Assembly: GCA_016490735.1 (NCBI GenBank)
Contig: JAEMWC010000001.1
Location: 4,037,001-4,101,000, forward strand
Direction: 5' to 3'
Origin: Pachyseris speciosa
Taxonomy: Eukaryota; Cnidaria; Anthozoa; Scleractinia; Pachyseridae
Length of the DNA: 64,000 bases
The notes beneath the pieces were generated by a model. The model saw nothing but the letters and a program-made list of their open reading frames with translations, made no database searches and had not been told where the DNA came from. Below are positions 1-64,000 of this stretch, in pieces; within the stretch, counting starts at the first letter, position 1, and each line of letters opens with the position of its first letter. The position numbers and the translations under genes are program-made.

Positions 1-3000
1 GGGTTCAAAATGTACGATAAACTAAGCAGCATTTGGTATATGACCGAGTCAGCAGCAGCGTGGGTCTATTCCCCAGTTGATGTCACAAACTGTTTTCCAT
101 GCATGTTTACAAATGCGATGCAAATCAGTTTCTGACGTAAACTCGGGAAGCTTGGTCGTGTGACAAATGACGACTACTTTTCATAAGTTCTAAAACCTAT
201 AAAAGTCAAGATTTCGTTTAAAAAAGGTGCAAAAAGATGCTATACGTCTTGAACAAGTGCAAAGATTTATTTTAGCAGAACAAATATTTCCATCGGTTCT
301 CCCCCATTTCCTACGAGATTGTCACGCCTGTTCTGGCCAAAGAGGGAGAGATAACAAACGAACAATAAAAAACCAACAACTGACCTTCATTTGATCTTTC
401 GGTTGCTGAGCTTTTTAACATTTCTCAAACTTGTTTTAATTTCCATAGCATTTCTTTAACTAACACCTGATACTTAGCCGATGAGACCATAAGTAAAGTT
501 AAGGTTGAAATCAGCAGATATTCGGCAAGATTGGGTGTAGTAATTCTTTTATTTCAACACACTGATGAAAAAGCTCACTTAAATGATTTGCACCATGTGA
601 TCCAAAATAACGAAACAAATTTTGATCCGTGGGTTAAAAATGTTACATATCTGTCATGTGGATGCAATAATAATTGAGTGAACTATGGCCATATTTGGCT
701 ATCCAAGACTCCCATCCCTGAGAGTTTTAATTAGTGAAGTTTTAAATGCTCCTAAAGGATACCTTAGAATATCTACAGTCCAATGAAAACACCCCGGATA
801 TTCAGGCAATAAATATTAACGGCAGTTTAGAAATGCAGCTTTTAATGCAACAACGTTATAACAATCACAGGCGTGCAGTGTGCATGTCGTCTATTTATGC
901 CATCTCCATCATACCATGCTGGGTGCAGGCAGGGTTGCCTCACATTAGAAAAACAAGAGGAGAAGGAGAGCAAGTATTGCTTAAGTTAGGAGCAGAAACA
1001 ATAAACGAATAATTTGTACCCCCCTCTTAAACTTAATTGCTTTTTGTCTTGGGAAGATCATATTGATTATATTAGAAGTAAATTTTAGAAAAGGGTAAAT
1101 ATTATCACCAAACTAAAATGTCATATGACAGAACAGTCACTTATCAGTATCCACTATGCGCTTGTATATCCCTATCTAACTTATCAATGCGTATCATGAG
1201 GTAACAACTATGAAGCACCCTTTTGCCCAACAATTATTTGATGTTATTACTGGCATGATAGTCCCATTTCTATATTCGCGAAAAAGCAACAAAACAACTA
1301 TTTAAAAGAGCTCTCTTTCAGTATTATTTTGCTCAGTATTAATTTCAACCACACGCCCATGTCAACTTCTTTTCCTTCTGTTCCTCATGTCCTCTATTTA
1401 TAGTAAGGTTTCTTTTTTTTAGCTTAACAAATTATGTGTTGTAATTTAAAAGGGCACACAATTAGTTTACTATATCATGCCCTTCTCAACTCCTTCTCTA
1501 TTCCTAGTCACTGCAAAAAAAGTGAAAGGGTGACAATTGAGCAGTAGAGTTTTCGGTACGTATAGGTTTTCGTTACACTGCCATTGTGGAGAAATGTAAA
1601 CTCTCTATCATCAGAAAAGTTAGTGTCTCAAGAAGTACTTATAATCATATCTACCAATAACTATTAACAGATGTCATCGAGCCGTTCCATGTTTAAATCA
1701 TCCTTCCTCACCACACTAAGGAAAGATGATCACCAACAACTTATTTTAACTTTGACTTTTGTCAGAGAAAAGCAAGAAATGATCAATAAAGCATACAGGC
1801 GAGTATAAACTTCTTAAGTATCCATGGAGTAGACAGAAAAAATAAGCGGTGTTTATCGCAAAGAGGATTATAATATTCAAAATTATCTGTTATGCATTTC
1901 TTTCTATTTTGTTAATAGGCCTTTTCAATTAACATCTCTCCAGCAAGGCTCCCCGTACAACACAGCCAAACTGGTGTTCTACTACTAGCAATACGGGAGT
2001 CTTTCAAGCTACCTCCTTGTTGGGGCATTCGACAAAGGAAACTTTGCTCTGAAAGAAAAGGCACTGACTTGGCCACTATTCTGCCACGTTGGCCAATCCC
2101 CGTGTGACGATAAACGTGAGTTGTGGTAGAAAGTGTTGCCATGAACTTCGCCAGTGAAGTCCGATAGATTGATTTGCACTTGAGCATCCTGTTCAGTTGC
2201 TTTGGTTTGCGTTAACTAAATTCTGCGATTTGCCAGAAAAACTCGCGCCACTTCATCAATTACCAACCAGAGGTAAGCAATTAAGGGGAGATTGAGACCT
2301 CCTCGCACGTAATTTCTCTTGCCGTCAACTAATTAATGTACCTATATTTCATTATAACACTTAATCGCAAAATTTGACAAAAGTACCTTGATATAAAACA
2401 GAAATTTTATTCCTTCTATTCTTATAGACGAGATCCATGCATAACAATAACTTTACTACTATTCCTAAGAATCAAAAACCAATGAGAGAAGTGACAAGCA
2501 ATTTCCAAAGAACAGTGTCCAGGGAAGGGTTTGATGTGCGCATGGTGACGCTTCATTGCATCAGAACTGCAAGTCAACAACTGTAACAGATATATCTAAT
2601 TTGTAAGGTTTAGTGACTAGCCGCAACTTGCAAAGCACACACACAAGATTTGATTAGACATTACCACACAGGAATATTAAATGGACTGACGGTGATACTA
2701 GGCATTGTATTTGCCTCTGCAATAAATTCATTTTCTTACTTTCAGGGAATGGCAACCACGGTCATAATAAATGAATCGATAGCTCACAATGGCATCTTGC
2801 CCCATGACACTGTTGCCACATTATGAAGGTTGGCTGGGTGGACCGAGAATGGAGTGACATGGTCGCTGTTTATGATAGAGGTGTTCCAAAAACACCTAGA
2901 TGGAAATGCTTACCTGTACAGGTATATAAGGTTTCTCATTGTCTCCTTCTTCATTTTGTCTTAAGGAACAAGTCCCATACTGATAGCCCAATCGATCCCA

Positions 3001-3108
3001 ATTTGAATTAAGGTTTGTAAGCAGAAATAAGGCACCTGAGTACAAACGCAAGTTTCAACAAACCCTAAACGTGAACGGATCTGCCTCATAAATGTAAGTT
3101 TGTCCTAA
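1..3108 (+). repeat. Host repeat unit, copy A (decayed gene exons plus LINE remnant)
   Basis: This stretch is a diverged copy of sequence that recurs in copy B (positions 1-600 match about 21130-22060, and 600-3060 match 32270-35110). It contains a LINE-like reverse transcriptase tail around 1010-1320 that has lost an internal piece relative to copy B. A possible exon ends at 2921 before a GTATAT donor and encodes MVAVYDRGVPKTPRWKCLPV, which is nearly identical in copy B at about 34925-34990. I do not recognise the protein. The unit ends at the TAA where the large transposon begins. Confidence 0.7.
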
Positions 3109-3250
3109 CCCCTGCGAAATACATTTAGGAATTCCTAGGAATTCCTAGGAATTGATAATGGTTTTAACCAATAGGCATTCACCAACAGGGTTTAAGTGCA
3201 AACATTCTCAGAAATTCCTAGGAATTTTTAGGAATTTCTGGGAATGTTTG
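3109..3250. repeat. Left TIR and subterminal palindromic repeats
   Basis: The 17 bp terminal repeat is followed by overlapping copies of TAGGAATTCC and by a second cluster at about 3210-3250 (AAATTCCTAGGAATTTTTAG and related). The same self-complementary core forms the array at the right end (19669-20068). Such repeats are the expected binding sites for a transposon DNA-binding protein; the BEN-domain product is a candidate by inference. Confidence 0.65.
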
Positions 3251-3323
3251 GGAATAGTGGTTAAACTGGCTGATGAGGGTTAATAATTTATGTTACGACT
3301 GGGCCTGTCAGTTGCAGTGCCAG

Positions 3324-4018
3324 TGTTTGAAAAGCATTTAAGAATAAATTTAAGTGTTCAATTAAGGAAGCAATGTAATTCATAAAATCATAACTTCCAT
3401 AAAATTTATTTAAAAAAACATTTCTCAAATACTAAATTATACATTTCTTTATATGGATATGCAGAACCTAAAGAACATTGTTTGAACCTGAATGTCATTA
3501 GATTTCCAGGAAATTTACAGCACATGTTGAAACTTCTATGTACAGAAAAATCATCTTTAAATAAATCATTTTGAGATAACATAAATTAAGTAAAGTATTA
3601 ATTGTGTAATGAAACTGAAACAGCAATAAAAAGGGTAACATTATATGCAGACTTAGCTGCTGAGCATTTTCTTGTGTAAGTGTTTGAAAAGCACTTAAGA
3701 ATAAATTAAAGTGTTCAATTTTAAAAGCATATGCAATTCACATAACTTCAGTAATTTTTTTGAAAAAACCTTTCTTAAATACTTAATTGTACATTTTTTA
3801 TATTGATCTATAGAACCTAAAGAACATTGTTTGAGCCTGAATGTCATTAGACTTCAAGAAAATTTACAGTACATGTTGAACCTTGTATATACAGAAAAAT
3901 CATCTTTAAATAAATCATTTTGAGATAACATAAGAGTAAAGTATTAATTGTGTAATGAAACTGAAACAGCAATAAAAAGGGTAACAATGCAGACTTAGCT
4001 GCTGAGCACTTTTTTGTG
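3324..4018. repeat. Two-copy tandem duplication, period about 357 bp
   Basis: The segment starting at 3324 (TGTTTGAAAAGCA) repeats at 3681 with few differences. It covers the 3' end of the BEN gene: the last bases of the coding exon, including the stop codon context TTAGCTGCTGAGCA, occur in both copies (near 3655 and 3995). The duplication therefore gives the gene a duplicated 3' untranslated region. Confidence 0.85.
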
Positions 4019-7000
4019 TTGCTCACGTAGCTTCCTCTGTTGTCCCCGAATTAAATTATCGACGGGCAGCCTCTCCATTTTATATCGCTGTTCCATGACA
4101 TCTGAAAGAAAGAAGAAATATTTCACTACGTAAATCTCTTGTGAGGATTAAAGTTGTGTTTAAAGTATCTAATTAAAGTAGCTTAAAGAACTCAATAGAC
4201 AGTAGAGACTTCACAGTATGTAATATTATTATGAAAGTGTTGTCAACACTGATAAAAACTATGTTGATCTGAAGCTTAATAAGGACTTACAGTAAATCAA
4301 GTCCAATTTCTGTTTCTGAAGGCCAACATTTTCTCCTCCAGTAACAGTTGTTCGCCCCTTGAAGGATGACTACCTCAGTTCTTCTGGAGTGAAGAGATGG
4401 AAAAGCAATACTTTCAATCCCTCAAGGGGCTTTGTTGTATTTTTCACCATCTGGGTCAACTGGGTTTAAAAAAAGAAAACCATGATTCAATTCAGGTTAA
4501 CACGATCTTATTGACTGAGTTACCTATGTATAGTTTTCAATGACATTAAGTTTTAACTATGTGCAAGATGCAGGATAAAAATGACTGAACCAAAACAAAT
4601 TTATAGGCAGCTTACATGCAGGTACATTATTTATGTTAAACCTGCAGTTTTGAGAAAAAGGAAACAACATTTAAGGAAGTGATGACTGAAGTGATGTACA
4701 TTACTTAATTGAAAACCATTCTTATGTTGATACCTTTCAAAACAAATTCTCCTACTTAATGCTGTATAATTAAAAAAATAGAGTCAAGTACAGAGAATTC
4801 GATGTTGATTGCGGCGCCTTTAGAGGGATTAACATTTCGTTAGTTCAATATTAATGATGTTTAGACAATAGCCCACACAAAAAATGGCATCGTTTATTTT
4901 GCATGTACCTCTGGGGTCTGCTGCTCACAATTTTCCTGGGTTTGCTGATCACAATTTTTGGGGTTTGCCTAAATGAAAGAAAAAAGAAACATTAATGTTT
5001 TCAGAAAAATGTTGTAAGAACAGTGCATTGAAAAACAGGAATAATGCTTGACAAAATAACGATAACAAGCTGAGTGTGTCAAGTGAGTCAACTGCTCCAA
5101 GGTATGTTCAAGTTCACACTGCAGCCAGGGGGACAATCAGACATTGTTTGATGCTACTCTGGCTTGAAGATTGATGAATGTAATTTAAAAAGTTACAATT
5201 CATGACCCAAAACATATTTGGTGAGACATGGGGTTTTGAAATATGTTTTTGTAATGTACTAATGTATGTGCTTGTGTTGAGAGTATGTGCTTGTCACTTG
5301 TGTGTGTGTGCCTGTGCTGTTGTTTGCCATCCAGGGCCCAGTTGCTCGAAGCATGGTTAGCGCTAAGCCAGGTTAAATACCATGACAACCATCTATCTTA
5401 ACCAATGGTTAGCGCTAACCATGCTTTGAGCAACTCAGCCCAGAGTAATAGCAAATAGTTCCGGTTTCTGAAAACATTACTGCCTACAAAAGTACCGGTA
5501 ACTACTATTAACTTTCTTCCCATATGCAGCCAACAAAAGTTAAATTGCAGATCACAGCACTAACAATTTATGACTAACCTTAATCTCCTTTAAAGCCCTT
5601 CTGAGGCTTTTGACCTCACTCCTGAGGCCATCCACCTCTCCCTTCAGCCACTCAAATTCTTGAGTGAAGTGGGCAGCAAATGACTCCCAGTTGCTGCCCA
5701 CTTCACTGTTTGGAGGCTTTCCATGGCTTGGCGGGCAGTTCAGAGGCAAATCCTCAAAATCACTGTCAGTAAGCAACTGCTGTGTGAAGCTTCGACTGAA
5801 GTCCAGGGGACGAGATATTGGTGCCATTGTTTGTCTGTAATGCTCAATGTCAGCTGACTGTGGGGTGGAGAAAAAGGTGTTTTGCATATTTGTCTGTGTG
5901 TTGCGGTTGGGTGTTTGCATGATATGGGGTGGTGTAGATATATGTGACTCTGCTGAGACACAGGATTTTGAAAAATGTTTATGTGACGTACTAATGTGTG
6001 CGCTTATGTTGTGGTTTGTTGATGTGGTATGTAAAGGTGTGTGTGCCTGTGCTGTTGTTTGGTACAGTTGTGACATGGGGCAGTGTTTGTGCATTTGGTG
6101 TGTCAGGTGTATACATGGTACTAATGTGTGTGCTTGTGTTGTGGTTTGTTGATGGTGTGGTATGCAGTGGTGTAAGTGTATATGATGTAAAAGTGTGTGT
6201 GCCTGTGCTGTTGTTTGGTATGACAGGTGTATGCATGGTGTGATTTCTTGCTGGTTGGTAAGTTGATGTATGTTGTGTGATCCATTCTCCTTGTCATCTG
6301 GAATAATGACCAACTCCTTTCCAGCTTTGCCACGTTCCCCAAGAATGGTTTTAACCCGCTCCTGTTGAACTGACTGTTGCAGCTTTAAATAGATATTATT
6401 TAGGCCAAGATTACTGTTAACCTACATCTGTGCACTGTTACAAGTGCATAGTAAATTTTAGGGGGTAACAGAAGGCATTTTTTTCAAATCATGGCAACAA
6501 GGAGACAAAATAACAGGTACCACAGTCTAATATGTATTGATAACGTGGTAAACTGACAATATTATATGCCTGTTTTTTTGTTTTCCTCTTTAACCAGAGT
6601 TAATGAAGATGTACATTTGTAAGTGATCATTGCAATTATGAAGTCAACACTACTTGAACTGTAGTGAAAACAAAGCCTGAAAAAATTTCAGGCTTACACA
6701 TGAATCAAACCCATGACCCCTGCGATACCAGTGCAGTGTTCACTATCACAGAAGTCATGGGTCTGACTCCAGATCCTGCACAAGCCTGGATATTTTCAGG
6801 CTCTATTTTCACTACTGCTCCAGTAATGTTCATAATTGCAATGATCTCATACATGTCCATTCTTCAATTCACAGTTCAAACATATGGTTTCACATATTCA
6901 CATTTGCCTATCAGATTGAAGCCCAGAACTTTAAAAGTTACTTTGGAAATATAAATGTGACACATTTTTATACAAAGCTTGCAAAATGGCAGCCAAAGAG

Positions 7001-10000
7001 AAGAACACTGAAAGCTAGTTTGGAATTGTTCATATTTATTTAGGCACAGTGTGGTATGGCCAAGATAGAAGATAAACTTATTAATTTATAATAATAAGAA
7101 CACTACTAAAACTTGATGGAAAAGGTTTATTAATTAAAAGGTACCTTCTTTCTTTCCAGGGCATTCTCCTTTTCCTCTTCTTTACCATCTGCAGTAAGAG
7201 TTAAAAATAAATTAAGAGCTTGAAAGTTGATACTTAATATAGAATCACACTGCCTGTTAGAAATTTAGGTGGCATTCTTAAGTGACACCCAGCAAAAAGA
7301 TACAAACCATGTGTTTCTAAAGACCTCTAGGCTTGGTATTCTCATAACTGAAGGCTTTAAGTTTTTGAGAAAACACAGGCCAAAAAACATATTCATCCAA
7401 AAAGTCACTTAGTATAGTGCTATTCCCAGCCCATCGATTATTTACAGAGCAACTTTTGTTAAGCTGCCACCCTCTATTAAATGGCCACTTTCTTAAGTCC
7501 AGAATTATTTGTCACTAAAATGCTGTATTGGATACCTCTATTCAACGGCTACCTCTACTGAGCGGCCGCAGCCACCATTTTGCTGTTGCAACGTTATTAT
7601 TTACTGCTTTTTTACCTCTATTAATTGGCCAACAAATTATCTTTTCAAGCGAAATGGTGACAGGAAGACAGCAATAAGAATAGGTGATAACTTATAACAA
7701 CAAGACCCGCAAAATTATTAAATTACCTTTAGAGTTCTTGGTCTTTAATTTGGTCTTCCTCTTTTTGTTTGGGGGTTCCTCAGCTATATTATTTCATGAA
7801 ATTCCATAACATGTATATTAGTATGGTTACAGTTATGTGTCATAGAACTGCAAAAGGCAAACTGAAGGGGCAGAAACCTGCAAATCATATTTGAGTGGGA
7901 GTACATGTAAATAAAAAACAACACGAGCAAATGAAATAGAATTGGATTCCGAAATGCTGATAGAAATGTGCTACATTATTTTATCACCTTTTTCGCTTGT
8001 GGCACTTTCCCCATCTTGTTCTTCAAGGTCATCTGAATGTTAAAAAAACAAAATAACTTCAAATAGTCTTGTTATTATTGGATTTGGTGTTGGTTTCACT
8101 TTGCCATGGCAAACTTGTATACTATTTAGTGATGAACTCTTTTGTAATAACTTATTCCTTCAGAGTGATTAGAATCGTTTAGTAAGATGATCATGGACAT
8201 CGAAACAATATCCCGAAAATGAAAGTGCTTGAAAATTATGAAAACTACCTGAATTTTTGTTGGATGGGAAATAATAATTATTTAGGATTATATCAGAGTA
8301 CTTCAAGAATTGAGTTCAGATTTTGAAGTCAGGTAGAGATTTTTCCGAAACGTGCATCTCAACCTGTGCTGTTACTTGCGGGATGGAATTCTATGCTGTA
8401 CGCAATGCAGTCTGGGATCAGTTTTTCCACCATGTGATCAGATGGAAGCCATCTTGAATGTCTTGTAGTCATGGTTTGTGAGGATGAAAACTCATGTAAA
8501 TATTAATCTAAATGTCTTTGAATACTCAAGACTGTGCTCTAAGGAAAATGTCTGGGAGCCCAAAACTCTGAAACTTTGAAATCTAGGGTGCCTAGCTTAG
8601 TAACTTTGGGCAAATAGTAAGATTTCCTTGTCACCCAAAGACAAATGTAAGTTGCCAGGGGCCACCAGGCGCTGCTAGAGCACAGCCTTGATACTCCACA
8701 AAAACTCAGTTTTTGGTGCTTGAACAGCCCTCGAATACAGCTGTACTTCTTGAATTTTATGTACACAAGCCAGCATGGACTATGTGTTAATTAAAAAATT
8801 CTAAGTTCAGGCTGGTTTAAATTATTTACCTTGTTCACCTTGGTTGTCCCTCACTTTTTGGGAAGGTTTCCTTGCTCTTTTGTTGCTATTATCTGTCCAG
8901 ATAATAGTACGAGCAGTCAGTTGTTGCATGTTACAGTTCCTTTGAAACTATCATAAAAAAATTAAAAATGCTACCCTAAAAAAGTCATGTTAACAGTTTA
9001 CCTTTGACATCAGTGCTTGTAGCTGTTGTGAGTAGGCTTGCCTCATACTCTATTGCATTTGCTTTTGTTCCTAATGAGAATACGAGACTGCAGTTTGTAT
9101 ACCCTTTCACAGTTGCTTACATGTAAATCAATAATTATGTATTTTATTAAAAAAAACCAACATTTAAGTTCAAGGATCTATTAACAGGATAAACATCGAA
9201 ATCATACTTCTCCTCTGTAAGAAGTATAAAAATATAAATACATGAAACAGCATTGTAGCTTCGATTGTTCATATTATGGCTGTTTTTGCGTCCATTTCCC
9301 ATGATGCACTTATGACCTCACAAATATTAATTTTTTGCTGATTTTTCAATGCATAGCTTGAAATTTTGAAAAAACTTATTTCAATCCATTTCCATCCTCG
9401 TCATCTTTGATGGAATACAGGAGTTTATAGTGTCAATGTAGGACTACAGTCTTTGGCAGCAAAACTAGACCATTATTTTAAGGTTTCGACTGATGCATTG
9501 ACAGTTTTAAGCTTTTTAAAGTGATGATACAATAGCGTGACACTGCCCCTTGAAGTTTGGGGAATGTGGATTGGAATTTCTAGCCGCCAAAAACTGATGA
9601 CCCAAAATAACCTAATAACATCTATATAGTAGTTATTGTCAGGAGATTCAAGTGAGAAAAAAGAAACAGTGTGGCAACATCAAGTCATCAAGCACTTACT
9701 GCCGTACTGCATTCACCCTCAAGGAGTATTCATTGCATTGAATATGATGGCGATGCATTTGAATTAAACGTTCATTGTTTTACTTTTAAGGTCAGTTAAC
9801 GATTATTGATGAGTACGCTGAATCCTTTCATAATTTAAGAACTGATGATATTTTGAATATATCATAAGATTTAAGCTTTATTTTACTTCTACTCACCAAA
9901 AACTTTCAAAATCGCCGCTTTGTAAATGGCGAGTCTTCCTTTGTGCGAACCGGTGGAGATGTCTACGCTAACGCCTTCTTTAGAGTCGACATTGCCAACA

Positions 10001-10173
10001 ACTTGCCTTTCATTGACTACACTGACACTATCCTCATTTTCCCACTGAACAACAATAAAAACCATCTTAACTTCTTGTGAGACACGCACGGGCAAAGGAT
10101 CGACAAAATTCAAAGAAGGGCGCCAAACAGTATAAATAAAGAGCTTCTTTGTTTTGAGCACATGGATAGTCAC
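3995..10173 (-). CDS. BEN-domain, coiled-coil protein of the transposon (10 exons, one TAG stop)
   Basis: Ten exons join in consistent phase with GT-AG boundaries: 10173-9897, 9070-9002, 8892-8830, 8032-7988, 7783-7727, 7188-7145, 6382-5579, 4968-4909, 4459-4291 and 4101-3995, together 565 codons. The first exon starts MTIHVLKTKK. The middle exons are short, charged and lysine-rich (nuclear-localisation-like KKRK). The large exon carries a His/Thr-rich repeat region with the unit TTAQAHTL and then a coiled coil (EFEWLKGEVDGLRSEVKSLR). The last two exons form a BEN-like DNA-binding domain with an LFTPEEL helix and a basic RKLREQHKK end. A TAG at 4370-4372 interrupts the BEN domain, by mutation or sequencing error. 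In context it could be the subterminal-repeat-binding partner of the transposase, but no function is shown. Confidence 0.72.
5334..5441. mobile_element. Short palindromic MITE
   Basis: The 5' arm GGGCCCAGTTGCTCGAAGCA and the reverse complement of the 3' arm GGGCTGAGTTGCTCAAAGCA match closely, and both continue into GGTTAGCGCT. The whole 108 bp unit folds back on itself. It lies in an intron of the BEN gene, next to a GT-rich copy of that gene's coding repeat. Confidence 0.8.
8527..8690. mobile_element. MITE family 1, first copy
   Basis: The ends are inverted: ACTGTGCTCTAAG at the left against TAGAGCACAGCC at the right. The unit is about 164 bp and recurs at 12660-12823 and, inverted, at 18374-18532. 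This copy sits in an intron of the BEN gene. The shared interior includes TTGTCACCCAAAG and GCCAGGGGCCAC. Confidence 0.82.
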
Positions 10174-10285
10174 GTGAAAATGTGCGCGTCATCGTGCATC
10201 TAGAGAAACCGCTGGATCATCCGATTGCAGTCACAACCGACTCGTCACTGATGCGAACTGCGTTTCGAAGCTTTGTCTGATTGCG
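10174..10285. promoter_or_regulatory. 112 bp bidirectional promoter between two divergent genes
   Basis: The start codons of the BEN-domain gene (minus, 10173) and the transposase-like gene (plus, 10286) are only 112 bases apart, so both must use this gap or promoters overlapping the first exons. I see no clear TATA box. Co-expression of the two transposon proteins is the natural inference. Confidence 0.6.
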
Positions 10286-13121
10286 ATGAATCTAAGTTCC
10301 GTGGAAGATATCGACGTAAACACTCTTTATGAAGAGATTAATAAGGAGGATAGAACCATCTTCAGATGCTCGATTTGTCATCGAACCTTGACAAGGAAAC
10401 AAAGGGTGGAAGATCACTTGCGTTCTATTCACGGCATAGGTGAGAAGTCATCTGGGAATTAAAAACTCCCTTTAAGGCTTTAAGTTTACTATACATTTCA
10501 AGAGTGAAAATTTAAACTGAAAAAGTTCTCATAGATATTTCTTCTCTTTGCATTCTACAACAGAAGGGTACCGCAAGAGAAAGTATAAGAAATACCTCGA
10601 TGATCCCAGTGTACCAGTGTACCAAAACCAACCAAGTATGACCGCATGAGTCGCGGTTCGTTTACATTTCCTGCAGCACAGTTCAACTTGGCTTCGTCAG
10701 TCCTTGAACAGTCTTTTGTATCGACTCAACAAACTGTAGAGAGTGAACTAGAGTTGACAACATGTGAATCTGGAGGCACTTTAACGCAGGAGATGGGGTC
10801 AAATGTCAGTCGAACACCTGAGCCAGAAACCTGTTCGGAGATTGTTGTCGACAGTAGCGAATCGGACAGCGAGTATGATGGAATTTCTTGCGATGAGGAC
10901 TGTAATTCAGTAACTTCTGATTTTTTATTAGAGTCTGAAGACTCTGATACTGATGGCCCAGTCACTTGACTCTCCTCGTGAAACACCAATTGGCAATTCC
11001 CCAGGAGCGCAATTTTCAGCCCAAGAAAAAGCATGCATGGCTATTCTCTCATTAATTGCAAGACACTGTATTACAACTGAAGCAGCTAAAGATGTCATTG
11101 ATTTATTGAAAGTACTTTGTCCAGAGAGTGACACATTGCAATCTCTTAGTTATACAAACGTGTAGCAAGTTTGTGGGAATTGCGAGCTTTTGGTATATGA
11201 CATCTGTGAAAAATGCCTTGGCCTCTTTCCCACGGATGTTGAAGATCAAGTGATCTGTTCAACACCAGGCTGTAATGGGTACGTATCTGTAATGGTAACT
11301 AGTCGTCTCGCCACCAGGAGGTGGGTCTGAGTTCAGTCAAAAGTTTAATTTTAAGTTTTAAAACACGTCTTGGAGTGAGTTTTTGTAAAATTTTGCTGGA
11401 AACTTTCCGGCTGCGCTGCAAGTTGACATAGCATATTTAGTCTCTTGTATGTGCTCTTGTTTTTACCAACACTCAAGTTTATGCATAATAAAACAATGAC
11501 TGGATTTGGTTTTTGCATGATAGTTAGAATTATCATGGCCTCAGTTTGTTATCATCGGCCTTCGGCTTTGGCAGATAACACAAACCTCAGCCATGATGAT
11601 TCTTGCTATCATGCTCACTACCTTATCCAATGGTTACAGTAATTATCATCATTTTGCAGATAATTAAATTTTACACACAAGAAAAAAGTTTGCTTTGCTG
11701 AAGCTGTGTTCTAGGATCAGTTTTGTAAAATTTAAATCTGGAAATGTTTTGACTATGCTGCAACTTTAAGGGTTTTTAAACACATGAAAAGTTGGCCCTC
11801 CCAGAGTAGCTCGGTTAGCCAGGTAACTTGGTGAGCTGAGCACCCTCCCTCCATGTAAACAGGCCCTAAAATTGCTAGCTTACAAATTAAGTTGTTTTCA
11901 AGTTAATGCTCTTGTATAGTTTCTTGTAGGCACTGTTGTCTTTACAAACATACAAGTACAAATGTGCATAATAAAACAACTACTGAGTTCGGTTTTTGCA
12001 TGACTATGAGAATTATCAAGGCCTCAGTCTGTGTTATCCACCCATATAACACAGACCTTGGTCATGACAATTTTGAAAAAAAAAGTATTAAAAGTTCACT
12101 TTGGTCATTTAGAACAAGAGACATCAAGAAAAACATGGAAAAATTACCAGAGTCCAGTCAAAATGGTGACTTGTAATGTTGCTGATAATGTGCACACTGT
12201 ACATTTCTCAGCTACTAAAACTCTACCATTGACAGTAATGAAGCACATTTTATTTTACAGGCTTAGGTACAAGGGAAGTCTCCACCAACAAGGAAGAAAG
12301 CTTCACAGAAGTAGTTTCGTAACTGTTCACATTTTCACTCAGTTGAGATGTTTATTAGAAAGTGAGTAGATCTTTCCTCTTTTATTTAGGTTTTTCTATT
12401 GATTTTCTCTTTGATTTTGTAAAGAGATTTTTAATTGTGTTTAGTGTATTCTTAAGATGAATAGTAGTAATAATAATGAACTTGAGTTGATGCTGTAAAG
12501 GATAAAAGAGTAGTCTTTTGAGAGTACAAAAAGATAGGATATTTTTTATGTCCTTCTAAGAAGACTCACTATCACTCCAAAGGCAATGTATGTCATATAG
12601 CTAAAAAATGGAATTGGTAGTGAAATGCAGTGCTTATTATCAATGTTACAGTCAGTATTCAAGGCTGTGCTCTAAGAAAAATTTTTGGGAGCCCAAAACT
12701 CTGAACCTTAGAAATTCTGGGTATCCAGCTTAGTAATTTTGTGAAAAAACTGAGATTTCCTTGTCACTCAAAGGCAAAAGTAAGTCACCAGGGGCCACGG
12801 GGCACTGCTAGAGCACAGCCCTGGACTATTTTGTGTGGAAGTTAACCCAACACATTGCATTATTTTAAAGGAGATGGAATATGGCAGACTATCCAGGAAA
12901 GAAGCAAGCAACGTGGAAAAGCAGTAATAACAGACATCATTGATGGAAAAAATTACACAAGATTATGTGAACCTGGACAGTTCTTGTATGCTACATCAAA
13001 CAGTTTTATCTTCAACACGGATGGTGCCCCTTTATATTCCTCTTCAAGTGTATCCCTCTGGCCAGTATTTTTAGCCATTAATGAGCTTCCATCTCCAGAC
13101 AGGTATTAAATTAACTTTAGC

Positions 13122-13189
<68 letters not shown>

Positions 13190-16100
13190 TAACTTTGCTA
13201 AAGTCTCAAATCTTTCTAGCCAAGCAGGGATGCTCTACTAATTGGGGAGAATACATTAAATCAAATCAAATGTTGGTTTTTGGGGAGAGGGGAAAACTGG
13301 AGTACATGGAGAAAAACCTCTCGGAGCAGAGTAGGGAACCAACAAACTCAGCCCACATATGACACCAAGTCTGGGAATCGAACCCGGTTTATATTGGTGT
13401 AAGGCAATCACTCTCACCACTGCACCAACCCTGATCGCCCAATGAAAAAGCGTCCACACATGTAAAGTTATTTATTCCAGTATGACCTTAAGTTACCTTA
13501 TCTGTCCACATGTGTGCTTGCACTTGTATATACAGCTGTACATGTAGGTATCTACTTTTGACTGGATTTATAATAACAATGCATGATCTAATATAAAGCC
13601 AGTGTAGGTCCTTGAGCACAATTTGATTTGCATCAAATGCTATTTTAGAAGCAAAACAAGGACAATCTATAGTAACTGACTTTCCCTGTGATCTTTTAGA
13701 TTTTTAAAGAGAAACATGTTGCTGTGGGGCATTTGGCAAGGAAAAGGCAAACCTCCATTTAATGCATTCTTTGAACCATTTACTACTCAAATGAACAAAT
13801 TATACAAAGAAGGTAGGTGTTGACTTAATCTGTAAATAACATTTTCACTGCGTGACTTCTGATGAGATTGTACGTATCAGTTTTTATCAGTTACATGTAA
13901 CTGTTACTGGTCAAATTGTTTTCTCCTTAATCCAAGTTTAACAAATGAACCTACCGTCCTGTACATGTACAGTTAACTGTACTGCAAGACTGTTAACTTT
14001 GAACTTGACATAACCACAGAATTTCATCTTCCTGATAAGTATTAATTTTTTTTATTGAATGTTTGTTACCTGTCCACACTGTTTACATTCTTTCACTGTT
14101 TTCCTGATTAAAGGAGTCACCATTGAAGTGCCACAAACACCATCAACAGTAGACATCAAAGCTGCTGTATTGCTTGGCTCCACTGATTTACAGGGTAAAG
14201 CATACCTTTTAAATATGACGCAACACAATGGTGAGAGTGGTTGTGTGACATGTGAAGAGAAGGGATTTGTTGCTGCCCAAGGTAAAGGCCATACCCGATG
14301 TTACCCATACAGACCTCCAAGTGAAAGAGCCCCTAAACGTACAACAACATCACTTCTGGCAAATGCTATTGAAGCAAATCAGAGAAAGACAAAGGTGAAC
14401 TTCTGAACTATGTACACTCACGTCTGTAATTATCAGAGTTTATGATTTGAGTTAGGGATATTGTACTTTGTTAATGGAGTTATCACAGTAAAAACACTTT
14501 GTCACTTAATTAGGGTACTTGGATCTTCTTGGATGTTGTATAACTGTTATTGTCTAATTGTGAAAGATCTATCATTCATTTTAATCAGTTGCTCAATTGT
14601 TGTTCTGAGTGAGACTTACCGGTACATTAACAGTACAGTCTGTATTTTTCAGGATAGTTTTACAGTTAAACTGGTTTGACTGTCAGTACAAGAGAATTAA
14701 AACTAACCAGTTCCAAACTTACCATCTTAACTTAAATCCCTTAACAAAGCTTTTACTTTGTCAGGTTGCAGGAATGTTTGATGTCACCAGCTTAGCACTA
14801 ATGCCCTGGTTCGACATAGTTCTGGGTATGGTCCCGGACTATATGCATGGATGTCTGCCAGGCATAACTAAGACACTTCTCTACAAGTGGTTCTCCTCAT
14901 CTAATCACAAGAAAGTATTTTTTGTTGGTGGCCAGGTATGATTTTGTCAGTCAAACAGAAAAATTAACATTGAATATTTGTTACAGAACACAGTAAAACA
15001 TCATAACTAGGTGAAGCACGATCGTCCGGGTGAGTGTAGTCCTGAGAAGGACTGTTTGTGGTGACATTGACATTGACAGTCAATGTCACCACAAACAGTC
15101 CTTCTCAGGACTACACTCACCCGAACGATCGTGCTTCACCTAGTCATGATATGACTTCTGGGTTCAAACCATTTATGATTTTACAGTTAAACATGTTGGT
15201 GCTATAACTTGAAATATTGGATGATTGACTTGATTAAGTCACCTATGTGTGGTCGGAAACTATGTTATCCATGGTTTTTGTTTCTCTTTTACATAATGAC
15301 TCTGTCAACTTGTAACAATAACAATATTATATTATTTCAGTCTTGTGCCATGCCAATAAAACACAAATTAACAAAACTGTTTTTCTTTTGTATTTTCTGA
15401 CATTTTTCTGATATTCTTAAACATTCCTTCAAGCAGAGGAAGACACAAAGTTGTTTGGACCAACTTGTTTCAAGTTTACCATTTTGATTTATGATTCCTT
15501 GATATCCAGCATCATCAAAGTGCAGGAAACTACTGTGAATGATGTTTGCAAACATGAAGACTGAAACGGCTATCCACCATTGCTTTTTATATATATTCTC
15601 TCTTTGTGCCTCAGATAAAACAAATAAACAAACTCATCCTTCAAATGAGACCACCAGATGTTTTAGCCAGACTCCCAAGAGACCTGGAGAAACATTTTAA
15701 GAACTTCAAAGGTACATAAAAGTTTCGTATATATAATCAGTTAACACTGCTTGCAATATTTTTTTGTCAGTAGTTTGTAAAACAAAGCACAATCATTGTC
15801 ATCACCCATTGTCTTAAAATATAGAATTGAACATTCAGTATGTTTCCTTTTTCTAGCTTCTGAGTTGCAATCCTGGCTCCTCTACTACGCTTTACCGTGC
15901 CTGGTTGGTTTCCTACCAGATAAATACCTCCAGCACTTTGCTTGCTTCTCAGAAGCAATATATATCCTTCTTGGTAGTGTGATCACTGCCACTCAGTTGC
16001 AGAGGGCAAGAGACCTGCTTGAAAGATTCTACAAGGACTTTCAGACTTTATATGGTAAGAAAGGGTATAAAGCAATACCTTTATAAGGTGAACAGATCAT

Positions 16101-18946
16101 TGATTGACCTCACCAGGGCTAACGCTGAAAATGCCAGCTTTTTAAAATCTCTTTATGGTGGTCAAAAATTTGCATTATCAACTGTGTTAATAAACCAAAT
16201 GTTTGTATTTCACTTCCCCACCGACGAAGCAACAAAGTTTCAAAACTAACCTCCTTTATGTATGTAGCTGGTTTCGTTCAGTATGAGCTATCTCTAATAT
16301 TGACTGTCATAATTATATATTTAAATACGGCTCATAACAAACTGATTGCAGTTTACTTAGTTGATGGCAAAGTCTAAAATTGACTCGGTTCAAGTTTGTT
16401 TTTCCAGTTATATTCTCAGCAGTACTTGGCATTTGTTCTGTTACAAATTGATTGGTAATTATTAGACTTATGATATTGATATATGGTGTGAACTTCTTGT
16501 TGCAGGAGATGGAAGTTGTGGCCTAAATGTGCACAATGCTGGTGCCCATCTGGTGGATTATGTTGAAGGCTGGGGGCCACTTTGGGCTTGGTCGACCTTT
16601 GGCTTTGAAGATATGAATGGAACGTTAATGGATTTTTGCCATGGCACTGGTAATGTTTGTAGGCAGGTAAGCAACAGGTGGAAGACCACATACTGTATAA
16701 CGTACATGTAAGCAAATTTATGCCATGCTAACTGTATAAGCTGGGTTAGCTTATTTGTATTGCCTGACTTAACCACGTCAATTCACTTGGCAGCTAAGAA
16801 TTCATCTGATAGCTTGAAGCTTTGATCAAGCATTAGCTTACACTTCTTTCTCAACCAAGAAATATTCCTATCAACACCTGATTTTTCTTCCAAACAATAT
16901 TTTAAGTGTAAGGTTATACTTTGTTACTTCATGACATCAGTGTTGTCAGATGGTCAAATGCCAATCACTGTTTCTAGGTACAGTGTATCTAGAAGCAAGG
17001 GTACACGTAGAAAGTCAGTTATTAGAATATTATTTACTATCATGACTTCTTTGTATTGTGTAATTCCAGTTGATTTGGATGTCGCATGCGCAGAGTCTCC
17101 TCATAAATGAAGTTGAGCAACTGCCAGATGGAACAACCAAGGATTTTATAGCAAGGATGCTGATCAGCAAAAGAGGGTAACAATATTTTCCTCTTGTGCT
17201 ACAAGTATTTTCGTTTGCTAAGTAAAGAATAGGAACTACCTCCAACAATACTTACTGTTGCATATACATCAACTCTGTCAAGGGAGTTATAATTCAAGGA
17301 TTCATTAGACACTTAAAATGGAATAAGTACTCTTAAGTTAGTGAAATGTTGAACTTATATTTTACTAATTGGACTTAGCTTCAAACTTAATCAATACGGC
17401 AGAGCTGAATATTCACTTAGTTTACAGTCGGAACCTCAATTATCCAGACTTGCTTGGACCTGAGTAAATAGTCCGGATAATCAAGTGTCCAGATAATTGA
17501 AAATATGAATATTAATTAAAATGAGAAAAGACGTAACTGAAATAATTTGTAAATCGGAATTTAATACAGTGGCGTACTGTAGCATAGAATTGAACTTCAT
17601 GCACAAACTTTGGTCTAAAACAATAATTTTGCTCTTTGTAAGGAAACAAACCTTTTATATAAAACCATAAACTATACCTAATAATCTAAATTAAAAATTA
17701 TTCATAATGATAGTTTCTAGGAATCTTCATTGTATCTTGTTAATGTTCATGAAAGATCTGGGACCCGAATAAATAGTCCAGAGAATCGAAAAGTCCAGAT
17801 GATCAAGGTTGGACTGTACTTAGTTGTCAACTAAAATATGGGGGTTTGTGACTTGCTTGTTTACACCACAGCAATTCCTTTTTGTCATTGTTTAGCTGCT
17901 CTTGCTCTACAGGTTAAAGAACCTTAAAGAGGCCAAAGACTGCCAGATTGCAGGAGGAGTAAAAAAGCTATCAGGAGTACCAGCAAGTTTGATGGAAACT
18001 GTTTTACGCAAGTGTGGCCCTGACAGCTTCAAGGTGTTAAGGATTGTCAAGAAAGGGCAAGTGTTCTTCAGCAAGGAGTACACAAGGATGGTGAAGAGAA
18101 ATGCTTCTGTGGTGTTACTGTCAGATGGGAAAGTGGGAGAAATCAATTTCTTCGTCTGGAACAAGAAGACAGGAAAAACACTTGTTGCCTACAAAGAAAT
18201 AGAGCCTGATCTTGATACACCATTCTTTTTTGACGATGCTGGTTGTCATGTGCTACGAATGAGACCCCAAAGGTAATAAAATAGTACAGTGTATGTTCAT
18301 TATTGAAAGTAGTTGCCTTTTACTAATTTCTTCAGGGTTTGGTCATTACACAGTTGATGGCATTTGTATATTGCAGGGCTGTGCTTTAGCTGTGCCCAGT
18401 AGCCCCTGGCGACTTTCACCTTTGGGTGACAGGGAATTCTTAGGTTTTGCACAAAATTTAAGTGCTGGGCACCCTGTATTTCAAAGGTTTAGAGTTTTGG
18501 ACCCCAAAATGTTTTCTTAGAGCAAAGCCTTGTATTGAACAATAAAATTACTGTATTTACTGTATTTGTAATTTATTACACACAGGTGTCTCATTAAACT
18601 AGGCTTCATTCTTCTAATAATAATTGTTTTTTTGTGTATTTAACTAAATAGATTTACTATTAATATTATCTTGGCAACTTGCATGTTTGAATGGGTGAGA
18701 ATGTCTGTTGAAGGGGTAATTCCTAACAGTTGTAGTAATCAGGTCAAAACTGAGCATGTTATTTAAGATAGGTGTTGTATAATACGTATTTATTGCTTTT
18801 ATCATGTAACTTGCTTCTTTAGTTTGCAAGCTGAACTTCAACTGACAGAAGTTACTGAAATAAGAGAAAAAGTGTTCTTTTTGGAAGGCAACTGTGACCA
18901 ACCATGCCTTGTAAGCCTACCAAACTTCAATGGAGTGTGCGGCTGA
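10286..18946 (+). CDS. tnp2/EnSpm-like transposase with N-terminal C2H2 finger (13 exons, exon 2 broken)
   Basis: Exons: 10286-10439, 10564-11278, 12261-12361, 12871-13102, 13700-13812, 14114-14394, 14765-14935, 15615-15711, 15857-16054, 16506-16666, 17070-17176, 17913-18272 and 18823-18946. Exons 3 to 13 join in perfect phase. Exon 1 encodes a C2H2 finger (CSIC...HLRSIH). Exon 2 is acidic and ends in a CGNC/CEKC zinc ribbon. Later exons carry features I associate with EnSpm/Plavaka-type tnp2 transposases: FNTDGAPLYSSSSVSLWPV, MVPDYMHGCLPGITK, LPDKYLQHF and LNVHNAGAHLVDYVEGWGPL. The reading frame breaks in exon 2: an 8 bp tandem duplication (10610-10625 region), a second shift near 10935-10967 that restores frame, and a TAG at 11163. 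Whether this is a live element, a domesticated gene or a relic cannot be decided here. Confidence 0.75.
11455..12085. repeat. Two copies of an intron-borne dispersed repeat
   Basis: About 11470-11620 and 11960-12075 share GCATAATAAAACAA, GGTTTTTGCATGA, AGAATTATCA and an inverted pair around a TTATC/GATAA core (GGCCTCAG...CTCAGCCATGA). Both lie in the intron after exon 2 of the transposase-like gene. Between them (about 11795-11866) is a fragment of the CCCCGTTTA-type MITE seen complete at 22279. Confidence 0.6.
12660..12823. mobile_element. MITE family 1, second copy
   Basis: It begins CAAGGCTGTGCTCTAAG and ends CTAGAGCACAGCCCTG, giving terminal inverted repeats of about 15 bp. The interior aligns throughout with the copy at 8527. 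It lies directly before exon 4 of the transposase-like gene. Confidence 0.85.
13122..13440 (-). mobile_element. tRNA-derived SINE with an (ATT)n tail
   Basis: Read on the minus strand, the head has an A box (GGTTGGTGCAGTGGTGAGAG, at 13411-13430) and a B box (GGGTTCGATTCCC, at 13373-13385), the internal pol III promoter of a tRNA. A body follows (GTTTTTCTCCATGTACTCCA region), then an (ATT)n tail seen as (AAT)n at 13122-13187. The body resembles the conserved central domain of broadly distributed animal SINEs (possibly the MetaSINE domain), which I cannot verify. It lies in an intron of the transposase-like gene. Confidence 0.82.
15006..15144. mobile_element. Near-perfect fold-back MITE
   Basis: Two arms of about 65 bp are almost exact reverse complements (ACTAGGTGAAGCACGATCGT at the left, ACGATCGTGCTTCACCTAGT at the right) around a short GACATTGACATTGAC centre. 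The transcript would fold into one long hairpin. It lies in the intron after exon 7. Confidence 0.9.
17425..17816. mobile_element. pogo/Tigger-like non-autonomous element
   Basis: TA flanks both ends, and the ends are inverted: CAGTCGGAACCTCAATTATC against a reverse-complemented right end CAGTCCAACCTTGATCATC. Internal GTCCGGATAATCAAG motifs are typical of pogo/Tigger-type Tc1-mariner MITEs. Its 392 bp interior has no coding capacity. It lies in the intron after exon 11. Confidence 0.8.
18374..18532. mobile_element. MITE family 1, third copy (inverted)
   Basis: It begins CAGGGCTGTGCTTTAGC and ends TTAGAGCAAAGCCTTG, and its interior is the reverse complement of the copies at 8527 and 12660 (GGCCCCTGG becomes AGCCCCTGGCGAC here). 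It lies in the last intron of the transposase-like gene. Confidence 0.82.
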
Positions 18947-19668
18947 GACAGTCAAGGGGACACAATGTTACCATAGCATGTAGCTATAGAATGCTAAATC
19001 AGGCTTATTAAGACTGACATCTGGTCAGGTGAAATGGTTCACCATAGACTACAGTAATATTAAGTTAAGCGCATCTAACAGTTTGGTTTATTCATGAAAA
19101 ATACGGGCTGTCTAGAAGACTGATTATTGTTGTTGGTAATAATGAATGCTGGTCTAAAGTAAATACATGTTCCAGGTATACATTAAGGCACGTTTTAATT
19201 CACCATTGTTTGTTTGATTGGAACAACATCTGATGATGAAATTTTACAAAATGGAGTATTCAGTTCATGAGAGAAAGAACTGTAGAATATGACAGAATGG
19301 TGTATTTTTCAATTTCCAGCATGATTCTCTCTTGGATTCAAAAATTTATAATAGGGCATAACTTTCGTAAGTTATATAATATAAATTATTTCCCTTTTTT
19401 ACAACTTAGCTATCAGAGTAATAAAGCTTTTGAAGTTGCAAATTTACTTTATTGGTAAGATTTTGGATAAATTGTGGCTGTTTAAGTGCTTTAAATGTAC
19501 CACTTTAGCCTCTTCATCAGTTTGTCTCTGATTGACATGAAAGCATGTCAACAATTCGTGGTCTTTTTCTAACTTAGGTCTTGGAACATGTGCACACACA
19601 TTTCACCCAAAATTTACCATTCACAAAATTATCAGAAATTCCCACACATTTGTAAAATATTACTTGTG

Positions 19669-20068
19669 GAATTACTGAGAATTCCTAGGATTCCTTATAA
19701 TTCCCAGTAGTGCAAGTAACCATTCCAAGACATTCTCAAATATTCTCAGCTTGTGAAGCTGTCCTAATTTGCATGTCTGGGAATTATTGGAAATTCATAG
19801 AAATTCCCAATAATTCCTAGTAGTGCTATTACCCATTCCAAGATATTCTCAAATATTCTCAGCTTGTGAAACTATCCTAATTTGCATGTCTGGGAATTAT
19901 TGGAAATTCCTAGGAATTCCCAATAATTCCCAGTAGTGTAATTACCCATTCCTAGAAATTCTCAAAAATTCCCAGGTTGGGAAATTATCTTCATTTGCAT
20001 GTCTTGGAATTGCTGGGAATTGGAATTCCTAGGAATTCCAAGTTCTCTGGGAATTTATTTCGCAAGGG
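19669..20068. repeat. Tandem array of 112-113 bp palindrome-bearing units plus right TIR
   Basis: Units start at 19669, 19781 and 19894, and a partial unit starts at 20007. Each carries AAATTCCTAGGAATTCC or a variant, then ATTCTCA stretches and CTAATTTGCATGTCTGG. The partial unit runs into the right terminal inverted repeat ending at 20068. As the counterpart of 3109-3250 it marks the right subterminal region of the transposon. Confidence 0.88.
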
Positions 20069-20355
20069 TAATTTCAAGCAAAATTGAGAAAAAAAAATAC
20101 CCTCCATCTAGAGAAACAAATATTTAGTTATTTCGCTGTAAGTGTTCTATGAAACAACCAAAGTAACAAAGAAAGAAATTTATACGGAGCTCACTATCGT
20201 TTTTCTTATAGACGCCTTAGTAGTTCATTCATTTTACTTAACAGAGACTTAAGACCAGGAGATGATAGGAGTCACTACCTTAACAGAGTGAAATCAAATT
20301 ACAACTACCGACTCGTCCTTCCAGAAAAAAAAAAACAAAAGGAAAAAATGCAAGA

Positions 20356-20957
20356 ATGTCAGATGTGCCTGGCTTTGTCGAGTATTTTGAAAGTTACCGG
20401 GATGAAACCTTAAATTCAACAATCAAGGACGCTGCAACAGAAGGTGTGATGTTAATTCAATTTACATTCTGTTTTGTTGATGTCGACACTTAGAGGAATA
20501 ATAACATATAAGCTTTCTTTATTAGTTCTGAAGGGGATGAAAGCTAAAGATGTGATCGTGAATGGTGAGTTAGTCATTTCCAATTAAAATACAGTTCAGA
20601 TTAAAGTTGTGGATTTAATTACCAGCAGTTAACTTGAATTTTATTAGGAAAGAATAAAGGAATTTAATTTTTGTGACCTTCATGTTTAGGGATGACAAGA
20701 GGGCAGTATGAGAGACGCTTGGCCTCTGTAAGAAGAAGGGCAGTTCATCATTTTTTGAGCTGCGTAAACGCAGAAAAAACATGAGACAGTGGTCATTAAA
20801 CCCGGCTCCTAACCCGAGCAAGGAGCTATTTATTGTTAAATGGGAAGAAGAGACATTTCTTTTAACACAAATGCAAGAAGAAGCAACGACACCCAAGGGG
20901 AAGCTGGTTGACCTCTTTGGATCAGTTCTATCATTAATACCGTGGACGATAGTGTAA
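20356..20957 (+). pseudogene. Unrecognised host gene, first three exons, frameshifted
   Basis: Three exons join in phase: 20356-20443 (begins MSDVPGFVEYFESYRDETLN), 20526-20564 and one starting at 20690 (GMTRGQYERRLASVRRR). In exon 3 the frame changes near the T run at 20748-20753; a downstream frame then encodes FFELRKRRKNMRQWSLNP and later KGKLVDLFGSVLSLIPWTIV before TAA at 20955. The last block recurs at 35130-35300 with more damage. I do not recognise a family; it is basic at the start and ends hydrophobic. Confidence 0.5.
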
Positions 20958-22065
20958 GATCGGTTGTAACCGTTTCGATACAAGAGGGTACAGTCTACGG
21001 TGACATTCGCAGCCCTTTCTTCGCTTCTTCTAATTTATGACAGTGCACCTGACCAAATTATGTTTTCCACTAATATAATACTTTGTACTTATTCCAAAAA
21101 CATTTAGACTTCCTTTCCAACTTTGGACTTCAAAATGTATGATAAACTAAGCAGCATTTGGTATACAACCGAGTTACCAGGCGCATGCGTCTATTCCCCA
21201 GTTGATTTCAAACTGTTTTGCATGCATGTTTACAAATGCGATGCAAATCAGTTTGTGACATTAACTGGGGAAAAGAGCCATGCCCCTTACAAGCTCGGTC
21301 GTGTGACAAATGACGACTACTTTTCATTACTTCTAAAACCTATAAAAAGTCAAGATTTGGTTTAAAAAAGGTGCAAAAAGGCGCAATACCTTTTTGAACA
21401 GGTGCAAAGAATTTTCTTTGCAAAACAAATATTTTCGGGTTAGGGGCACTTTAAATTTATAGTGTTTTAGGTCATGTTTCGACTCAATTGTGGCCTTATA
21501 AAGTTTACTAAGTTTACCGCATTTCCTTAACAAATTTCATCTGAGACTGCAAATTACGTATACCACATATGCTACATAACCATATGTGCAGTGTTAGAAC
21601 TACCCTGCTCAATAGCGTTAAAAATTTGTGGAAAAAAAAAGCTATACCCATAACTACGATATACATTTGTTAGAGCTAGACTCAATGTTATTACTATCTA
21701 TTCGCAGCATTTTTCAACGCCGCTGGATGTGAAGGAATACCAGAACAAGCTACCTCCAAAAGAAGAAAGGGTACTGCATCGGTTCTCTCCTGTTATGCCT
21801 GTTCTGGCAAATAGAGGGAAAGATAAGAAACAAAAAAAAGAACAAATAAAAAACAGTCACTGAGCTTTCCAAAAATTCTTTAACAAGTTTTAATTTCCAT
21901 AGCATTTCTTTAACTAACACCTGATACTTAGCCGATGAGGCCATAAGTCGAGTTCAGGTTGAAATCAGCGGATTTTCGGCAAGATTTGGGTGGAAAATTC
22001 TTTTATTTCAACACACTGATGAAAAAGCTCACTGAACTGATTTGTACCATGTGATCCAAAATAAC

Positions 22066-22240
22066 CGTGGAATTAGCCCTTAATCCACTTGGACTATGTA
22101 ACCAAGTTGTCAATATATCAGACTAGCTTTCACATATAGTATTTCAGTAGACACTGGCCAGCTCCCTGTAACCACCACCCCATTAAAGCATTATACATAT
22201 ATTCCTCTCTGGTCTACTCATTGTCGGCTCCATAAGACTA
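22066..22240 (+). repeat. 5' LTR of the gypsy element
   Basis: About 175 bp, beginning CGTGGAATTAGCCCTTAATC and ending TCGGCTCCATAAGACTA. The split 3' LTR begins TGTGGGATTAGCCCTTAAT (27100), continues at 31909 with ATCCACTTGGACTATG and ends at 32263. The first base pair is mutated from the canonical TG. Confidence 0.85.
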
Positions 22241-22278
22241 CGTGGTGTCAGAGAAGCGGGATCCACTAGGACTCTCAG

Positions 22279-22679
22279 ACCCCATTTACATGGAGAAAAG
22301 TTGTCCCGGGTAAGAGGGTCACCCTCCCAGCCGAGTCAACTTTAGCGAGCGTTTATATGAGAAAAAGTTGACCCTTTTGCCCGAGCCAGCAGCACTCGCG
22401 CAAGCTCTGATTGTCTCATCTTGACCGAGTTGACCCGGCTAGGCGAGCCAAAGTGTTTATATGGAGAAAAGTTGGCTCGGCTAGGAGGGTTGCCCTACCA
22501 TCGAAAGAGGGTGACCCAGCTAGGCAGGCCATCCTTCTAGCTGAGCTAACTTTTTGTTTCTCATGTAAACGGTTCGCCAATTTTTTAAGAAAATGTAGGA
22601 AAAGTTTGCTCACCTAGGGTAGCTCGGGTAGGCAGGTTACCCTTCTAACCAGGACAACTTTTCTCCATATAAACGGGGC
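22279..22679. mobile_element. CCCCGTTTA-type MITE in the gypsy leader
   Basis: The ends ACCCCATTTACATGGAGAAA and (reverse complement) GCCCCGTTTATATGGAGAAA are inverted, and CTCAG is duplicated at 22274-22278 and 22680-22684. The interior has repeated GGCTAGG and AGAAAAGTTG motifs. It sits between the primer-binding site and gag. Confidence 0.86.
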
Positions 22680-22733
22680 CTCAGGTACAGCTAATTTCGC
22701 TGGTTAAATTTGAAAGAAGACGAGTTCACGTGA

Positions 22734-23600
22734 ATGAGTGCAACAAGTGAGGCAAGCATGCCATCGTCTGTGACTGAAGAAGCAAGTTCTTCGCAGGAAA
22801 CAAGCCAAACGGGTAACCCACAAAGTGGAACGATGGCTACTGTAGCAGGGAATTTCAATATTCCTCCGCCAGTGAATTTCAACCCCAAAACAGATGATTG
22901 GAACCAATGGATCTCACTATAGGTGTCATTCGAAGCAGCTACGCAACGGGATGGGCTGTAAGAGAAGGTGCATATCAACATTCTTATTTATGTTATGGGA
23001 AATAATGCTGCTGACATTTATCAAAGCTTCAAGCTGTCAAGCGAGGAAAACACGTTCATTGACGTTAAACAAAAGTTTAAGAAACACTTCAAGGGAAAAG
23101 TGGCTTTAGTTTTTGAGAGAACGCAATTTGCGAGACGCTTGCAGAAGAAAAAGAAGGGCTTAATGTCATTTAGAGAAGATCTCCAGAAATGGACTGACGT
23201 TTGTTCTTTCGGGGATCTACGGGATCAAATGGTCCACATGCAAAAGGTGGCCACATTGCGCGATTCGCAGCTTAGGCGAAGATTAATGGCCAGCGCCAAC
23301 TTCACCTTAGATCAAATAAAGAACAAGATCAATGAAACAACAAGATCAAATTCTCCAAAGTAACCCAACTGCAGCAGACTTATCAGCAGTAAATGACAAA
23401 AGAGTTCCGGACCACAGACGTGGACATCCTAAATTTGAGAAAGGCAATGATAGCAATAAGTTTAAACGCAAAGCTAAAAAACCTGTTACAAATGTGGAGC
23501 TCAGCCAAGCCACCCTCCTAATCGCTGCCCAGCTAGAGATGTCACTTGCAGTGCATGTAAGAAGAGAGGCCATTACACAAAAGTGTGCAAATTTTCCGAA
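22734..23600 (+). pseudogene. gag: gag of the gypsy element (decayed)
   Basis: Translation starts at 22734 (MSATSEASMPSS) and runs in one frame to 23363 except for TAG at 22920 and a TAA near 22959. The capsid-like part contains DVKQKFKKHFKGK and the region RLMASANFTLDQIKNKI. After a frame change comes a nucleocapsid zinc knuckle with spacing C-x2-C-x4-H-x4-C (CSACKKRGHYTKVC, about 23546-23587). It would form the cytoplasmic virus-like particle of the retrotransposon; this copy cannot. Confidence 0.75.
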
Positions 23601-23725
23601 TTAGTTCAAAGTGTTGACCACGGCTCAAGTGAAGATGACGTCTCCATAATGACCATTGGTGAAACTGTCAACATGGTCGAAAATAACTCGAAATGGAAAA
23701 CTAACTTGCTCATTGGAAATACCAA

Positions 23726-24053
23726 TTGAAGGCCTCGGAGCATAACCATCCTATGTCGAATTTTGAGTCGTTTTTCGATTTTGCTTGGATTTGTCTGAAT
23801 TTCTGCATGTGAACTGCAATTCGATGGAAAAACATTGTATGGTATTTTTTTTGACTGATTCATCCAGAATCCAGAAATGCATTTTTTCTTACGTACACCA
23901 AGAAACCAACCTTCCATGGGAGTGGTTTGCAAGTTGCATTACATCTTCTTTCAATCGAATTGCAGTTTACATGCAACAATTCGGGCAAATCCAGGCAAAA
24001 TCGAAAAACAACCCAAAATTCGACATAGGATGGTTATGCTCCGAGGCCTTCAA
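23726..24053. mobile_element. Fold-back MITE between gag and pol
   Basis: The arms TTGAAGGCCTCGGAGCATAA and TTATGCTCCGAGGCCTTCAA are perfect inverses, and pairing continues through most of the 328 bp (AATTCGACATAGGATGG on the right pairs with CCATCCTATGTCGAATT on the left). It interrupts the gag-protease junction of the gypsy element and encodes nothing. Confidence 0.9.
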
Positions 24054-26771
24054 TTTTAAGTTCTAGATCGACACATGAGCGGATGCCATAGTCATCCCTG
24101 AAGATATCTTCTGCCGATGCAAATTAAGACGACTACAGAGCACCTCGAAAAAGCTATTCGGGGCTTATCAAAAAGGTCTACGCGTTATAGGAGAAATTCA
24201 AGAGAAGTTGAAGCTCGGAGAAACTTGTGTGACCGAAGATATTTATGTCATCAAACGTCTTAAAGGGCCACTCCTTGTCCGACCAGCCACTGAAAAACTG
24301 AACTTAGTTGCCAGAATCAACGACATCCAGAGCCAGTGTTCCAAGGAACAGATTAACAAGAAGTATCCACAACTTTTTCACGGACTGGGAGAACTGCAGT
24401 TAAAGCCAAATGCACAACCATTTGCTATTACTAAACCCAAGACAAATTCCTATTCCGATGAAGAGCAAAGTTAACACCGAAATCACAAGAATGGAGGAAC
24501 TCGGAGTTATCAGAAAAGTAGAGCAGCCTACAGAATGGTGCGCTGCAATGGTCACTGTGCCCAAACCAAATGGAAAAGTCAGAATCTGCATCAATTTCAC
24601 CAAACTGAATAAAAGTGAATGAAGAGAGACTTACCCTCTTCCAAAAATCGACTCCCTCATGGGTGAGATCGGAGATTCCACTGTGTTTAGCAAGTTGGAT
24701 GCCAACAGACCTTTTTAGCTTGTAGATTTTGTTTTCCTAACGTAGACCATGTGATCTTCCCAAGGGAATTTGCCTTTTGTCTTTTCATAAATTATGCGTA
24801 CATATACACGTGAATAAGGCGAAATTTCAAAGAAACAGTTCTCTAGGGTAACGTCACATGGTCTACATTGGGAAAACAAAATCTACAAGCTAAAAAGGTG
24901 TATTCTGGGTTCTGGCAGAAGTTGGCAAAGAAATCTCAGCTTCTCACCACGTTTCTAACTCCTTTTGGCAGATACTGTTTCCAACAACTTCCTTTTGGCT
25001 TGAAATCAGCACCCGAACGATTTCAGAGAAGAATGCTTACTGAGTTAGAGGGCCTGGAAGGTGTGATCTGTATCATCGATGACATCTTGGTACATGGGAG
25101 GAAGCAGACAGATCACGACAAACGATTAGACGTTGTCTTAAGGAGGCTAATCAAGGCAAAGATCTCCTTGAATCCAGACAAGTGTGAATTTTCCAAGCGC
25201 CAACGGAAGTTTGCTGGCCATAACCTCAGTGCCCGTGGTATCGGTCCAGACACAGACAAAACAGCAGCTATTGAGAAGATGGAAAGTCCAAGGAACATTT
25301 CAGAACTAAGAAGATTTCTTGGTATGATCAACCATCAACAGAAGTTTATCGAAAACCTGTCCAAAAAGACCCGTCCCCTGCGTGACTTGTTGTCAAGCAA
25401 GAATGAATGGCTATGGGGCTCAGCACAAGAGGAAGCCTTCAGACGTTTAAAAAAGGACATGACTCAAGCGCCAGTCCTTGCCCACTATTGTATAGAGAAA
25501 GAAAAAATCGTTTCAGCTGATGCCTCGTGCTATGGAATAGGAGCAGTGGTCTACCAAGTTCAAGATGATGGCATGAAGAAGCCAGTCACTTATGCTTCTA
25601 GACCGATGATGTCTACAGAGCTACGCTACGCTCAAATTGAGAAAGAAGCGCCACTCTGTCAAAGTCTTACAAAAGACGGGAAACAACTCAACAACGAGTG
25701 TGTGTGGTTAAATCTGTATGTGTCACACATAGTTGATTGCCTGGCCACAATGCAACGCCCTCTACATGAGATACGGCTTCGCTAGGATGAAGACGAAATA
25801 TGTTTGAAGCTAAAGGAATTCTGCAGAGAAGGTTGGCCAAGCAAACACCCCACCATACTGGCAATACAGAGGAGAAATAACTGTCCAGCAAGGCATCCTT
25901 ATGAAAGAAGACAGTAATCATTCCTTCAGCCTTGAGATTGGACGTCCTAGACAAGATACATACTGGTCACCAGGACATCCAGAAATGCTGAGAGAGAGCA
26001 AAAAGTGGAGTTTGGTGGTCAGGCTTCAGCAAACAAACCGAAGATCTTGTTAAAGAATGCCCAACCTCCATCAAGACCAAAGTTAATCGAGCCGAACCAA
26101 TGATTACATCGAAACTGCTGGAATGCCCATGGCAGAAAGTTGGCACAGATTTATTCGACTGGAAAGGTCAAGAGTTCGTACTGGTCATACATTACTTTTC
26201 ACGGTACTGCAAGATTGGAGTACTTCAAAAGTCAACTTCACAAGAAGTAATCAGTCACATCAAGGCGATCTTCACACACCATGGTATTCCCGAAACAGTC
26301 ATTTTGGACAATGGTCCTCAATATTCTTCTGCCGATTTTGCAAAGTTTCCTCAAGAATATCCGCAAAGCAATGGAGAAGCAGAGCACACTGTACAAACGA
26401 CGAAGAATCTTCTTACAAAGGCAGAAGATCCACATGAAGCACTACTACCTCACAGAACCACCCTGCTGGAAAATCACTTTAGCCCAGCAGACCTCTGCAT
26501 GGGAAGGAGACTGCGCACTACTCTCCCCTCAATTCCGTCCAAACTAACACCTCAGTGGCCAAAGTTGGATAAACTCTGTGAGACGGAAGAGAAGATCAAG
26601 ACAAAGCAAGTTCTACATTACAACCAGCGACACGCAGCTAAGGAACTGAGCAATCTCTTACCAGGTGATCGAGTATACGTCCCTGACCGCCGAGAGAATG
26701 CTGTAGTTGTTAGCAAGACTCCTGAGCCGAGATCTTACCTCATTGAAACTGACAGCAATGCTGCGGTATGA
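24054..26771 (+). pseudogene. pol: pol of the gypsy element: protease, RT, RNase H, integrase (decayed)
   Basis: The protease start is recognisable at 24064-24100, but TAG and TGA fall in it; the TGA at 24076 replaces the glycine of the catalytic Asp-Thr-Gly. RT begins in the fragments at 24208-24706, is cut by a 191 bp MITE, and resumes at 24900 with LLTTFLTPFGRYCFQQLPFG and the active site VICIIDDILVHG. RNase H follows (VSADASCYGIGAVVYQ). Integrase at 26100-26771 shows GTDLFDWKG, ILDNGPQYSS and NGEAEH (D, D, E), with a deletion shortening the spacing before the glutamate. Multiple stops and shifts make it non-functional. Confidence 0.85.
24709..24899. mobile_element. 191 bp MITE inside the gypsy RT gene
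   Basis: The ends ACCTTTTTAGCTTGTAGATT and the inverse AATCTACAAGCTAAAAAGGT are perfect inverted repeats that continue through TTGTTTTCC. The insertion splits the RT sequence between LDAN and GFWQ. Confidence 0.9.
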
Positions 26772-27099
26772 TGAAACCGAAGGCAGCTTACTCCTAACCC
26801 AAAAGATACTGCATTAAAACCAAGTGATTTGCCCCAGGTTCCAACCGTGAATCCTCCTGGACAAGCCCTGGGTGAAGTGGAAAAAGCGAAAGAACCAGTA
26901 CTGAAGCCAAACTCAGCAAATCGTGTTACTTCCACCCGCTCAGGACGAAGAGTTGTCCCTCCAAAAAGATTAGGTTTTAATTACGACAAAACTTGGACAC
27001 TAGCTCTCCACTATATTCATAGGTACCAAGTTTGATCAAGACGTTGATTAGAAAAAGCTTATAGACATTTCATATTTACTCAAAGTCTAGAAAGAGGGA
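26772..27099 (+). other. gypsy pol 3' tail
   Basis: After the integrase, frame 26829-27035 encodes a proline/lysine-rich tail (EVEKAKEPVLKPNSANRVTS and VVPPKRLGFNY), typical of the end of gypsy pol proteins. It is followed by AAGAGGGATG just before the 3' LTR at 27100. I cannot assign a separate gene. Confidence 0.5.
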
Positions 27100-27623
27100 T
27101 GTGGGATTAGCCCTTAATTCTACCAAATCATTACGTACATCCGGGTTACCATGAGATGCGCACGCACCGCCGCAGGTCAGTGCACAGTTCGTTCGCCGTG
27201 GGTTCGGTTGTGTGGATGATAGCTCTTCAGTTATCCGTCTTTTGGCCGCTTCTTGTCACGGTAAGTTAAACGTTTTTTGTTCATTTGTTTTTTCTTTTTA
27301 CAGTGGACGCGTTCCACTGTATCCAGGTTTTTTATGACCTGAATATTCTTCGTGTCCTGTGACGAGTCACAGTGTTTTGCTCGGCTGTTCGGCCGAATAG
27401 ACTCAAGGACGTGTTCTGAGTCAATTTACTCGTGGTGTAACGCGTTTATACCCATTGATACGACACAGTTCTCGTTTATTTTACGAGCCGGTTGTTTGTA
27501 CATTCAGTCTCAACGAGTTTGTGACTAGAGTATGTAGAAGTTCTTTGGAACCACGTTGCGGACGAGTCCGCCATTTTGTACTGCAAGCGACTTATCTTGC
27601 TAATTTTTTCGTCTTTTTATACG

Positions 27624-28588
27624 ATGACTTCCCAGGCTCAAAACCCTGACAATGTTGGGAATTCAGGAGGGCCTTCGCTGCCGAACTTTTGGATGGCACC
27701 AAGAAAGATATCTTAGCTCAAGTGCAAGAATCCATTGAGCAAGTTTATGCAGATTTTGAGTATGTTGAGACCGACCCTGAGGGTGGTGAAGCAGGTTCTG
27801 TGACGAGTCCAGATGCTGCTGTTGTAACCAAAATTGACGAATTTATTCAGCCGAAAACTTCAGACCATGCTGACGGGTCAAGTAGTGGCTCTTTCAAGGT
27901 GCTGGCAGAGGAATTTAGTGTTGCAGAGAAAACATCTCCTGCCATTGATGCAAACCTGGCGGACATAGTAAAGAGTTTGCTTACAGAGAAACTTTCTAAA
28001 GATAAGTTGGCTGAGGTGCAAAACAAGTACCAGAGACCTGAAAATTGCACCAACTTGGTTGCTCCAAAGATAAACAAGCAGATTTGGCAGCAGTTACGTC
28101 AGGAGACTAGAAATAGTGATTCAGCATTTCAGAAGGCGCAGTCTCTGGTATTGTCCGGGTTATATGCTATACTCCAGTTATGTAATAGCTCCAGTGGGGA
28201 TCAGAGAAATGTCTTGACCCACACAGCAGTCCTGCTGTTGTCAGCAAATAGAGAGCTTAATCTGAAACGCAGGGATCTCATTCGTCCTGATCTCAACAAG
28301 CAATATGCTTCATTATGCAACCCGTCCACTCCTGTGTCATCCTTCTTGTTTGGGGATGACCTGAACAAGGAAGTGGAGGAGTTAACAAAGTCACAAAAGC
28401 TTAGCAGTAAAGTCACACCTAAGAAGCGTATGGAACCTTACAAAGTCCCAGCTGCTAGAGGCATGCGTGGTCGCGGCCGTTTCAGTGCTGGCAAGGGGAG
28501 ATCCTCTACAAATTCTTTTTTAGTCCAAGGCCGGGGCCAAGCTCGGCCCCAGCAGATTCCCAAGTCTTCGTCAATCAAGACCCAATAG
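27624..28588 (+). pseudogene. DIRS gag-like protein
   Basis: An ATG at 27624 opens a frame (MTSQAQNPDNVGNSGG) that shifts at a T run near 27687-27690. From there a 299-residue frame continues to 28588, acidic at first and ending in an RG-rich basic tail (RGMRGRGRFSAGKGRSS). DIRS gag proteins commonly end this way and bind nucleic acid. A one-base loss in the T run would explain the break. The end overlaps the upstream part of the RT frame. Confidence 0.75.
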
Positions 28589-30640
28589 GATCACCATCAG
28601 AGGTAAGACACAACGTTATTATTAGTGCTATAACAAATCAGACTCCTTTTAAGGCGGGAGGGTTGCGAGATTATCTTCATGTGTGGAAGACGATCACGTC
28701 AGATCCCTTTATCTTGGATGCAATTGCTCACTGTCATATTGAATTTGACTGGGAACCTGGAGTATGCACTAGTGTTTCTAGGCCTTCCTACTCCTTTACT
28801 GAATCTGAGCAGTCTATCATTGACAATGAGGTAGAAAAATTCCTTCTGAAAGGGATTATAAGGCTATCCTCACATGAGAATGGTCAGGTAATATCTCCTA
28901 TTTTCACACGGCCTAAGAAAGATGGGTCTCACAGGGTTATATTTAACCTAAAGAAACTGAATGAGTCAGTTACCTACCACCATTTCAAAATGGACACTTT
29001 AGAAACAGCTATCAGGCTTGTGAGGCCTGGATGTTACATGACATCTATAGACCTCAAGGATGCATATTACTCCATCCCTATTGCACTGGAACACCAGAAA
29101 TATCTGAAATTTATTTGGAGAGATCAATTGTATGCCTTCACTAGTCTACCCATGGGGTTGACTAGTAGTCCTAGAATTTTTACCAAAATTTTAAAACCTA
29201 TCTTTAGCTACTTGAGAAGTCAGTTTGGCCACACTTGTCTGGGCTATATTGATGATTCCTTTTATCTGGAAGATAGTTATTTTGAATGTGAGGAAGCCAC
29301 TTTACACGCAGTGCAGCTTTTTGGCAACCTGGGTTTTAAAATCCATCCTGAAAAATCGGTAGTCATACCTACACAGACTTTGGAGTTTTTAGGATTCATT
29401 TTAAACTCTATTCTCATGCTAGTTACTTTTACAAACAGGAAAGCTGTCAAAATTTTGCAATTATGCCAAACTTTTTCAGTTCCTTATAAGGAGTTTACAA
29501 TCCGTGAGGTCGCATCTTTTCTTGGGACCTTGGTCTCTAGCTTCCCAGGGGTGGAGTTTGGACCCTTGCATTATCGCCACATTGAGGTTGATAAAGAAAG
29601 AAATTTGAAATTGAACCAGGGGAATTATGAATCCTTCATGACCTTGTCTCATGGTAGTTTGGAAGAAGTTCACTGGTGGTCTGCCAATATTCAGACAGCT
29701 TCTAGGAGAATCCTTCACAACAGTCCAGATTTAGTTGTTTACACTGATGCATCTCAAACAGGTTGGGGTGCTCATATCGAACATGGAAATTACACTTGTG
29801 GCATTTGGTCTAAGTCTGAGTCTTCGAAACACAAATTATTTAGAGTTGTTGGCAGTTAAACTTGCTATGTGCTCCCTGCTTGATGGCAGGAGCAACATTC
29901 ATGTGAGGGTTATGTCTGACAATACCACTGCTGTTTCCTACATCAATGCTATGGGAGGTTGTAGATCATTAGAATGCAATTCCCTCACTAAGGAAATTTG
30001 GGATTGGGCCATTGATAGAAATATTTGGTTATCAGCAGCCCATATTCCAGGTTCTAGTAATGTTAATGCTGATCAGTTGTCTCGAAATTTGAATTTGAAC
30101 CTTGAGTGGATGCTTTCAGCTCCCATATTTGAGAGTATAGTAGACTTAATGCTCAGGTGGAGGATTATGTTTCTTGGAGACCACACCCGATGGCTAGGTT
30201 TGCAGATGCCTTTAGCATAGAGTGGTCACAGTTTTTCTTTTACGCTTTTCCTCCTTTTTGTCGTGTTTCCAGGTGTGTGCAAAAGATAATGCACGACAAG
30301 GCATCGGGAATTCTGGTAATTCCTCTGTGGACAACTCAACCTTATTTTACGGTTGTACTGAGTCTTTTAATAGACACACCATGCATAGTGAAGGCATCAG
30401 CTCGGAATCTGATTCACCCAACTCTGGACGGCCCCCATCCTCTTCACCACCGGCTGGAGTTACTGGTATGCAAATTATCAGGCGATCCTTGCAAAAGTCA
30501 GAGATTTCGTCAGACATTGTCGAAGTCATCATGCATTCCTGGAGGGACAGTACACAAAAACAGTACAAAGTGTATATCAACAAGTGGTTGCAATTTTGTA
30601 GTAAAGGGTCACATGATCCATTGCATCCCACTGTAAGGGC
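28589..30640 (+). pseudogene. DIRS reverse transcriptase and RNase H
   Basis: The RT core shows TRPKKDGSHRVIFNLKKLNE, the IDLKDAYYSIPI motif, LPMGLTSSPRIFTKIL and the active site GYIDDSFYLED. RNase H begins with LVVYTDASQTGWGAHIE. The frame shifts near 29838 and back near 30160, passing through NYLELLAVKLA, MSDNTTAVSYINAMGG and AAHIPGSSNVNADQLSR, then EDYVSWRPHPMARFADAFS. All catalytic motifs survive, but the two shifts break the protein. No ATG is evident at the start, consistent with expression by overlapping frames after gag. No methyltransferase domain is seen. Confidence 0.88.
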
Positions 30641-31445
30641 TGTACTTTCTTTTCTGCACAGTCTCTTCAAGTGTGGCTTAAGTTATTCGGCGCTGAATAC
30701 AGCTCGTTCTGCAGTATCCAATATTGACATGAATGTCGGTGTTACTCCAGATCATAGACCAGTTGGAAAGCACTTCCTTGTTTGTCGGTACCTTAAAGGT
30801 GTATTCAACAAGCTCAAGCCTGTGCCAAAGTACAACAACATTTGGCCTGTGGACACTGTCCTTGATTACTTAAGTTTGTTTTGGCCCTTGGATGAAATCA
30901 GTTTGAAGGAACTCACCTTGAAATTAGTCATGTTGATTGCCTTGACTACAGGACAAAGGTGTCAGACTTTGACATTTTTGGACACATCTGAGCAGTATAT
31001 GCAGAGAAATGAGGAATGCTTTAATTTTGCCTTAACAGGGCACCTTAAGCAAGACAAACCTGGTAAAGTTTTTGGCAGTCTCCGCCTTTACAAGTACCCA
31101 GTTAGGGAATTGTGTCTTTATGAAACTTTAGATTATTACCTTAGGGGCACTGAGAAGCTGAGAAATTCTTCCAAATTGCTTGTCTCATACATTAAGCCGT
31201 ATAGGGCAGTGACCTCGGCCACTATTGGGCGGTGGCTCAAAACTTTGTTAGGCCAGGCAGGCATTGATACTGAAATATTTTCTGGCCATAGCACTAGATG
31301 TGCTTCAACAAGTAAGGCTCTTATGTCTGTTTCCGTTGATGTAATCTTGGCTACAGCTGGCTGGAATGAGGAATCTACTTTTCGGAAGTTTTACAATAAG
31401 CCAGTTGCTGTAACAAGCCAGATGGGTGTAGCAATTCTTAAATAG
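30381..31445 (+). CDS. DIRS tyrosine recombinase
   Basis: An intact frame with an ATG at 30381 (the open frame extends upstream to 30222). The N-terminal SAM-like DNA-binding part contains WRDSTQKQYKVYINKWLQFC. The catalytic part contains the first arginine (LTTGQRCQTLTF), the H-x2-R box (FSGHSTRCASTSKAL) and a terminal tyrosine (ESTFRKFYNKPV). It would integrate circular cDNA by site-specific recombination, explaining the absence of a normal target duplication. It overlaps the RNase H frame upstream and ends just before the internal complementary region. Confidence 0.9.
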   Translation: MHSEGISSESDSPNSGRPPSSSPPAGVTGMQIIRRSLQKSEISSDIVEVIMHSWRDSTQKQYKVYINKWLQFCSKGSHDPLHPTVRAVLSFLHSLFKCGLSYSALNTARSAVSNIDMNVGVTPDHRPVGKHFLVCRYLKGVFNKLKPVPKYNNIWPVDTVLDYLSLFWPLDEISLKELTLKLVMLIALTTGQRCQTLTFLDTSEQYMQRNEECFNFALTGHLKQDKPGKVFGSLRLYKYPVRELCLYETLDYYLRGTEKLRNSSKLLVSYIKPYRAVTSATIGRWLKTLLGQAGIDTEIFSGHSTRCASTSKALMSVSVDVILATAGWNEESTFRKFYNKPVAVTSQMGVAILK

Positions 31446-31563
31446 GCTTATACCTTGTACAACATAAATGCATCATTTGGAGATGTTTGTTATTAAAGTG
31501 TCAAGTTGGTTTTTCTCTATCCTCTTGGGGTGCTTTGTCATTTTGTGCCCACTGCGTTAAAGT

Positions 31564-31685
31564 CTCATGGTAACCCGGATGTACGTAATGATTTGGTAGA
31601 ATTGAAAAATAAACAAGACTTACCTGTAAGTTGAAGTTTGTTTATAATTCTGCCGAATCATTAGTAGTACAGTAGGGTTAACATG
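31564..31685. repeat. DIRS internal complementary region
   Basis: The first half (GTACGTAATGATTTGGTAGA) is the reverse complement of the element's left end, and the second half (GAAAAATAAACAAGACTTAC) is that of the right end; they meet at AATT around 31601-31605. This region templates joining of the cDNA ends into a circle in the accepted DIRS-1 replication model. Confidence 0.92.
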
Positions 31686-31800
31686 CCCTTTACACCCATA
31701 TAATTACCCACCCTGTCTTTTATTGATTTTCTGTCATCTTATTACGACGACTTTTACGTCGTTCAGTCTGTGCCAGGTGTTCACAAAATGCTTTAAAAAC

Positions 31801-31908
31801 TGACCTGCGGCGGTGCGTGCGCATCTCATGTTAACCCTACTGTACTACTAATGATTCGGCAGAATTATAAACAAACTTCAACTTACAGGTAAGTCTTGTT
31901 TATTTTTC
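31801..31908. repeat. DIRS right inverted terminal repeat
   Basis: Its first part (CTGCGGCGGTGCGTGCGCAT) is the reverse complement of the left terminal repeat around 27150-27178, and it extends about 50 bp further than the left one, as usual for DIRS elements. Confidence 0.88.
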
Positions 31909-31993
31909 AATCCACTTGGACTATGTAACCAAGCTTTCACATATAGTATTTCAGTAGACACTGGCCGGCTCCCTGTAACCACCTCTCCATTAA

Positions 31994-32016
31994 CCCTTTC
32001 GCTCCCAAGAGTGACT

Positions 32017-32061
<45 letters not shown>

Positions 32062-32137
32062 AGGGAGACCCCTTGGAAGTGAAAGGGTTAAAAAAAAACT
32101 ATCTCCCTTAACCCCTTCATTCCCAAGAGTGACTTTG

Positions 32138-32173
<36 letters not shown>

Positions 32174-32209
32174 TGTCAAAGGGAGACCCATTAGGAGTGA
32201 AAGGGTTAA
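31994..32209. mobile_element. Pair of TTAA-flanked piggyBac-type MITEs
   Basis: Two related units of about 95 bp (31994-32088 and about 32114-32205) each start CCCTTTC or CCCCTTCA followed by TCCCAAGAGTGACTT and end GTGAAAGGG. The pair interrupts the gypsy 3' LTR exactly at a TTAA (31990-31993), which is duplicated at 32206-32209. The 5' LTR has the uninterrupted CATTAAAGC. A TTAA duplication is the hallmark of piggyBac transposition. Confidence 0.88.
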
Positions 32210-32589
32210 AGCATTATACATATATTCCTGTCTGGTCTACTCATTGTCAGCTCCATAACAACACAATAACCAAACAAATTGCGCAAAAATTGATACGTGG
32301 GTTAAAAATGTTACATATCCGTTATGCAGATGCAATGATAATTGAGTGCACTGTGGCCATATTTGGCTATCCAAGACTCCCATCCCCGAGAGTTTGAGTG
32401 TGAAGTTTTAAGTGCTCTTCAAGGGTACCTTAGAATATCTATAGTCCAACGAAAACACCCTGCAGTTGGAAGCAGAGACAATAAACGAACAACTTGTACC
32501 CGCTCTTAAACTAGCTGATCAGTGTCTCGAGCAGTCTTACAGTATAAAATATTTAGGCCTCGTTACTGACTGCTTTTTGTCTTGGCAAG

Positions 32590-33140
32590 ACCATCTTGAT
32601 TATAGTAGAAGTAAAATTTAGCAGAGTAAATATTATCACCCAACTTAAACGTCATGTGACAGATCAGTCACTTATCAGTATCTATTATGCACTTGTATAT
32701 CCCTATCTAACCTATCGTTGCATATTGTGGGGTAACAACTACGAGGCATCCTTAGCACAACTGGTAAAGTTATAAAACAAAGTAATTGCAATTATTAATA
32801 ACGTCCCACTTTTTGATCATATTACTCCTCATTACACAAACCTTGGTCTCATTAAGCTTCCTGACATTTTCTCATTTTATAACTGCGAACTATTTTATGA
32901 TCATACTGTGGATAAGGAAGCCCTCCAATTTTACCCTAACCCTTGTATCTCAGCAACATAATTACCACACTCCAACTGCATCCCTACAGTATCTGAATTC
33001 TAGTCCTTTCAGAATAAATATTAAGAAATTTTGCCCAACAATTATTGGATGTTATTACTGGCATGATATTCCCATTTCTATTCGCCAAAACCCTACAAAA
33101 CAACTACTTAAAAGGGCTCTCGAACACCTTTCATAATAAA
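32590..33140 (+). pseudogene. LINE reverse transcriptase C-terminus (CR1/L2-like)
   Basis: The frames encode the end of a non-LTR retrotransposon ORF2: SLISIYYALVYPYLTYRCIL, then VIAIINNVPLFDHITPHYTN, and IIGCYYWHDIPISIRQNPTK, ending before TAA. The HDIPISIR block matches the family signature WNSLPLSIR-like C-terminal motif. Frame changes and stops show decay. The same remnant, with an internal deletion, is in copy A at about 1010-1320, so it predates the duplication. Confidence 0.75.
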
Positions 33141-33672
33141 AGGGCTCTCTTTCCGTATTTTTTTCCTCAGTATTAATTTCTACCATGCGTCCATGTCAAC
33201 TTCTTTTCCTTCTGTTTCTCATCTCCTCTATTTATAGTAAGGTTTCCAGTTTTTATCTTAGCAAATTATGTAATTTAAAAGGGCATATAATTAGTCTACT
33301 ATATCATGCCCTCCTCAACTCCTTCTCCACTCCTCTATTCCTAGTCACTGTAAAAAAACCTTATAATTTATCATAATGTGGAGTAAATAAAGTAAAGAGA
33401 AAAAAAGCAAACGGGTGACAATGGAGCAGTTGAGTTTTCGGTACGTATAGGTTTTCCTTAGACTGCCATTGTGGAGAAATCACTCGCTATCATCCAAAAA
33501 AACAAATTAGTGTCTTAAGAAGTACTTGTATTCATATCTACCAATAACTATTAACAGATATTTATTTGTCATCGAGTCGTTCAATGTTCAAATCATCTTT
33601 CCTCACCACACTGGGGAAAGATGGTCACCAACAACTTCTTTTAACTTTGACTTTTGTCGGAGAAAAGCAAGT

Positions 33673-33804
33673 TCATGGCAGACGTTTTATTTATATACAT
33701 TTGTTGTATATTTTTATCACAGTTTTTATCTTTCCGTATTATTGATTGTAACATAAGATATGTAGTTTTATCTTTTGATGAATAAAGACTCATTATTATT
33801 TATT

Positions 33805-33855
<51 letters not shown>
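33673..33855 (+). mobile_element. 5'-truncated LINE tail with (ATT)n end
   Basis: About 180 bp present here but absent from the aligned point of copy A near 1770. It ends with GATGAATAAAGACTC and a TTA/ATT microsatellite (about 33797-33853), the typical tail of a truncated LINE copy. It inserted after the two copies separated. Confidence 0.75.
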
Positions 33856-35480
33856 AAGAAAGCGTACAGGTGAGTATAAACTTCTCAAGTATCCATGGAG
33901 TAGACAGAAAAAATAAGCGGTGTTTATTGCAAAGAGGATTATAATATTGAAAATTATATGTTATGCATTTCATTATATTTTATAAGAGGCCTTTTCAAAT
34001 AACGCCTCTCCAGCAAGGCTTTCCGTACAAAATAGCCAAACTGGTGTTTCTACTGCTAGCAATACGGGGGTCTTTTAAGCTACCTCCTTGTTGAGGCATT
34101 CGACAAAGGAAACTTTTCTCTGAAAGAAGAGGCACAGAGTTGGCCACTATTTTGCCACGTTGGCCAATCCAGTGGCATGATAAACGTGAGTTGTGGTAGA
34201 CAGTGCTGCCATGAACTTCGCCAGTAATAGTAAAGTCTGATAGATTGATTTGCACTTGAGCATCTTGTTCAGTTGCTTTGGTTTGTGTTAACTAAATTCT
34301 GTAATTTGCCAGAAAAACTCGAGCCACTTCATCAATTAGCAACCAGAGGTAAGCATTTAAGGGCAGATCGAGACTTCCTCGCACATAATTTCTCTTGGTG
34401 CCAACTAATGTACCTATATTTCATCATAACACTGAATCCCAAAAGTTGACAAAAGTACCTTGATATAAAACAGAAATTTTATTTCTTCTATTGCTATAGT
34501 GGAGATCCATGGGCAACAATAACTTTTACTACTATTCCTGACAACCAAAACCAATGAGAGAAGTGACAAGCAATTTCCGAAGAATAGTGTCCAGGGCAGG
34601 GTTTGATGTGCGCAAGGTGACGCTTCATTGAATCAGAACTGCAAGTCAACAACCATGAAAGATGTATCTAATTTGTAAAGTAGTGACTAGCCGCAACTTG
34701 CGAAGCACACACACAAGATTTGATTAGATATTACCACATATGAATATTAAATGGACTGATGGCCATACTAGGCATTGCATTTGCCATTGCAATGAATTCA
34801 CTATCTAGCTTTCAGGAAATGGCAACCACGTTCATAAGAAACGAATCGATAGCTCCAACAGCATCTTCTCATGTGACACTGTCGCCACATTATGTAGGTT
34901 TCCCAGGTGGATGTAGAATGCAGGAACATGGTTGCTGTATATGAAAGAGGTGTTCCAAAAACACCTAGATGGAAATGCTTACCTGTACAGGTATATACGT
35001 TTTCTCATCACCTGCTTCTTCAAATTGTCTAAAGGAACAAGACCCATATTCATAGCCCAATCGATCCCAATCTGAATTAAGCTCTTTAAGCAGAAATAAG
35101 GCACCTGAGTAGAAACGCAAGTTTCAACAAAGCAGAAAAAGCTAAGAGACAGTGGTCGTTAAACCTGGCTCCTAACCCGAACAAGGAGCTATTTATTGTA
35201 AAATGGGAAATAAATCTATTTCTTTTAACACAAATACAAGAAGCAACGATGCCCAATGGGAAGCTGATTGATCTCGTTGGATCAGTTCTATCATGAATAC
35301 CGTGGACGATAATAAGAGCTGTGCTCATCATGGTGTAAAATCGGTTGTAACCGTTTCAATACAAGACAGTAGTCTATGGTGATATTCACAGCCCTTTGGT
35401 CGCTTCTTCTACCCTGTAATTCATGACAGTGCACCTAAATCCAAGTTATTTTTTTCACTAATATAACTTCGCTTATGACT

Positions 35481-36740
35481 CTTGTAGTTTTATGCTCAAT
35501 ATTAGTTAATATTAATTCCAGCCGCTTTTACTAGCTTTCAATGTTTAAAACCAACTTAGCTCATCGTGCAGAGCTTATATTCAGATCCAAAGCAAACACA
35601 ATACATACCAAGAGCTCAAACCTACCCCAATGACACTGCATGTAGCCTCTGAAGCCATATTTTTCTTGAACCAAGAACCTATACGATCAACGATAACTGA
35701 CATTTTATGACAGCGGTTTTGCTATTGAAATGCGAGACCCCTTAAAGGGTAAGGCAACACTGAGTCACGCATCCTGAGATGAAGTCTACGCTCCTAAAAA
35801 CTATATCTGTTGTCAAATGTCAAGCTAGCAAACAAGTGAGCTTAAGTAAGCAGTATTCTCATGTACTGTAAAATCCAATATAACCACACTTATTTCCAGG
35901 TGTCACGGTTATCTTAGTATTTTACCAGCAAAATACAAATTGTGGCCAAACATTTGCAGCGCAATTTTCACCCATTGTTTTTGGCGGGAAGCAAGGGAGG
36001 AGCTAGTCGGCGTCGTAAGGGTCTGTTAACAAAGAGGAAGGGTAACCCAAATGAGTTATCCTAGACTTCTCTAGCACTCGAAAGTTTGTTTTGTACAGGC
36101 GTGCTTATGAAGCAACCAGAATACACTGAGGTGACCATACACTAAGGTGACAAAACCTAGCTGAGTGTGAATATTACCCTTGCAACTGGGTTATATGTTG
36201 TCCTTGTAAACACTCAGATAGGTACAACTCACCTACCTGAACATTTTAATTTCAGTTCCATGAAATACTGATGTTTAACAATTAATCACCAAAATTGTTT
36301 ATATTTTATTGGCACTAAAGTTTTCGATATGTTTGCTGCTACTGTCGGTAACATATCCTTAAGCAGAATTGTTTATAGTTTTGCCTTCAAACACGTTCCA
36401 AAATGAAGAATAAATGGTGCCTGGCTGATAGTGAGCTTGATTTTGCTTATAAACTCGGGCTATGTTAATTACGATAACTCTAGTAATATGGTACCCTCCC
36501 TTCTTGTAAGTAGGCTTCCATACAGTCCTTGTGGATCGTAGGGTTTGTTCATTGTTGACAAGAACAGTTTTGTGTTGTGTCCTTTAGTAGTTCCATGTAG
36601 GGAGCTCTCCTGCGCACAGGAGGCTGTGGTACACTAGACCCAGGCCCTCGCATGCATGCTGCAGCATTGGTAACTTGAGCATCTTCAAGGTATCATCTTT
36701 CGCCATTGAACAAAGATCGAACTGGTCATACATAATGGGA
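35481..36740. other. Interval without a recognisable gene
   Basis: I see no exon structure, conserved motif or inverted repeat here beyond short AT-rich runs. It separates copy B from the THAP element and probably includes that element's lost 5' part, since only the second half of the THAP domain remains. Confidence 0.4.
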
Positions 36741-36765
36741 TGCTGGAACATAGATGTTCTTTCAG

Positions 36766-38357
36766 ACTACAGAGAACACAAGGGTTTGTTCCCAGCACTT
36801 CACAGTGGAGGATTACAAACCACCTGACAAGTCGGGTCGGCGTTTTCTAAAAGCTAATGCTGTCCCATCAGTATTTAACTGGTCGATCAAGAGAAAGGAG
36901 AGGCGGAAGATCATTAGAATCGAAACAGTTGAAAGGTACCTTTTCTCTCCACATTTTTTTCTTGTATGTATTCCTCCAAGGGGTCTGAGGAGGGTGGGGT
37001 ATGTAGAGCCTGTGCGTTTTAACTTAAATTCAAACATCACTGTTTAGTGAATGGGGTAATATTTCTATTACGACTGGTCTGATTCAGGCGAGGTAGTAGA
37101 GGTTAATTAGACTTTGTGTTTATAGTGAAACCCAGACTGATGACAGTGATGGTGACAATGGTCATGTTGAGGAAGATCAGACGTTTATGCAACAGGAACT
37201 TGAGGCAGCGCAGACAGAGTTGGAGGCTGCAAAGGCAGAGTTGATTAAACTCAAAACTCAAGCTGAAGATGCAAAGAGGTAAGCTCGAGAGGAAAAGAGG
37301 GACGCTGAAGGCGCCAACAGGGAAGCTGTCAAAGTGAAGCTGAAAAGAGATCATTACAAACAGCTGCTGCAGAACATTTAACAATTTCCAAATTTGGCTT
37401 GGAGAGATTTTCTTCTGACAATGACTCAATCAAATTTTATAGAGGCTTTCCAATTTATAACCATCTTGTATTTTTCTTTGAATTTTTGAGGCCAACAGCT
37501 GAAAATATGAGTTACTGTTATGCAACAGGGGCAGAAGAGTCTGGAAGAAGTTCACACACAATGCTTCTTATGTATGTAACTTGGACTTTTTGTTCAAGAT
37601 CTGGCAGTTCGTTTTCGGCTTCATGTTTCAACTGTTAGTAGAAAACCGACCACTTGGGTTAATTATTTGTATTTTTTGTTAGGCTCTCAACCTATATGGT
37701 CCTCAAGGGAAGAGATTGAGCTTACATGCCAGATGAATTTAAGCAGCTTTACCCATCTACTAGAGTTGGACGTTAAAGAACCCATGCACTGTTCGAAAAG
37801 AGTAGGGGACGTAGTCCCCGGTGTAGTGGTCTATCTCTACTAGAATGTGGTTATGAGGGAGGGATTTGCAGTTACGGGCCTACAGTAATTGGCACAAGCT
37901 GTTGTAGTGTCCCTGCCAGTTCTCTGGCGAAGCTATTACAAATAGAGTAATCCTAGACTGCACTGAGGTGTTTCTTCAAACTCCATCATCACTTTTGCTA
38001 CAGTCCCAGCCTTCCTCCAGTTATAAAAGTAACACTACACTTAAGTGTCTGGTTTGTATTGCACCTCATGGGGCAGTTATATTTGTGTCATCCCTTTATA
38101 CAGGTGCAATTTCAGACAAGGAGATTACTAGGTGTTCAGGTATTCTTGATCTCTTAGAAAGGAATAACTCAGTTATGGCTAACAAAGGGTTTGATATTGA
38201 AGATTTGCTTCGTGGAAAGGGTGTGGGCCTAAACCTTCCTCCATATCTTCGCAGCCAAAGACAGTTTTCAATGGGCAACATAGAAGAGCAAGCCAATCAC
38301 ATGATGGCAGTATCCACTGGCTCCTGCGACACAGCTGCACCTCCCTCTAGACAATGA
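36766..38357 (+). pseudogene. THAP-domain DDE transposase (ISL2EU/Harbinger-like), decayed
   Basis: Exon 36766-36935 encodes the second half of a THAP zinc finger (RVCSQHFTVEDY and FLKANAVPSVF). Exon 37126 onward is a coiled coil (QQELEAAQTELEAAKAELIK), broken by TAA at about 37280. A frame then gives FGLERFSSDNDSIKFYRGFP, and 37968-38357 encodes the DDE_4-type core: an Asp-Cys-Thr-Glu start, HGAVIFVSSLYTGAISDKEI and VMANKGFDIEDLLRGKGVGL. Several stops lie between these parts. THAP plus DDE_4 is known from ISL2EU-type elements in animals; the exact superfamily is uncertain. Confidence 0.78.
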
Positions 38358-38703
38358 CTTTTCACCAATCTCCACATGAAGAGAATGAGGGGGCTCATTC
38401 TTTTTCATTGAGTGGAAGCAGTTTGCACTCACAGTGGCTTCCCCATTACTGTATGAAACTATAAAAAAGAAAAAAGATTTATTTGTTATTATTTTTATTA
38501 AATTAATTCAAGTATGCTCAAATTTTCAAAATACAACATTCACATTAATTTTTGGTCTTGTTTCTCTGAAAAAAATAACACAAACAATTTTTCCTGACCT
38601 ACACTCGCTCAAGTTGGGAATGCTTAGAACTAATAAAAGAAAACTTGAAAAGGTAAGGAATTTTTTTGCAGATTAATTACGATTAATTAAAAACATTCCT
38701 CAC

Positions 38704-39091
38704 CTTTAACCTTGTGCAAATAACCCGGCTCGGCAAAAAACTTGTATGCTTTTGCAGTACCTGTATTTTCGCACCCTGATTGTTTCTTAGCATGACTTTC
38801 AACATTGGCAAAGGATACTTGAGGAAGCAGGGACAAATCTGTGGTTGAATTACCTCAAAACAGATTTCGCATTAGCTGATGTCTCGAGTAATGTTTCACT
38901 TTATTCAAGCTCTCAAGCGAGTAAATAAAAGCAAATGTAGCATCCATGTTGAAAAGGTTTGGTGACATCCAGAAGAGAAATCAATAAAATATATCTCCTG
39001 TTTTCCAATGAGACTATTCCTAAAACATCTTAATCAAAGAATCGCAAAGCTTACCTTCGGAAGGCACCACTGTTGACGCTGGAGCCGCCAT
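38704..39091 (-). CDS. First two exons of an unidentified gene
   Basis: Exon 1 (39091-39055) encodes MAAPASTVVPSE and ends at a GTAAGC donor. Exon 2 (38817-38704) joins in phase and encodes a segment containing SFANVESHAKKQSGCENTG and AYKFFAEPGYLHKVK, ending at a GTGAGG donor. The second exon resembles the start of SWIM/YqaJ-type proteins common in cnidarians, which is a weak impression. Downstream exons are not visible; the decayed THAP element occupies the next sequence. Confidence 0.45.
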
Positions 39092-39239
39092 AGCGAACTT
39101 GACAGTACCGCCACGAAATGTGAGTGGAACCTCGAAATAACTGCAATGTTTTGGTTCACTTTATCTCCAGAAGCCAAAAGAACAATGTTTGCACTTCGAC
39201 TGTCGAATTTATCGAAATAACTGGACGGGAAAGATCTTT

Positions 39240-41888
39240 TTAGAGTGATAGATTACCAATTGAAGGCAACGCTTGATCGCACTCAATGCTTTGTTTATCA
39301 GGACGACACTTGGACGGCTTGCCATCCAGCAAACCGTTGCTAAGTGGTATCCAAGCACGTGACCAAGTCATGCAAAGGGGATAATCTGATGACTCGAAAA
39401 GTAGAAGAGTCAGCACCGCGAGCACGGTGCATTTCACGAGCAATGACCTCAGCATCAAGCTTTCGCCCGATTGTTTGGCCAATTCGAAATTTAGCCAAAA
39501 GGTAGGACTTTTGTTTATCGCTGAACCAATAAGCTTTTTTGACAGCTCTTAGAGCCCATCCTTCCTTACCAGTTGCAATAGGGTAGTTCTGGGAAAGCGT
39601 TGATGCTTTTAGGGTCGGTAGTGTGCCAATGCCCTCCTCCAGAGCAGACTTGTAGCCCATTTTGACTAGATCTATCACAGCATGTCTCTCAGGTGACCAT
39701 GTGCATTTCTTGAGGGACAAGTGCTTTTCAAGCGCTGATACCCATTGAAAGATGCGCACGCACCCATCCTGGGGACATGAATACACCCTGGCAGCCTTGC
39801 TGCTGTCCTCTGGATTGACATTCAGCATTTCCTCCGTGCTGGCTACAGGAGTTGTGGCTTTGGTCGCCTAGCTGCCCGAAGATTTGAAGTCTCCAGGGGA
39901 AAATTCTGCCACTAGTCCGCTATGACTAGCTTCTGAAACACGACGAGATACACATCCACATTATATTTTAATCTAGAAACAAGTAACAATGCAGTTAGTA
40001 TGATTGGTAATAACAGGTGTTGAAGAGGTACTACTGAAAAGTATTTTTACCCATCCCTTACTCCCTCTCTAACTAAAACTATTCATCAGGGAGGTTTCTG
40101 CACTCGTTATTGTATCTAACTAAGGTCGAATTGTGAAGAACACCGTAGTAATGGCAAAATGAGAGAGTTTTTCAGTCCATATAACAAATCGTGACTTTAT
40201 GTACACAATATTTTGTTTACTCACCAGAAGACGATGCATCCAGTTTCATTACATTACCAGGACCGACACCATATGCACGCCAACAAGTAATGGAATCTGT
40301 TGAGGTAAACTCAAAGTTGACGAGCTTTGTGATACCAGCTATTGTCTGGGCCGTGTCTTGCATCTCGGGAATGGTGTCCATGGAAAACCACTCGGACTCC
40401 CTCCAGTCCTCCATGAGAAATTAATGCACTGCAGTACACACGTCGTGCCCTTCAATTATGTATCCTCTCATATGGAATTTGCATGATGCAGCCAATCGAT
40501 CTGCCGCGCCTTTAGTGCCTTGTGGATCGCTAAAATCAATGTGTGCCACCCAAATTCCGCAACATGCTCCCATATGTTTGCACGCCAGGATTGTGCGAGA
40601 AGAGTGGTAACACCCGGCGTTATCCTGACGAAAAAAAGGGCGTGTTGATTTCCGGGTGCTACTGTTTGAGCCTGGTCAGTACATGGTGCATGATGGCTAC
40701 GACTGCAGAGCTTCCCTGGCTGTATGAGTGGATGACATGGATGAACCCTTGCCACTGTAGGACCCCTTCTACCCGTTGGTCTACAACTGATATATGCCAG
40801 GATATACCACGCTTGCCAAACCAGTCTGTCTGCGACTCTTGGTACCTCTGTGGCAAAAACTTCATTGCCCACTCGTTTATAATGAAAACGGTTTCTTGGT
40901 CGAGGGCATCAATGACATCAAGGCAAGCCTTATCTTGGTGTGCTGATCTTAACAAATGAGTTTTCCACGATGGCAAGCGTGGAGTGGTTGGCAAGATATA
41001 CAGCTTCGTCTCTGTCATCATCCGTGTGAAACAGCGCCCTAGCTACAGCTTCTGAAAGCCACGAAGAGATTTGCGCACTGAAGCTTTGCACTCTGCTAGT
41101 ATAAGCAACATGGTGCACTTGCTGAAGGGCTTGAAACCCATCTCATTGCAGTACTGTTTATACTGGCGCACTATCCTCTGGTATGAGCGCATGGATGACA
41201 TTCGGTATTTCAATAGTTTTTCCAGAGGAAAGCGTCAGCATGTTATGTCCATACAGCAGATCTTGGACTAAATGGGGACTCGTAATAATAGACAGAAAAT
41301 GGTCCAACTGCTGCCGCTCAACTCTTACTCTCACTAATGGTTGGTATGTCATGGAAGCGCCACGCCCAAACTGCAGGCACTGGTATAGTGATATCTCGAG
41401 AAGCCTGGTATGAACACTGAGATGGCCTTCTGGTTGGCAAGACCTGTCATGACGGACAGAATCTGTCTTCTCGTGTCCCAGCTATTTGCATTGCCGTAGG
41501 CCTCCAACAAAGCCTCCAGGTAGTCTTTTGACGTGTGCGCTAATTCTTCTACACCAAGAGCCTTCTTCATTGCAGCAGACGAGACAATGACCTGCCAAAG
41601 AGAACCTGCATCTTTTGGCCTGATTGTGCAGAGAACTGAGGACATGATCTCTGCCGTTCCTTTGATGCATCATTGCTTGGTTCTGTTGGTGACTTGTTCC
41701 CACTCAAGCCAGGGTTGAACTAACGGAGCGATGCCATCGGAGAGTAAACACTCATTCAACTTTTCTCTAGGCACTACAGACGTTGCCTTCACAGCTTGGG
41801 ATTCTTCGCTTGTGCTTGAAAAAATGCTCTCTGTATCTGGAGTAAGGAAAGTCTCATCAATTGCAAGCCTTGATAATTCTGTCGCCAC
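39240..41888 (-). pseudogene. Decayed DDE-like transposon protein with C2H2-type end
   Basis: Frames on the minus strand follow in order: 41888-41670, 41645-41349 (AGSLWQVIVSSAAM), 41352-41158 (VRVRVERQQLDHFLSII), 41021-40659 (INEWAMKFLPQRYQESQTDW, WFGKRGISWHISVV), 40640-40570 (RQDNAGCYHSS), 40530-40490 (DFSDPQGTKGAADR) and, after a stop, 40414-40217. A final exon (39828-39340) has a C2H2-like finger (SCPQDGCVRIF) and GWALRAVKKAYWFSDKQKS. I recognise this arrangement from a dispersed family in cnidarian and fish genomes with a transposase-like acidic triad, but I cannot name it with confidence. Stops and frameshifts separate nearly all parts. Confidence 0.6.
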
Positions 41889-43285
41889 ATCTTAAGATGA
41901 AACATCGCTGTCCAAAGGATCCTTTGCAATGTCTACTATAAGTAAAATAATTTCAATAGTAAGTAAAAGGCCTATTAATTTCATTTTTTGTACGTGGGTG
42001 TATGTTGTGAAGTGTGTGCGATGGTGTTGTGGTGGGTTTTGGGTTCACGTGATTAAATGAACACCCAGCGCAAAATTAGTCAGCTTCTTACCATCGTTGA
42101 CTCAGCACGTAGTAATGGTGGTTCAGCCGCAGACGCAGCCAAAGGTGTTGCACAGGCTTCTGACATCTGGTCCGGCAGTGACTTGTTTTCCAACAGCTGT
42201 TTGCTCACGAACTCTTTACACTGTTTGCAAATTGCTGAAAAAGTGAAGCAATAAACCTTTCACTTCTTGCTGGAAAATATACTGCTCGAGGACAATGCAA
42301 ATTTTCTCAGCTAATTAAAATAACTGAAAAAAGCTATTACGAGATCAGAGTGACCTTTTGCGATTACTTCACAAGTCAGTCTTTTTCACCCCCCATGGTT
42401 CCGAACTAGGAACAGTTACATAAATTTCGTAGGGAGGAGGGGTGCAACAGATGCATAACCGCCCCCCTCCCCCCACACGGGCTACAAAAGTCCATTTACT
42501 AGGTACGTAACATTATGTAACATCCTTCAAAACGCAGAAAATGAAGTCTGGAATAGCAACTTTTTTTGAAAATTTCCCAGGGGAGCATGCCCCTGGACCC
42601 CCTAAGGTTTTGCATCAGCTTGAAAAATGGATTTCACGTAACAAACAATAACGTTTATAACAATTTGAAAGCATTGGTCATGTAGATAGGCCGCCAAGAC
42701 AGCGTTACCTTGCATGTAGATAGGCCACCAATACAGCATGCCCTTGCAAATCAGCTTGCTCCTGTTATGCAAGGGGTGAGGCTTTTGTGAGTGTATAAGT
42801 CGTACCATGTGTGCAGTAGAAAGTGTCCAACAGTCAATACCAGAAATTTATCCTCCCAGCATGCATAGGCCACAGCTGTATGCCATCTCCACTTCATCTG
42901 GTGATGTCCACATCAACAACGAGCTATGTGATATAATGCTGAAGCCAGTGCAAGAAAGCGTCAACAGAATTAAGACCTAGACCTGGGAAACTAAGGCATC
43001 ATGGAAAAGGTTTTTCTTGAGGCCATCAATAGCTCATTTTCATTGACATCACACATGCAGAAGCTGGAAGTTGTAATATAGAGAGCACAAAATATGCACT
43101 ACAATCAAAACAATAGCTTCTTCTCAAGCATGTAACAAGAAAAAAGAATACACTTGACTGAGGATGATGTTCCTGGGAATCACAACTCTTTCACAATCAT
43201 CAGTTGAGGCGAGGGCCAAAGTACCAACACGCTTCGTCAAGCGGAAACTGAAGCCAACTGCCGCAGAGGTAAGCCCTAAATTACC
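41889..43285. other. Interval without a recognisable gene
   Basis: Only short frames are present, none with motifs or splice structure I trust. There is a local direct repeat (CATGTAGATAGGCC) at about 42679 and 42714 and a C-rich run near 42460-42475. Confidence 0.4.
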
Positions 43286-43289
43286 TTAA

Positions 43290-44358
43290 CCCTTTGCCCA
43301 CTGACGGGACCTTAAAGTCCCAAATGATTAAAGCATGAGGGAAACAAGTGATTGTGAAACGAACCAAAGGGACCTTCCTGGCCAAGGAACTTTAAGACCT
43401 TTATTCCTCTAGATGGCACACCAAGTTATATCATACACGACAGAGGTGCTATGATCAATTCAAGATATGGTGGCTTACAAGTGGCACAATGGCAACCAAG
43501 TGGGTTCTATTTTGCCTTTTTTTACTGTTCCTGATTTGACTGAAGACTAAATAATTTTTTGCGAGAAGTTCTAAACTTTAAGCACACGTTAAAAAATATT
43601 TTTGGTGCATAGTTCAAAATTTACCTGTAGAGAGATCAAAAGGTTCCGTCATGTCGTATCAGTGCCAATATGTTTTTTCTTGGGAAATTCTCTTAGAGGG
43701 TAACGAGTGCAAATATTACACCTGTTACGAGCCAAAAAATACATTTTGTGTGCTGAATAGTTCAAATAAAGACAGTGATTGCTAATTTTTACAGAGACAT
43801 GTATAATTAAATTATCAATTATTTGGCCACTGTTCCATGTAAGTGTAGGTGCATCTCGAATTCAAACTAAAAGTGAATGCTCATTCCATATTCTACTATT
43901 ACTAAAGCACACCACCAAAGCTGCAATGGCTAGCAACTCGTGGGAGGTTTACAAAGCCTTAGGAAGATTTATAAGTGATTCAAAGAAGTCATTCATATGT
44001 GGGATGACATCCCAACTGATAACGAACCAACAACAGATGAAGAGTCAGATTCTAACTTTGATGCTGGAAACTGCGAAGAGTGTGATTGTGTAAATGAGTC
44101 AGAAACAAGCAACACAGTACTTGAAATAGATTCAGAAGAATTAGAAGATTCAGTAGCTCAGCCTTTGCACATATAGCAAAGTTAGAAGATATGCTGTCAA
44201 AACAGGAGGGAATGCCATCCTGGGCTGATTACTGGAGGAGTGATCTAGATCTAAGTGTGCCTTTCAAGTCATCAGCACTTTCAAGAAATAGATTTTCTCA
44301 GATACTGGGAAACCTTCATATCTATGATAATCATGCTATTCCAGAAGGGACTAAGTAG
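43290..44358 (+). pseudogene. piggyBac-like transposon, truncated
   Basis: TTAA at 43286-43289 precedes CCCTTTGCCCACTGACGGGA, a piggyBac-type left end. A coding remnant begins with ATG at 43926, passes by frameshift into a very acidic region (about 43990-44176), then at 44164-44358 encodes the N-terminal part of a DDE_Tnp_1_7 transposase (GMPSWADYWRSDL, LSRNRFSQILGNLHIYDNH). Sequence homologous to LINEs starts immediately after, so the catalytic domain and right end are missing. Confidence 0.8.
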
Positions 44359-44360
44359 TG

Positions 44361-44808
44361 ATAAATGACAATAATCTTTCGGCTGTTAATAAGCATAAGC
44401 ACTTGGGCATTTGGATTGAATCTTCATTGAGGTGGGACTCCCATATCAACTACATTGTGGCTAAGGCAAATCGAGTGTTGGGACTAATAAGGAGAACATT
44501 TGGGTCCAAAGACCCTGTGGCAATAGAAACGGCTTTCAACGTTTTGGTTCGTCCTATTCTGGAATATGCCTGCCAAGGGTGGAACCCATTTTTGGTTAAA
44601 ACACATTCACGGTATTGAATCCATCCAGCATCTTGCTACTCGATTGATATGTGGATCAGGTAAATCTTACTCTGAAAGGCTTCCCAAACTAAAACGGTCA
44701 ACATTGGAGCTCAGAAGGCAATACCTTTGCTTGGTTAAACTTTACAAGATAATTCATGGCTATTCTGAAGTGGACTTTACAAAATACGTGGATGTGAACA
44801 AGAAGTAA
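44361..44808 (+). pseudogene. LINE ORF2 fragment (C-terminal)
   Basis: The frames encode HKHLGIWIESSLRWDSHINY, ANRVLGLIRRTFGSKDP and VRPILEYACQGWNPFLVK, then by frameshift near 44600 IQHLATRLICGSGKSY and LELRRQYLCLVKLYKIIHGY. This is the C-terminal part of a non-LTR retrotransposon reverse transcriptase (jockey/L2/CR1 group). It abuts the piggyBac fragment with no gap. Confidence 0.82.
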
Positions 44809-44838
44809 CCACGGAACTAGAAGTAACCATGACTTTAA

Positions 44839-45180
44839 TGCCCCCTCCCCGCCCCTTACCACAAGAAGAGCAGTACTCAGGTTATGGGTCTTAAAAGAGC
44901 AGTTTAATGTAATGTATATACTGGGACACAAAACAAACTGCTAGGGTTAGGGAGGGTAGGGAAACAGCTAAACGATCGAACTAAAACAGCGTTAAGCGAG
45001 TGTACAATGTAATGTGATGCTAGCACGTGCCAGCTACATTAAACTAGATTAACAATATCAACATCACTTAATTTCCCTCGCCCCTTACAACAAGAAGAAC
45101 AGCACACAGGTTCTGGGCTTCAAAAGAGCAGTTTAATGTCATGTACTGCCCAAAAAAGTAGCTCAATGAAAACTAAGTGC
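44839..45180. repeat. Direct repeat pair, spacing about 241 bp
   Basis: The segments at about 44846-44925 and 45087-45160 share CCTTACCACAAGAAGAGCAG (one mismatch in the second), AAAAGAGCAGTTTAATGT and CATGTA. They flank the 3' side of the minus-strand tyrosine-recombinase element. Split direct repeats are known ends of Ngaro-type elements, so this could be one terminus. Confidence 0.55.
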
Positions 45181-45202
45181 TGGAGTGGTAAGGAGAGGCA
45201 TA

Positions 45203-47399
45203 TTAGTAAGGAATGTCCTTAGTCTGTACGATACGAGGAGCAACCGTTAGGAAGAGACTTAAGGGAGAGCAACTGTATCTTTTATAGCAGTGTGAGGACC
45301 AGCGATTAAGCAGTTTGATCTCACAATCGTTAAGCCCAGCAGTGGTAGCAAAAGTTGCACCACCAAAGCGAAAACTCTGGCCACTGTAATGTTGAAGGTC
45401 TAGACCAACAAGTCGGAGCAGTGTTGAAAGAAAAGAGGTGAAATCTCTACGGGCTAGGGGAAGTCCAGAGGACAGTCGGAACAATGGGTCACTGGGGGTG
45501 GAATGTGGGCGAGCATGTTTAAGTTGAAGATTGGTCTTTAAGGCATAAACTGCACAAACAGTGTGGTGGGCATGAGCAAGATATAGTACCACTCCACGGT
45601 GTTGTTGATCAGTCTTCAATTTTCGAAGGTGAAGAGCGCCATATTGGTCACCAGTTAAAGTGGTGCAAAGGTTGACATCCTGGAGGCGGAGTAAGGCCTC
45701 AGCATCATAAGAGGATTTGCTTCTGACGGTAAATTCTCCTGCTCATAGGAGCAGAAAGTGGGAGGTCAGCGGTGGCCATAGCCTCCCAGTAGACAGCATC
45801 GTTGTCGGAGCGTGGTTCGATTAAATATTGTAGGCGACATAGAAGGTCAAAGGTTATCGGTAATTTCTGCATGGCTGGACTGGAGTGTTCAAGCCAAATT
45901 CCTCTCAATCTTTGTGTGAGTGAGGGGATTATGAAATCCGTAACTGATGTGTAGCACTCGTACACCAGCACGGTACACTTTTAATAGATTGTGGTTTTAG
46001 ACAGTCAGCTAAGAAGGCCACAAACAAGGAGAGTGTTTCTTCGGATGCAGGAACAGCAGTGAAGTGAGGTACTGGCGTTGTGAGGAACTGTATGTGCGAT
46101 GGGTATTGTCGGCTAACCCTTTATGGAAGTAGTGGGAAGCCCTCATTTGAAGTCAGCCAAGTGCAGCAGAAAGACTGGCGTAGGCATGGGGTCTGTGGCG
46201 GGCACTACCTTGCGAAAGTGTTGAGCCTGTAATCGAAATAAGGCATCACAAGCAGAATTTAGTAACCCAGGTATGTGCATGGCCTTCAATACAATGTTAA
46301 ACTTGGTGTAGATGAAGAAAACAGTCGAGAAACATAATGTGGCAACATTTGCTAAAACCACAGGTCAGAATGCGCATGACTGATTGATTGTCACAATGAA
46401 ACGAAAGACTTTGTGAGGCTAGGGAGGGAGCCCACACGGTCATTGCCATGGTGATGGCGTAAAGCTCTTTGTACGTTATGGAGCGACGATTGGGGATACC
46501 AATGTCATGAAAAGATGCACAGAGCCAGGCAGTGCCGAATAAGGCTCCAAAGGACACAGCACAGGCATCAGTAAACAGGTGTAGCCACGTGTTGGTGAGC
46601 CACTGTTCATCATAGAACATACTGCGACTATTCTAATCAGAGAGAAATGAGAGCCAATGACAGTCAATCATTCGGCGAAAAAATGTTCTACCTGATCTGC
46701 ACACCATGCAGATGAAGTTGAGTTTTCCAATGAGTGACTTGAGCTGTCTCTTTGTGCAGGAGACTTTGGTTTGCCATGTCCGAAGTAAATAGAGTCTTGT
46801 CAAGACGAGTCTGTGAAATGCCTGCCCCTTGGGTATCACTATCGAGTTAGATACCCAGCAGTTCCAGGGCAGAACATGGCACAACAGTCTTTGCAGGAAT
46901 TGAAGCCAAGATCTGCACAGGTATTGAGCATGATATCTAAGTTCGTTTGGCAGGGGGGGGTCTGGGGCAGGGGGTCACACGTCCAGAAGTCGTCCAGATA
47001 TTTCCAAACGGGGCTGGCCCCACAGTCGAGAATGTTGAATGATAACATATCCATGTACTTGAGGAAGAGCGCAGGAGAGCTACACAATCCAAAGAGCAAC
47101 AAAGCATTGACAAAGTAAGCAGGGGTGAGTGTGCCATTAATATCAATTTGCCACGTGGATCCAAGGAGCTCCCAGTCTTCCTGACACACCAGAATGTGAC
47201 GAAAGGCATCAGATAGATCGAGTTTACTCATTAATGCGCCTTCTCCATGAAGTTTAAGTTGTGAAATCGCGCAGACAAGTGTGCCATAGGTACAAGAAAA
47301 CAGTTCTTTAGGAATGCCATCATTCACAGAGTGAGTGACGGGCCATGATAGATCGTGAATTATGCACCATTTCGTAGGCATCAAGCGCTGTTTAGTCAC
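45203..47399 (-). pseudogene. Second tyrosine-recombinase retrotransposon (RT, RNase H, YR), decayed
   Basis: RT is at 47399-46839 with WCIIHDLSWPVTHSVNDGIP, MSKLDLSDAFRHIL, FGLCSSPALFLKYMD and the active site VWKYLDDFWTCD. RNase H parts at 46620-46143 show HLFTDACAVSFG, ITYKELYAITMAM, FHCDNQSVM and MHIPGLLNSACDALFRLQ. Recombinase parts at 45971-45203 show a box YSGQSFRFGGATFAT, with glutamine where histidine is usual, and WSSHCYKRY with the tyrosine. Frames change at least three times. RT plus tyrosine recombinase places it in the DIRS/Ngaro group, unrelated in sequence to the DIRS element at 27119. Confidence 0.82.
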
Positions 47400-50300
47400 C
47401 TGTCTTGTTTAAACACATCAGTTGGGGTTTCACATTAATTTCTGAATCCGTATCTACCACATTTGTCTGTTGAAACATAAACAACAGGTTTTATTTTTCA
47501 GTCAGAAATAAAATGCACTGATTCCTCGGTGGTCCGCTTTGCTTTTTTTTATTATTGGTAACGAAAGAATTTCCCGTACTATTATATTTTTGTTTTTGTT
47601 TTAATTTAAACAATTAAAGAACTACGTTTTTACACTTCTGAGAGCTTCTTAAAAGTAACTGGAGACACCATGGGCATTTCCAAAGCAAGTGTTTGCAGAT
47701 CTTTGATGTCTGTCCTGCTGCCTTGTAAACGTTAATAATAATAACAATAACAACAACAACAACAACAATAATAATAACAATAATAATAATAACAATAATT
47801 TTATATTGTCCAAATTAACATAAAAATATGATCAAATGCACATTACGTAGATGAGAATTAAAATTAGTTAAAAAAATAAATAAAAATTAATATACGTATA
47901 TTGCAACAGACTAGATTACTTTTCCCAGTTCAAATGTGGAGATAATGTAAGATACCATTTCTGTTTTTTTAGTTTTGAAGACAACGCAACTTACATCCCC
48001 CAGTTCACCTTCCTCAAATTCTTATGGTAATAATGTTGTCAAACCTAGAGTCTGGCTTTGAAATGGCCAACCTTTCTTCATCTTTCAGGAAAGCTGGCTT
48101 CCCTAAGTGATTGCGGCAATTGGTGGCTCAAAAATGAAATAAACATCTATATGCTTGCCCCAAGGGTTTTCATGCTATAAATGTGATGGCAGTGTGCAGT
48201 GCACACATGCCATTCAGAAATTTTGTATGCAGGTGGTGTGGCTCTTTGCATGACTCAGCTGGTTTTAATGCCAGTGAGTTGCAAGTATACATATTCAGGG
48301 TGTAGGAGGCAGGAACCAGTGGCTTCAGGGAGACCGTATGTATGGAATTTCAGCTATACTTGATGACACTTTTACAACCAGATAATGCTATCACAGTTTC
48401 CCACACCAGGTACCAGAAGGCCCACACAAAAACAAGAAACATGAGCGAGAGCCACTGCAACTGCTGTATGTACCATATGTGCATTTATGACAACACTGCA
48501 CAGACAGCAAATGTAGAGGACCCACCCCAGCAAGCAGATGTGGCTGAGGATCCAAGGGAACTGATTGCTGGTGACAATGTAACTGGTTCATCAGGGAGAG
48601 ATCAACTTATACAAGATGCATTCAGTTAAAGTTAATTTTGTATGAATGGTTAATGCAATGTTTTTCAACTATACACAGAATACCCCAGCAGGAACAATTA
48701 TCATTTTCTGTGTGTGGCAAAATCAGATTAATATTTATTATATAAACACCAATGAAACACCAGGTGATATATCTTCACACGTGGAAACTAACGTCTTAAC
48801 ATGTGAAAAGATCACTGTTGCTATAGTTACCGGAACATAATAAATCACAATTTTCACAGCCCAAAAAATATTTAAAATAGTTTGGTATTTCATTGGTGTT
48901 TATATAATAAATAGAACATTACATGGCTAATTGGAGATACAAAATTTGTCTTACACTGTACCATGCTGAAAAATATTTCACTCCCTCATTTTGTGAATAA
49001 TAATCATGCCTGCCATTTATGAAAGAGGTCTATGGCAAAGAGAAAACAGAATTACAAAAAATTGGATCTGCCAAATTATGTAGTTTTAACTGCGACAGCA
49101 ATGGTACGAGAAAAGGTATAAGTTGTCAGCAAAATGAAATTGTTTCATTCCAGTGTATTAACTTTGATACAGAGACACTCAAAGACAGAATTATTTTTAT
49201 TTTCCTTTATTTCATATTATGTATGATAATAATAATAATCATCATCATCTTCATTATCATCATCAACATCATCAAACAAAGTTAAAATTTGAACCACAAC
49301 ATATACCTTTGTATTGTTGTAAAACCATATATTTTTAAATTCAATGACCCCAAAATTCAAAGGTCCAATGAAAATTCAGTTTCTTTATATCAGCCTTCTA
49401 ATGCAGACATACAAGTCTAGAATGTACAAGGCAGAAGCTGGTCTTGAGAGGTCTGTCGTACCGTGCAGTGTTTCTTAAAAATAATATTTAAATACAGTGC
49501 ATTACACACTGTACATATCTTCTTCCTTCTGTTCTTTAAAGCCAAATAATGGAATTCGGAAACCGGAATTTGAAAAATCCTATTTCTATAATATATTTAA
49601 ATAATAAATAAATAAACTAAAAAGTGACATAAAATTTCTAACCCCCCCCCCCCCCGTCTCCTAACTGCTTTACAATCAAAGAACAATGCAAAATACATTT
49701 GCCTTATCGCTTTACCTATCTGTCAACAGTATCATCACCAGCAACTAACCGCAAGACTAATTTAAATTATTTTTTCAAGCCGAATACAGTATTTTATTTG
49801 AAGTGTAGTTCATTCACGTCTTGAAGTGCTTTACTGGTACTTGGATGATGGATAATGCTGGACGGAAAAAGAGGACCTATGCAGAAGTTGTTCGTTCTGG
49901 TGGAGGCAGGTGGTGTTTTTCTTTACCTGTAAATCGCCTCGTCATATCAAAGTTAAGTGGGTTTAGAAGGGAAGAACACAATATCAACTGCATACCAAGT
50001 ACAGAGGATCCCTGAGCCCACCCATTTCTATGCCTGCCGCACAGGCTAAGGATCCCTAAGTATTATATTTCACTTGTCGGTTCCTAGATTTTCTAGTGCA
50101 TTTATCTAGCCAATTCATTAATTGGACTGTGATTTTTTAGTCCCCCCCCCCCCCCCCCACCCCTCCAGCTCCAACTTTCTCTAAACAACAACAACACACG
50201 CTTTAATGTCACAAGCATACTCTCGAACAGATTAATTTACCCACTGCGCGACACTTTCTAGTTCCTTTCTTCCGAATTCCGGGTTACGAATTCCATCATT

Positions 50301-50497
50301 CTTCCATTTCCAAGCTACTACTTCGAACTCAACATTTTCAGTTTGATATAACTTACCTACCTCCCACACTAGTGCGCTCTGAAATAATCTAAACACATCA
50401 TCTCCAGTTCAGTTATCCATGTTAAGTAAGAATAATATACTTCATAGACGATAAAGAGCAAGATTTGTCGAATAAACAAAAGGCAACTGAGTAGTAT
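47400..50497. other. Interval with microsatellites but no confident gene
   Basis: It holds an AAC/AAT microsatellite at about 47735-47800, an ATC/AAT-type one at 49225-49280, and poly-C runs near 49642-49656 and 50143-50158. A Cys-x2-Cys zinc-finger-like stretch (FVCRWCGSLHD, about 48215-48255) precedes a frame at 48342-48629 with an acidic end. These may be relics of one gene, but I see no clear splice structure or family. Confidence 0.45.
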
Positions 50498-50544
50498 AGT
50501 GTTTGGGGGTACGAAATCAATTGATCTCGTTTTCCCCAAACACT
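50498..50544. repeat. 47 bp near-perfect palindrome at the viral left boundary
   Basis: The arms AGTGTTTGGGG and CCCCAAACACT enclose a second palindrome, ACGA-A-ATCAATTGAT-C-TCGT. It starts with AG and ends with CT, as Polinton terminal repeats do. It is the first ordered structure before the viral genes and could be the element's end or a junction of two ends. Confidence 0.75.
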
Positions 50545-50561
50545 ATTCTGGTCTCGTATTC

Positions 50562-50711
50562 TGGAATATATAGTTATTTAATTTGATGGAATATATAGTT
50601 ATTTAATTTGATGGAATATATAGTTATTTAATTTGATGGAATATATAGTTATTTAATCTGATGGAACATATAGTTATTTAATTTGATGGAATCTATAGTT
50701 GCTCAATCTGA
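50562..50711. repeat. Six tandem 25 bp repeats
   Basis: The unit TGGAATATATAGTTATTTAA plus TTTGA repeats at 50562, 50587, 50612, 50637, 50662 and 50687, with the last units diverging. It lies between the palindrome and the first viral gene, where terminal-repeat or promoter elements would be expected. Confidence 0.92.
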
Positions 50712-50825
50712 TGTAACCAAGGTCAGCACACTTCATAAAATGCGTGACATTCTCGGAAAACAGGGAATGAGTCATCACCTATCATGTGTTAGCTGCATAA
50801 AGAAATAATATCTCATATAATATAG

Positions 50826-51389
50826 ATGAGTTGTAATTTAGTAATCCACAATGAATTAAAGAATATGGGAGAGTTCACATGTCCTTTTTGTGATCAGCTA
50901 TTGGTCAAAGTTGTTAAAAGTGTGAAAGCACCTTGCTGTGATAAACAGAAAATGTTTAATGATGATGGTGAGAATGTTTGTCTAAATTGTGGTTCAGTAC
51001 ACGGCTATGACTATTGTAAGGAGTACGTTGACTTTCATAATAATATGTATAAAATAAAGCGAAAATCTGTATATCACCGGAAGTACCATATTGAAAATGT
51101 GATAAATGGTATATGTTGCAAGAATAGATTTCAAATTTCAGTAAAAGATAAGGGTAAAATATTGAAAATATTCGAAGAGATAGACACTATCATCCCTTCG
51201 GTGAATAAGAATCGTAAAAGAATGATAAGCACCAAATTTATGCTTAAGCAAATATTCATAATGCTTGATCTACCATTTGATGAAATAATAGTTACAAGAT
51301 CAAAGAAGACATTAAAATTTTATGATCAATATTGGGTTGAGATTCTATTGTTGAGATTTGATAAGATTATTCGTATTATCAAGCAGTGA
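50826..51389 (+). CDS. VLTF3-like late transcription factor with zinc ribbon
   Basis: A 187-residue protein. The N-terminal half has a zinc-ribbon arrangement (CPFCDQ, CCDKQ and VCLNCGSVHGY). After it come YKIKRKSVYHRKYHIENVIN and VTRSKKTLKFYDQYWVEIL, which resemble the conserved parts of poxvirus late transcription factor VLTF3-type proteins carried by large DNA viruses and Polinton-like viruses. It would direct late gene transcription. Its 3' end overlaps the convergent gene at 51379 by 11 bases. The family assignment rests on motif memory. The upstream sequence TCTCATATAATATAG is only a weak form of the shared viral promoter. Confidence 0.62.
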   Translation: MSCNLVIHNELKNMGEFTCPFCDQLLVKVVKSVKAPCCDKQKMFNDDGENVCLNCGSVHGYDYCKEYVDFHNNMYKIKRKSVYHRKYHIENVINGICCKNRFQISVKDKGKILKIFEEIDTIIPSVNKNRKRMISTKFMLKQIFIMLDLPFDEIIVTRSKKTLKFYDQYWVEILLLRFDKIIRIIKQ

Positions 51390-51873
51390 ATTTTTCATCA
51401 TATTTCAGTAGGTACTTATCAATAATTGGACTATTATCAGTCACATAATCATCGATATTCTTCATTGAGATTTGTATACTTAAAGCATCAAAATCACCAC
51501 TTCTCAACTTGTCTTTTATTGAATTGAGTAGATGTTGATAGCTTTGATAAGCATATGTGCAATTCTGGATTTTCAAATCTAGGTTTTTATGCTTCATCCA
51601 CCCTTGTATCAAAAGTGATGCTGTACTGATGGCTACCAAACTAACACCACCGGTTGCCACGCTTGCAGCAAGACCACCTGTTGCAAATATAATAGACGCT
51701 GAATTACCAGCTAATTTCCATTTTTTAAACCGTTTAACCGCCTGTTTATGAGCCCAACACTTTCTGTGATATGTTCGGTAATAGGATTTTAATTCATTTA
51801 CCTGATCTTCTGTTAATTCATCTGAAATATGATTCCAGTTGAATATGCTTTTTCGCTCTTTCATATATATCAT
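51379..51873 (-). CDS. Predicted viral membrane protein
   Basis: A 164-residue protein with a charged N-terminus (YYRTYHRKCWAHKQAVKRF), one long hydrophobic stretch around residues 58-92 (IIFATGGLAASVATGGVSLV and onward) that could make two membrane passes, and a charged C-terminus. Proteins of this layout occur in related cnidarian elements, but I know no function. Its ATG directly follows the TAA of the upstream gene, so the two are probably on one transcript. Confidence 0.65.
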   Translation of the reverse strand: MIYMKERKSIFNWNHISDELTEDQVNELKSYYRTYHRKCWAHKQAVKRFKKWKLAGNSASIIFATGGLAASVATGGVSLVAISTASLLIQGWMKHKNLDLKIQNCTYAYQSYQHLLNSIKDKLRSGDFDALSIQISMKNIDDYVTDNSPIIDKYLLKYDEKFTA

Positions 51874-52293
51874 TTATACAATAATTCTATTAAAAAGACA
51901 ATACAGTATTCCTGACATCTGGCCGCATAATGGAGATCTTTTTCTTCGCTTTGTTGTGAGGTGCTTAGATATGGCATAACTATATCCACGGCCCAATGAA
52001 TAATCATTGTAAAATCTTCCATATGCATCATGGAGGATAGCATGAGTCTGTAATACATCAATCCAACCAAGAGTATGTTCTAAGAAGTTTGATAAACAAC
52101 CGCTTCCGGGACCAATAAGGCCTATGTCTGTGTGAGATTTTATGATATCATCTATAGTAATATATCCTTTGAAATGCTTGTTGTATAAAAATTTGTATAC
52201 AAGACAGGATTTTAATATAGAATCATCTAAATTGGGGTAGTCTTTTTTGTAAATCTTGAAAACATAAGATACATATCTCAATAAGTCTTTCAT
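51874..52293 (-). CDS. Small viral protein with a His-Asp motif
   Basis: A 139-residue intact frame. It contains GLIGPGSGCLSNFLEH followed by THAILHDAYGRFYNDY and a C-terminal CGQMSGILYC. The glycine-rich loop followed by His-Asp and tyrosine recalls the calcium loop and catalytic His-Asp of phospholipase A2, but the match is too weak to assert. A TCTAA promoter motif lies 11 bases before the ATG. Confidence 0.6.
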   Translation of the reverse strand: MKDLLRYVSYVFKIYKKDYPNLDDSILKSCLVYKFLYNKHFKGYITIDDIIKSHTDIGLIGPGSGCLSNFLEHTLGWIDVLQTHAILHDAYGRFYNDYSLGRGYSYAISKHLTTKRRKRSPLCGQMSGILYCLFNRIIV

Positions 52294-52310
52294 ATATCAG
52301 TTGTTTAGAC
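52294..52310 (-). promoter_or_regulatory. TCTAA late-promoter-like motif
   Basis: TCTAA (minus strand, 52309-52305) then 11 bases, ACAACTGATAT, then the ATG of the 139-residue gene. Confidence 0.6.
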
Positions 52311-52316
52311 AAAAAT

Positions 52317-53237
52317 TTAAAGATTAAAATAATCTTCAATGAAACGATACATATTTCTCAGTTCTTGGTTAGTTAGTGATTTCTGCCAAACAGCAAAAGC
52401 ATAAAGATCCATTTCACAAAAATTAATTGCAGAACCATCTGTATGAACTTGACAACCAATAAACATTTCTTGTGCACTACCAGTCAATGTTGCTGAAATT
52501 GATCCTGTTCCAACTGGTGTCATTGATGAAATACCTCTGAAAAATTCCATATTATGACCATCAACTCGAACAGTAAAAACTTCAATATTTCCCGTCAGAT
52601 TAGCCAAAGAAGAAACAGCAAGTCTTCCATTTAATGTAGAACCGAAATCAATATAACATGCTCCATTAATCCAAGGCAGATGAACACCAAATCTAACAGC
52701 ACCCTTACCCCATTGAAATTGTGATTGATATTTTGTTTGTTTTGTGTTTGCAATGATTATAACAGTACAAGTATTTCCACTCTGTCCAGCAACTTTAGAA
52801 ACATCAAATGAACTGTTCTCCAAGTAGTCATCATTGCCATCAAAACGTATGAAAAACTTTTTCTTGACTGAATCTCTCAGTAACAATGGTTTTTTCGAAT
52901 TAGAAGTTTGTGTAAAAGTGACATTATTAACAGGATCCAGCCAACTAGAAACTCTATCATCAGCATCAGTTGTCAATACAGACAGAGATGGTATCAAAGC
53001 AATTGAAATTCCATCAAGAACAGGTATACCAGGCAGTGAATTTGAAATAACAAAAGTTGCTCTATCTAACTTCAAATCTAGTTGTTTTTTTGTTACACAA
53101 TCATCATCCGATGTTCCTTCATTAACATTTGTTATTTTATTTCCTCCAATATCAAAATGCTCATCTTGTGTTAATGTAAATCCATCACCTTTATCACCTT
53201 TATTGTCTTGATTTAGTGAATGATTGAATACACCCAT
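52317..53237 (-). CDS. Fibre-like protein with a concanavalin/LamG-type lectin domain
   Basis: A 306-residue protein. The first 60 residues (MGVFNHSLNQDNKGDKGDGF, then LTQDEHFDIGGNKITN) match the start and post-collagen region of the 758-residue fibre protein. The rest is a predicted jelly-roll lectin-like domain (SSWLDPVNN, FFIRFDGNDDYLENSSF, MDLYAFAVWQKSLTNQELRN), as in LamG-like domains. A common virion-anchoring head joined to a different tip suggests an alternative receptor-binding protein, by inference. The frame is intact. Confidence 0.72.
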   Translation of the reverse strand: MGVFNHSLNQDNKGDKGDGFTLTQDEHFDIGGNKITNVNEGTSDDDCVTKKQLDLKLDRATFVISNSLPGIPVLDGISIALIPSLSVLTTDADDRVSSWLDPVNNVTFTQTSNSKKPLLLRDSVKKKFFIRFDGNDDYLENSSFDVSKVAGQSGNTCTVIIIANTKQTKYQSQFQWGKGAVRFGVHLPWINGACYIDFGSTLNGRLAVSSLANLTGNIEVFTVRVDGHNMEFFRGISSMTPVGTGSISATLTGSAQEMFIGCQVHTDGSAINFCEMDLYAFAVWQKSLTNQELRNMYRFIEDYFNL

Positions 53238-53255
53238 TATAATATTAATTTAGAT
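53238..53255 (-). promoter_or_regulatory. TCTAA late-promoter-like motif
   Basis: TCTAA (53254-53250) then 12 bases, ATTAATATTATA, then the ATG of the 306-residue fibre-like gene. Confidence 0.6.
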
Positions 53256-54595
53256 TAATTCATGACCACTTCAAGTGTGAATGCTGTATCAAATGCTCCA
53301 CTATTGGGATGTGAATAGTCAATTATAAGATAGCCTCTCGATAATGATTTATTGACGTCAACCGTTGTGATGTTTCTACCCGCAGCACCATGTCTGTATT
53401 CAAAAATTGTTGCTGGTAATGGCAAATTTCCAGCACCTTCAGCTTTTGTCTTGAAGTAGAATATTCCGGGTTTTGTTCCTTGTATTACATACATATTCTT
53501 AATATGAAAGTTATTGTTATGAATGACTAAAAAATCAGAGCCATTTATCAATACAGGCTTTAAAGCATTCTTATTATGTCCTTGTTTGGCTTTGACAGAG
53601 CAATTTAAATATTGTATTTGACCGATTATTCCATTCCCATTCAAATCTAGATCACCTCCTAATTTCGGCCTGTAAAGAGCAAATCCACCCAAATCGAAAG
53701 CCGTTTCCATGATTACACCTGTAACGCTTGAACGAAATAGATTCAAACTATTATTATGAATTCTATACCCATTCAGATTTAAATCACCACCAAGTTTAGC
53801 CTCTTTTATTAAATAGCTGTTCATATTAATATTATTTAGCATTGTCAATTCACCATTGTCTCCACCAAACAACCAATTTTCATTTTCTTTCACATCAAAA
53901 CCATTCAAATCTAAATCAGTTTGTAATTGTATTGTTTCATTCACGATTTTGAAAGGTTCAGAGAAGTCGTAAACACTTGATGGAACGTCTGCTGCTTCGA
54001 AATCAATACCATATGCAACACAATGAACTTTGTACTTATTTGGATAAGTTGGGTTAGCATTAATATGAATCGTACAATATAAATATTCAGGTGGTGAACT
54101 TGCTGATGGTTTTTCAATCCATAATAAATATCTCGAATGATCTTCATTTCTGTTGTCAAATTTTCTCCCTACAGTTTTATGAATTGTGATTCCACCAGTT
54201 GCATTGAATGTTACACTACTAAGACTCATTCCTTCATAATCAGGAAATAGCCATTCAAGAATGAAAGTGTATTTTCCATCTTTTATTTTGTACATATTAA
54301 AACCAATTCTAGCTCTGTAAATATGATTAGCTTCTTTATTCAAGTCTATATCAATGACCTTCTTTGAAATCAAATGTGGTGACCGAGGTAAATTGACATA
54401 TCCATTAACTGTCAAGCCATATTCAGTGCTAATTTCATCGATATCATTCATCAAATATTTGAAAGCATTCTTTGGATGAGAAGCAGATGAAATATGACTT
54501 TTTTCTAATTGATCTAAATTTACGGCATCGGTTTTATTTGTTCCTTCTTTTAAGTTTGCGAGTGTGTTATCACCCATGTCAATATCACCAGCCAT
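53255..54595 (-). pseudogene. Fibre-like protein, downstream segment (frameshifted from the gene before it)
   Basis: An open frame of 446 residues beginning AGDIDMGDNTLANLKEGTNK, a phage-tail-fibre-like linker that normally follows other repeats of the kind found upstream. It overlaps the end of the 758-residue frame in another phase at 54550-54595, and no TCTAA promoter precedes it, so it is most likely the C-terminal part of that gene after a one-base shift. It contains a third diverged copy of the roughly 190-residue domain (NAFKYLMNDIDEISTEYGL) and repeats of GGDLNLNGYRI and GGDLDLNGNGI. Confidence 0.7.
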
Positions 54596-56826
54596 TCGAC
54601 CTCCGAAAGAAAAGGGGCCTGGTCAACATATCTTTTGTTGGCAGCATCTGTGTTAGCAGTTGGTGTTGCACAGTTGATCACTTTGTTACCAGCCAGATTT
54701 AAATTAGCAGTCATTTCTTGTGTTCCATCTCGAAGTAGAGTTTGACCGATACTGCTTTTTGATGCGAGATTAGTGTCAATATATGATTTATTCACAAGAT
54801 CTGCTGGTTGGTTTCCTATCCCATGGCCTCTAATAATAAACCCCCCAAAATCCTGATTGCCGGTCATTATAACACTTCCATCTTTTTTAAGAAATTGAGA
54901 AACATCAATACCAGCAATTTCAGCATCAACATACTTTTTGTTTACAGCATCTTGTGGGTTTGAGGGGGTATCCTGCAGGTTGATGATTTTGTTCAATTTC
55001 ATGTCAATATTACTACCAAACGCAACATGGCCGTTTTCAATTTCATAAGCTGGGTCATGGAGAAAGTAAGACAAATTGGTATGATAGCCATAGGCCCCAT
55101 AAACGATGATATGTGTTTTGGTGTTAGACGCGGGAGCTGTGCTAAAAAGTAAAACCTCAATTAACGCTTGACCGCCACCAGTTTTTTCGATTCGGAAAAG
55201 CTTCTTCATATAACCATCAACATACGGGGTTTTGAGAAAAGGTTTTTGAAATGGCTGTCCGACGTCACGTAAGTTCAATGTGCGAAGATCGAGCCCAATT
55301 GTAGTTTGGCGTGGGTCTGATGGTGAGTAAAACTCAACAACAAAAGTGTACTGACTGTTTCTCAAAGATGTCACATTAAAACGAATTTTGGATGTAAAGT
55401 TGCCTCTTCGTTTGATGAAAAAAGACAATGATGACTTGTTTATGTGATAAGGTGATCTGTCAAAATTCTCAATTTGAAGGTTTGTTGCACCACTGACTGC
55501 AGAAGACTTGGATATGTCTTTTAACAGAAAAGCGAATGGGTTGCGTTGAGCTCCTGATGCTGAAAAAACAAGGTCATCAACATACTTTTTGTTGGCAGAA
55601 TCTTTGTCAGAAGTTGGAGCCTCAACATTTGTTATTTTATTGTCACCCATGTCAAGATCACCAGTCATTGCAACACTTCCATCTTTTTTAAGAAATGGTG
55701 AAACATCAATGCCAGTAATTCCAGCAATTTCAGTATCAACATACCCCTTTGTGGCTGAATCATTGTTTGCTGTTGGCGCTGCTACATTAGTCAATTTGTT
55801 ACCTCCAAGATTCAAATCAGAAGTCATTGCAACGCTTCCATCTTTTTTCACAAAGTTATTATTGAGATATGTTTTATCCGCTTTACCTATTATAATATCA
55901 TCAACGTATTTTCTATTTGCACAGTCTTGTGGAAGTATAGGGCTTGCAACATTGACTATTCTATTAAAACTCATTTTAAGCTCACGATCAAATACAATTC
56001 TTCCTTCTTCTATTTCAAAAGCTGGGTCGTGAATATGTGATAAAATGATATTAGAAAATCCATAAACACCATAAACTATGACATGATGTTTGGCATTATT
56101 TGTTAAATATGGTGAGATCAACAATAATTCCATTGATGTCTGACCAACTCTCGTTTTTTCAAGGAAGAATATTCTCTTGAGATAACCATCAACAAGATGA
56201 GTCTTTGGAAATGCTCTTTTTATCGAATCCTTTCCTTCAATAAAATTAGACGACAGATTGTCGTCATCAACTGTTGCATTGTTTGGATTACCATTAGTAT
56301 AAAATTCAACAACTAAAGTGTACTTTGAAACTTCCAATTGTGACAAATCAAAACGAAGAACAGTTGTAAGACCAGCAGAAGGAATAACAAAAGACAAGGC
56401 TTTTTTATTTATTGAGTAAGGGCTTTTATTATAGACTTCTAATTGTAGATTATTCGCATTTCTAAGAATAGTTGTTTTTGATACATCTTCAAGAAGAAAT
56501 TTAAATGGATTAACACGTGTTCCTTCAATTGATAAAACAGCATCATTAACATATCCCAAGTTAGTAGAATCATAATGATTTACTGGATCATCAATATTTG
56601 TCAAACGTTTATTTTCAATGTCATAATTACCATCTTGTGTTAATTTGAATCCATCACCTTTGGGACCAACAGCTCCAGTAGCTCCTTGTGGACCAATTGC
56701 ACCTGTATTACCTTTTGGACCTCTATCACCTTTTTCACCTTTGGGACCAATTGGACCTGCAGGGCCTCTTTCACCAGTTCCAGTTTCTGTTTTATCTTGA
56801 TTTATTTGAGCATTAAAAACTCCCAT
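54550..56826 (-). CDS. Collagen-like fibre protein (N-terminal segment)
   Basis: An open frame of 758 residues. It starts MGVFNAQINQDKTETGTG, has about 13 Gly-X-Y triplets (residues 18-56, for example GPKGEKGDRGPKG), and then repeated linkers of the type MTGDLDMGDNKITNV followed by KKYVDD, which resemble trimeric phage tail-fibre repeats. Two copies of a roughly 190-residue domain (NPFKFLLEDVSKTT and NPFAFLLKDISKSS) alternate with the linkers. The design suggests a trimeric attachment fibre. The frame ends out of phase at 54550 and the adjacent 446-residue frame continues the pattern. Confidence 0.8.
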   Translation of the reverse strand: MGVFNAQINQDKTETGTGERGPAGPIGPKGEKGDRGPKGNTGAIGPQGATGAVGPKGDGFKLTQDGNYDIENKRLTNIDDPVNHYDSTNLGYVNDAVLSIEGTRVNPFKFLLEDVSKTTILRNANNLQLEVYNKSPYSINKKALSFVIPSAGLTTVLRFDLSQLEVSKYTLVVEFYTNGNPNNATVDDDNLSSNFIEGKDSIKRAFPKTHLVDGYLKRIFFLEKTRVGQTSMELLLISPYLTNNAKHHVIVYGVYGFSNIILSHIHDPAFEIEEGRIVFDRELKMSFNRIVNVASPILPQDCANRKYVDDIIIGKADKTYLNNNFVKKDGSVAMTSDLNLGGNKLTNVAAPTANNDSATKGYVDTEIAGITGIDVSPFLKKDGSVAMTGDLDMGDNKITNVEAPTSDKDSANKKYVDDLVFSASGAQRNPFAFLLKDISKSSAVSGATNLQIENFDRSPYHINKSSLSFFIKRRGNFTSKIRFNVTSLRNSQYTFVVEFYSPSDPRQTTIGLDLRTLNLRDVGQPFQKPFLKTPYVDGYMKKLFRIEKTGGGQALIEVLLFSTAPASNTKTHIIVYGAYGYHTNLSYFLHDPAYEIENGHVAFGSNIDMKLNKIINLQDTPSNPQDAVNKKYVDAEIAGIDVSQFLKKDGSVIMTGNQDFGGFIIRGHGIGNQPADLVNKSYIDTNLASKSSIGQTLLRDGTQEMTANLNLAGNKVINCATPTANTDAANKRYVDQAPFLSEVEWLVILTWVITHSQT

Positions 56827-56844
56827 TATACAATCTTGTTAGAT
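56827..56844 (-). promoter_or_regulatory. TCTAA late-promoter-like motif
   Basis: TCTAA (56843-56839) then 12 bases, CAAGATTGTATA, then the ATG of the collagen-like fibre gene. Confidence 0.65.
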
Positions 56845-57092
56845 TAATCTTCTTCATCACTACTGCTGTCATCATCATCTTCCAAGAATTCAGGTGGTTT
56901 GGTTTAATAGATGACAGGTAGTCTCTTATTGTTTTTCAATACTTTTTGTGTCCTCCTGTATACTTCCATTTTCATTTTTTCAGCGATTTCAAATGGTGTT
57001 TCAACAGCAGCGTCAGGTTTGATCAATTTTTCCATTCTTTCTGTTCTGGGATTCTCCTGTTTTTCTGGATTTTAAAAATTGTTGATTGCCAT
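56844..57092 (-). pseudogene. Small acidic-tailed viral protein with two in-frame TAA stops
   Basis: An ATG at 57092 opens MAINNF, then TAA, then a frame with RMEKLIKPDAAVETPFEIAE and VYRRTQKVLKNNKRLPVIY, a second TAA, and the acidic end PPEFLEDDDDSSSDEED before the final TAA at 56844. The frame is otherwise continuous for 82 codons and lies between the ATPase and fibre genes with its own TCTAA signal, so it looks like a real gene with two nonsense changes. I know no function. Confidence 0.6.
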
Positions 57093-57104
57093 ATAATATT
57101 AGAT
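57093..57104 (-). promoter_or_regulatory. TCTAA late-promoter-like motif (short spacing)
   Basis: TCTAA (57103-57099) then TATTAT then the ATG at 57092; the spacing is 6 bases rather than 11-12. It also overlaps the end of the ATPase gene. Confidence 0.5.
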
Positions 57105-57742
57105 TAAACAGCACCATAAAAATTTCTCTTGATTGTCTTCATCGGCTTGTCAACATAACAGAAGGAATAAGGTTTCTTGGTGGCTTCAATGTATTTCTTC
57201 TTGTCTATTCCAAGTTCTTGTGCAATCAAGTTCCTTTCTCTTGAGGATGGGAAATCATAAAGGCAGAAGTGACTGCAATTGAGTCTGATTGATTTTGGGC
57301 ATCCATAGAATGACTGTGTGAGATATATGACTGAACAGTTCTTGTGTCTCCCCTGAATGAAATAGCTGATTATTTGATCTTGTTTCTTGTCAGTCACGAA
57401 ATCATCAAAAACAACCAATCGCTGCAAATCTGTGTCTTTTATTTGTTCAACTGGTAATATCTCTTCTTGACTGCAAACCAAGGCAGGATATCCAATGTGA
57501 CTGCTTATTTCATCCATTACTTTCCGAAGATATTTGTACTTGTCTTGATCTAAATTTTTTGCATAAAGATGTATCTGATCATAATAAACCAATGGTTCCA
57601 TAATCAGATGCATGAACAATGTTGTCTTTCCAGATCCAGAATTACCAGCCAGCAGCATCCTGAAAGTGTCTTTTGGCATATACGGATACAACTGTCTGAA
57701 TGAATTCTTTAAACCCTGAATATCATAATTAGGGATTTCCAT
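57104..57742 (-). CDS. Genome-packaging ATPase (FtsK/HerA type)
   Basis: A 212-residue protein with a Walker A loop MLLAGNSGSGKTTLFMHLIM near residue 30 and a Walker B strand LQRLVVFDDFV near residue 105, then a sensor-like stretch CSVIYLTQSFYGCPKSI. Length and motifs fit the A32-like packaging ATPases of Polintons and adintoviruses, which pump the genome into the capsid. The frame is intact. It is transcribed divergently from the gene at 57779. Confidence 0.9.
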   Translation of the reverse strand: MEIPNYDIQGLKNSFRQLYPYMPKDTFRMLLAGNSGSGKTTLFMHLIMEPLVYYDQIHLYAKNLDQDKYKYLRKVMDEISSHIGYPALVCSQEEILPVEQIKDTDLQRLVVFDDFVTDKKQDQIISYFIQGRHKNCSVIYLTQSFYGCPKSIRLNCSHFCLYDFPSSRERNLIAQELGIDKKKYIEATKKPYSFCYVDKPMKTIKRNFYGAV

Positions 57743-57778
57743 ATGTAAATAGTTTAGATTAGTCTAACACAATTGTAT
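57743..57778. promoter_or_regulatory. Bidirectional TCTAA promoter between ATPase and coiled-coil gene
   Basis: TTTAGATTAGTCTAA (about 57753-57767) holds two TCTAA motifs facing outward. Each is 11 bases from its ATG: at 57742 on the minus strand and 57779 on the plus strand. The symmetric arrangement strongly supports the motif as a promoter. Confidence 0.7.
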
Positions 57779-58621
57779 ATGGATATAGAACGAATGAAAA
57801 GTCTTCTTAAAAGTGGAATTGAAGCCGGAAATAAAACTGGAGAAGTTCGTGATGTTATCAAGACTTATGAATACAGAAAACAGGATGCTTATGATACATC
57901 AGAATTACTGAAACCCTCTATTGATGTCCAGAAGAGTGTGAAAGAAAGTGTCGACGAAAAACAGGATGAAGTTATTAAACAGTTGAAAAAGAATCAAAAA
58001 GCCTTGACATCTGGTTTCGAAGATCTTATGCTGATGAACACGTTACCTGAATCAGTACCAATGAAAACAACATTACCAATTGATTACAAACCTAAAATGA
58101 TGACTGAAACAGAAGCACCATATAAGTCGAATCTTGATAAAGGTTTTTCACTTGAGGATGTTAAGGTATTACAGGAATATGAATTGTCTCCTCCAACAAC
58201 AATTTTAAAAAGGATAATGGATGGTGAAATCGACATCAACAAGTATGATAAAATGATTGGTGAAATAACCAAACAACTTGGAAGACAAAAAGCTCATCTA
58301 TCAACAACCAAAACAAATAGGGATAAAAATAAAGAAAAGATATATGAATTGACTCAAAGGATCAAACTAATACAAAAGTACCGAAAAAGAATTGGCGCCG
58401 TTGAGGAAGGTGCATCAACTATTGGTTCAGGCATGGGTTCAAGGGATGCATTTTTGGGTGACATGCTTTCAAGACTGCAGTTACTTGGTGGGTCTATTTC
58501 AGCCGGCAACAATAGCATGGGTGTAAGAAATGAATTCACAAATATATTGCATACATTGAACAGACTGGGAATCCTGAAAACCGGTGAGTTGAATAAAATA
58601 ATGATGAAATATCTAATGTAA
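57779..58621 (+). CDS. Coiled-coil viral protein, probable virion component
   Basis: The ATG at 57779 (MDIERMKSLLKSGIEAGNKT) is preferred over earlier TTG codons because it has the TCTAA signal at the usual spacing. The 280-residue protein is charged and helical, with a coiled coil near residues 170-210 (LGRQKAHLSTTKTNRDKNKE) and a conserved-looking glycine-rich C-terminus (STIGSGMGSRDAFLGDMLSR). It stands directly before the penton gene. I do not recognise a named family. Confidence 0.75.
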   Translation: MDIERMKSLLKSGIEAGNKTGEVRDVIKTYEYRKQDAYDTSELLKPSIDVQKSVKESVDEKQDEVIKQLKKNQKALTSGFEDLMLMNTLPESVPMKTTLPIDYKPKMMTETEAPYKSNLDKGFSLEDVKVLQEYELSPPTTILKRIMDGEIDINKYDKMIGEITKQLGRQKAHLSTTKTNRDKNKEKIYELTQRIKLIQKYRKRIGAVEEGASTIGSGMGSRDAFLGDMLSRLQLLGGSISAGNNSMGVRNEFTNILHTLNRLGILKTGELNKIMMKYLM

Positions 58622-58627
58622 AAGTAT
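58612..58627 (+). promoter_or_regulatory. TCTAA late-promoter-like motif
   Basis: TCTAA (58612-58616), inside the end of the preceding gene, then TGTAAAAGTAT, 11 bases, then the ATG of the penton-like gene. Confidence 0.6.
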
Positions 58628-59407
58628 ATGACAGAAATTTCATTACGATTCAACAGTAAAAACAGAGACAAAATTGGTGTCAGCAAGAGTCATGATTTTG
58701 AAAAAAGATTCAATACACCTCTTAAATTAACGAATGATTTGAAATATGAAATGGCTGTGAATGTTATCAATATGACATATAGTTGGTACAATATCAGAGA
58801 TATTTTTGGGAATAATCAAATTAAATACAGCTATGACAAAGGTGTAAACTGGGAAACAATAACATTCGTTAACGGGATGTATTCATACGACGATATCAAT
58901 AGTTACATTCATGAGTATATGAGAAAAAATAGCCATATACTGAATCCATCTGAAACAGACAAATCAAAATTCAAGTATGGTATTAATATAACTTTCGTTT
59001 TATCAACATACCGCATTTTGATTGAACTCAATGAAAATTATCGTGTGGATCTCAGAAATAATGATTTCAGAAAACTTATCGGTTTCGATTCAAAATTAGT
59101 TTCAGCCAGAGAATATGGAACAAATCTACCTGACATTACAAGAGGAGTAGATGAAATTTATATCAATTGTGATTTGGTGACAGATAGCATTGTTGATGGA
59201 AATAGCACAAATACAATCGCTGTTATTCCAGTCACAAATCTAGTCAGAAGTTTACCTTTCACTTACAAACCTCGTTTTCTTTCATGGAATCCTGTCTCAA
59301 CACATAATATCAGCTCAATACGCTTTTATGTCACAGACTCTTCTGGAGCTCCAGTCGATTTGAATGGGATAGATTGGTATATTGAGTTATTCTTGAGAGA
59401 GACATAA
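58628..59407 (+). CDS. Penton-like minor capsid protein (single jelly roll)
   Basis: A 259-residue intact protein. The sequence is rich in predicted beta strands, with YEMAVNVINMTYSWYNIRDI near the start and a C-terminal SSIRFYVTDSSGAPVDLNG followed by WYIELFLRET. Length, position between ATPase and major capsid gene, and the YEMAV...WYN pattern fit the penton protein (called PY) of Polintons, which closes the capsid vertices. The fold assignment is inference. Confidence 0.72.
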   Translation: MTEISLRFNSKNRDKIGVSKSHDFEKRFNTPLKLTNDLKYEMAVNVINMTYSWYNIRDIFGNNQIKYSYDKGVNWETITFVNGMYSYDDINSYIHEYMRKNSHILNPSETDKSKFKYGINITFVLSTYRILIELNENYRVDLRNNDFRKLIGFDSKLVSAREYGTNLPDITRGVDEIYINCDLVTDSIVDGNSTNTIAVIPVTNLVRSLPFTYKPRFLSWNPVSTHNISSIRFYVTDSSGAPVDLNGIDWYIELFLRET

Positions 59408-59426
59408 TTATAAAACCTAATAGTAT

Positions 59427-59669
59427 ATGAAACGGTTTGAGTTTAAAAAATATGAACAACATGGTGAAGGTATTGTGACTGATATGATCAAAACAGCTGG
59501 AAAAAAAGCAGCCACAACAATTAGTGAACACGTAGGTAAAAAAGCTGGTGACAAAATCATAGAACTTTTGAAAAAGAGAAAAAGTGGAAACAAGAGTGGA
59601 ACTGAGAGTGTGAGCCAGACTGGTGGTTTAATCAAAAGAAAGAGAGGTCGACCACGTAAAATAAAATAA
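59427..59669 (+). CDS. Small basic AT-hook protein
   Basis: An 80-residue protein: an N-terminal stretch (FKKYEQHGEGIVTDMIKTAG), a helical middle (KKAGDKIIELLKKRK) and a C-terminal AT hook (KRKRGRPRKIK) that would bind the minor groove of AT-rich DNA. It could condense viral DNA in the particle, like adenovirus core proteins. Its promoter-like motif is degenerate, CCTAA with a 6-base spacing. Confidence 0.75.
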   Translation: MKRFEFKKYEQHGEGIVTDMIKTAGKKAATTISEHVGKKAGDKIIELLKKRKSGNKSGTESVSQTGGLIKRKRGRPRKIK

Positions 59670-59675
59670 CTTTTA

Positions 59676-59691
59676 TCTAACACAATAATAT
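59676..59691 (+). promoter_or_regulatory. TCTAA late-promoter-like motif
   Basis: TCTAA (59676-59680) then CACAATAATAT, 11 bases, then the ATG of the major capsid gene. Confidence 0.65.
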
Positions 59692-60982
59692 ATGTCAAAC
59701 TATCGTGACTCAAAATATATCGAAAGATATGAAGATGTAGTGTTCGAACTAGAGACAGCACTTAATACTGTAGTAGCAAACAATGCTCATCAGAGTAAAA
59801 CAGGTTACCGTTTCATTGTTGATAACAGTGGAGAGACTACACCATTTGACTGGTATAATGCCCGTTTTAATGTCGATTTCATTGTGAAAAAGCTTGCAGA
59901 TGGAGACCACATTGTTGCTGACGATCGAAATGGTATTGTCAATTCAATTCACGCTCTTATTAACACCATTAATGTAAAAATGAATGGTCTTGATGTTTAT
60001 GAGTGCAGAGATGCCAACCAAGCCACAAATATTAAGTCATTGCTTGAGTATTCACAGGGTTATGCTGTAAGTCAGGGAACCAATGAGTTCTTCTATCTTG
60101 ACGACAAAAGACAAGCTGAAGACAGAGTGGCCCAGGTGGCTAATTATAACAAAGGATTCGCAGCTCGTAAAGCACTGTTGAATGGTGCAGCCGGTAAAGT
60201 AAATGCAGAGCTTGCATTGAACAGATACGGTTTTTTTCAAGAGCTTTTGGGATGAACTTATGCCTAACTCAAAAGTAGAGATAAAATTGACACTTGAGAG
60301 TGATGCCAATTTGATTTGGCAAGCTGCTGATAATTGCCGTGTGGTACTAACTAAATTCCAGCTAATAGTTCCTCGCATTGTTTTCAATTCTGCGGGAAAG
60401 TCCTTATACATGAGCAAGTATCTTGACAACAGAAAGTGGACTTACATGAGAGAATTGATTGAGAGAGGCAATTCAACAAGACAACAGACTGCCAATTTCC
60501 GTATTTCCACAGCAATAAACAAACCCAGGCATGTCTTTGTATTCATCATCAATGATGCCAATGATGCATCTCAGACAGCCAATAAATTTCTCTATAACAC
60601 ATTCTCAGTTGCAAATAACCAAACTTTGACTGATTGTTATCTTGAGGTTGGCAACGGAAATGATTATCCAGAGCTTCGTTATAAACCATCAACAGAACCA
60701 ACAAGAGTATTTAGAGATGTTTTGAAATATGTTCATGCGGTTAATGATTTCAGTGACAGTACCCTTCTCAACAGGGACAATTTCGGTACAATATTCCCTT
60801 TTGTTTATTTCGATCTGACAAAACAGAAACAGGATATTAAAGATGGAATGACAAAACTGACTTTCAAATACACTTTGAGTGCTGCAACAAATGCTGATTA
60901 CAGTGTGTATGCACTGGTCCTCTATGAGCAGGATATTGAGATGAGAAAGACTGATGGAAAATTAATTCTTAGATCAATGTAA
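59692..60982 (+). pseudogene. Double-jelly-roll major capsid protein, split by a frameshift
   Basis: Two frames cover the gene: 59692-60255 (starts MSNYRDSKYIERYEDVVFEL, includes TTPFDWYNARFNVDFIVKKL) and 60260-60982 (includes WQAADNCRVVLTKFQLIVPR, NKPRHVFVFIINDANDASQT and GTIFPFVYFDLTKQK). Together they have the length and order of the hexon-like major capsid protein of cnidarian Polinton/adintovirus elements. The first frame stops at TGA 60253-60255 and the second is in another phase, which one inserted or deleted base near CTTTTGG (about 60243-60250) would explain. The stop falls near the junction of the two jelly rolls. A programmed shift is less likely. Confidence 0.88.
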
Positions 60983-61136
60983 ATTAAATAAATTAAATAA
61001 ATTAAATAAATAAATTAAATAAATAAATTAAATAAATTAAATAAATTAAATAAATTAAATAATTAAATAAATAAATTGAATAATTAAATTAAATGATTGT
61101 TTGTATTAAATACAATTTAGTATAAACATATATTAT
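60983..61136. repeat. AAAT/AATTAAAT low-complexity tract before the protease gene
   Basis: AATTAAATAAAT-type repeats fill about 60983-61092, followed by a non-repetitive AT-rich leader ending ATATTATATG at the next start codon. No TCTAA is seen, which makes this the one major late gene without the motif; the nearest variant is TTTAGTATAAA. Confidence 0.75.
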
Positions 61137-62438
61137 ATGACTACTTATCATCCTCATGGAGTAAGACTTTCAGGAAGTCAGAAGGAAAGGCTTGCAAAAG
61201 CTATACAAACAAATTCACCGGTAACATTGAGACTCGCACATGGAGATCTCACTGGAGGTGATCAAATGATGTTGACAAAAACACAGATAAAAAAATTAGC
61301 CAAATCACAGAGAAATGGAACAGGTGCTGATGTAAAGATATCCAAAGCACAGATCAGAAAATCAGTCCAAGAAGGAGGTTCTCTTTGGTCCAGTCTTTTT
61401 TCACTTGGAACAAGACTATTGCCTTATGCAGGTAAAGCAGTAGCTAAAGCGGCTCCAGCATTGGCTACAGGTGCTCTTTCTTCATTAGCAAGTCTCGGCA
61501 TTGATAAACTATTTGGAAAGAAACAAAAAGGAGGATTCATTATTCCCAATAAAAACTTGCCCCAACTATTGAATTTTAGAAATTTATTGAATGTGAGACA
61601 AATGGCTGATCTTGTAAATGCGATGCAGTCTGGTGGACAACTTGCTATCAAACCAACAAAAGCGCAGACTGGAAAGGGTATTGGAACAATACTGGCGAGT
61701 ATTGGTATCCCATTAGCCATTAATGCAGTCAAGGGGTTATTTGGAAAAGGTTTGCATGTTGAAAGCAGCCGTCCAAGACGGTCAATACCTGTTCATGTTC
61801 CAGATGACATTGTACCCAGAAAGAAAGGTGGGAAACATGCTATGATTCCATGGCAATCTCCTCCTGTTTTTGGTACATGGAATAACCCAATCGGTTATGG
61901 AATGAAAAAAAAAAAGAAAAGGAAAAGGACTTCTACTGGGCAAAAACAGTCCATTCAATTCAATCCCCATACTAGGAACCATTTTGTAAACAAACCCTTA
62001 TCCAACTTTGATTTAATCAATTGGGTTAAACAACTTGGAATAAAACATTTTAGAGGAGTATTTTCAAGAGACAATCTTCCTAGACAAATAAAAAAGAATG
62101 AATGTGGGATAGTCAATCTTGATTCCAAAATTGGACCTGGTACTCACTGGGTATGTTATCGAATTGGTGATAGATACTGTGAATACTTTGACTCATTTGG
62201 TTTAATGATGCCAACAGAAGTACAGAAATACATGGCTACAAGTGGAAAACAACTTGAATACTCTGGAGATGAGATACAAGAAAGAGATTCAGTCTTGTGT
62301 GGATATTGGTGTTTGTACTATCTTCTTGAGAGACAAAAAGGCAGATCCATTCTTAATACAATACATAATGCTGAATTTGATCCAACAGACACAAGAGTCA
62401 ATCACAGATTCATCATAGACTACTTTAAAAATATCTAA
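61137..62438 (+). CDS. Virion core protein fused to an adenovirus-type cysteine protease
   Basis: A 433-residue intact frame. Residues 1-70 are basic (VRLSGSQKERLAKAIQTNSP and KTQIKKLAKSQRN). Residues 80-110 and 175-200 hold hydrophobic glycine/alanine segments (GTILASIGIPLAINAVKGLF), like membrane-active virion proteins. After a lysine run (near 260) comes the protease: FRGVFSRDNLPRQIKKNECG, the histidine in GPGTHWVCYRIG, the acid in YCEYFDSFGL, and the glutamine and cysteine in EIQERDSVLCGYWC. It would process capsid precursors. In related elements I recall these as adjacent parts; whether the fusion is normal cannot be settled here. Confidence 0.85.
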   Translation: MTTYHPHGVRLSGSQKERLAKAIQTNSPVTLRLAHGDLTGGDQMMLTKTQIKKLAKSQRNGTGADVKISKAQIRKSVQEGGSLWSSLFSLGTRLLPYAGKAVAKAAPALATGALSSLASLGIDKLFGKKQKGGFIIPNKNLPQLLNFRNLLNVRQMADLVNAMQSGGQLAIKPTKAQTGKGIGTILASIGIPLAINAVKGLFGKGLHVESSRPRRSIPVHVPDDIVPRKKGGKHAMIPWQSPPVFGTWNNPIGYGMKKKKKRKRTSTGQKQSIQFNPHTRNHFVNKPLSNFDLINWVKQLGIKHFRGVFSRDNLPRQIKKNECGIVNLDSKIGPGTHWVCYRIGDRYCEYFDSFGLMMPTEVQKYMATSGKQLEYSGDEIQERDSVLCGYWCLYYLLERQKGRSILNTIHNAEFDPTDTRVNHRFIIDYFKNI

Positions 62439-62450
62439 CTTAATGGTATA
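62434..62450 (+). promoter_or_regulatory. TCTAA late-promoter-like motif
   Basis: TCTAA (62434-62438), overlapping the protease stop codon, then CTTAATGGTATA, 12 bases, then the ATG at 62451. Confidence 0.65.
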
Positions 62451-62612
62451 ATGGTAAAATCATATTGTGTGAAACAGAAGAAGCAGACTGAATGTGTACC
62501 AGGAAGCGAAACATACCAAAAGACTAAAAATGGAAGAACCATGATGAAATGCAAGTGTGCTGAATGTGGAATCACAAAGACTAAATTTGTCAGAAATCGG
62601 GAAACTGAATAG
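62451..62612 (+). CDS. Zinc-ribbon miniprotein
   Basis: A 53-residue frame starting MVKSYCVKQKKQTECVPGSE. It has the pattern YC...NGRTMMKCKCAECGITK typical of short DUF5679-like zinc ribbons found beside capsid genes in Polinton-like elements, though one expected cysteine of the first pair appears as glutamine (CVKQ). It has its own TCTAA signal and precedes the PLA2 gene; the original gene may have continued further downstream. Confidence 0.65.
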   Translation: MVKSYCVKQKKQTECVPGSETYQKTKNGRTMMKCKCAECGITKTKFVRNRETE

Positions 62613-63214
62613 CCCGTCTGAAGGGGCGGGCATACTAGATTCAGCCGCAGATATGGCGCTAACAGGATTCTTAGAACATGGAGTCCCTTATTTAGCGAAG
62701 AAGGGTGTTGAAATGGGTAGATATTATGCTTCTGAAGCAATGAGAAATCCAAAGCTGCAAAAGAAATTAATTGACAAAGGACTTTCCCTCGCAAAACCTG
62801 CAATCACAAAGGTTGGGTCAGAAGCTTTGAAAACAACTCTCAACAAAAGTGAGACCAAATATTCGTTACAAAACAGATATCAAAGGATTAGATTATGGCG
62901 GTGCTATTGACATTCATAAGGTTATTGGCAAGCTTCCTAAACCGAAAAGTGGATGGACACCCGGAAAGTATAAATACATGGGACCTTATAATCCCCTCGA
63001 TAAACAGTTAGAGTATGATAAAAACACAGGTGAGGTCTTGAAATGGAATGTACAACCTTATAACAAAGTGGATGAAATAGCAGCTTACCATGATATTTGT
63101 TATGATATGGGAAAAAATAAAGGTGAATGTGATAGAACAATGGTCGAGTCACTAGATCAAATACCATATGGTGAGATGCCAAAATGGGGTCAAACAGCTA
63201 GATTTCTTAATTGA
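62557..63214 (+). pseudogene. PLA2-domain minor virion protein, split by a frameshift
   Basis: Frame 62557-62910 (no ATG at its start) has GVPYLAKKGVEMGRYYASEA and KLIDKGLSLAKPAITKVGSE. Frame 62849-63214 in another phase continues with DIHKVIGKLPKPKSGWTPGK and a viral-type phospholipase A2 core: the calcium-loop-like YMGPYNPLDKQ and the catalytic AAYHDICYDMG. Such domains help parvovirus-type particles leave endosomes, and here presumably act in entry. The switch of frame near 62850-62900 is best explained by an indel. Confidence 0.8.
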
Positions 63215-64000
63215 CAAAAAACAGAAACTTGGTCTTTGGTGTTTCAAAAAACGGAAAAAGCCGTCGAGTGAAGAAAACTGGCAAGAAAAAACTAGCTGAT
63301 GAATTACATGCACCCATAAAACGAAATTTCACTCGGCGGCGTGTCATTGTAAATAAATTGATGAAAATATGGGCAAGTGATCTAGTTGAAATGCAACAGT
63401 TTAGTAAATGGATAAAAGGTTATCGATATCTTCTTATGGTTATTGATGTCTTCAGCAAATATGGTTGGATTGTCCCATTGAAGGATAAGAAAGGTGAATC
63501 TGTCCACTGAAGCATTCAAAACAATATTCAAGGAAGGCAGAAAACCACAGTATTTATGGGTCGACAAGGGAAAAGAGTTTTACAACAAACACTTGAAGGA
63601 CTTGCTAGAGAAACATAGTGTACAGATGTACTCAACTGAGAATGAGGAGAAGTCATCAGTAGTTGAAAGATGGAATCGAACAATGAAGTCCAAAATGTGG
63701 AAGCAGTTCACTGTTCAAGGTAATACACAGTATTTAGACATGTTACCAAAATTAGTGAAACAGTATAATAATACCAAACATTCAAGCACAAAGATGACAC
63801 CCGTTGAAGCATCTGATAAGAGGAATGAAGGAACTGTTTACTTCAATTTGTATGGTGATATGAAAACATTAAAACAGAAACCGAAATTCAAAATAGGTGA
63901 TAAGGTTCGAATATCTAAGTATAAACGGAATGTGTTCGACAAGGGCTATACACCAAATTGGACTGAAGAAGTGTTTACAGTTGATAAGATCCAGTACACT
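63211..64000 (+). pseudogene. Retrovirus-like DDE integrase, frameshifted and cut by the window end
   Basis: Frame 63211-63510 contains KIWASDLVEMQQFSKWIKGY (first Asp) and LLMVIDVFSKYGWIVPLKDK, then stops at TGA about 63508. A second frame from about 63502 to the window end contains YLWVDKGKEFYNKHL (second Asp), STENEEKSSVVERWNRTMKS (catalytic Glu region), YNNTKHSSTKMTPVEASD and a C-terminal KFKIGDKVRISKYKR chromatin-binding-like barrel. It is the integrase of Polinton/adintovirus elements, inserting linear DNA with about 6 bp duplications. The shift lies at 63495-63510. No ATG is clear at the start. Confidence 0.88.

Follow-up and report, generated by a model that had tools for sequence, protein, structure and literature searches.

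Late promoters of giant viruses and virophages are the closest described parallel to the signal considered here. In the available portions of the reports on CroV and ChlorV, the late motif is a TCTA core in an AT-rich setting, searched for within 40 bases upstream of genes (PMC8547959, PMC13196603, PMC5294985), and in the accessible text on mavirus the CroV late motif is described before all genes (PMC6723459). The poxvirus late promoter, as outlined in part of one of these sources, has an upstream core separated by a short spacer from an initiator at the gene start (PMC5294985). Cnidarian capsid genes have been placed outside the main Maverick-Polinton cluster, according to the section available (PMC10120064). 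Within the literature surveyed, as far as its text was accessible, no description of a promoter class in animal elements was found, and we know of no explanation for how polintons and adintoviruses without a polymerase of their own time the expression of their particle genes.

Here we describe a recurrent TCTAA motif before start codons in a 64,000-nucleotide stretch of the coral Pachyseris speciosa (the window). That this motif marks the particle module, and not every gene, is new here.

The carrier element and its genes

The carrier is an integrated element of the polinton/adintovirus type, 19.85 kb long, with inverted repeats of about 300 bp and a 6-bp target duplication. Polinton termini start with AG and duplicate 5-6 bp of target; this element likewise has AG-starting inverted repeats, and a direct CAACTG repeat (6 bp) borders it at both ends. 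The first base of the repeat was set from the common AG and the duplicated flank, and its inner boundary is given roughly.

50490..50790: left terminal inverted repeat; begins with AG and contains 25-bp tandem units
about 70040..70340 (L061:7040-7340), outside the window: partner inverted repeat

Like Polintons/Mavericks and adintoviruses, the element combines these termini with PolB, a chromodomain integrase (Chromo 3.7e-7), an A32-type packaging ATPase, a double-jelly-roll capsid candidate and an adenain-like protease candidate. The PolB match (PF03175) covers L061:4691-5209, and many other copies hold PolB open frames of 1268 codons. Integrase matches to rve were found in the L068 piece (7.4e-5) and the window piece (0.0095), both below the curated cut-off. 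The element ORFs scanned showed no recognisable RNA polymerase. The genome holds at least 150 scored copies of the element. It also holds 82 GFP-family matches at E <= 0.001, mostly on a handful of contigs, against none in 14 control genomes; GFP-like genes are chiefly anthozoan, and an anthozoan host is accordingly the most likely one. Scans of IMG/VR with the protease ORF, the ATPase alignment, the penton-like ORF and its alignment, and the VLTF3 alignment yielded no relative, so all comparisons of upstream DNA lie within one host genome; the ATPase likewise found no relative among phage records. The gene order is as follows.

50797..50803, plus: ATAAAGA, a weak form of the putative early-class motif TTAAAGA, 29 bases before the VLTF3-like ATG
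50826..51389, plus: VLTF3-like factor, 187 aa (PF04947), no TCTAA
51379..51873, minus: ORF of 164 aa, no motif
51874..52293, minus: ORF of 139 aa, TCTAA in the window copy
52305..52309, minus: TCTAA, 11 bases before ATG 52293
52317..53237, minus: short fibre-like protein, 306 aa (PHROG tail fibre, E 1.6e-4)
53250..53254, minus: TCTAA, 12 bases before ATG 53237
53255..56826, minus: gene region of a long collagen-like fibre, in two ORFs that overlap, 54550-56826 (758 aa) and 53255-54595
56830..57092, minus: small gene, stop at codon 7 in the window copy
56839..56843, minus: TCTAA, 12 bases before ATG 56826
57099..57103, minus: TCTAA, 6 bases before ATG 57092
57104..57742, minus: A32-type packaging ATPase, 212 aa (PF04665, E 1.3e-16)
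57754..57758, minus: TCTAA, 11 bases before ATG 57742
57763..57767, plus: TCTAA, 11 bases before ATG 57779
57779..58621, plus: ORF of 280 aa, conserved beside the ATPase gene
58612..58616, plus: TCTAA, 11 bases before ATG 58628, within the preceding ORF
58628..59407, plus: penton-like protein, 259 aa, named from gene order only; 306 homologues
59416..59420, plus: CCTAA, 6 bases before ATG 59427
59427..59669, plus: basic ORF of 80 aa
59676..59680, plus: TCTAA, 11 bases before ATG 59692
59692..60982, plus: gene of the major capsid protein (candidate double jelly roll); the window copy is interrupted near 60255
61121..61125, plus: TATAA (one mismatch), at -16 of ATG 61137
61137..62438, plus: protein of 433 aa, adenain-like protease C part (candidate)
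62434..62438, plus: TCTAA, 12 bases before ATG 62451, overlapping the protease ORF end
62451..63214, plus: DUF5679-like start, then a phospholipase A2-like domain; frames broken in the window copy
63211..64000, plus: integrase, frames broken, running on to L061:1216 with the chromodomain
L061:1366, outside the window, after the integrase: BRO-N (Bro-N 7.5e-10)
from L061:2538, outside the window, after BRO-N: PolB (DNA_pol_B_2, 1.3e-9)

Several of these names are provisional. The capsid candidate matches PF21738 (E 1.6e-4 and 1.9e-4) at 21 bits against a cut-off of 27 and has no PDB sequence match; the protease candidate has two weak matches, PF00770 (E 0.038) and, at the top of the PDB comparison, adenovirus proteases (E 0.013); the penton-like protein has neither a Pfam match above cut-off nor a credible PDB sequence match. 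The gene at 62451 matches PF18930 (2.3e-5, 24.9 bits, cut-off 27) and PF08398 (1.5e-8), and NCBIfam comparison was uninformative. The fibre region of the window matches Collagen at 1.4e-5 (25.2 bits, slightly below the cut-off of 27.2), and in the L065 copy both fibre parts form a single open frame of 1074 codons (collagen 2.7e-56); ORF 53255-54595 is thus probably the rear of the fibre gene 54550-56826, and ATG 54595 probably lies within that gene and is not a start. By the same reasoning, ATG 60260 is probably no start but the rear of the capsid gene, which is one frame of 427-428 codons in the intact copies L065 and L066.

TCTAA before start codons

TCTAA lies 16-17 bases before the ATG at 8 of 15 candidate starts and at none of 537 other ATGs (Fisher p 3e-14). 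The original prediction had named these eight (52293, 53237, 56826, 57742, 57779, 58628, 59692 and 62451) as having 11 or 12 bases between motif and ATG, and all eight do; the shorter spacing of 6 at 57092 (TCTAA) and 59427 (CCTAA) is equally as described. Starts 50826 and 51873 lack the motif. TAT directly precedes most starts, placing an anti-Kozak T at -3, although the TAT predicted for all eight is exact in four, extended to TATA in three and replaced by CAT at 57742.

Position matters, not abundance: TCTAA occurs 136 times in the whole window against 183 expected and is thus not enriched overall. Among 32 copies on both strands of 50300-62600, eight stand 11-12 bases from a start, all of them named starts, one stands at 6 and 23 lie elsewhere, so that the statement that the motif always points to a gene holds for the spaced copies, whereas 23 of the 32 precede no named start. 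The control for chance took in every pentamer and every two-position window; random draws of 15 ATGs, repeated 2000 times, reached at most 4, and Markov sequences of order 1, 2 and 3 (1000 sets each) gave 4, 5 and 6, each below the 8 observed. The enrichment over background that the original prediction called for is therefore present.

The two TCTAA copies at 57754-57758 (minus) and 57763-57767 (plus) are the two cores of one 36-bp putative divergent promoter at 57743-57778. At the penton-like gene, TCTAA 58612-58616 lies inside an ORF that runs to 58621, with the following ATG at 58628. Of the very short leaders proposed earlier, what stands is that there is room for nothing longer; the leader length itself is something we infer.

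Conservation was read in held-out families of the same host genome, where the motif is kept. In six divergent elements TCTAA precedes 28 of 40 particle-module starts (36 of 40 with one mismatch allowed), and at 30 further loci it precedes 80 of 99 (27, 27, 22, 22 and 1 per gene, some genes being missing from some loci). The second ATPase list may include copies of the window's own family, and only the 30 loci read were counted. The motif persists across families that differ widely at third codon positions, and the same TCTAA precedes non-homologous genes on both strands. Synonymous changes were counted in 30 copies chosen by protein identity, so that the count of zero non-synonymous changes among them is partly built in. 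In places, as in L047, TCTAA forms tandem units.

Two classes of start and a VLTF3-like protein

The VLTF3-like gene lacks TCTAA at all 14 starts read, and the class split is demonstrated for this gene; its starts in L085 and L086 were guessed, and the upstream sequence is shorter than 60 bases in six cases (L081-L085, L090). TCTAA is likewise present at 0/4 starts of ORF 51873 and at 0/2 and then 0/8 readable starts of PolB, with L100 as the exception; the eight come from ten held-out stretches, two of which offered no in-frame start that could be read, and L094 is identical to L096. A different motif, TTAAAGA, occurs about 25-34 bases upstream of 11 of 16 VLTF3 and PolB starts against 1 of 49 particle-module genes, the latter including genes 57779 and 59427 (no assigned function) and the penton, which takes its name from its position alone. 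This comparison did not include the 12 starts of BRO and the 9 of ORFs 51873/52293, and the ATAAAGA at 50797..50803 was not scored as a strict match. Strict TTAAAGA in 3 of 8 held-out PolB starts gives partial support only.

A promoter on every gene was rejected on the VLTF3 gene, which is without the motif, and so was a clean early/late split by function: BRO genes are mixed, and the 52293 gene varies, TCTAA being missing in 4 of 4 orthologous starts read. The claim is therefore confined to a contrast between particle-module genes on one side and VLTF3 with most PolB on the other. The positions used miss the ATG by 3-9 bases for 51873 in L062 and L063 and for 52293 in L063, L064 and L067, which leaves the absence of TCTAA nearby unchanged. 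An element ATATTTAAAACRCAG, considered special to BRO and PolB of the window family, failed across the families read and was replaced by TTAAAGA.

The VLTF3-like protein passes the PF04947 cut-off (E 1.1e-6, 28.9 bits against 25); 17 of 21 aligned members match this family at E <= 0.05. It is conserved, its N part is zinc-ribbon-like, and a TFIIB-type cyclin fold is predicted at about 78-187; the alignment found no credible match among PDB sequences. The link between this protein and the motif, raised in the original prediction, is strengthened by the PF04947 match, the predicted fold and the lack of the motif at its own gene (14/14).

A putative late-transcription cascade and its alternatives

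The reading we favour, with a little more belief than doubt, is an early-to-late cascade: guided by the VLTF3-like factor, RNA polymerase would reach TCTAA...TAT-ATG sequences that act as late promoters of particle genes. In this polinton/adintovirus-type element TCTAA would form the core of the late-class promoter that serves the particle genes. The full promoter would be about WATCTAAYMTAAT...TAT-ATG; its core would lie 11-17 bases upstream and its AT-rich initiator would run into the start codon, so that transcripts would have almost no leader. The VLTF3-like protein, a compact, TFIIB-like zinc ribbon plus cyclin fold, would recognise it and bring in RNA polymerase, most simply host Pol II because the element has no recognised polymerase. 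The VLTF3-like gene and PolB would use the different, TATA-like TTAAAGA 25-34 bases upstream, so that host machinery could read them first, and their products would then allow replication and late expression. The CroV-type promoter serves late genes in the descriptions available; here we infer from sequence the late class, promoter role, timing, polymerase and factor-motif pairing.

Parts of this layout recur elsewhere. As far as the accessible accounts go, the late promoters of CroV, ChlorV and mavirus/EMALE type 4 share the TCTA core, AT flanks and position close upstream of the start codon, and poxvirus late promoters share the order of core, short spacer and initiator together with a VLTF3-family protein (PF04947). 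Compared with the CroV type, the core here is longer (TCTAAY) and is followed by a TAT-ATG end. Unlike in poxviruses, the initiator is TAT-ATG and not TAAAT(G), and no viral RNA polymerase was recognised in the element. The VLTF3-like gene and the proposed two-class promoter plan go beyond Polintons/Mavericks and adintoviruses.

Host Pol II and host factors alone might instead read TCTAA...TAT-ATG as a plain initiator, the VLTF3-like protein acting otherwise. Pol II does read AT-rich initiators, and the protein-motif pairing is a proposal from sequence; the avoidance of TCTAA by the factor's own gene, and the conservation of a factor whose model resembles a basal initiation factor, make this unlikely.

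Decidedly unlikely is a virophage-like dependence, in which the late machinery of a co-infecting giant virus would read TCTAA, as that of CroV is thought to do with the TCTA of mavirus. The TCTA core and AT-rich setting match the CroV/ChlorV late motif and no polymerase was recognised among the scanned ORFs, yet the element supplies its own VLTF3-like protein, and the mavirus motif stands before all genes in the text available (PMC6723459), whereas here it is largely at the particle module and absent from VLTF3 and PolB, L100 excepted. The link to CroV and mavirus drawn earlier thus keeps a likeness of four bases but not the all-gene pattern. A search of the host genome for the giant-virus capsid PF16903 gave no matches, and neither did its controls.

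A signal at the RNA level, either a (trans-)splicing branch point or a translation element, is very improbable: TCTAAY (e.g. TCTAAC) resembles metazoan branch points and trans-splicing occurs in some cnidarians, but the spacing is too short, the T at -3 is anti-Kozak, and of the motif-bearing starts no more than 9 of 36 and 23 of 80 have an AG acceptor between motif and ATG, the count on which a splice signal was rejected. AT-rich chance or common descent of a few spacers, for which the tandem units of L047 and the relatedness of the copies might speak, has next to no chance, given the random-ATG and Markov controls in the window, those in the six divergent elements, the conservation across distant families and the recurrence before non-homologous genes on both strands.

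The favoured cascade would make the timing of particle genes a testable question, as a common, putatively late signal now stands beside a matching candidate factor. TCTAA is also a useful marker of true starts and helps to reveal broken genes, as at 60260 and 54595. It is possible, if rather doubtful, that animal polintons run a complete early-to-late programme through a single TFIIB-like factor of their own, which redirects host Pol II to TCTAA promoters, with neither viral polymerase nor helper virus, and that the TCTA promoter and VLTF3 form an ancient late-transcription module of polintons, virophages and giant viruses, the virophages having passed the factor's job to their helper. If the factor-motif pair is true, it would link late transcription in giant viruses and virophages to elements in animal genomes.

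The carrier element and its copies

The motif is carried by a polinton/adintovirus-type element of 19.85 kb, integrated from about window 50490 to position 7340 of L061, the stretch that continues the window (L061:1 being window 63001). Its ends are inverted repeats of ~300 bp that differ in little more than a single 25-bp tandem unit and a single 27-bp duplication, and CAACTG stands on either flank. Tandem 25-bp units, unequal in number between the two ends, lie in the terminal inverted repeat (window 50562–50690). The element encodes the following, and the name "penton" for the product of 58628 is putative, taken from gene order alone.

Proteins encoded by the element
A32-type ATPase, window 57104–57742 (PF04665, 1.3e-16)
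Capsid candidate of double-jelly-roll type
Protease candidate, adenain-like
DUF5679/phospholipase A2 protein
Integrase with chromodomain
BRO-N protein
PolB

At least 150 ATPase copies at ~100% protein identity were counted across the 984 Mb and 2368 contigs of the host genome (150 scored among 3879 first-look candidates). Thirty copies with the window's ATPase protein (L001–L030) differ from window 57104–57742 in 2–4% of bases, with 558 synonymous and 0 non-synonymous codon differences, which, in copies chosen by protein identity, suggests strong purifying selection between copies, like that of a replicating virus.

The divergent element L065 holds a fibre gene of 1074 codons (4749–7973) with collagen repeats (2.7e-56) and similarity to YadA-stalk and phage tail-fibre N-terminal sequences. 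In L069 (C250:270929–273329), a LINE-type reverse transcriptase occupies the place expected for the BRO–PolB part of that element. GFP-family exons gave 82 matches in the host genome, mostly on a handful of contigs (clusters on C114, C138, C316 and C719), and none in 14 control genomes, so that the host is most probably an anthozoan.

The TCTAA signal and its conservation

The original prediction took TCTAA, 11–12 bases before viral ATGs, as a shared promoter, and all of its coordinates agree with the sequence. TCTAA stands at −16 or −17 in 8/15 candidate starts versus 0/537 other ATGs of the region, and no pentamer in random or Markov controls, whatever its position, matched this count; across the window, the motif as such is not enriched. 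Two of the seven candidates lacking it at −16/−17 are probably not real starts, judging from the divergent elements: in L065 and L066 one frame spans the capsid gene, which contains 60260, and position 54595 falls inside the fibre gene, which is likewise one frame in L065.

In 10-kb stretches of six divergent elements (L062–L067), TCTAA at −18 to −8 precedes 28/40 particle-module starts versus 21/2461 other ATGs, and with at most one mismatch at −17 to −11 it precedes 36/40 versus 385/2461. A motif-free search of these 40 starts returned ATCTA at −17 (24/40) and TCTAA at −16 (22/40), against a null maximum of 6 in 1000 draws. At conserved ATPase residues, third codon positions of these elements are only 56–65% identical to the window; the motif has thus persisted although sequence under weak constraint has mostly drifted. 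Thirty further loci, taken for reading from a second ATPase list (67–92% identity to the window ATPase; start found in 27/30), carry the motif before 80/99 starts versus 42/4321 other ATGs. All elements compared are related and come from one genome, so these counts are not independent trials.

TCTAA before starts at the 30 further loci
Fibre: 22/22
Penton-like: 21/22
g57779 (gene starting at 57779): 26/27
ATPase: 11/27; at the same position, TCCAA in 13 more and TTTAA in 1
g59427 (gene starting at 59427): 0/1

The TCCAA-type ATPase promoters form one group (L032, L034, L039–L043, L047, L048, L050, L052, L056, L060), in which the divergent neighbour gene retains TCTAA in 10/11 cases read.

Taken over 107 distinct starts (out of 148), TCTAA occurs at −17 to −11 in 79, within surroundings of approximately WATCTAAYMTAAT followed by TAT-ATG. 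Of the 107, 94% have T at −3, 79% have A at −2 and 97% have T at −1. Spacing depends on the gene: mostly −16, but −14 at g57779, and one group has −11 before the penton-like gene. The upstream gene may terminate within or just past the motif (58612–58616, 62434–62438), which leaves no space for a long leader. Poxvirus late promoters, as described in PMC5294985, have a core, a 5–7 bp spacer and TAAAT; the arrangement here, of a core followed by an initiator at the start codon, is reminiscent of this, though the initiator letters differ (TAT-ATG). The core of the original prediction holds: the signal is real and conserved, and it is probably functional.

Two classes of genes

The regions upstream of 14 VLTF3 and 2 PolB starts were set against those of 49 particle-module starts. 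At −18 to −8, TCTAA precedes 0/16 of the former and 35/49 of the latter, whereas TTAAAGA at −45 to −18 precedes 11/16 (VLTF3 9/14, PolB 2/2; positions −25 to −34) versus 1/49, with a background of 18/2496. Because TTAAAGA was first noticed within part of these same sequences, PolB was tested at ten further places. Eight have a readable start: strict TTAAAGA lies at −27 to −30 in three, the shorter TTAAGA only in four (two of these stretches being identical) and neither in one, and TCTAA precedes 0/8. The exception is L100, a place with a broken PolB frame, where TCTAA stands at −16.

BRO is mixed, with TCTAA at −18 to −8 in 4/12 starts, slightly farther out in three more (L073, L075, L070), and TTAAAGA in 3/12. 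Both motifs are missing before the gene at 51873 (0/4 starts), and the one at 52293 has TCTAA in 1/5, the window copy only. Given these counts, the class split is firm for VLTF3 and good for PolB, but not every non-particle gene follows it. Beyond the window, at 64228–64232 (L061:1228), TCTAA-N5-ATG is directly followed by a stop codon and could be a leftover promoter or mark a non-coding transcript; L070 has a comparable spacer behind its BRO gene.

A VLTF3-like factor and the comparison with giant viruses

The protein encoded at 50826 is VLTF3-like and is predicted by modelling to have a TFIIB-like fold; in some families (L063:110, L064:854, L081–L083) such proteins show an apparent N-terminal extension of ~40 residues, absent in the window copy. 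We infer an order of expression in which host Pol II would first read the VLTF3 and PolB genes from the TATA-like TTAAAGA, after which the VLTF3-like protein would act as a stand-in TFIIB, enabling the polymerase to start at TCTAA...TAT-ATG and yielding almost leaderless particle mRNAs. The timing, the polymerase and the pairing of factor with motif all belong to this proposal.

TCTA late promoters are known from Cafeteria roenbergensis virus (CroV), ChlorV and mavirus-like elements (PMC8547959, PMC5294985, PMC13196603), and a giant-virus helper might read TCTAA here as for mavirus. This is less likely, since every mavirus gene is preceded by the late motif (PMC6723459), whereas in the present element the gene for its own factor, VLTF3, lacks it. 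A giant-virus capsid search gave no match, and its positive controls were equally without match. The suggested link to CroV and mavirus is one of resemblance. Titles and abstract openings surveyed, with incomplete journal coverage, report no promoter class in animal polintons.

Greater interest attaches to the class split and the predicted TFIIB-like factor. The sea anemone Exaiptasia is reported (PMC5294986) to carry VLTF3 as an isolated giant-virus gene grouping with Asfarviridae; such VLTF3 genes might instead derive from elements of the kind described here.
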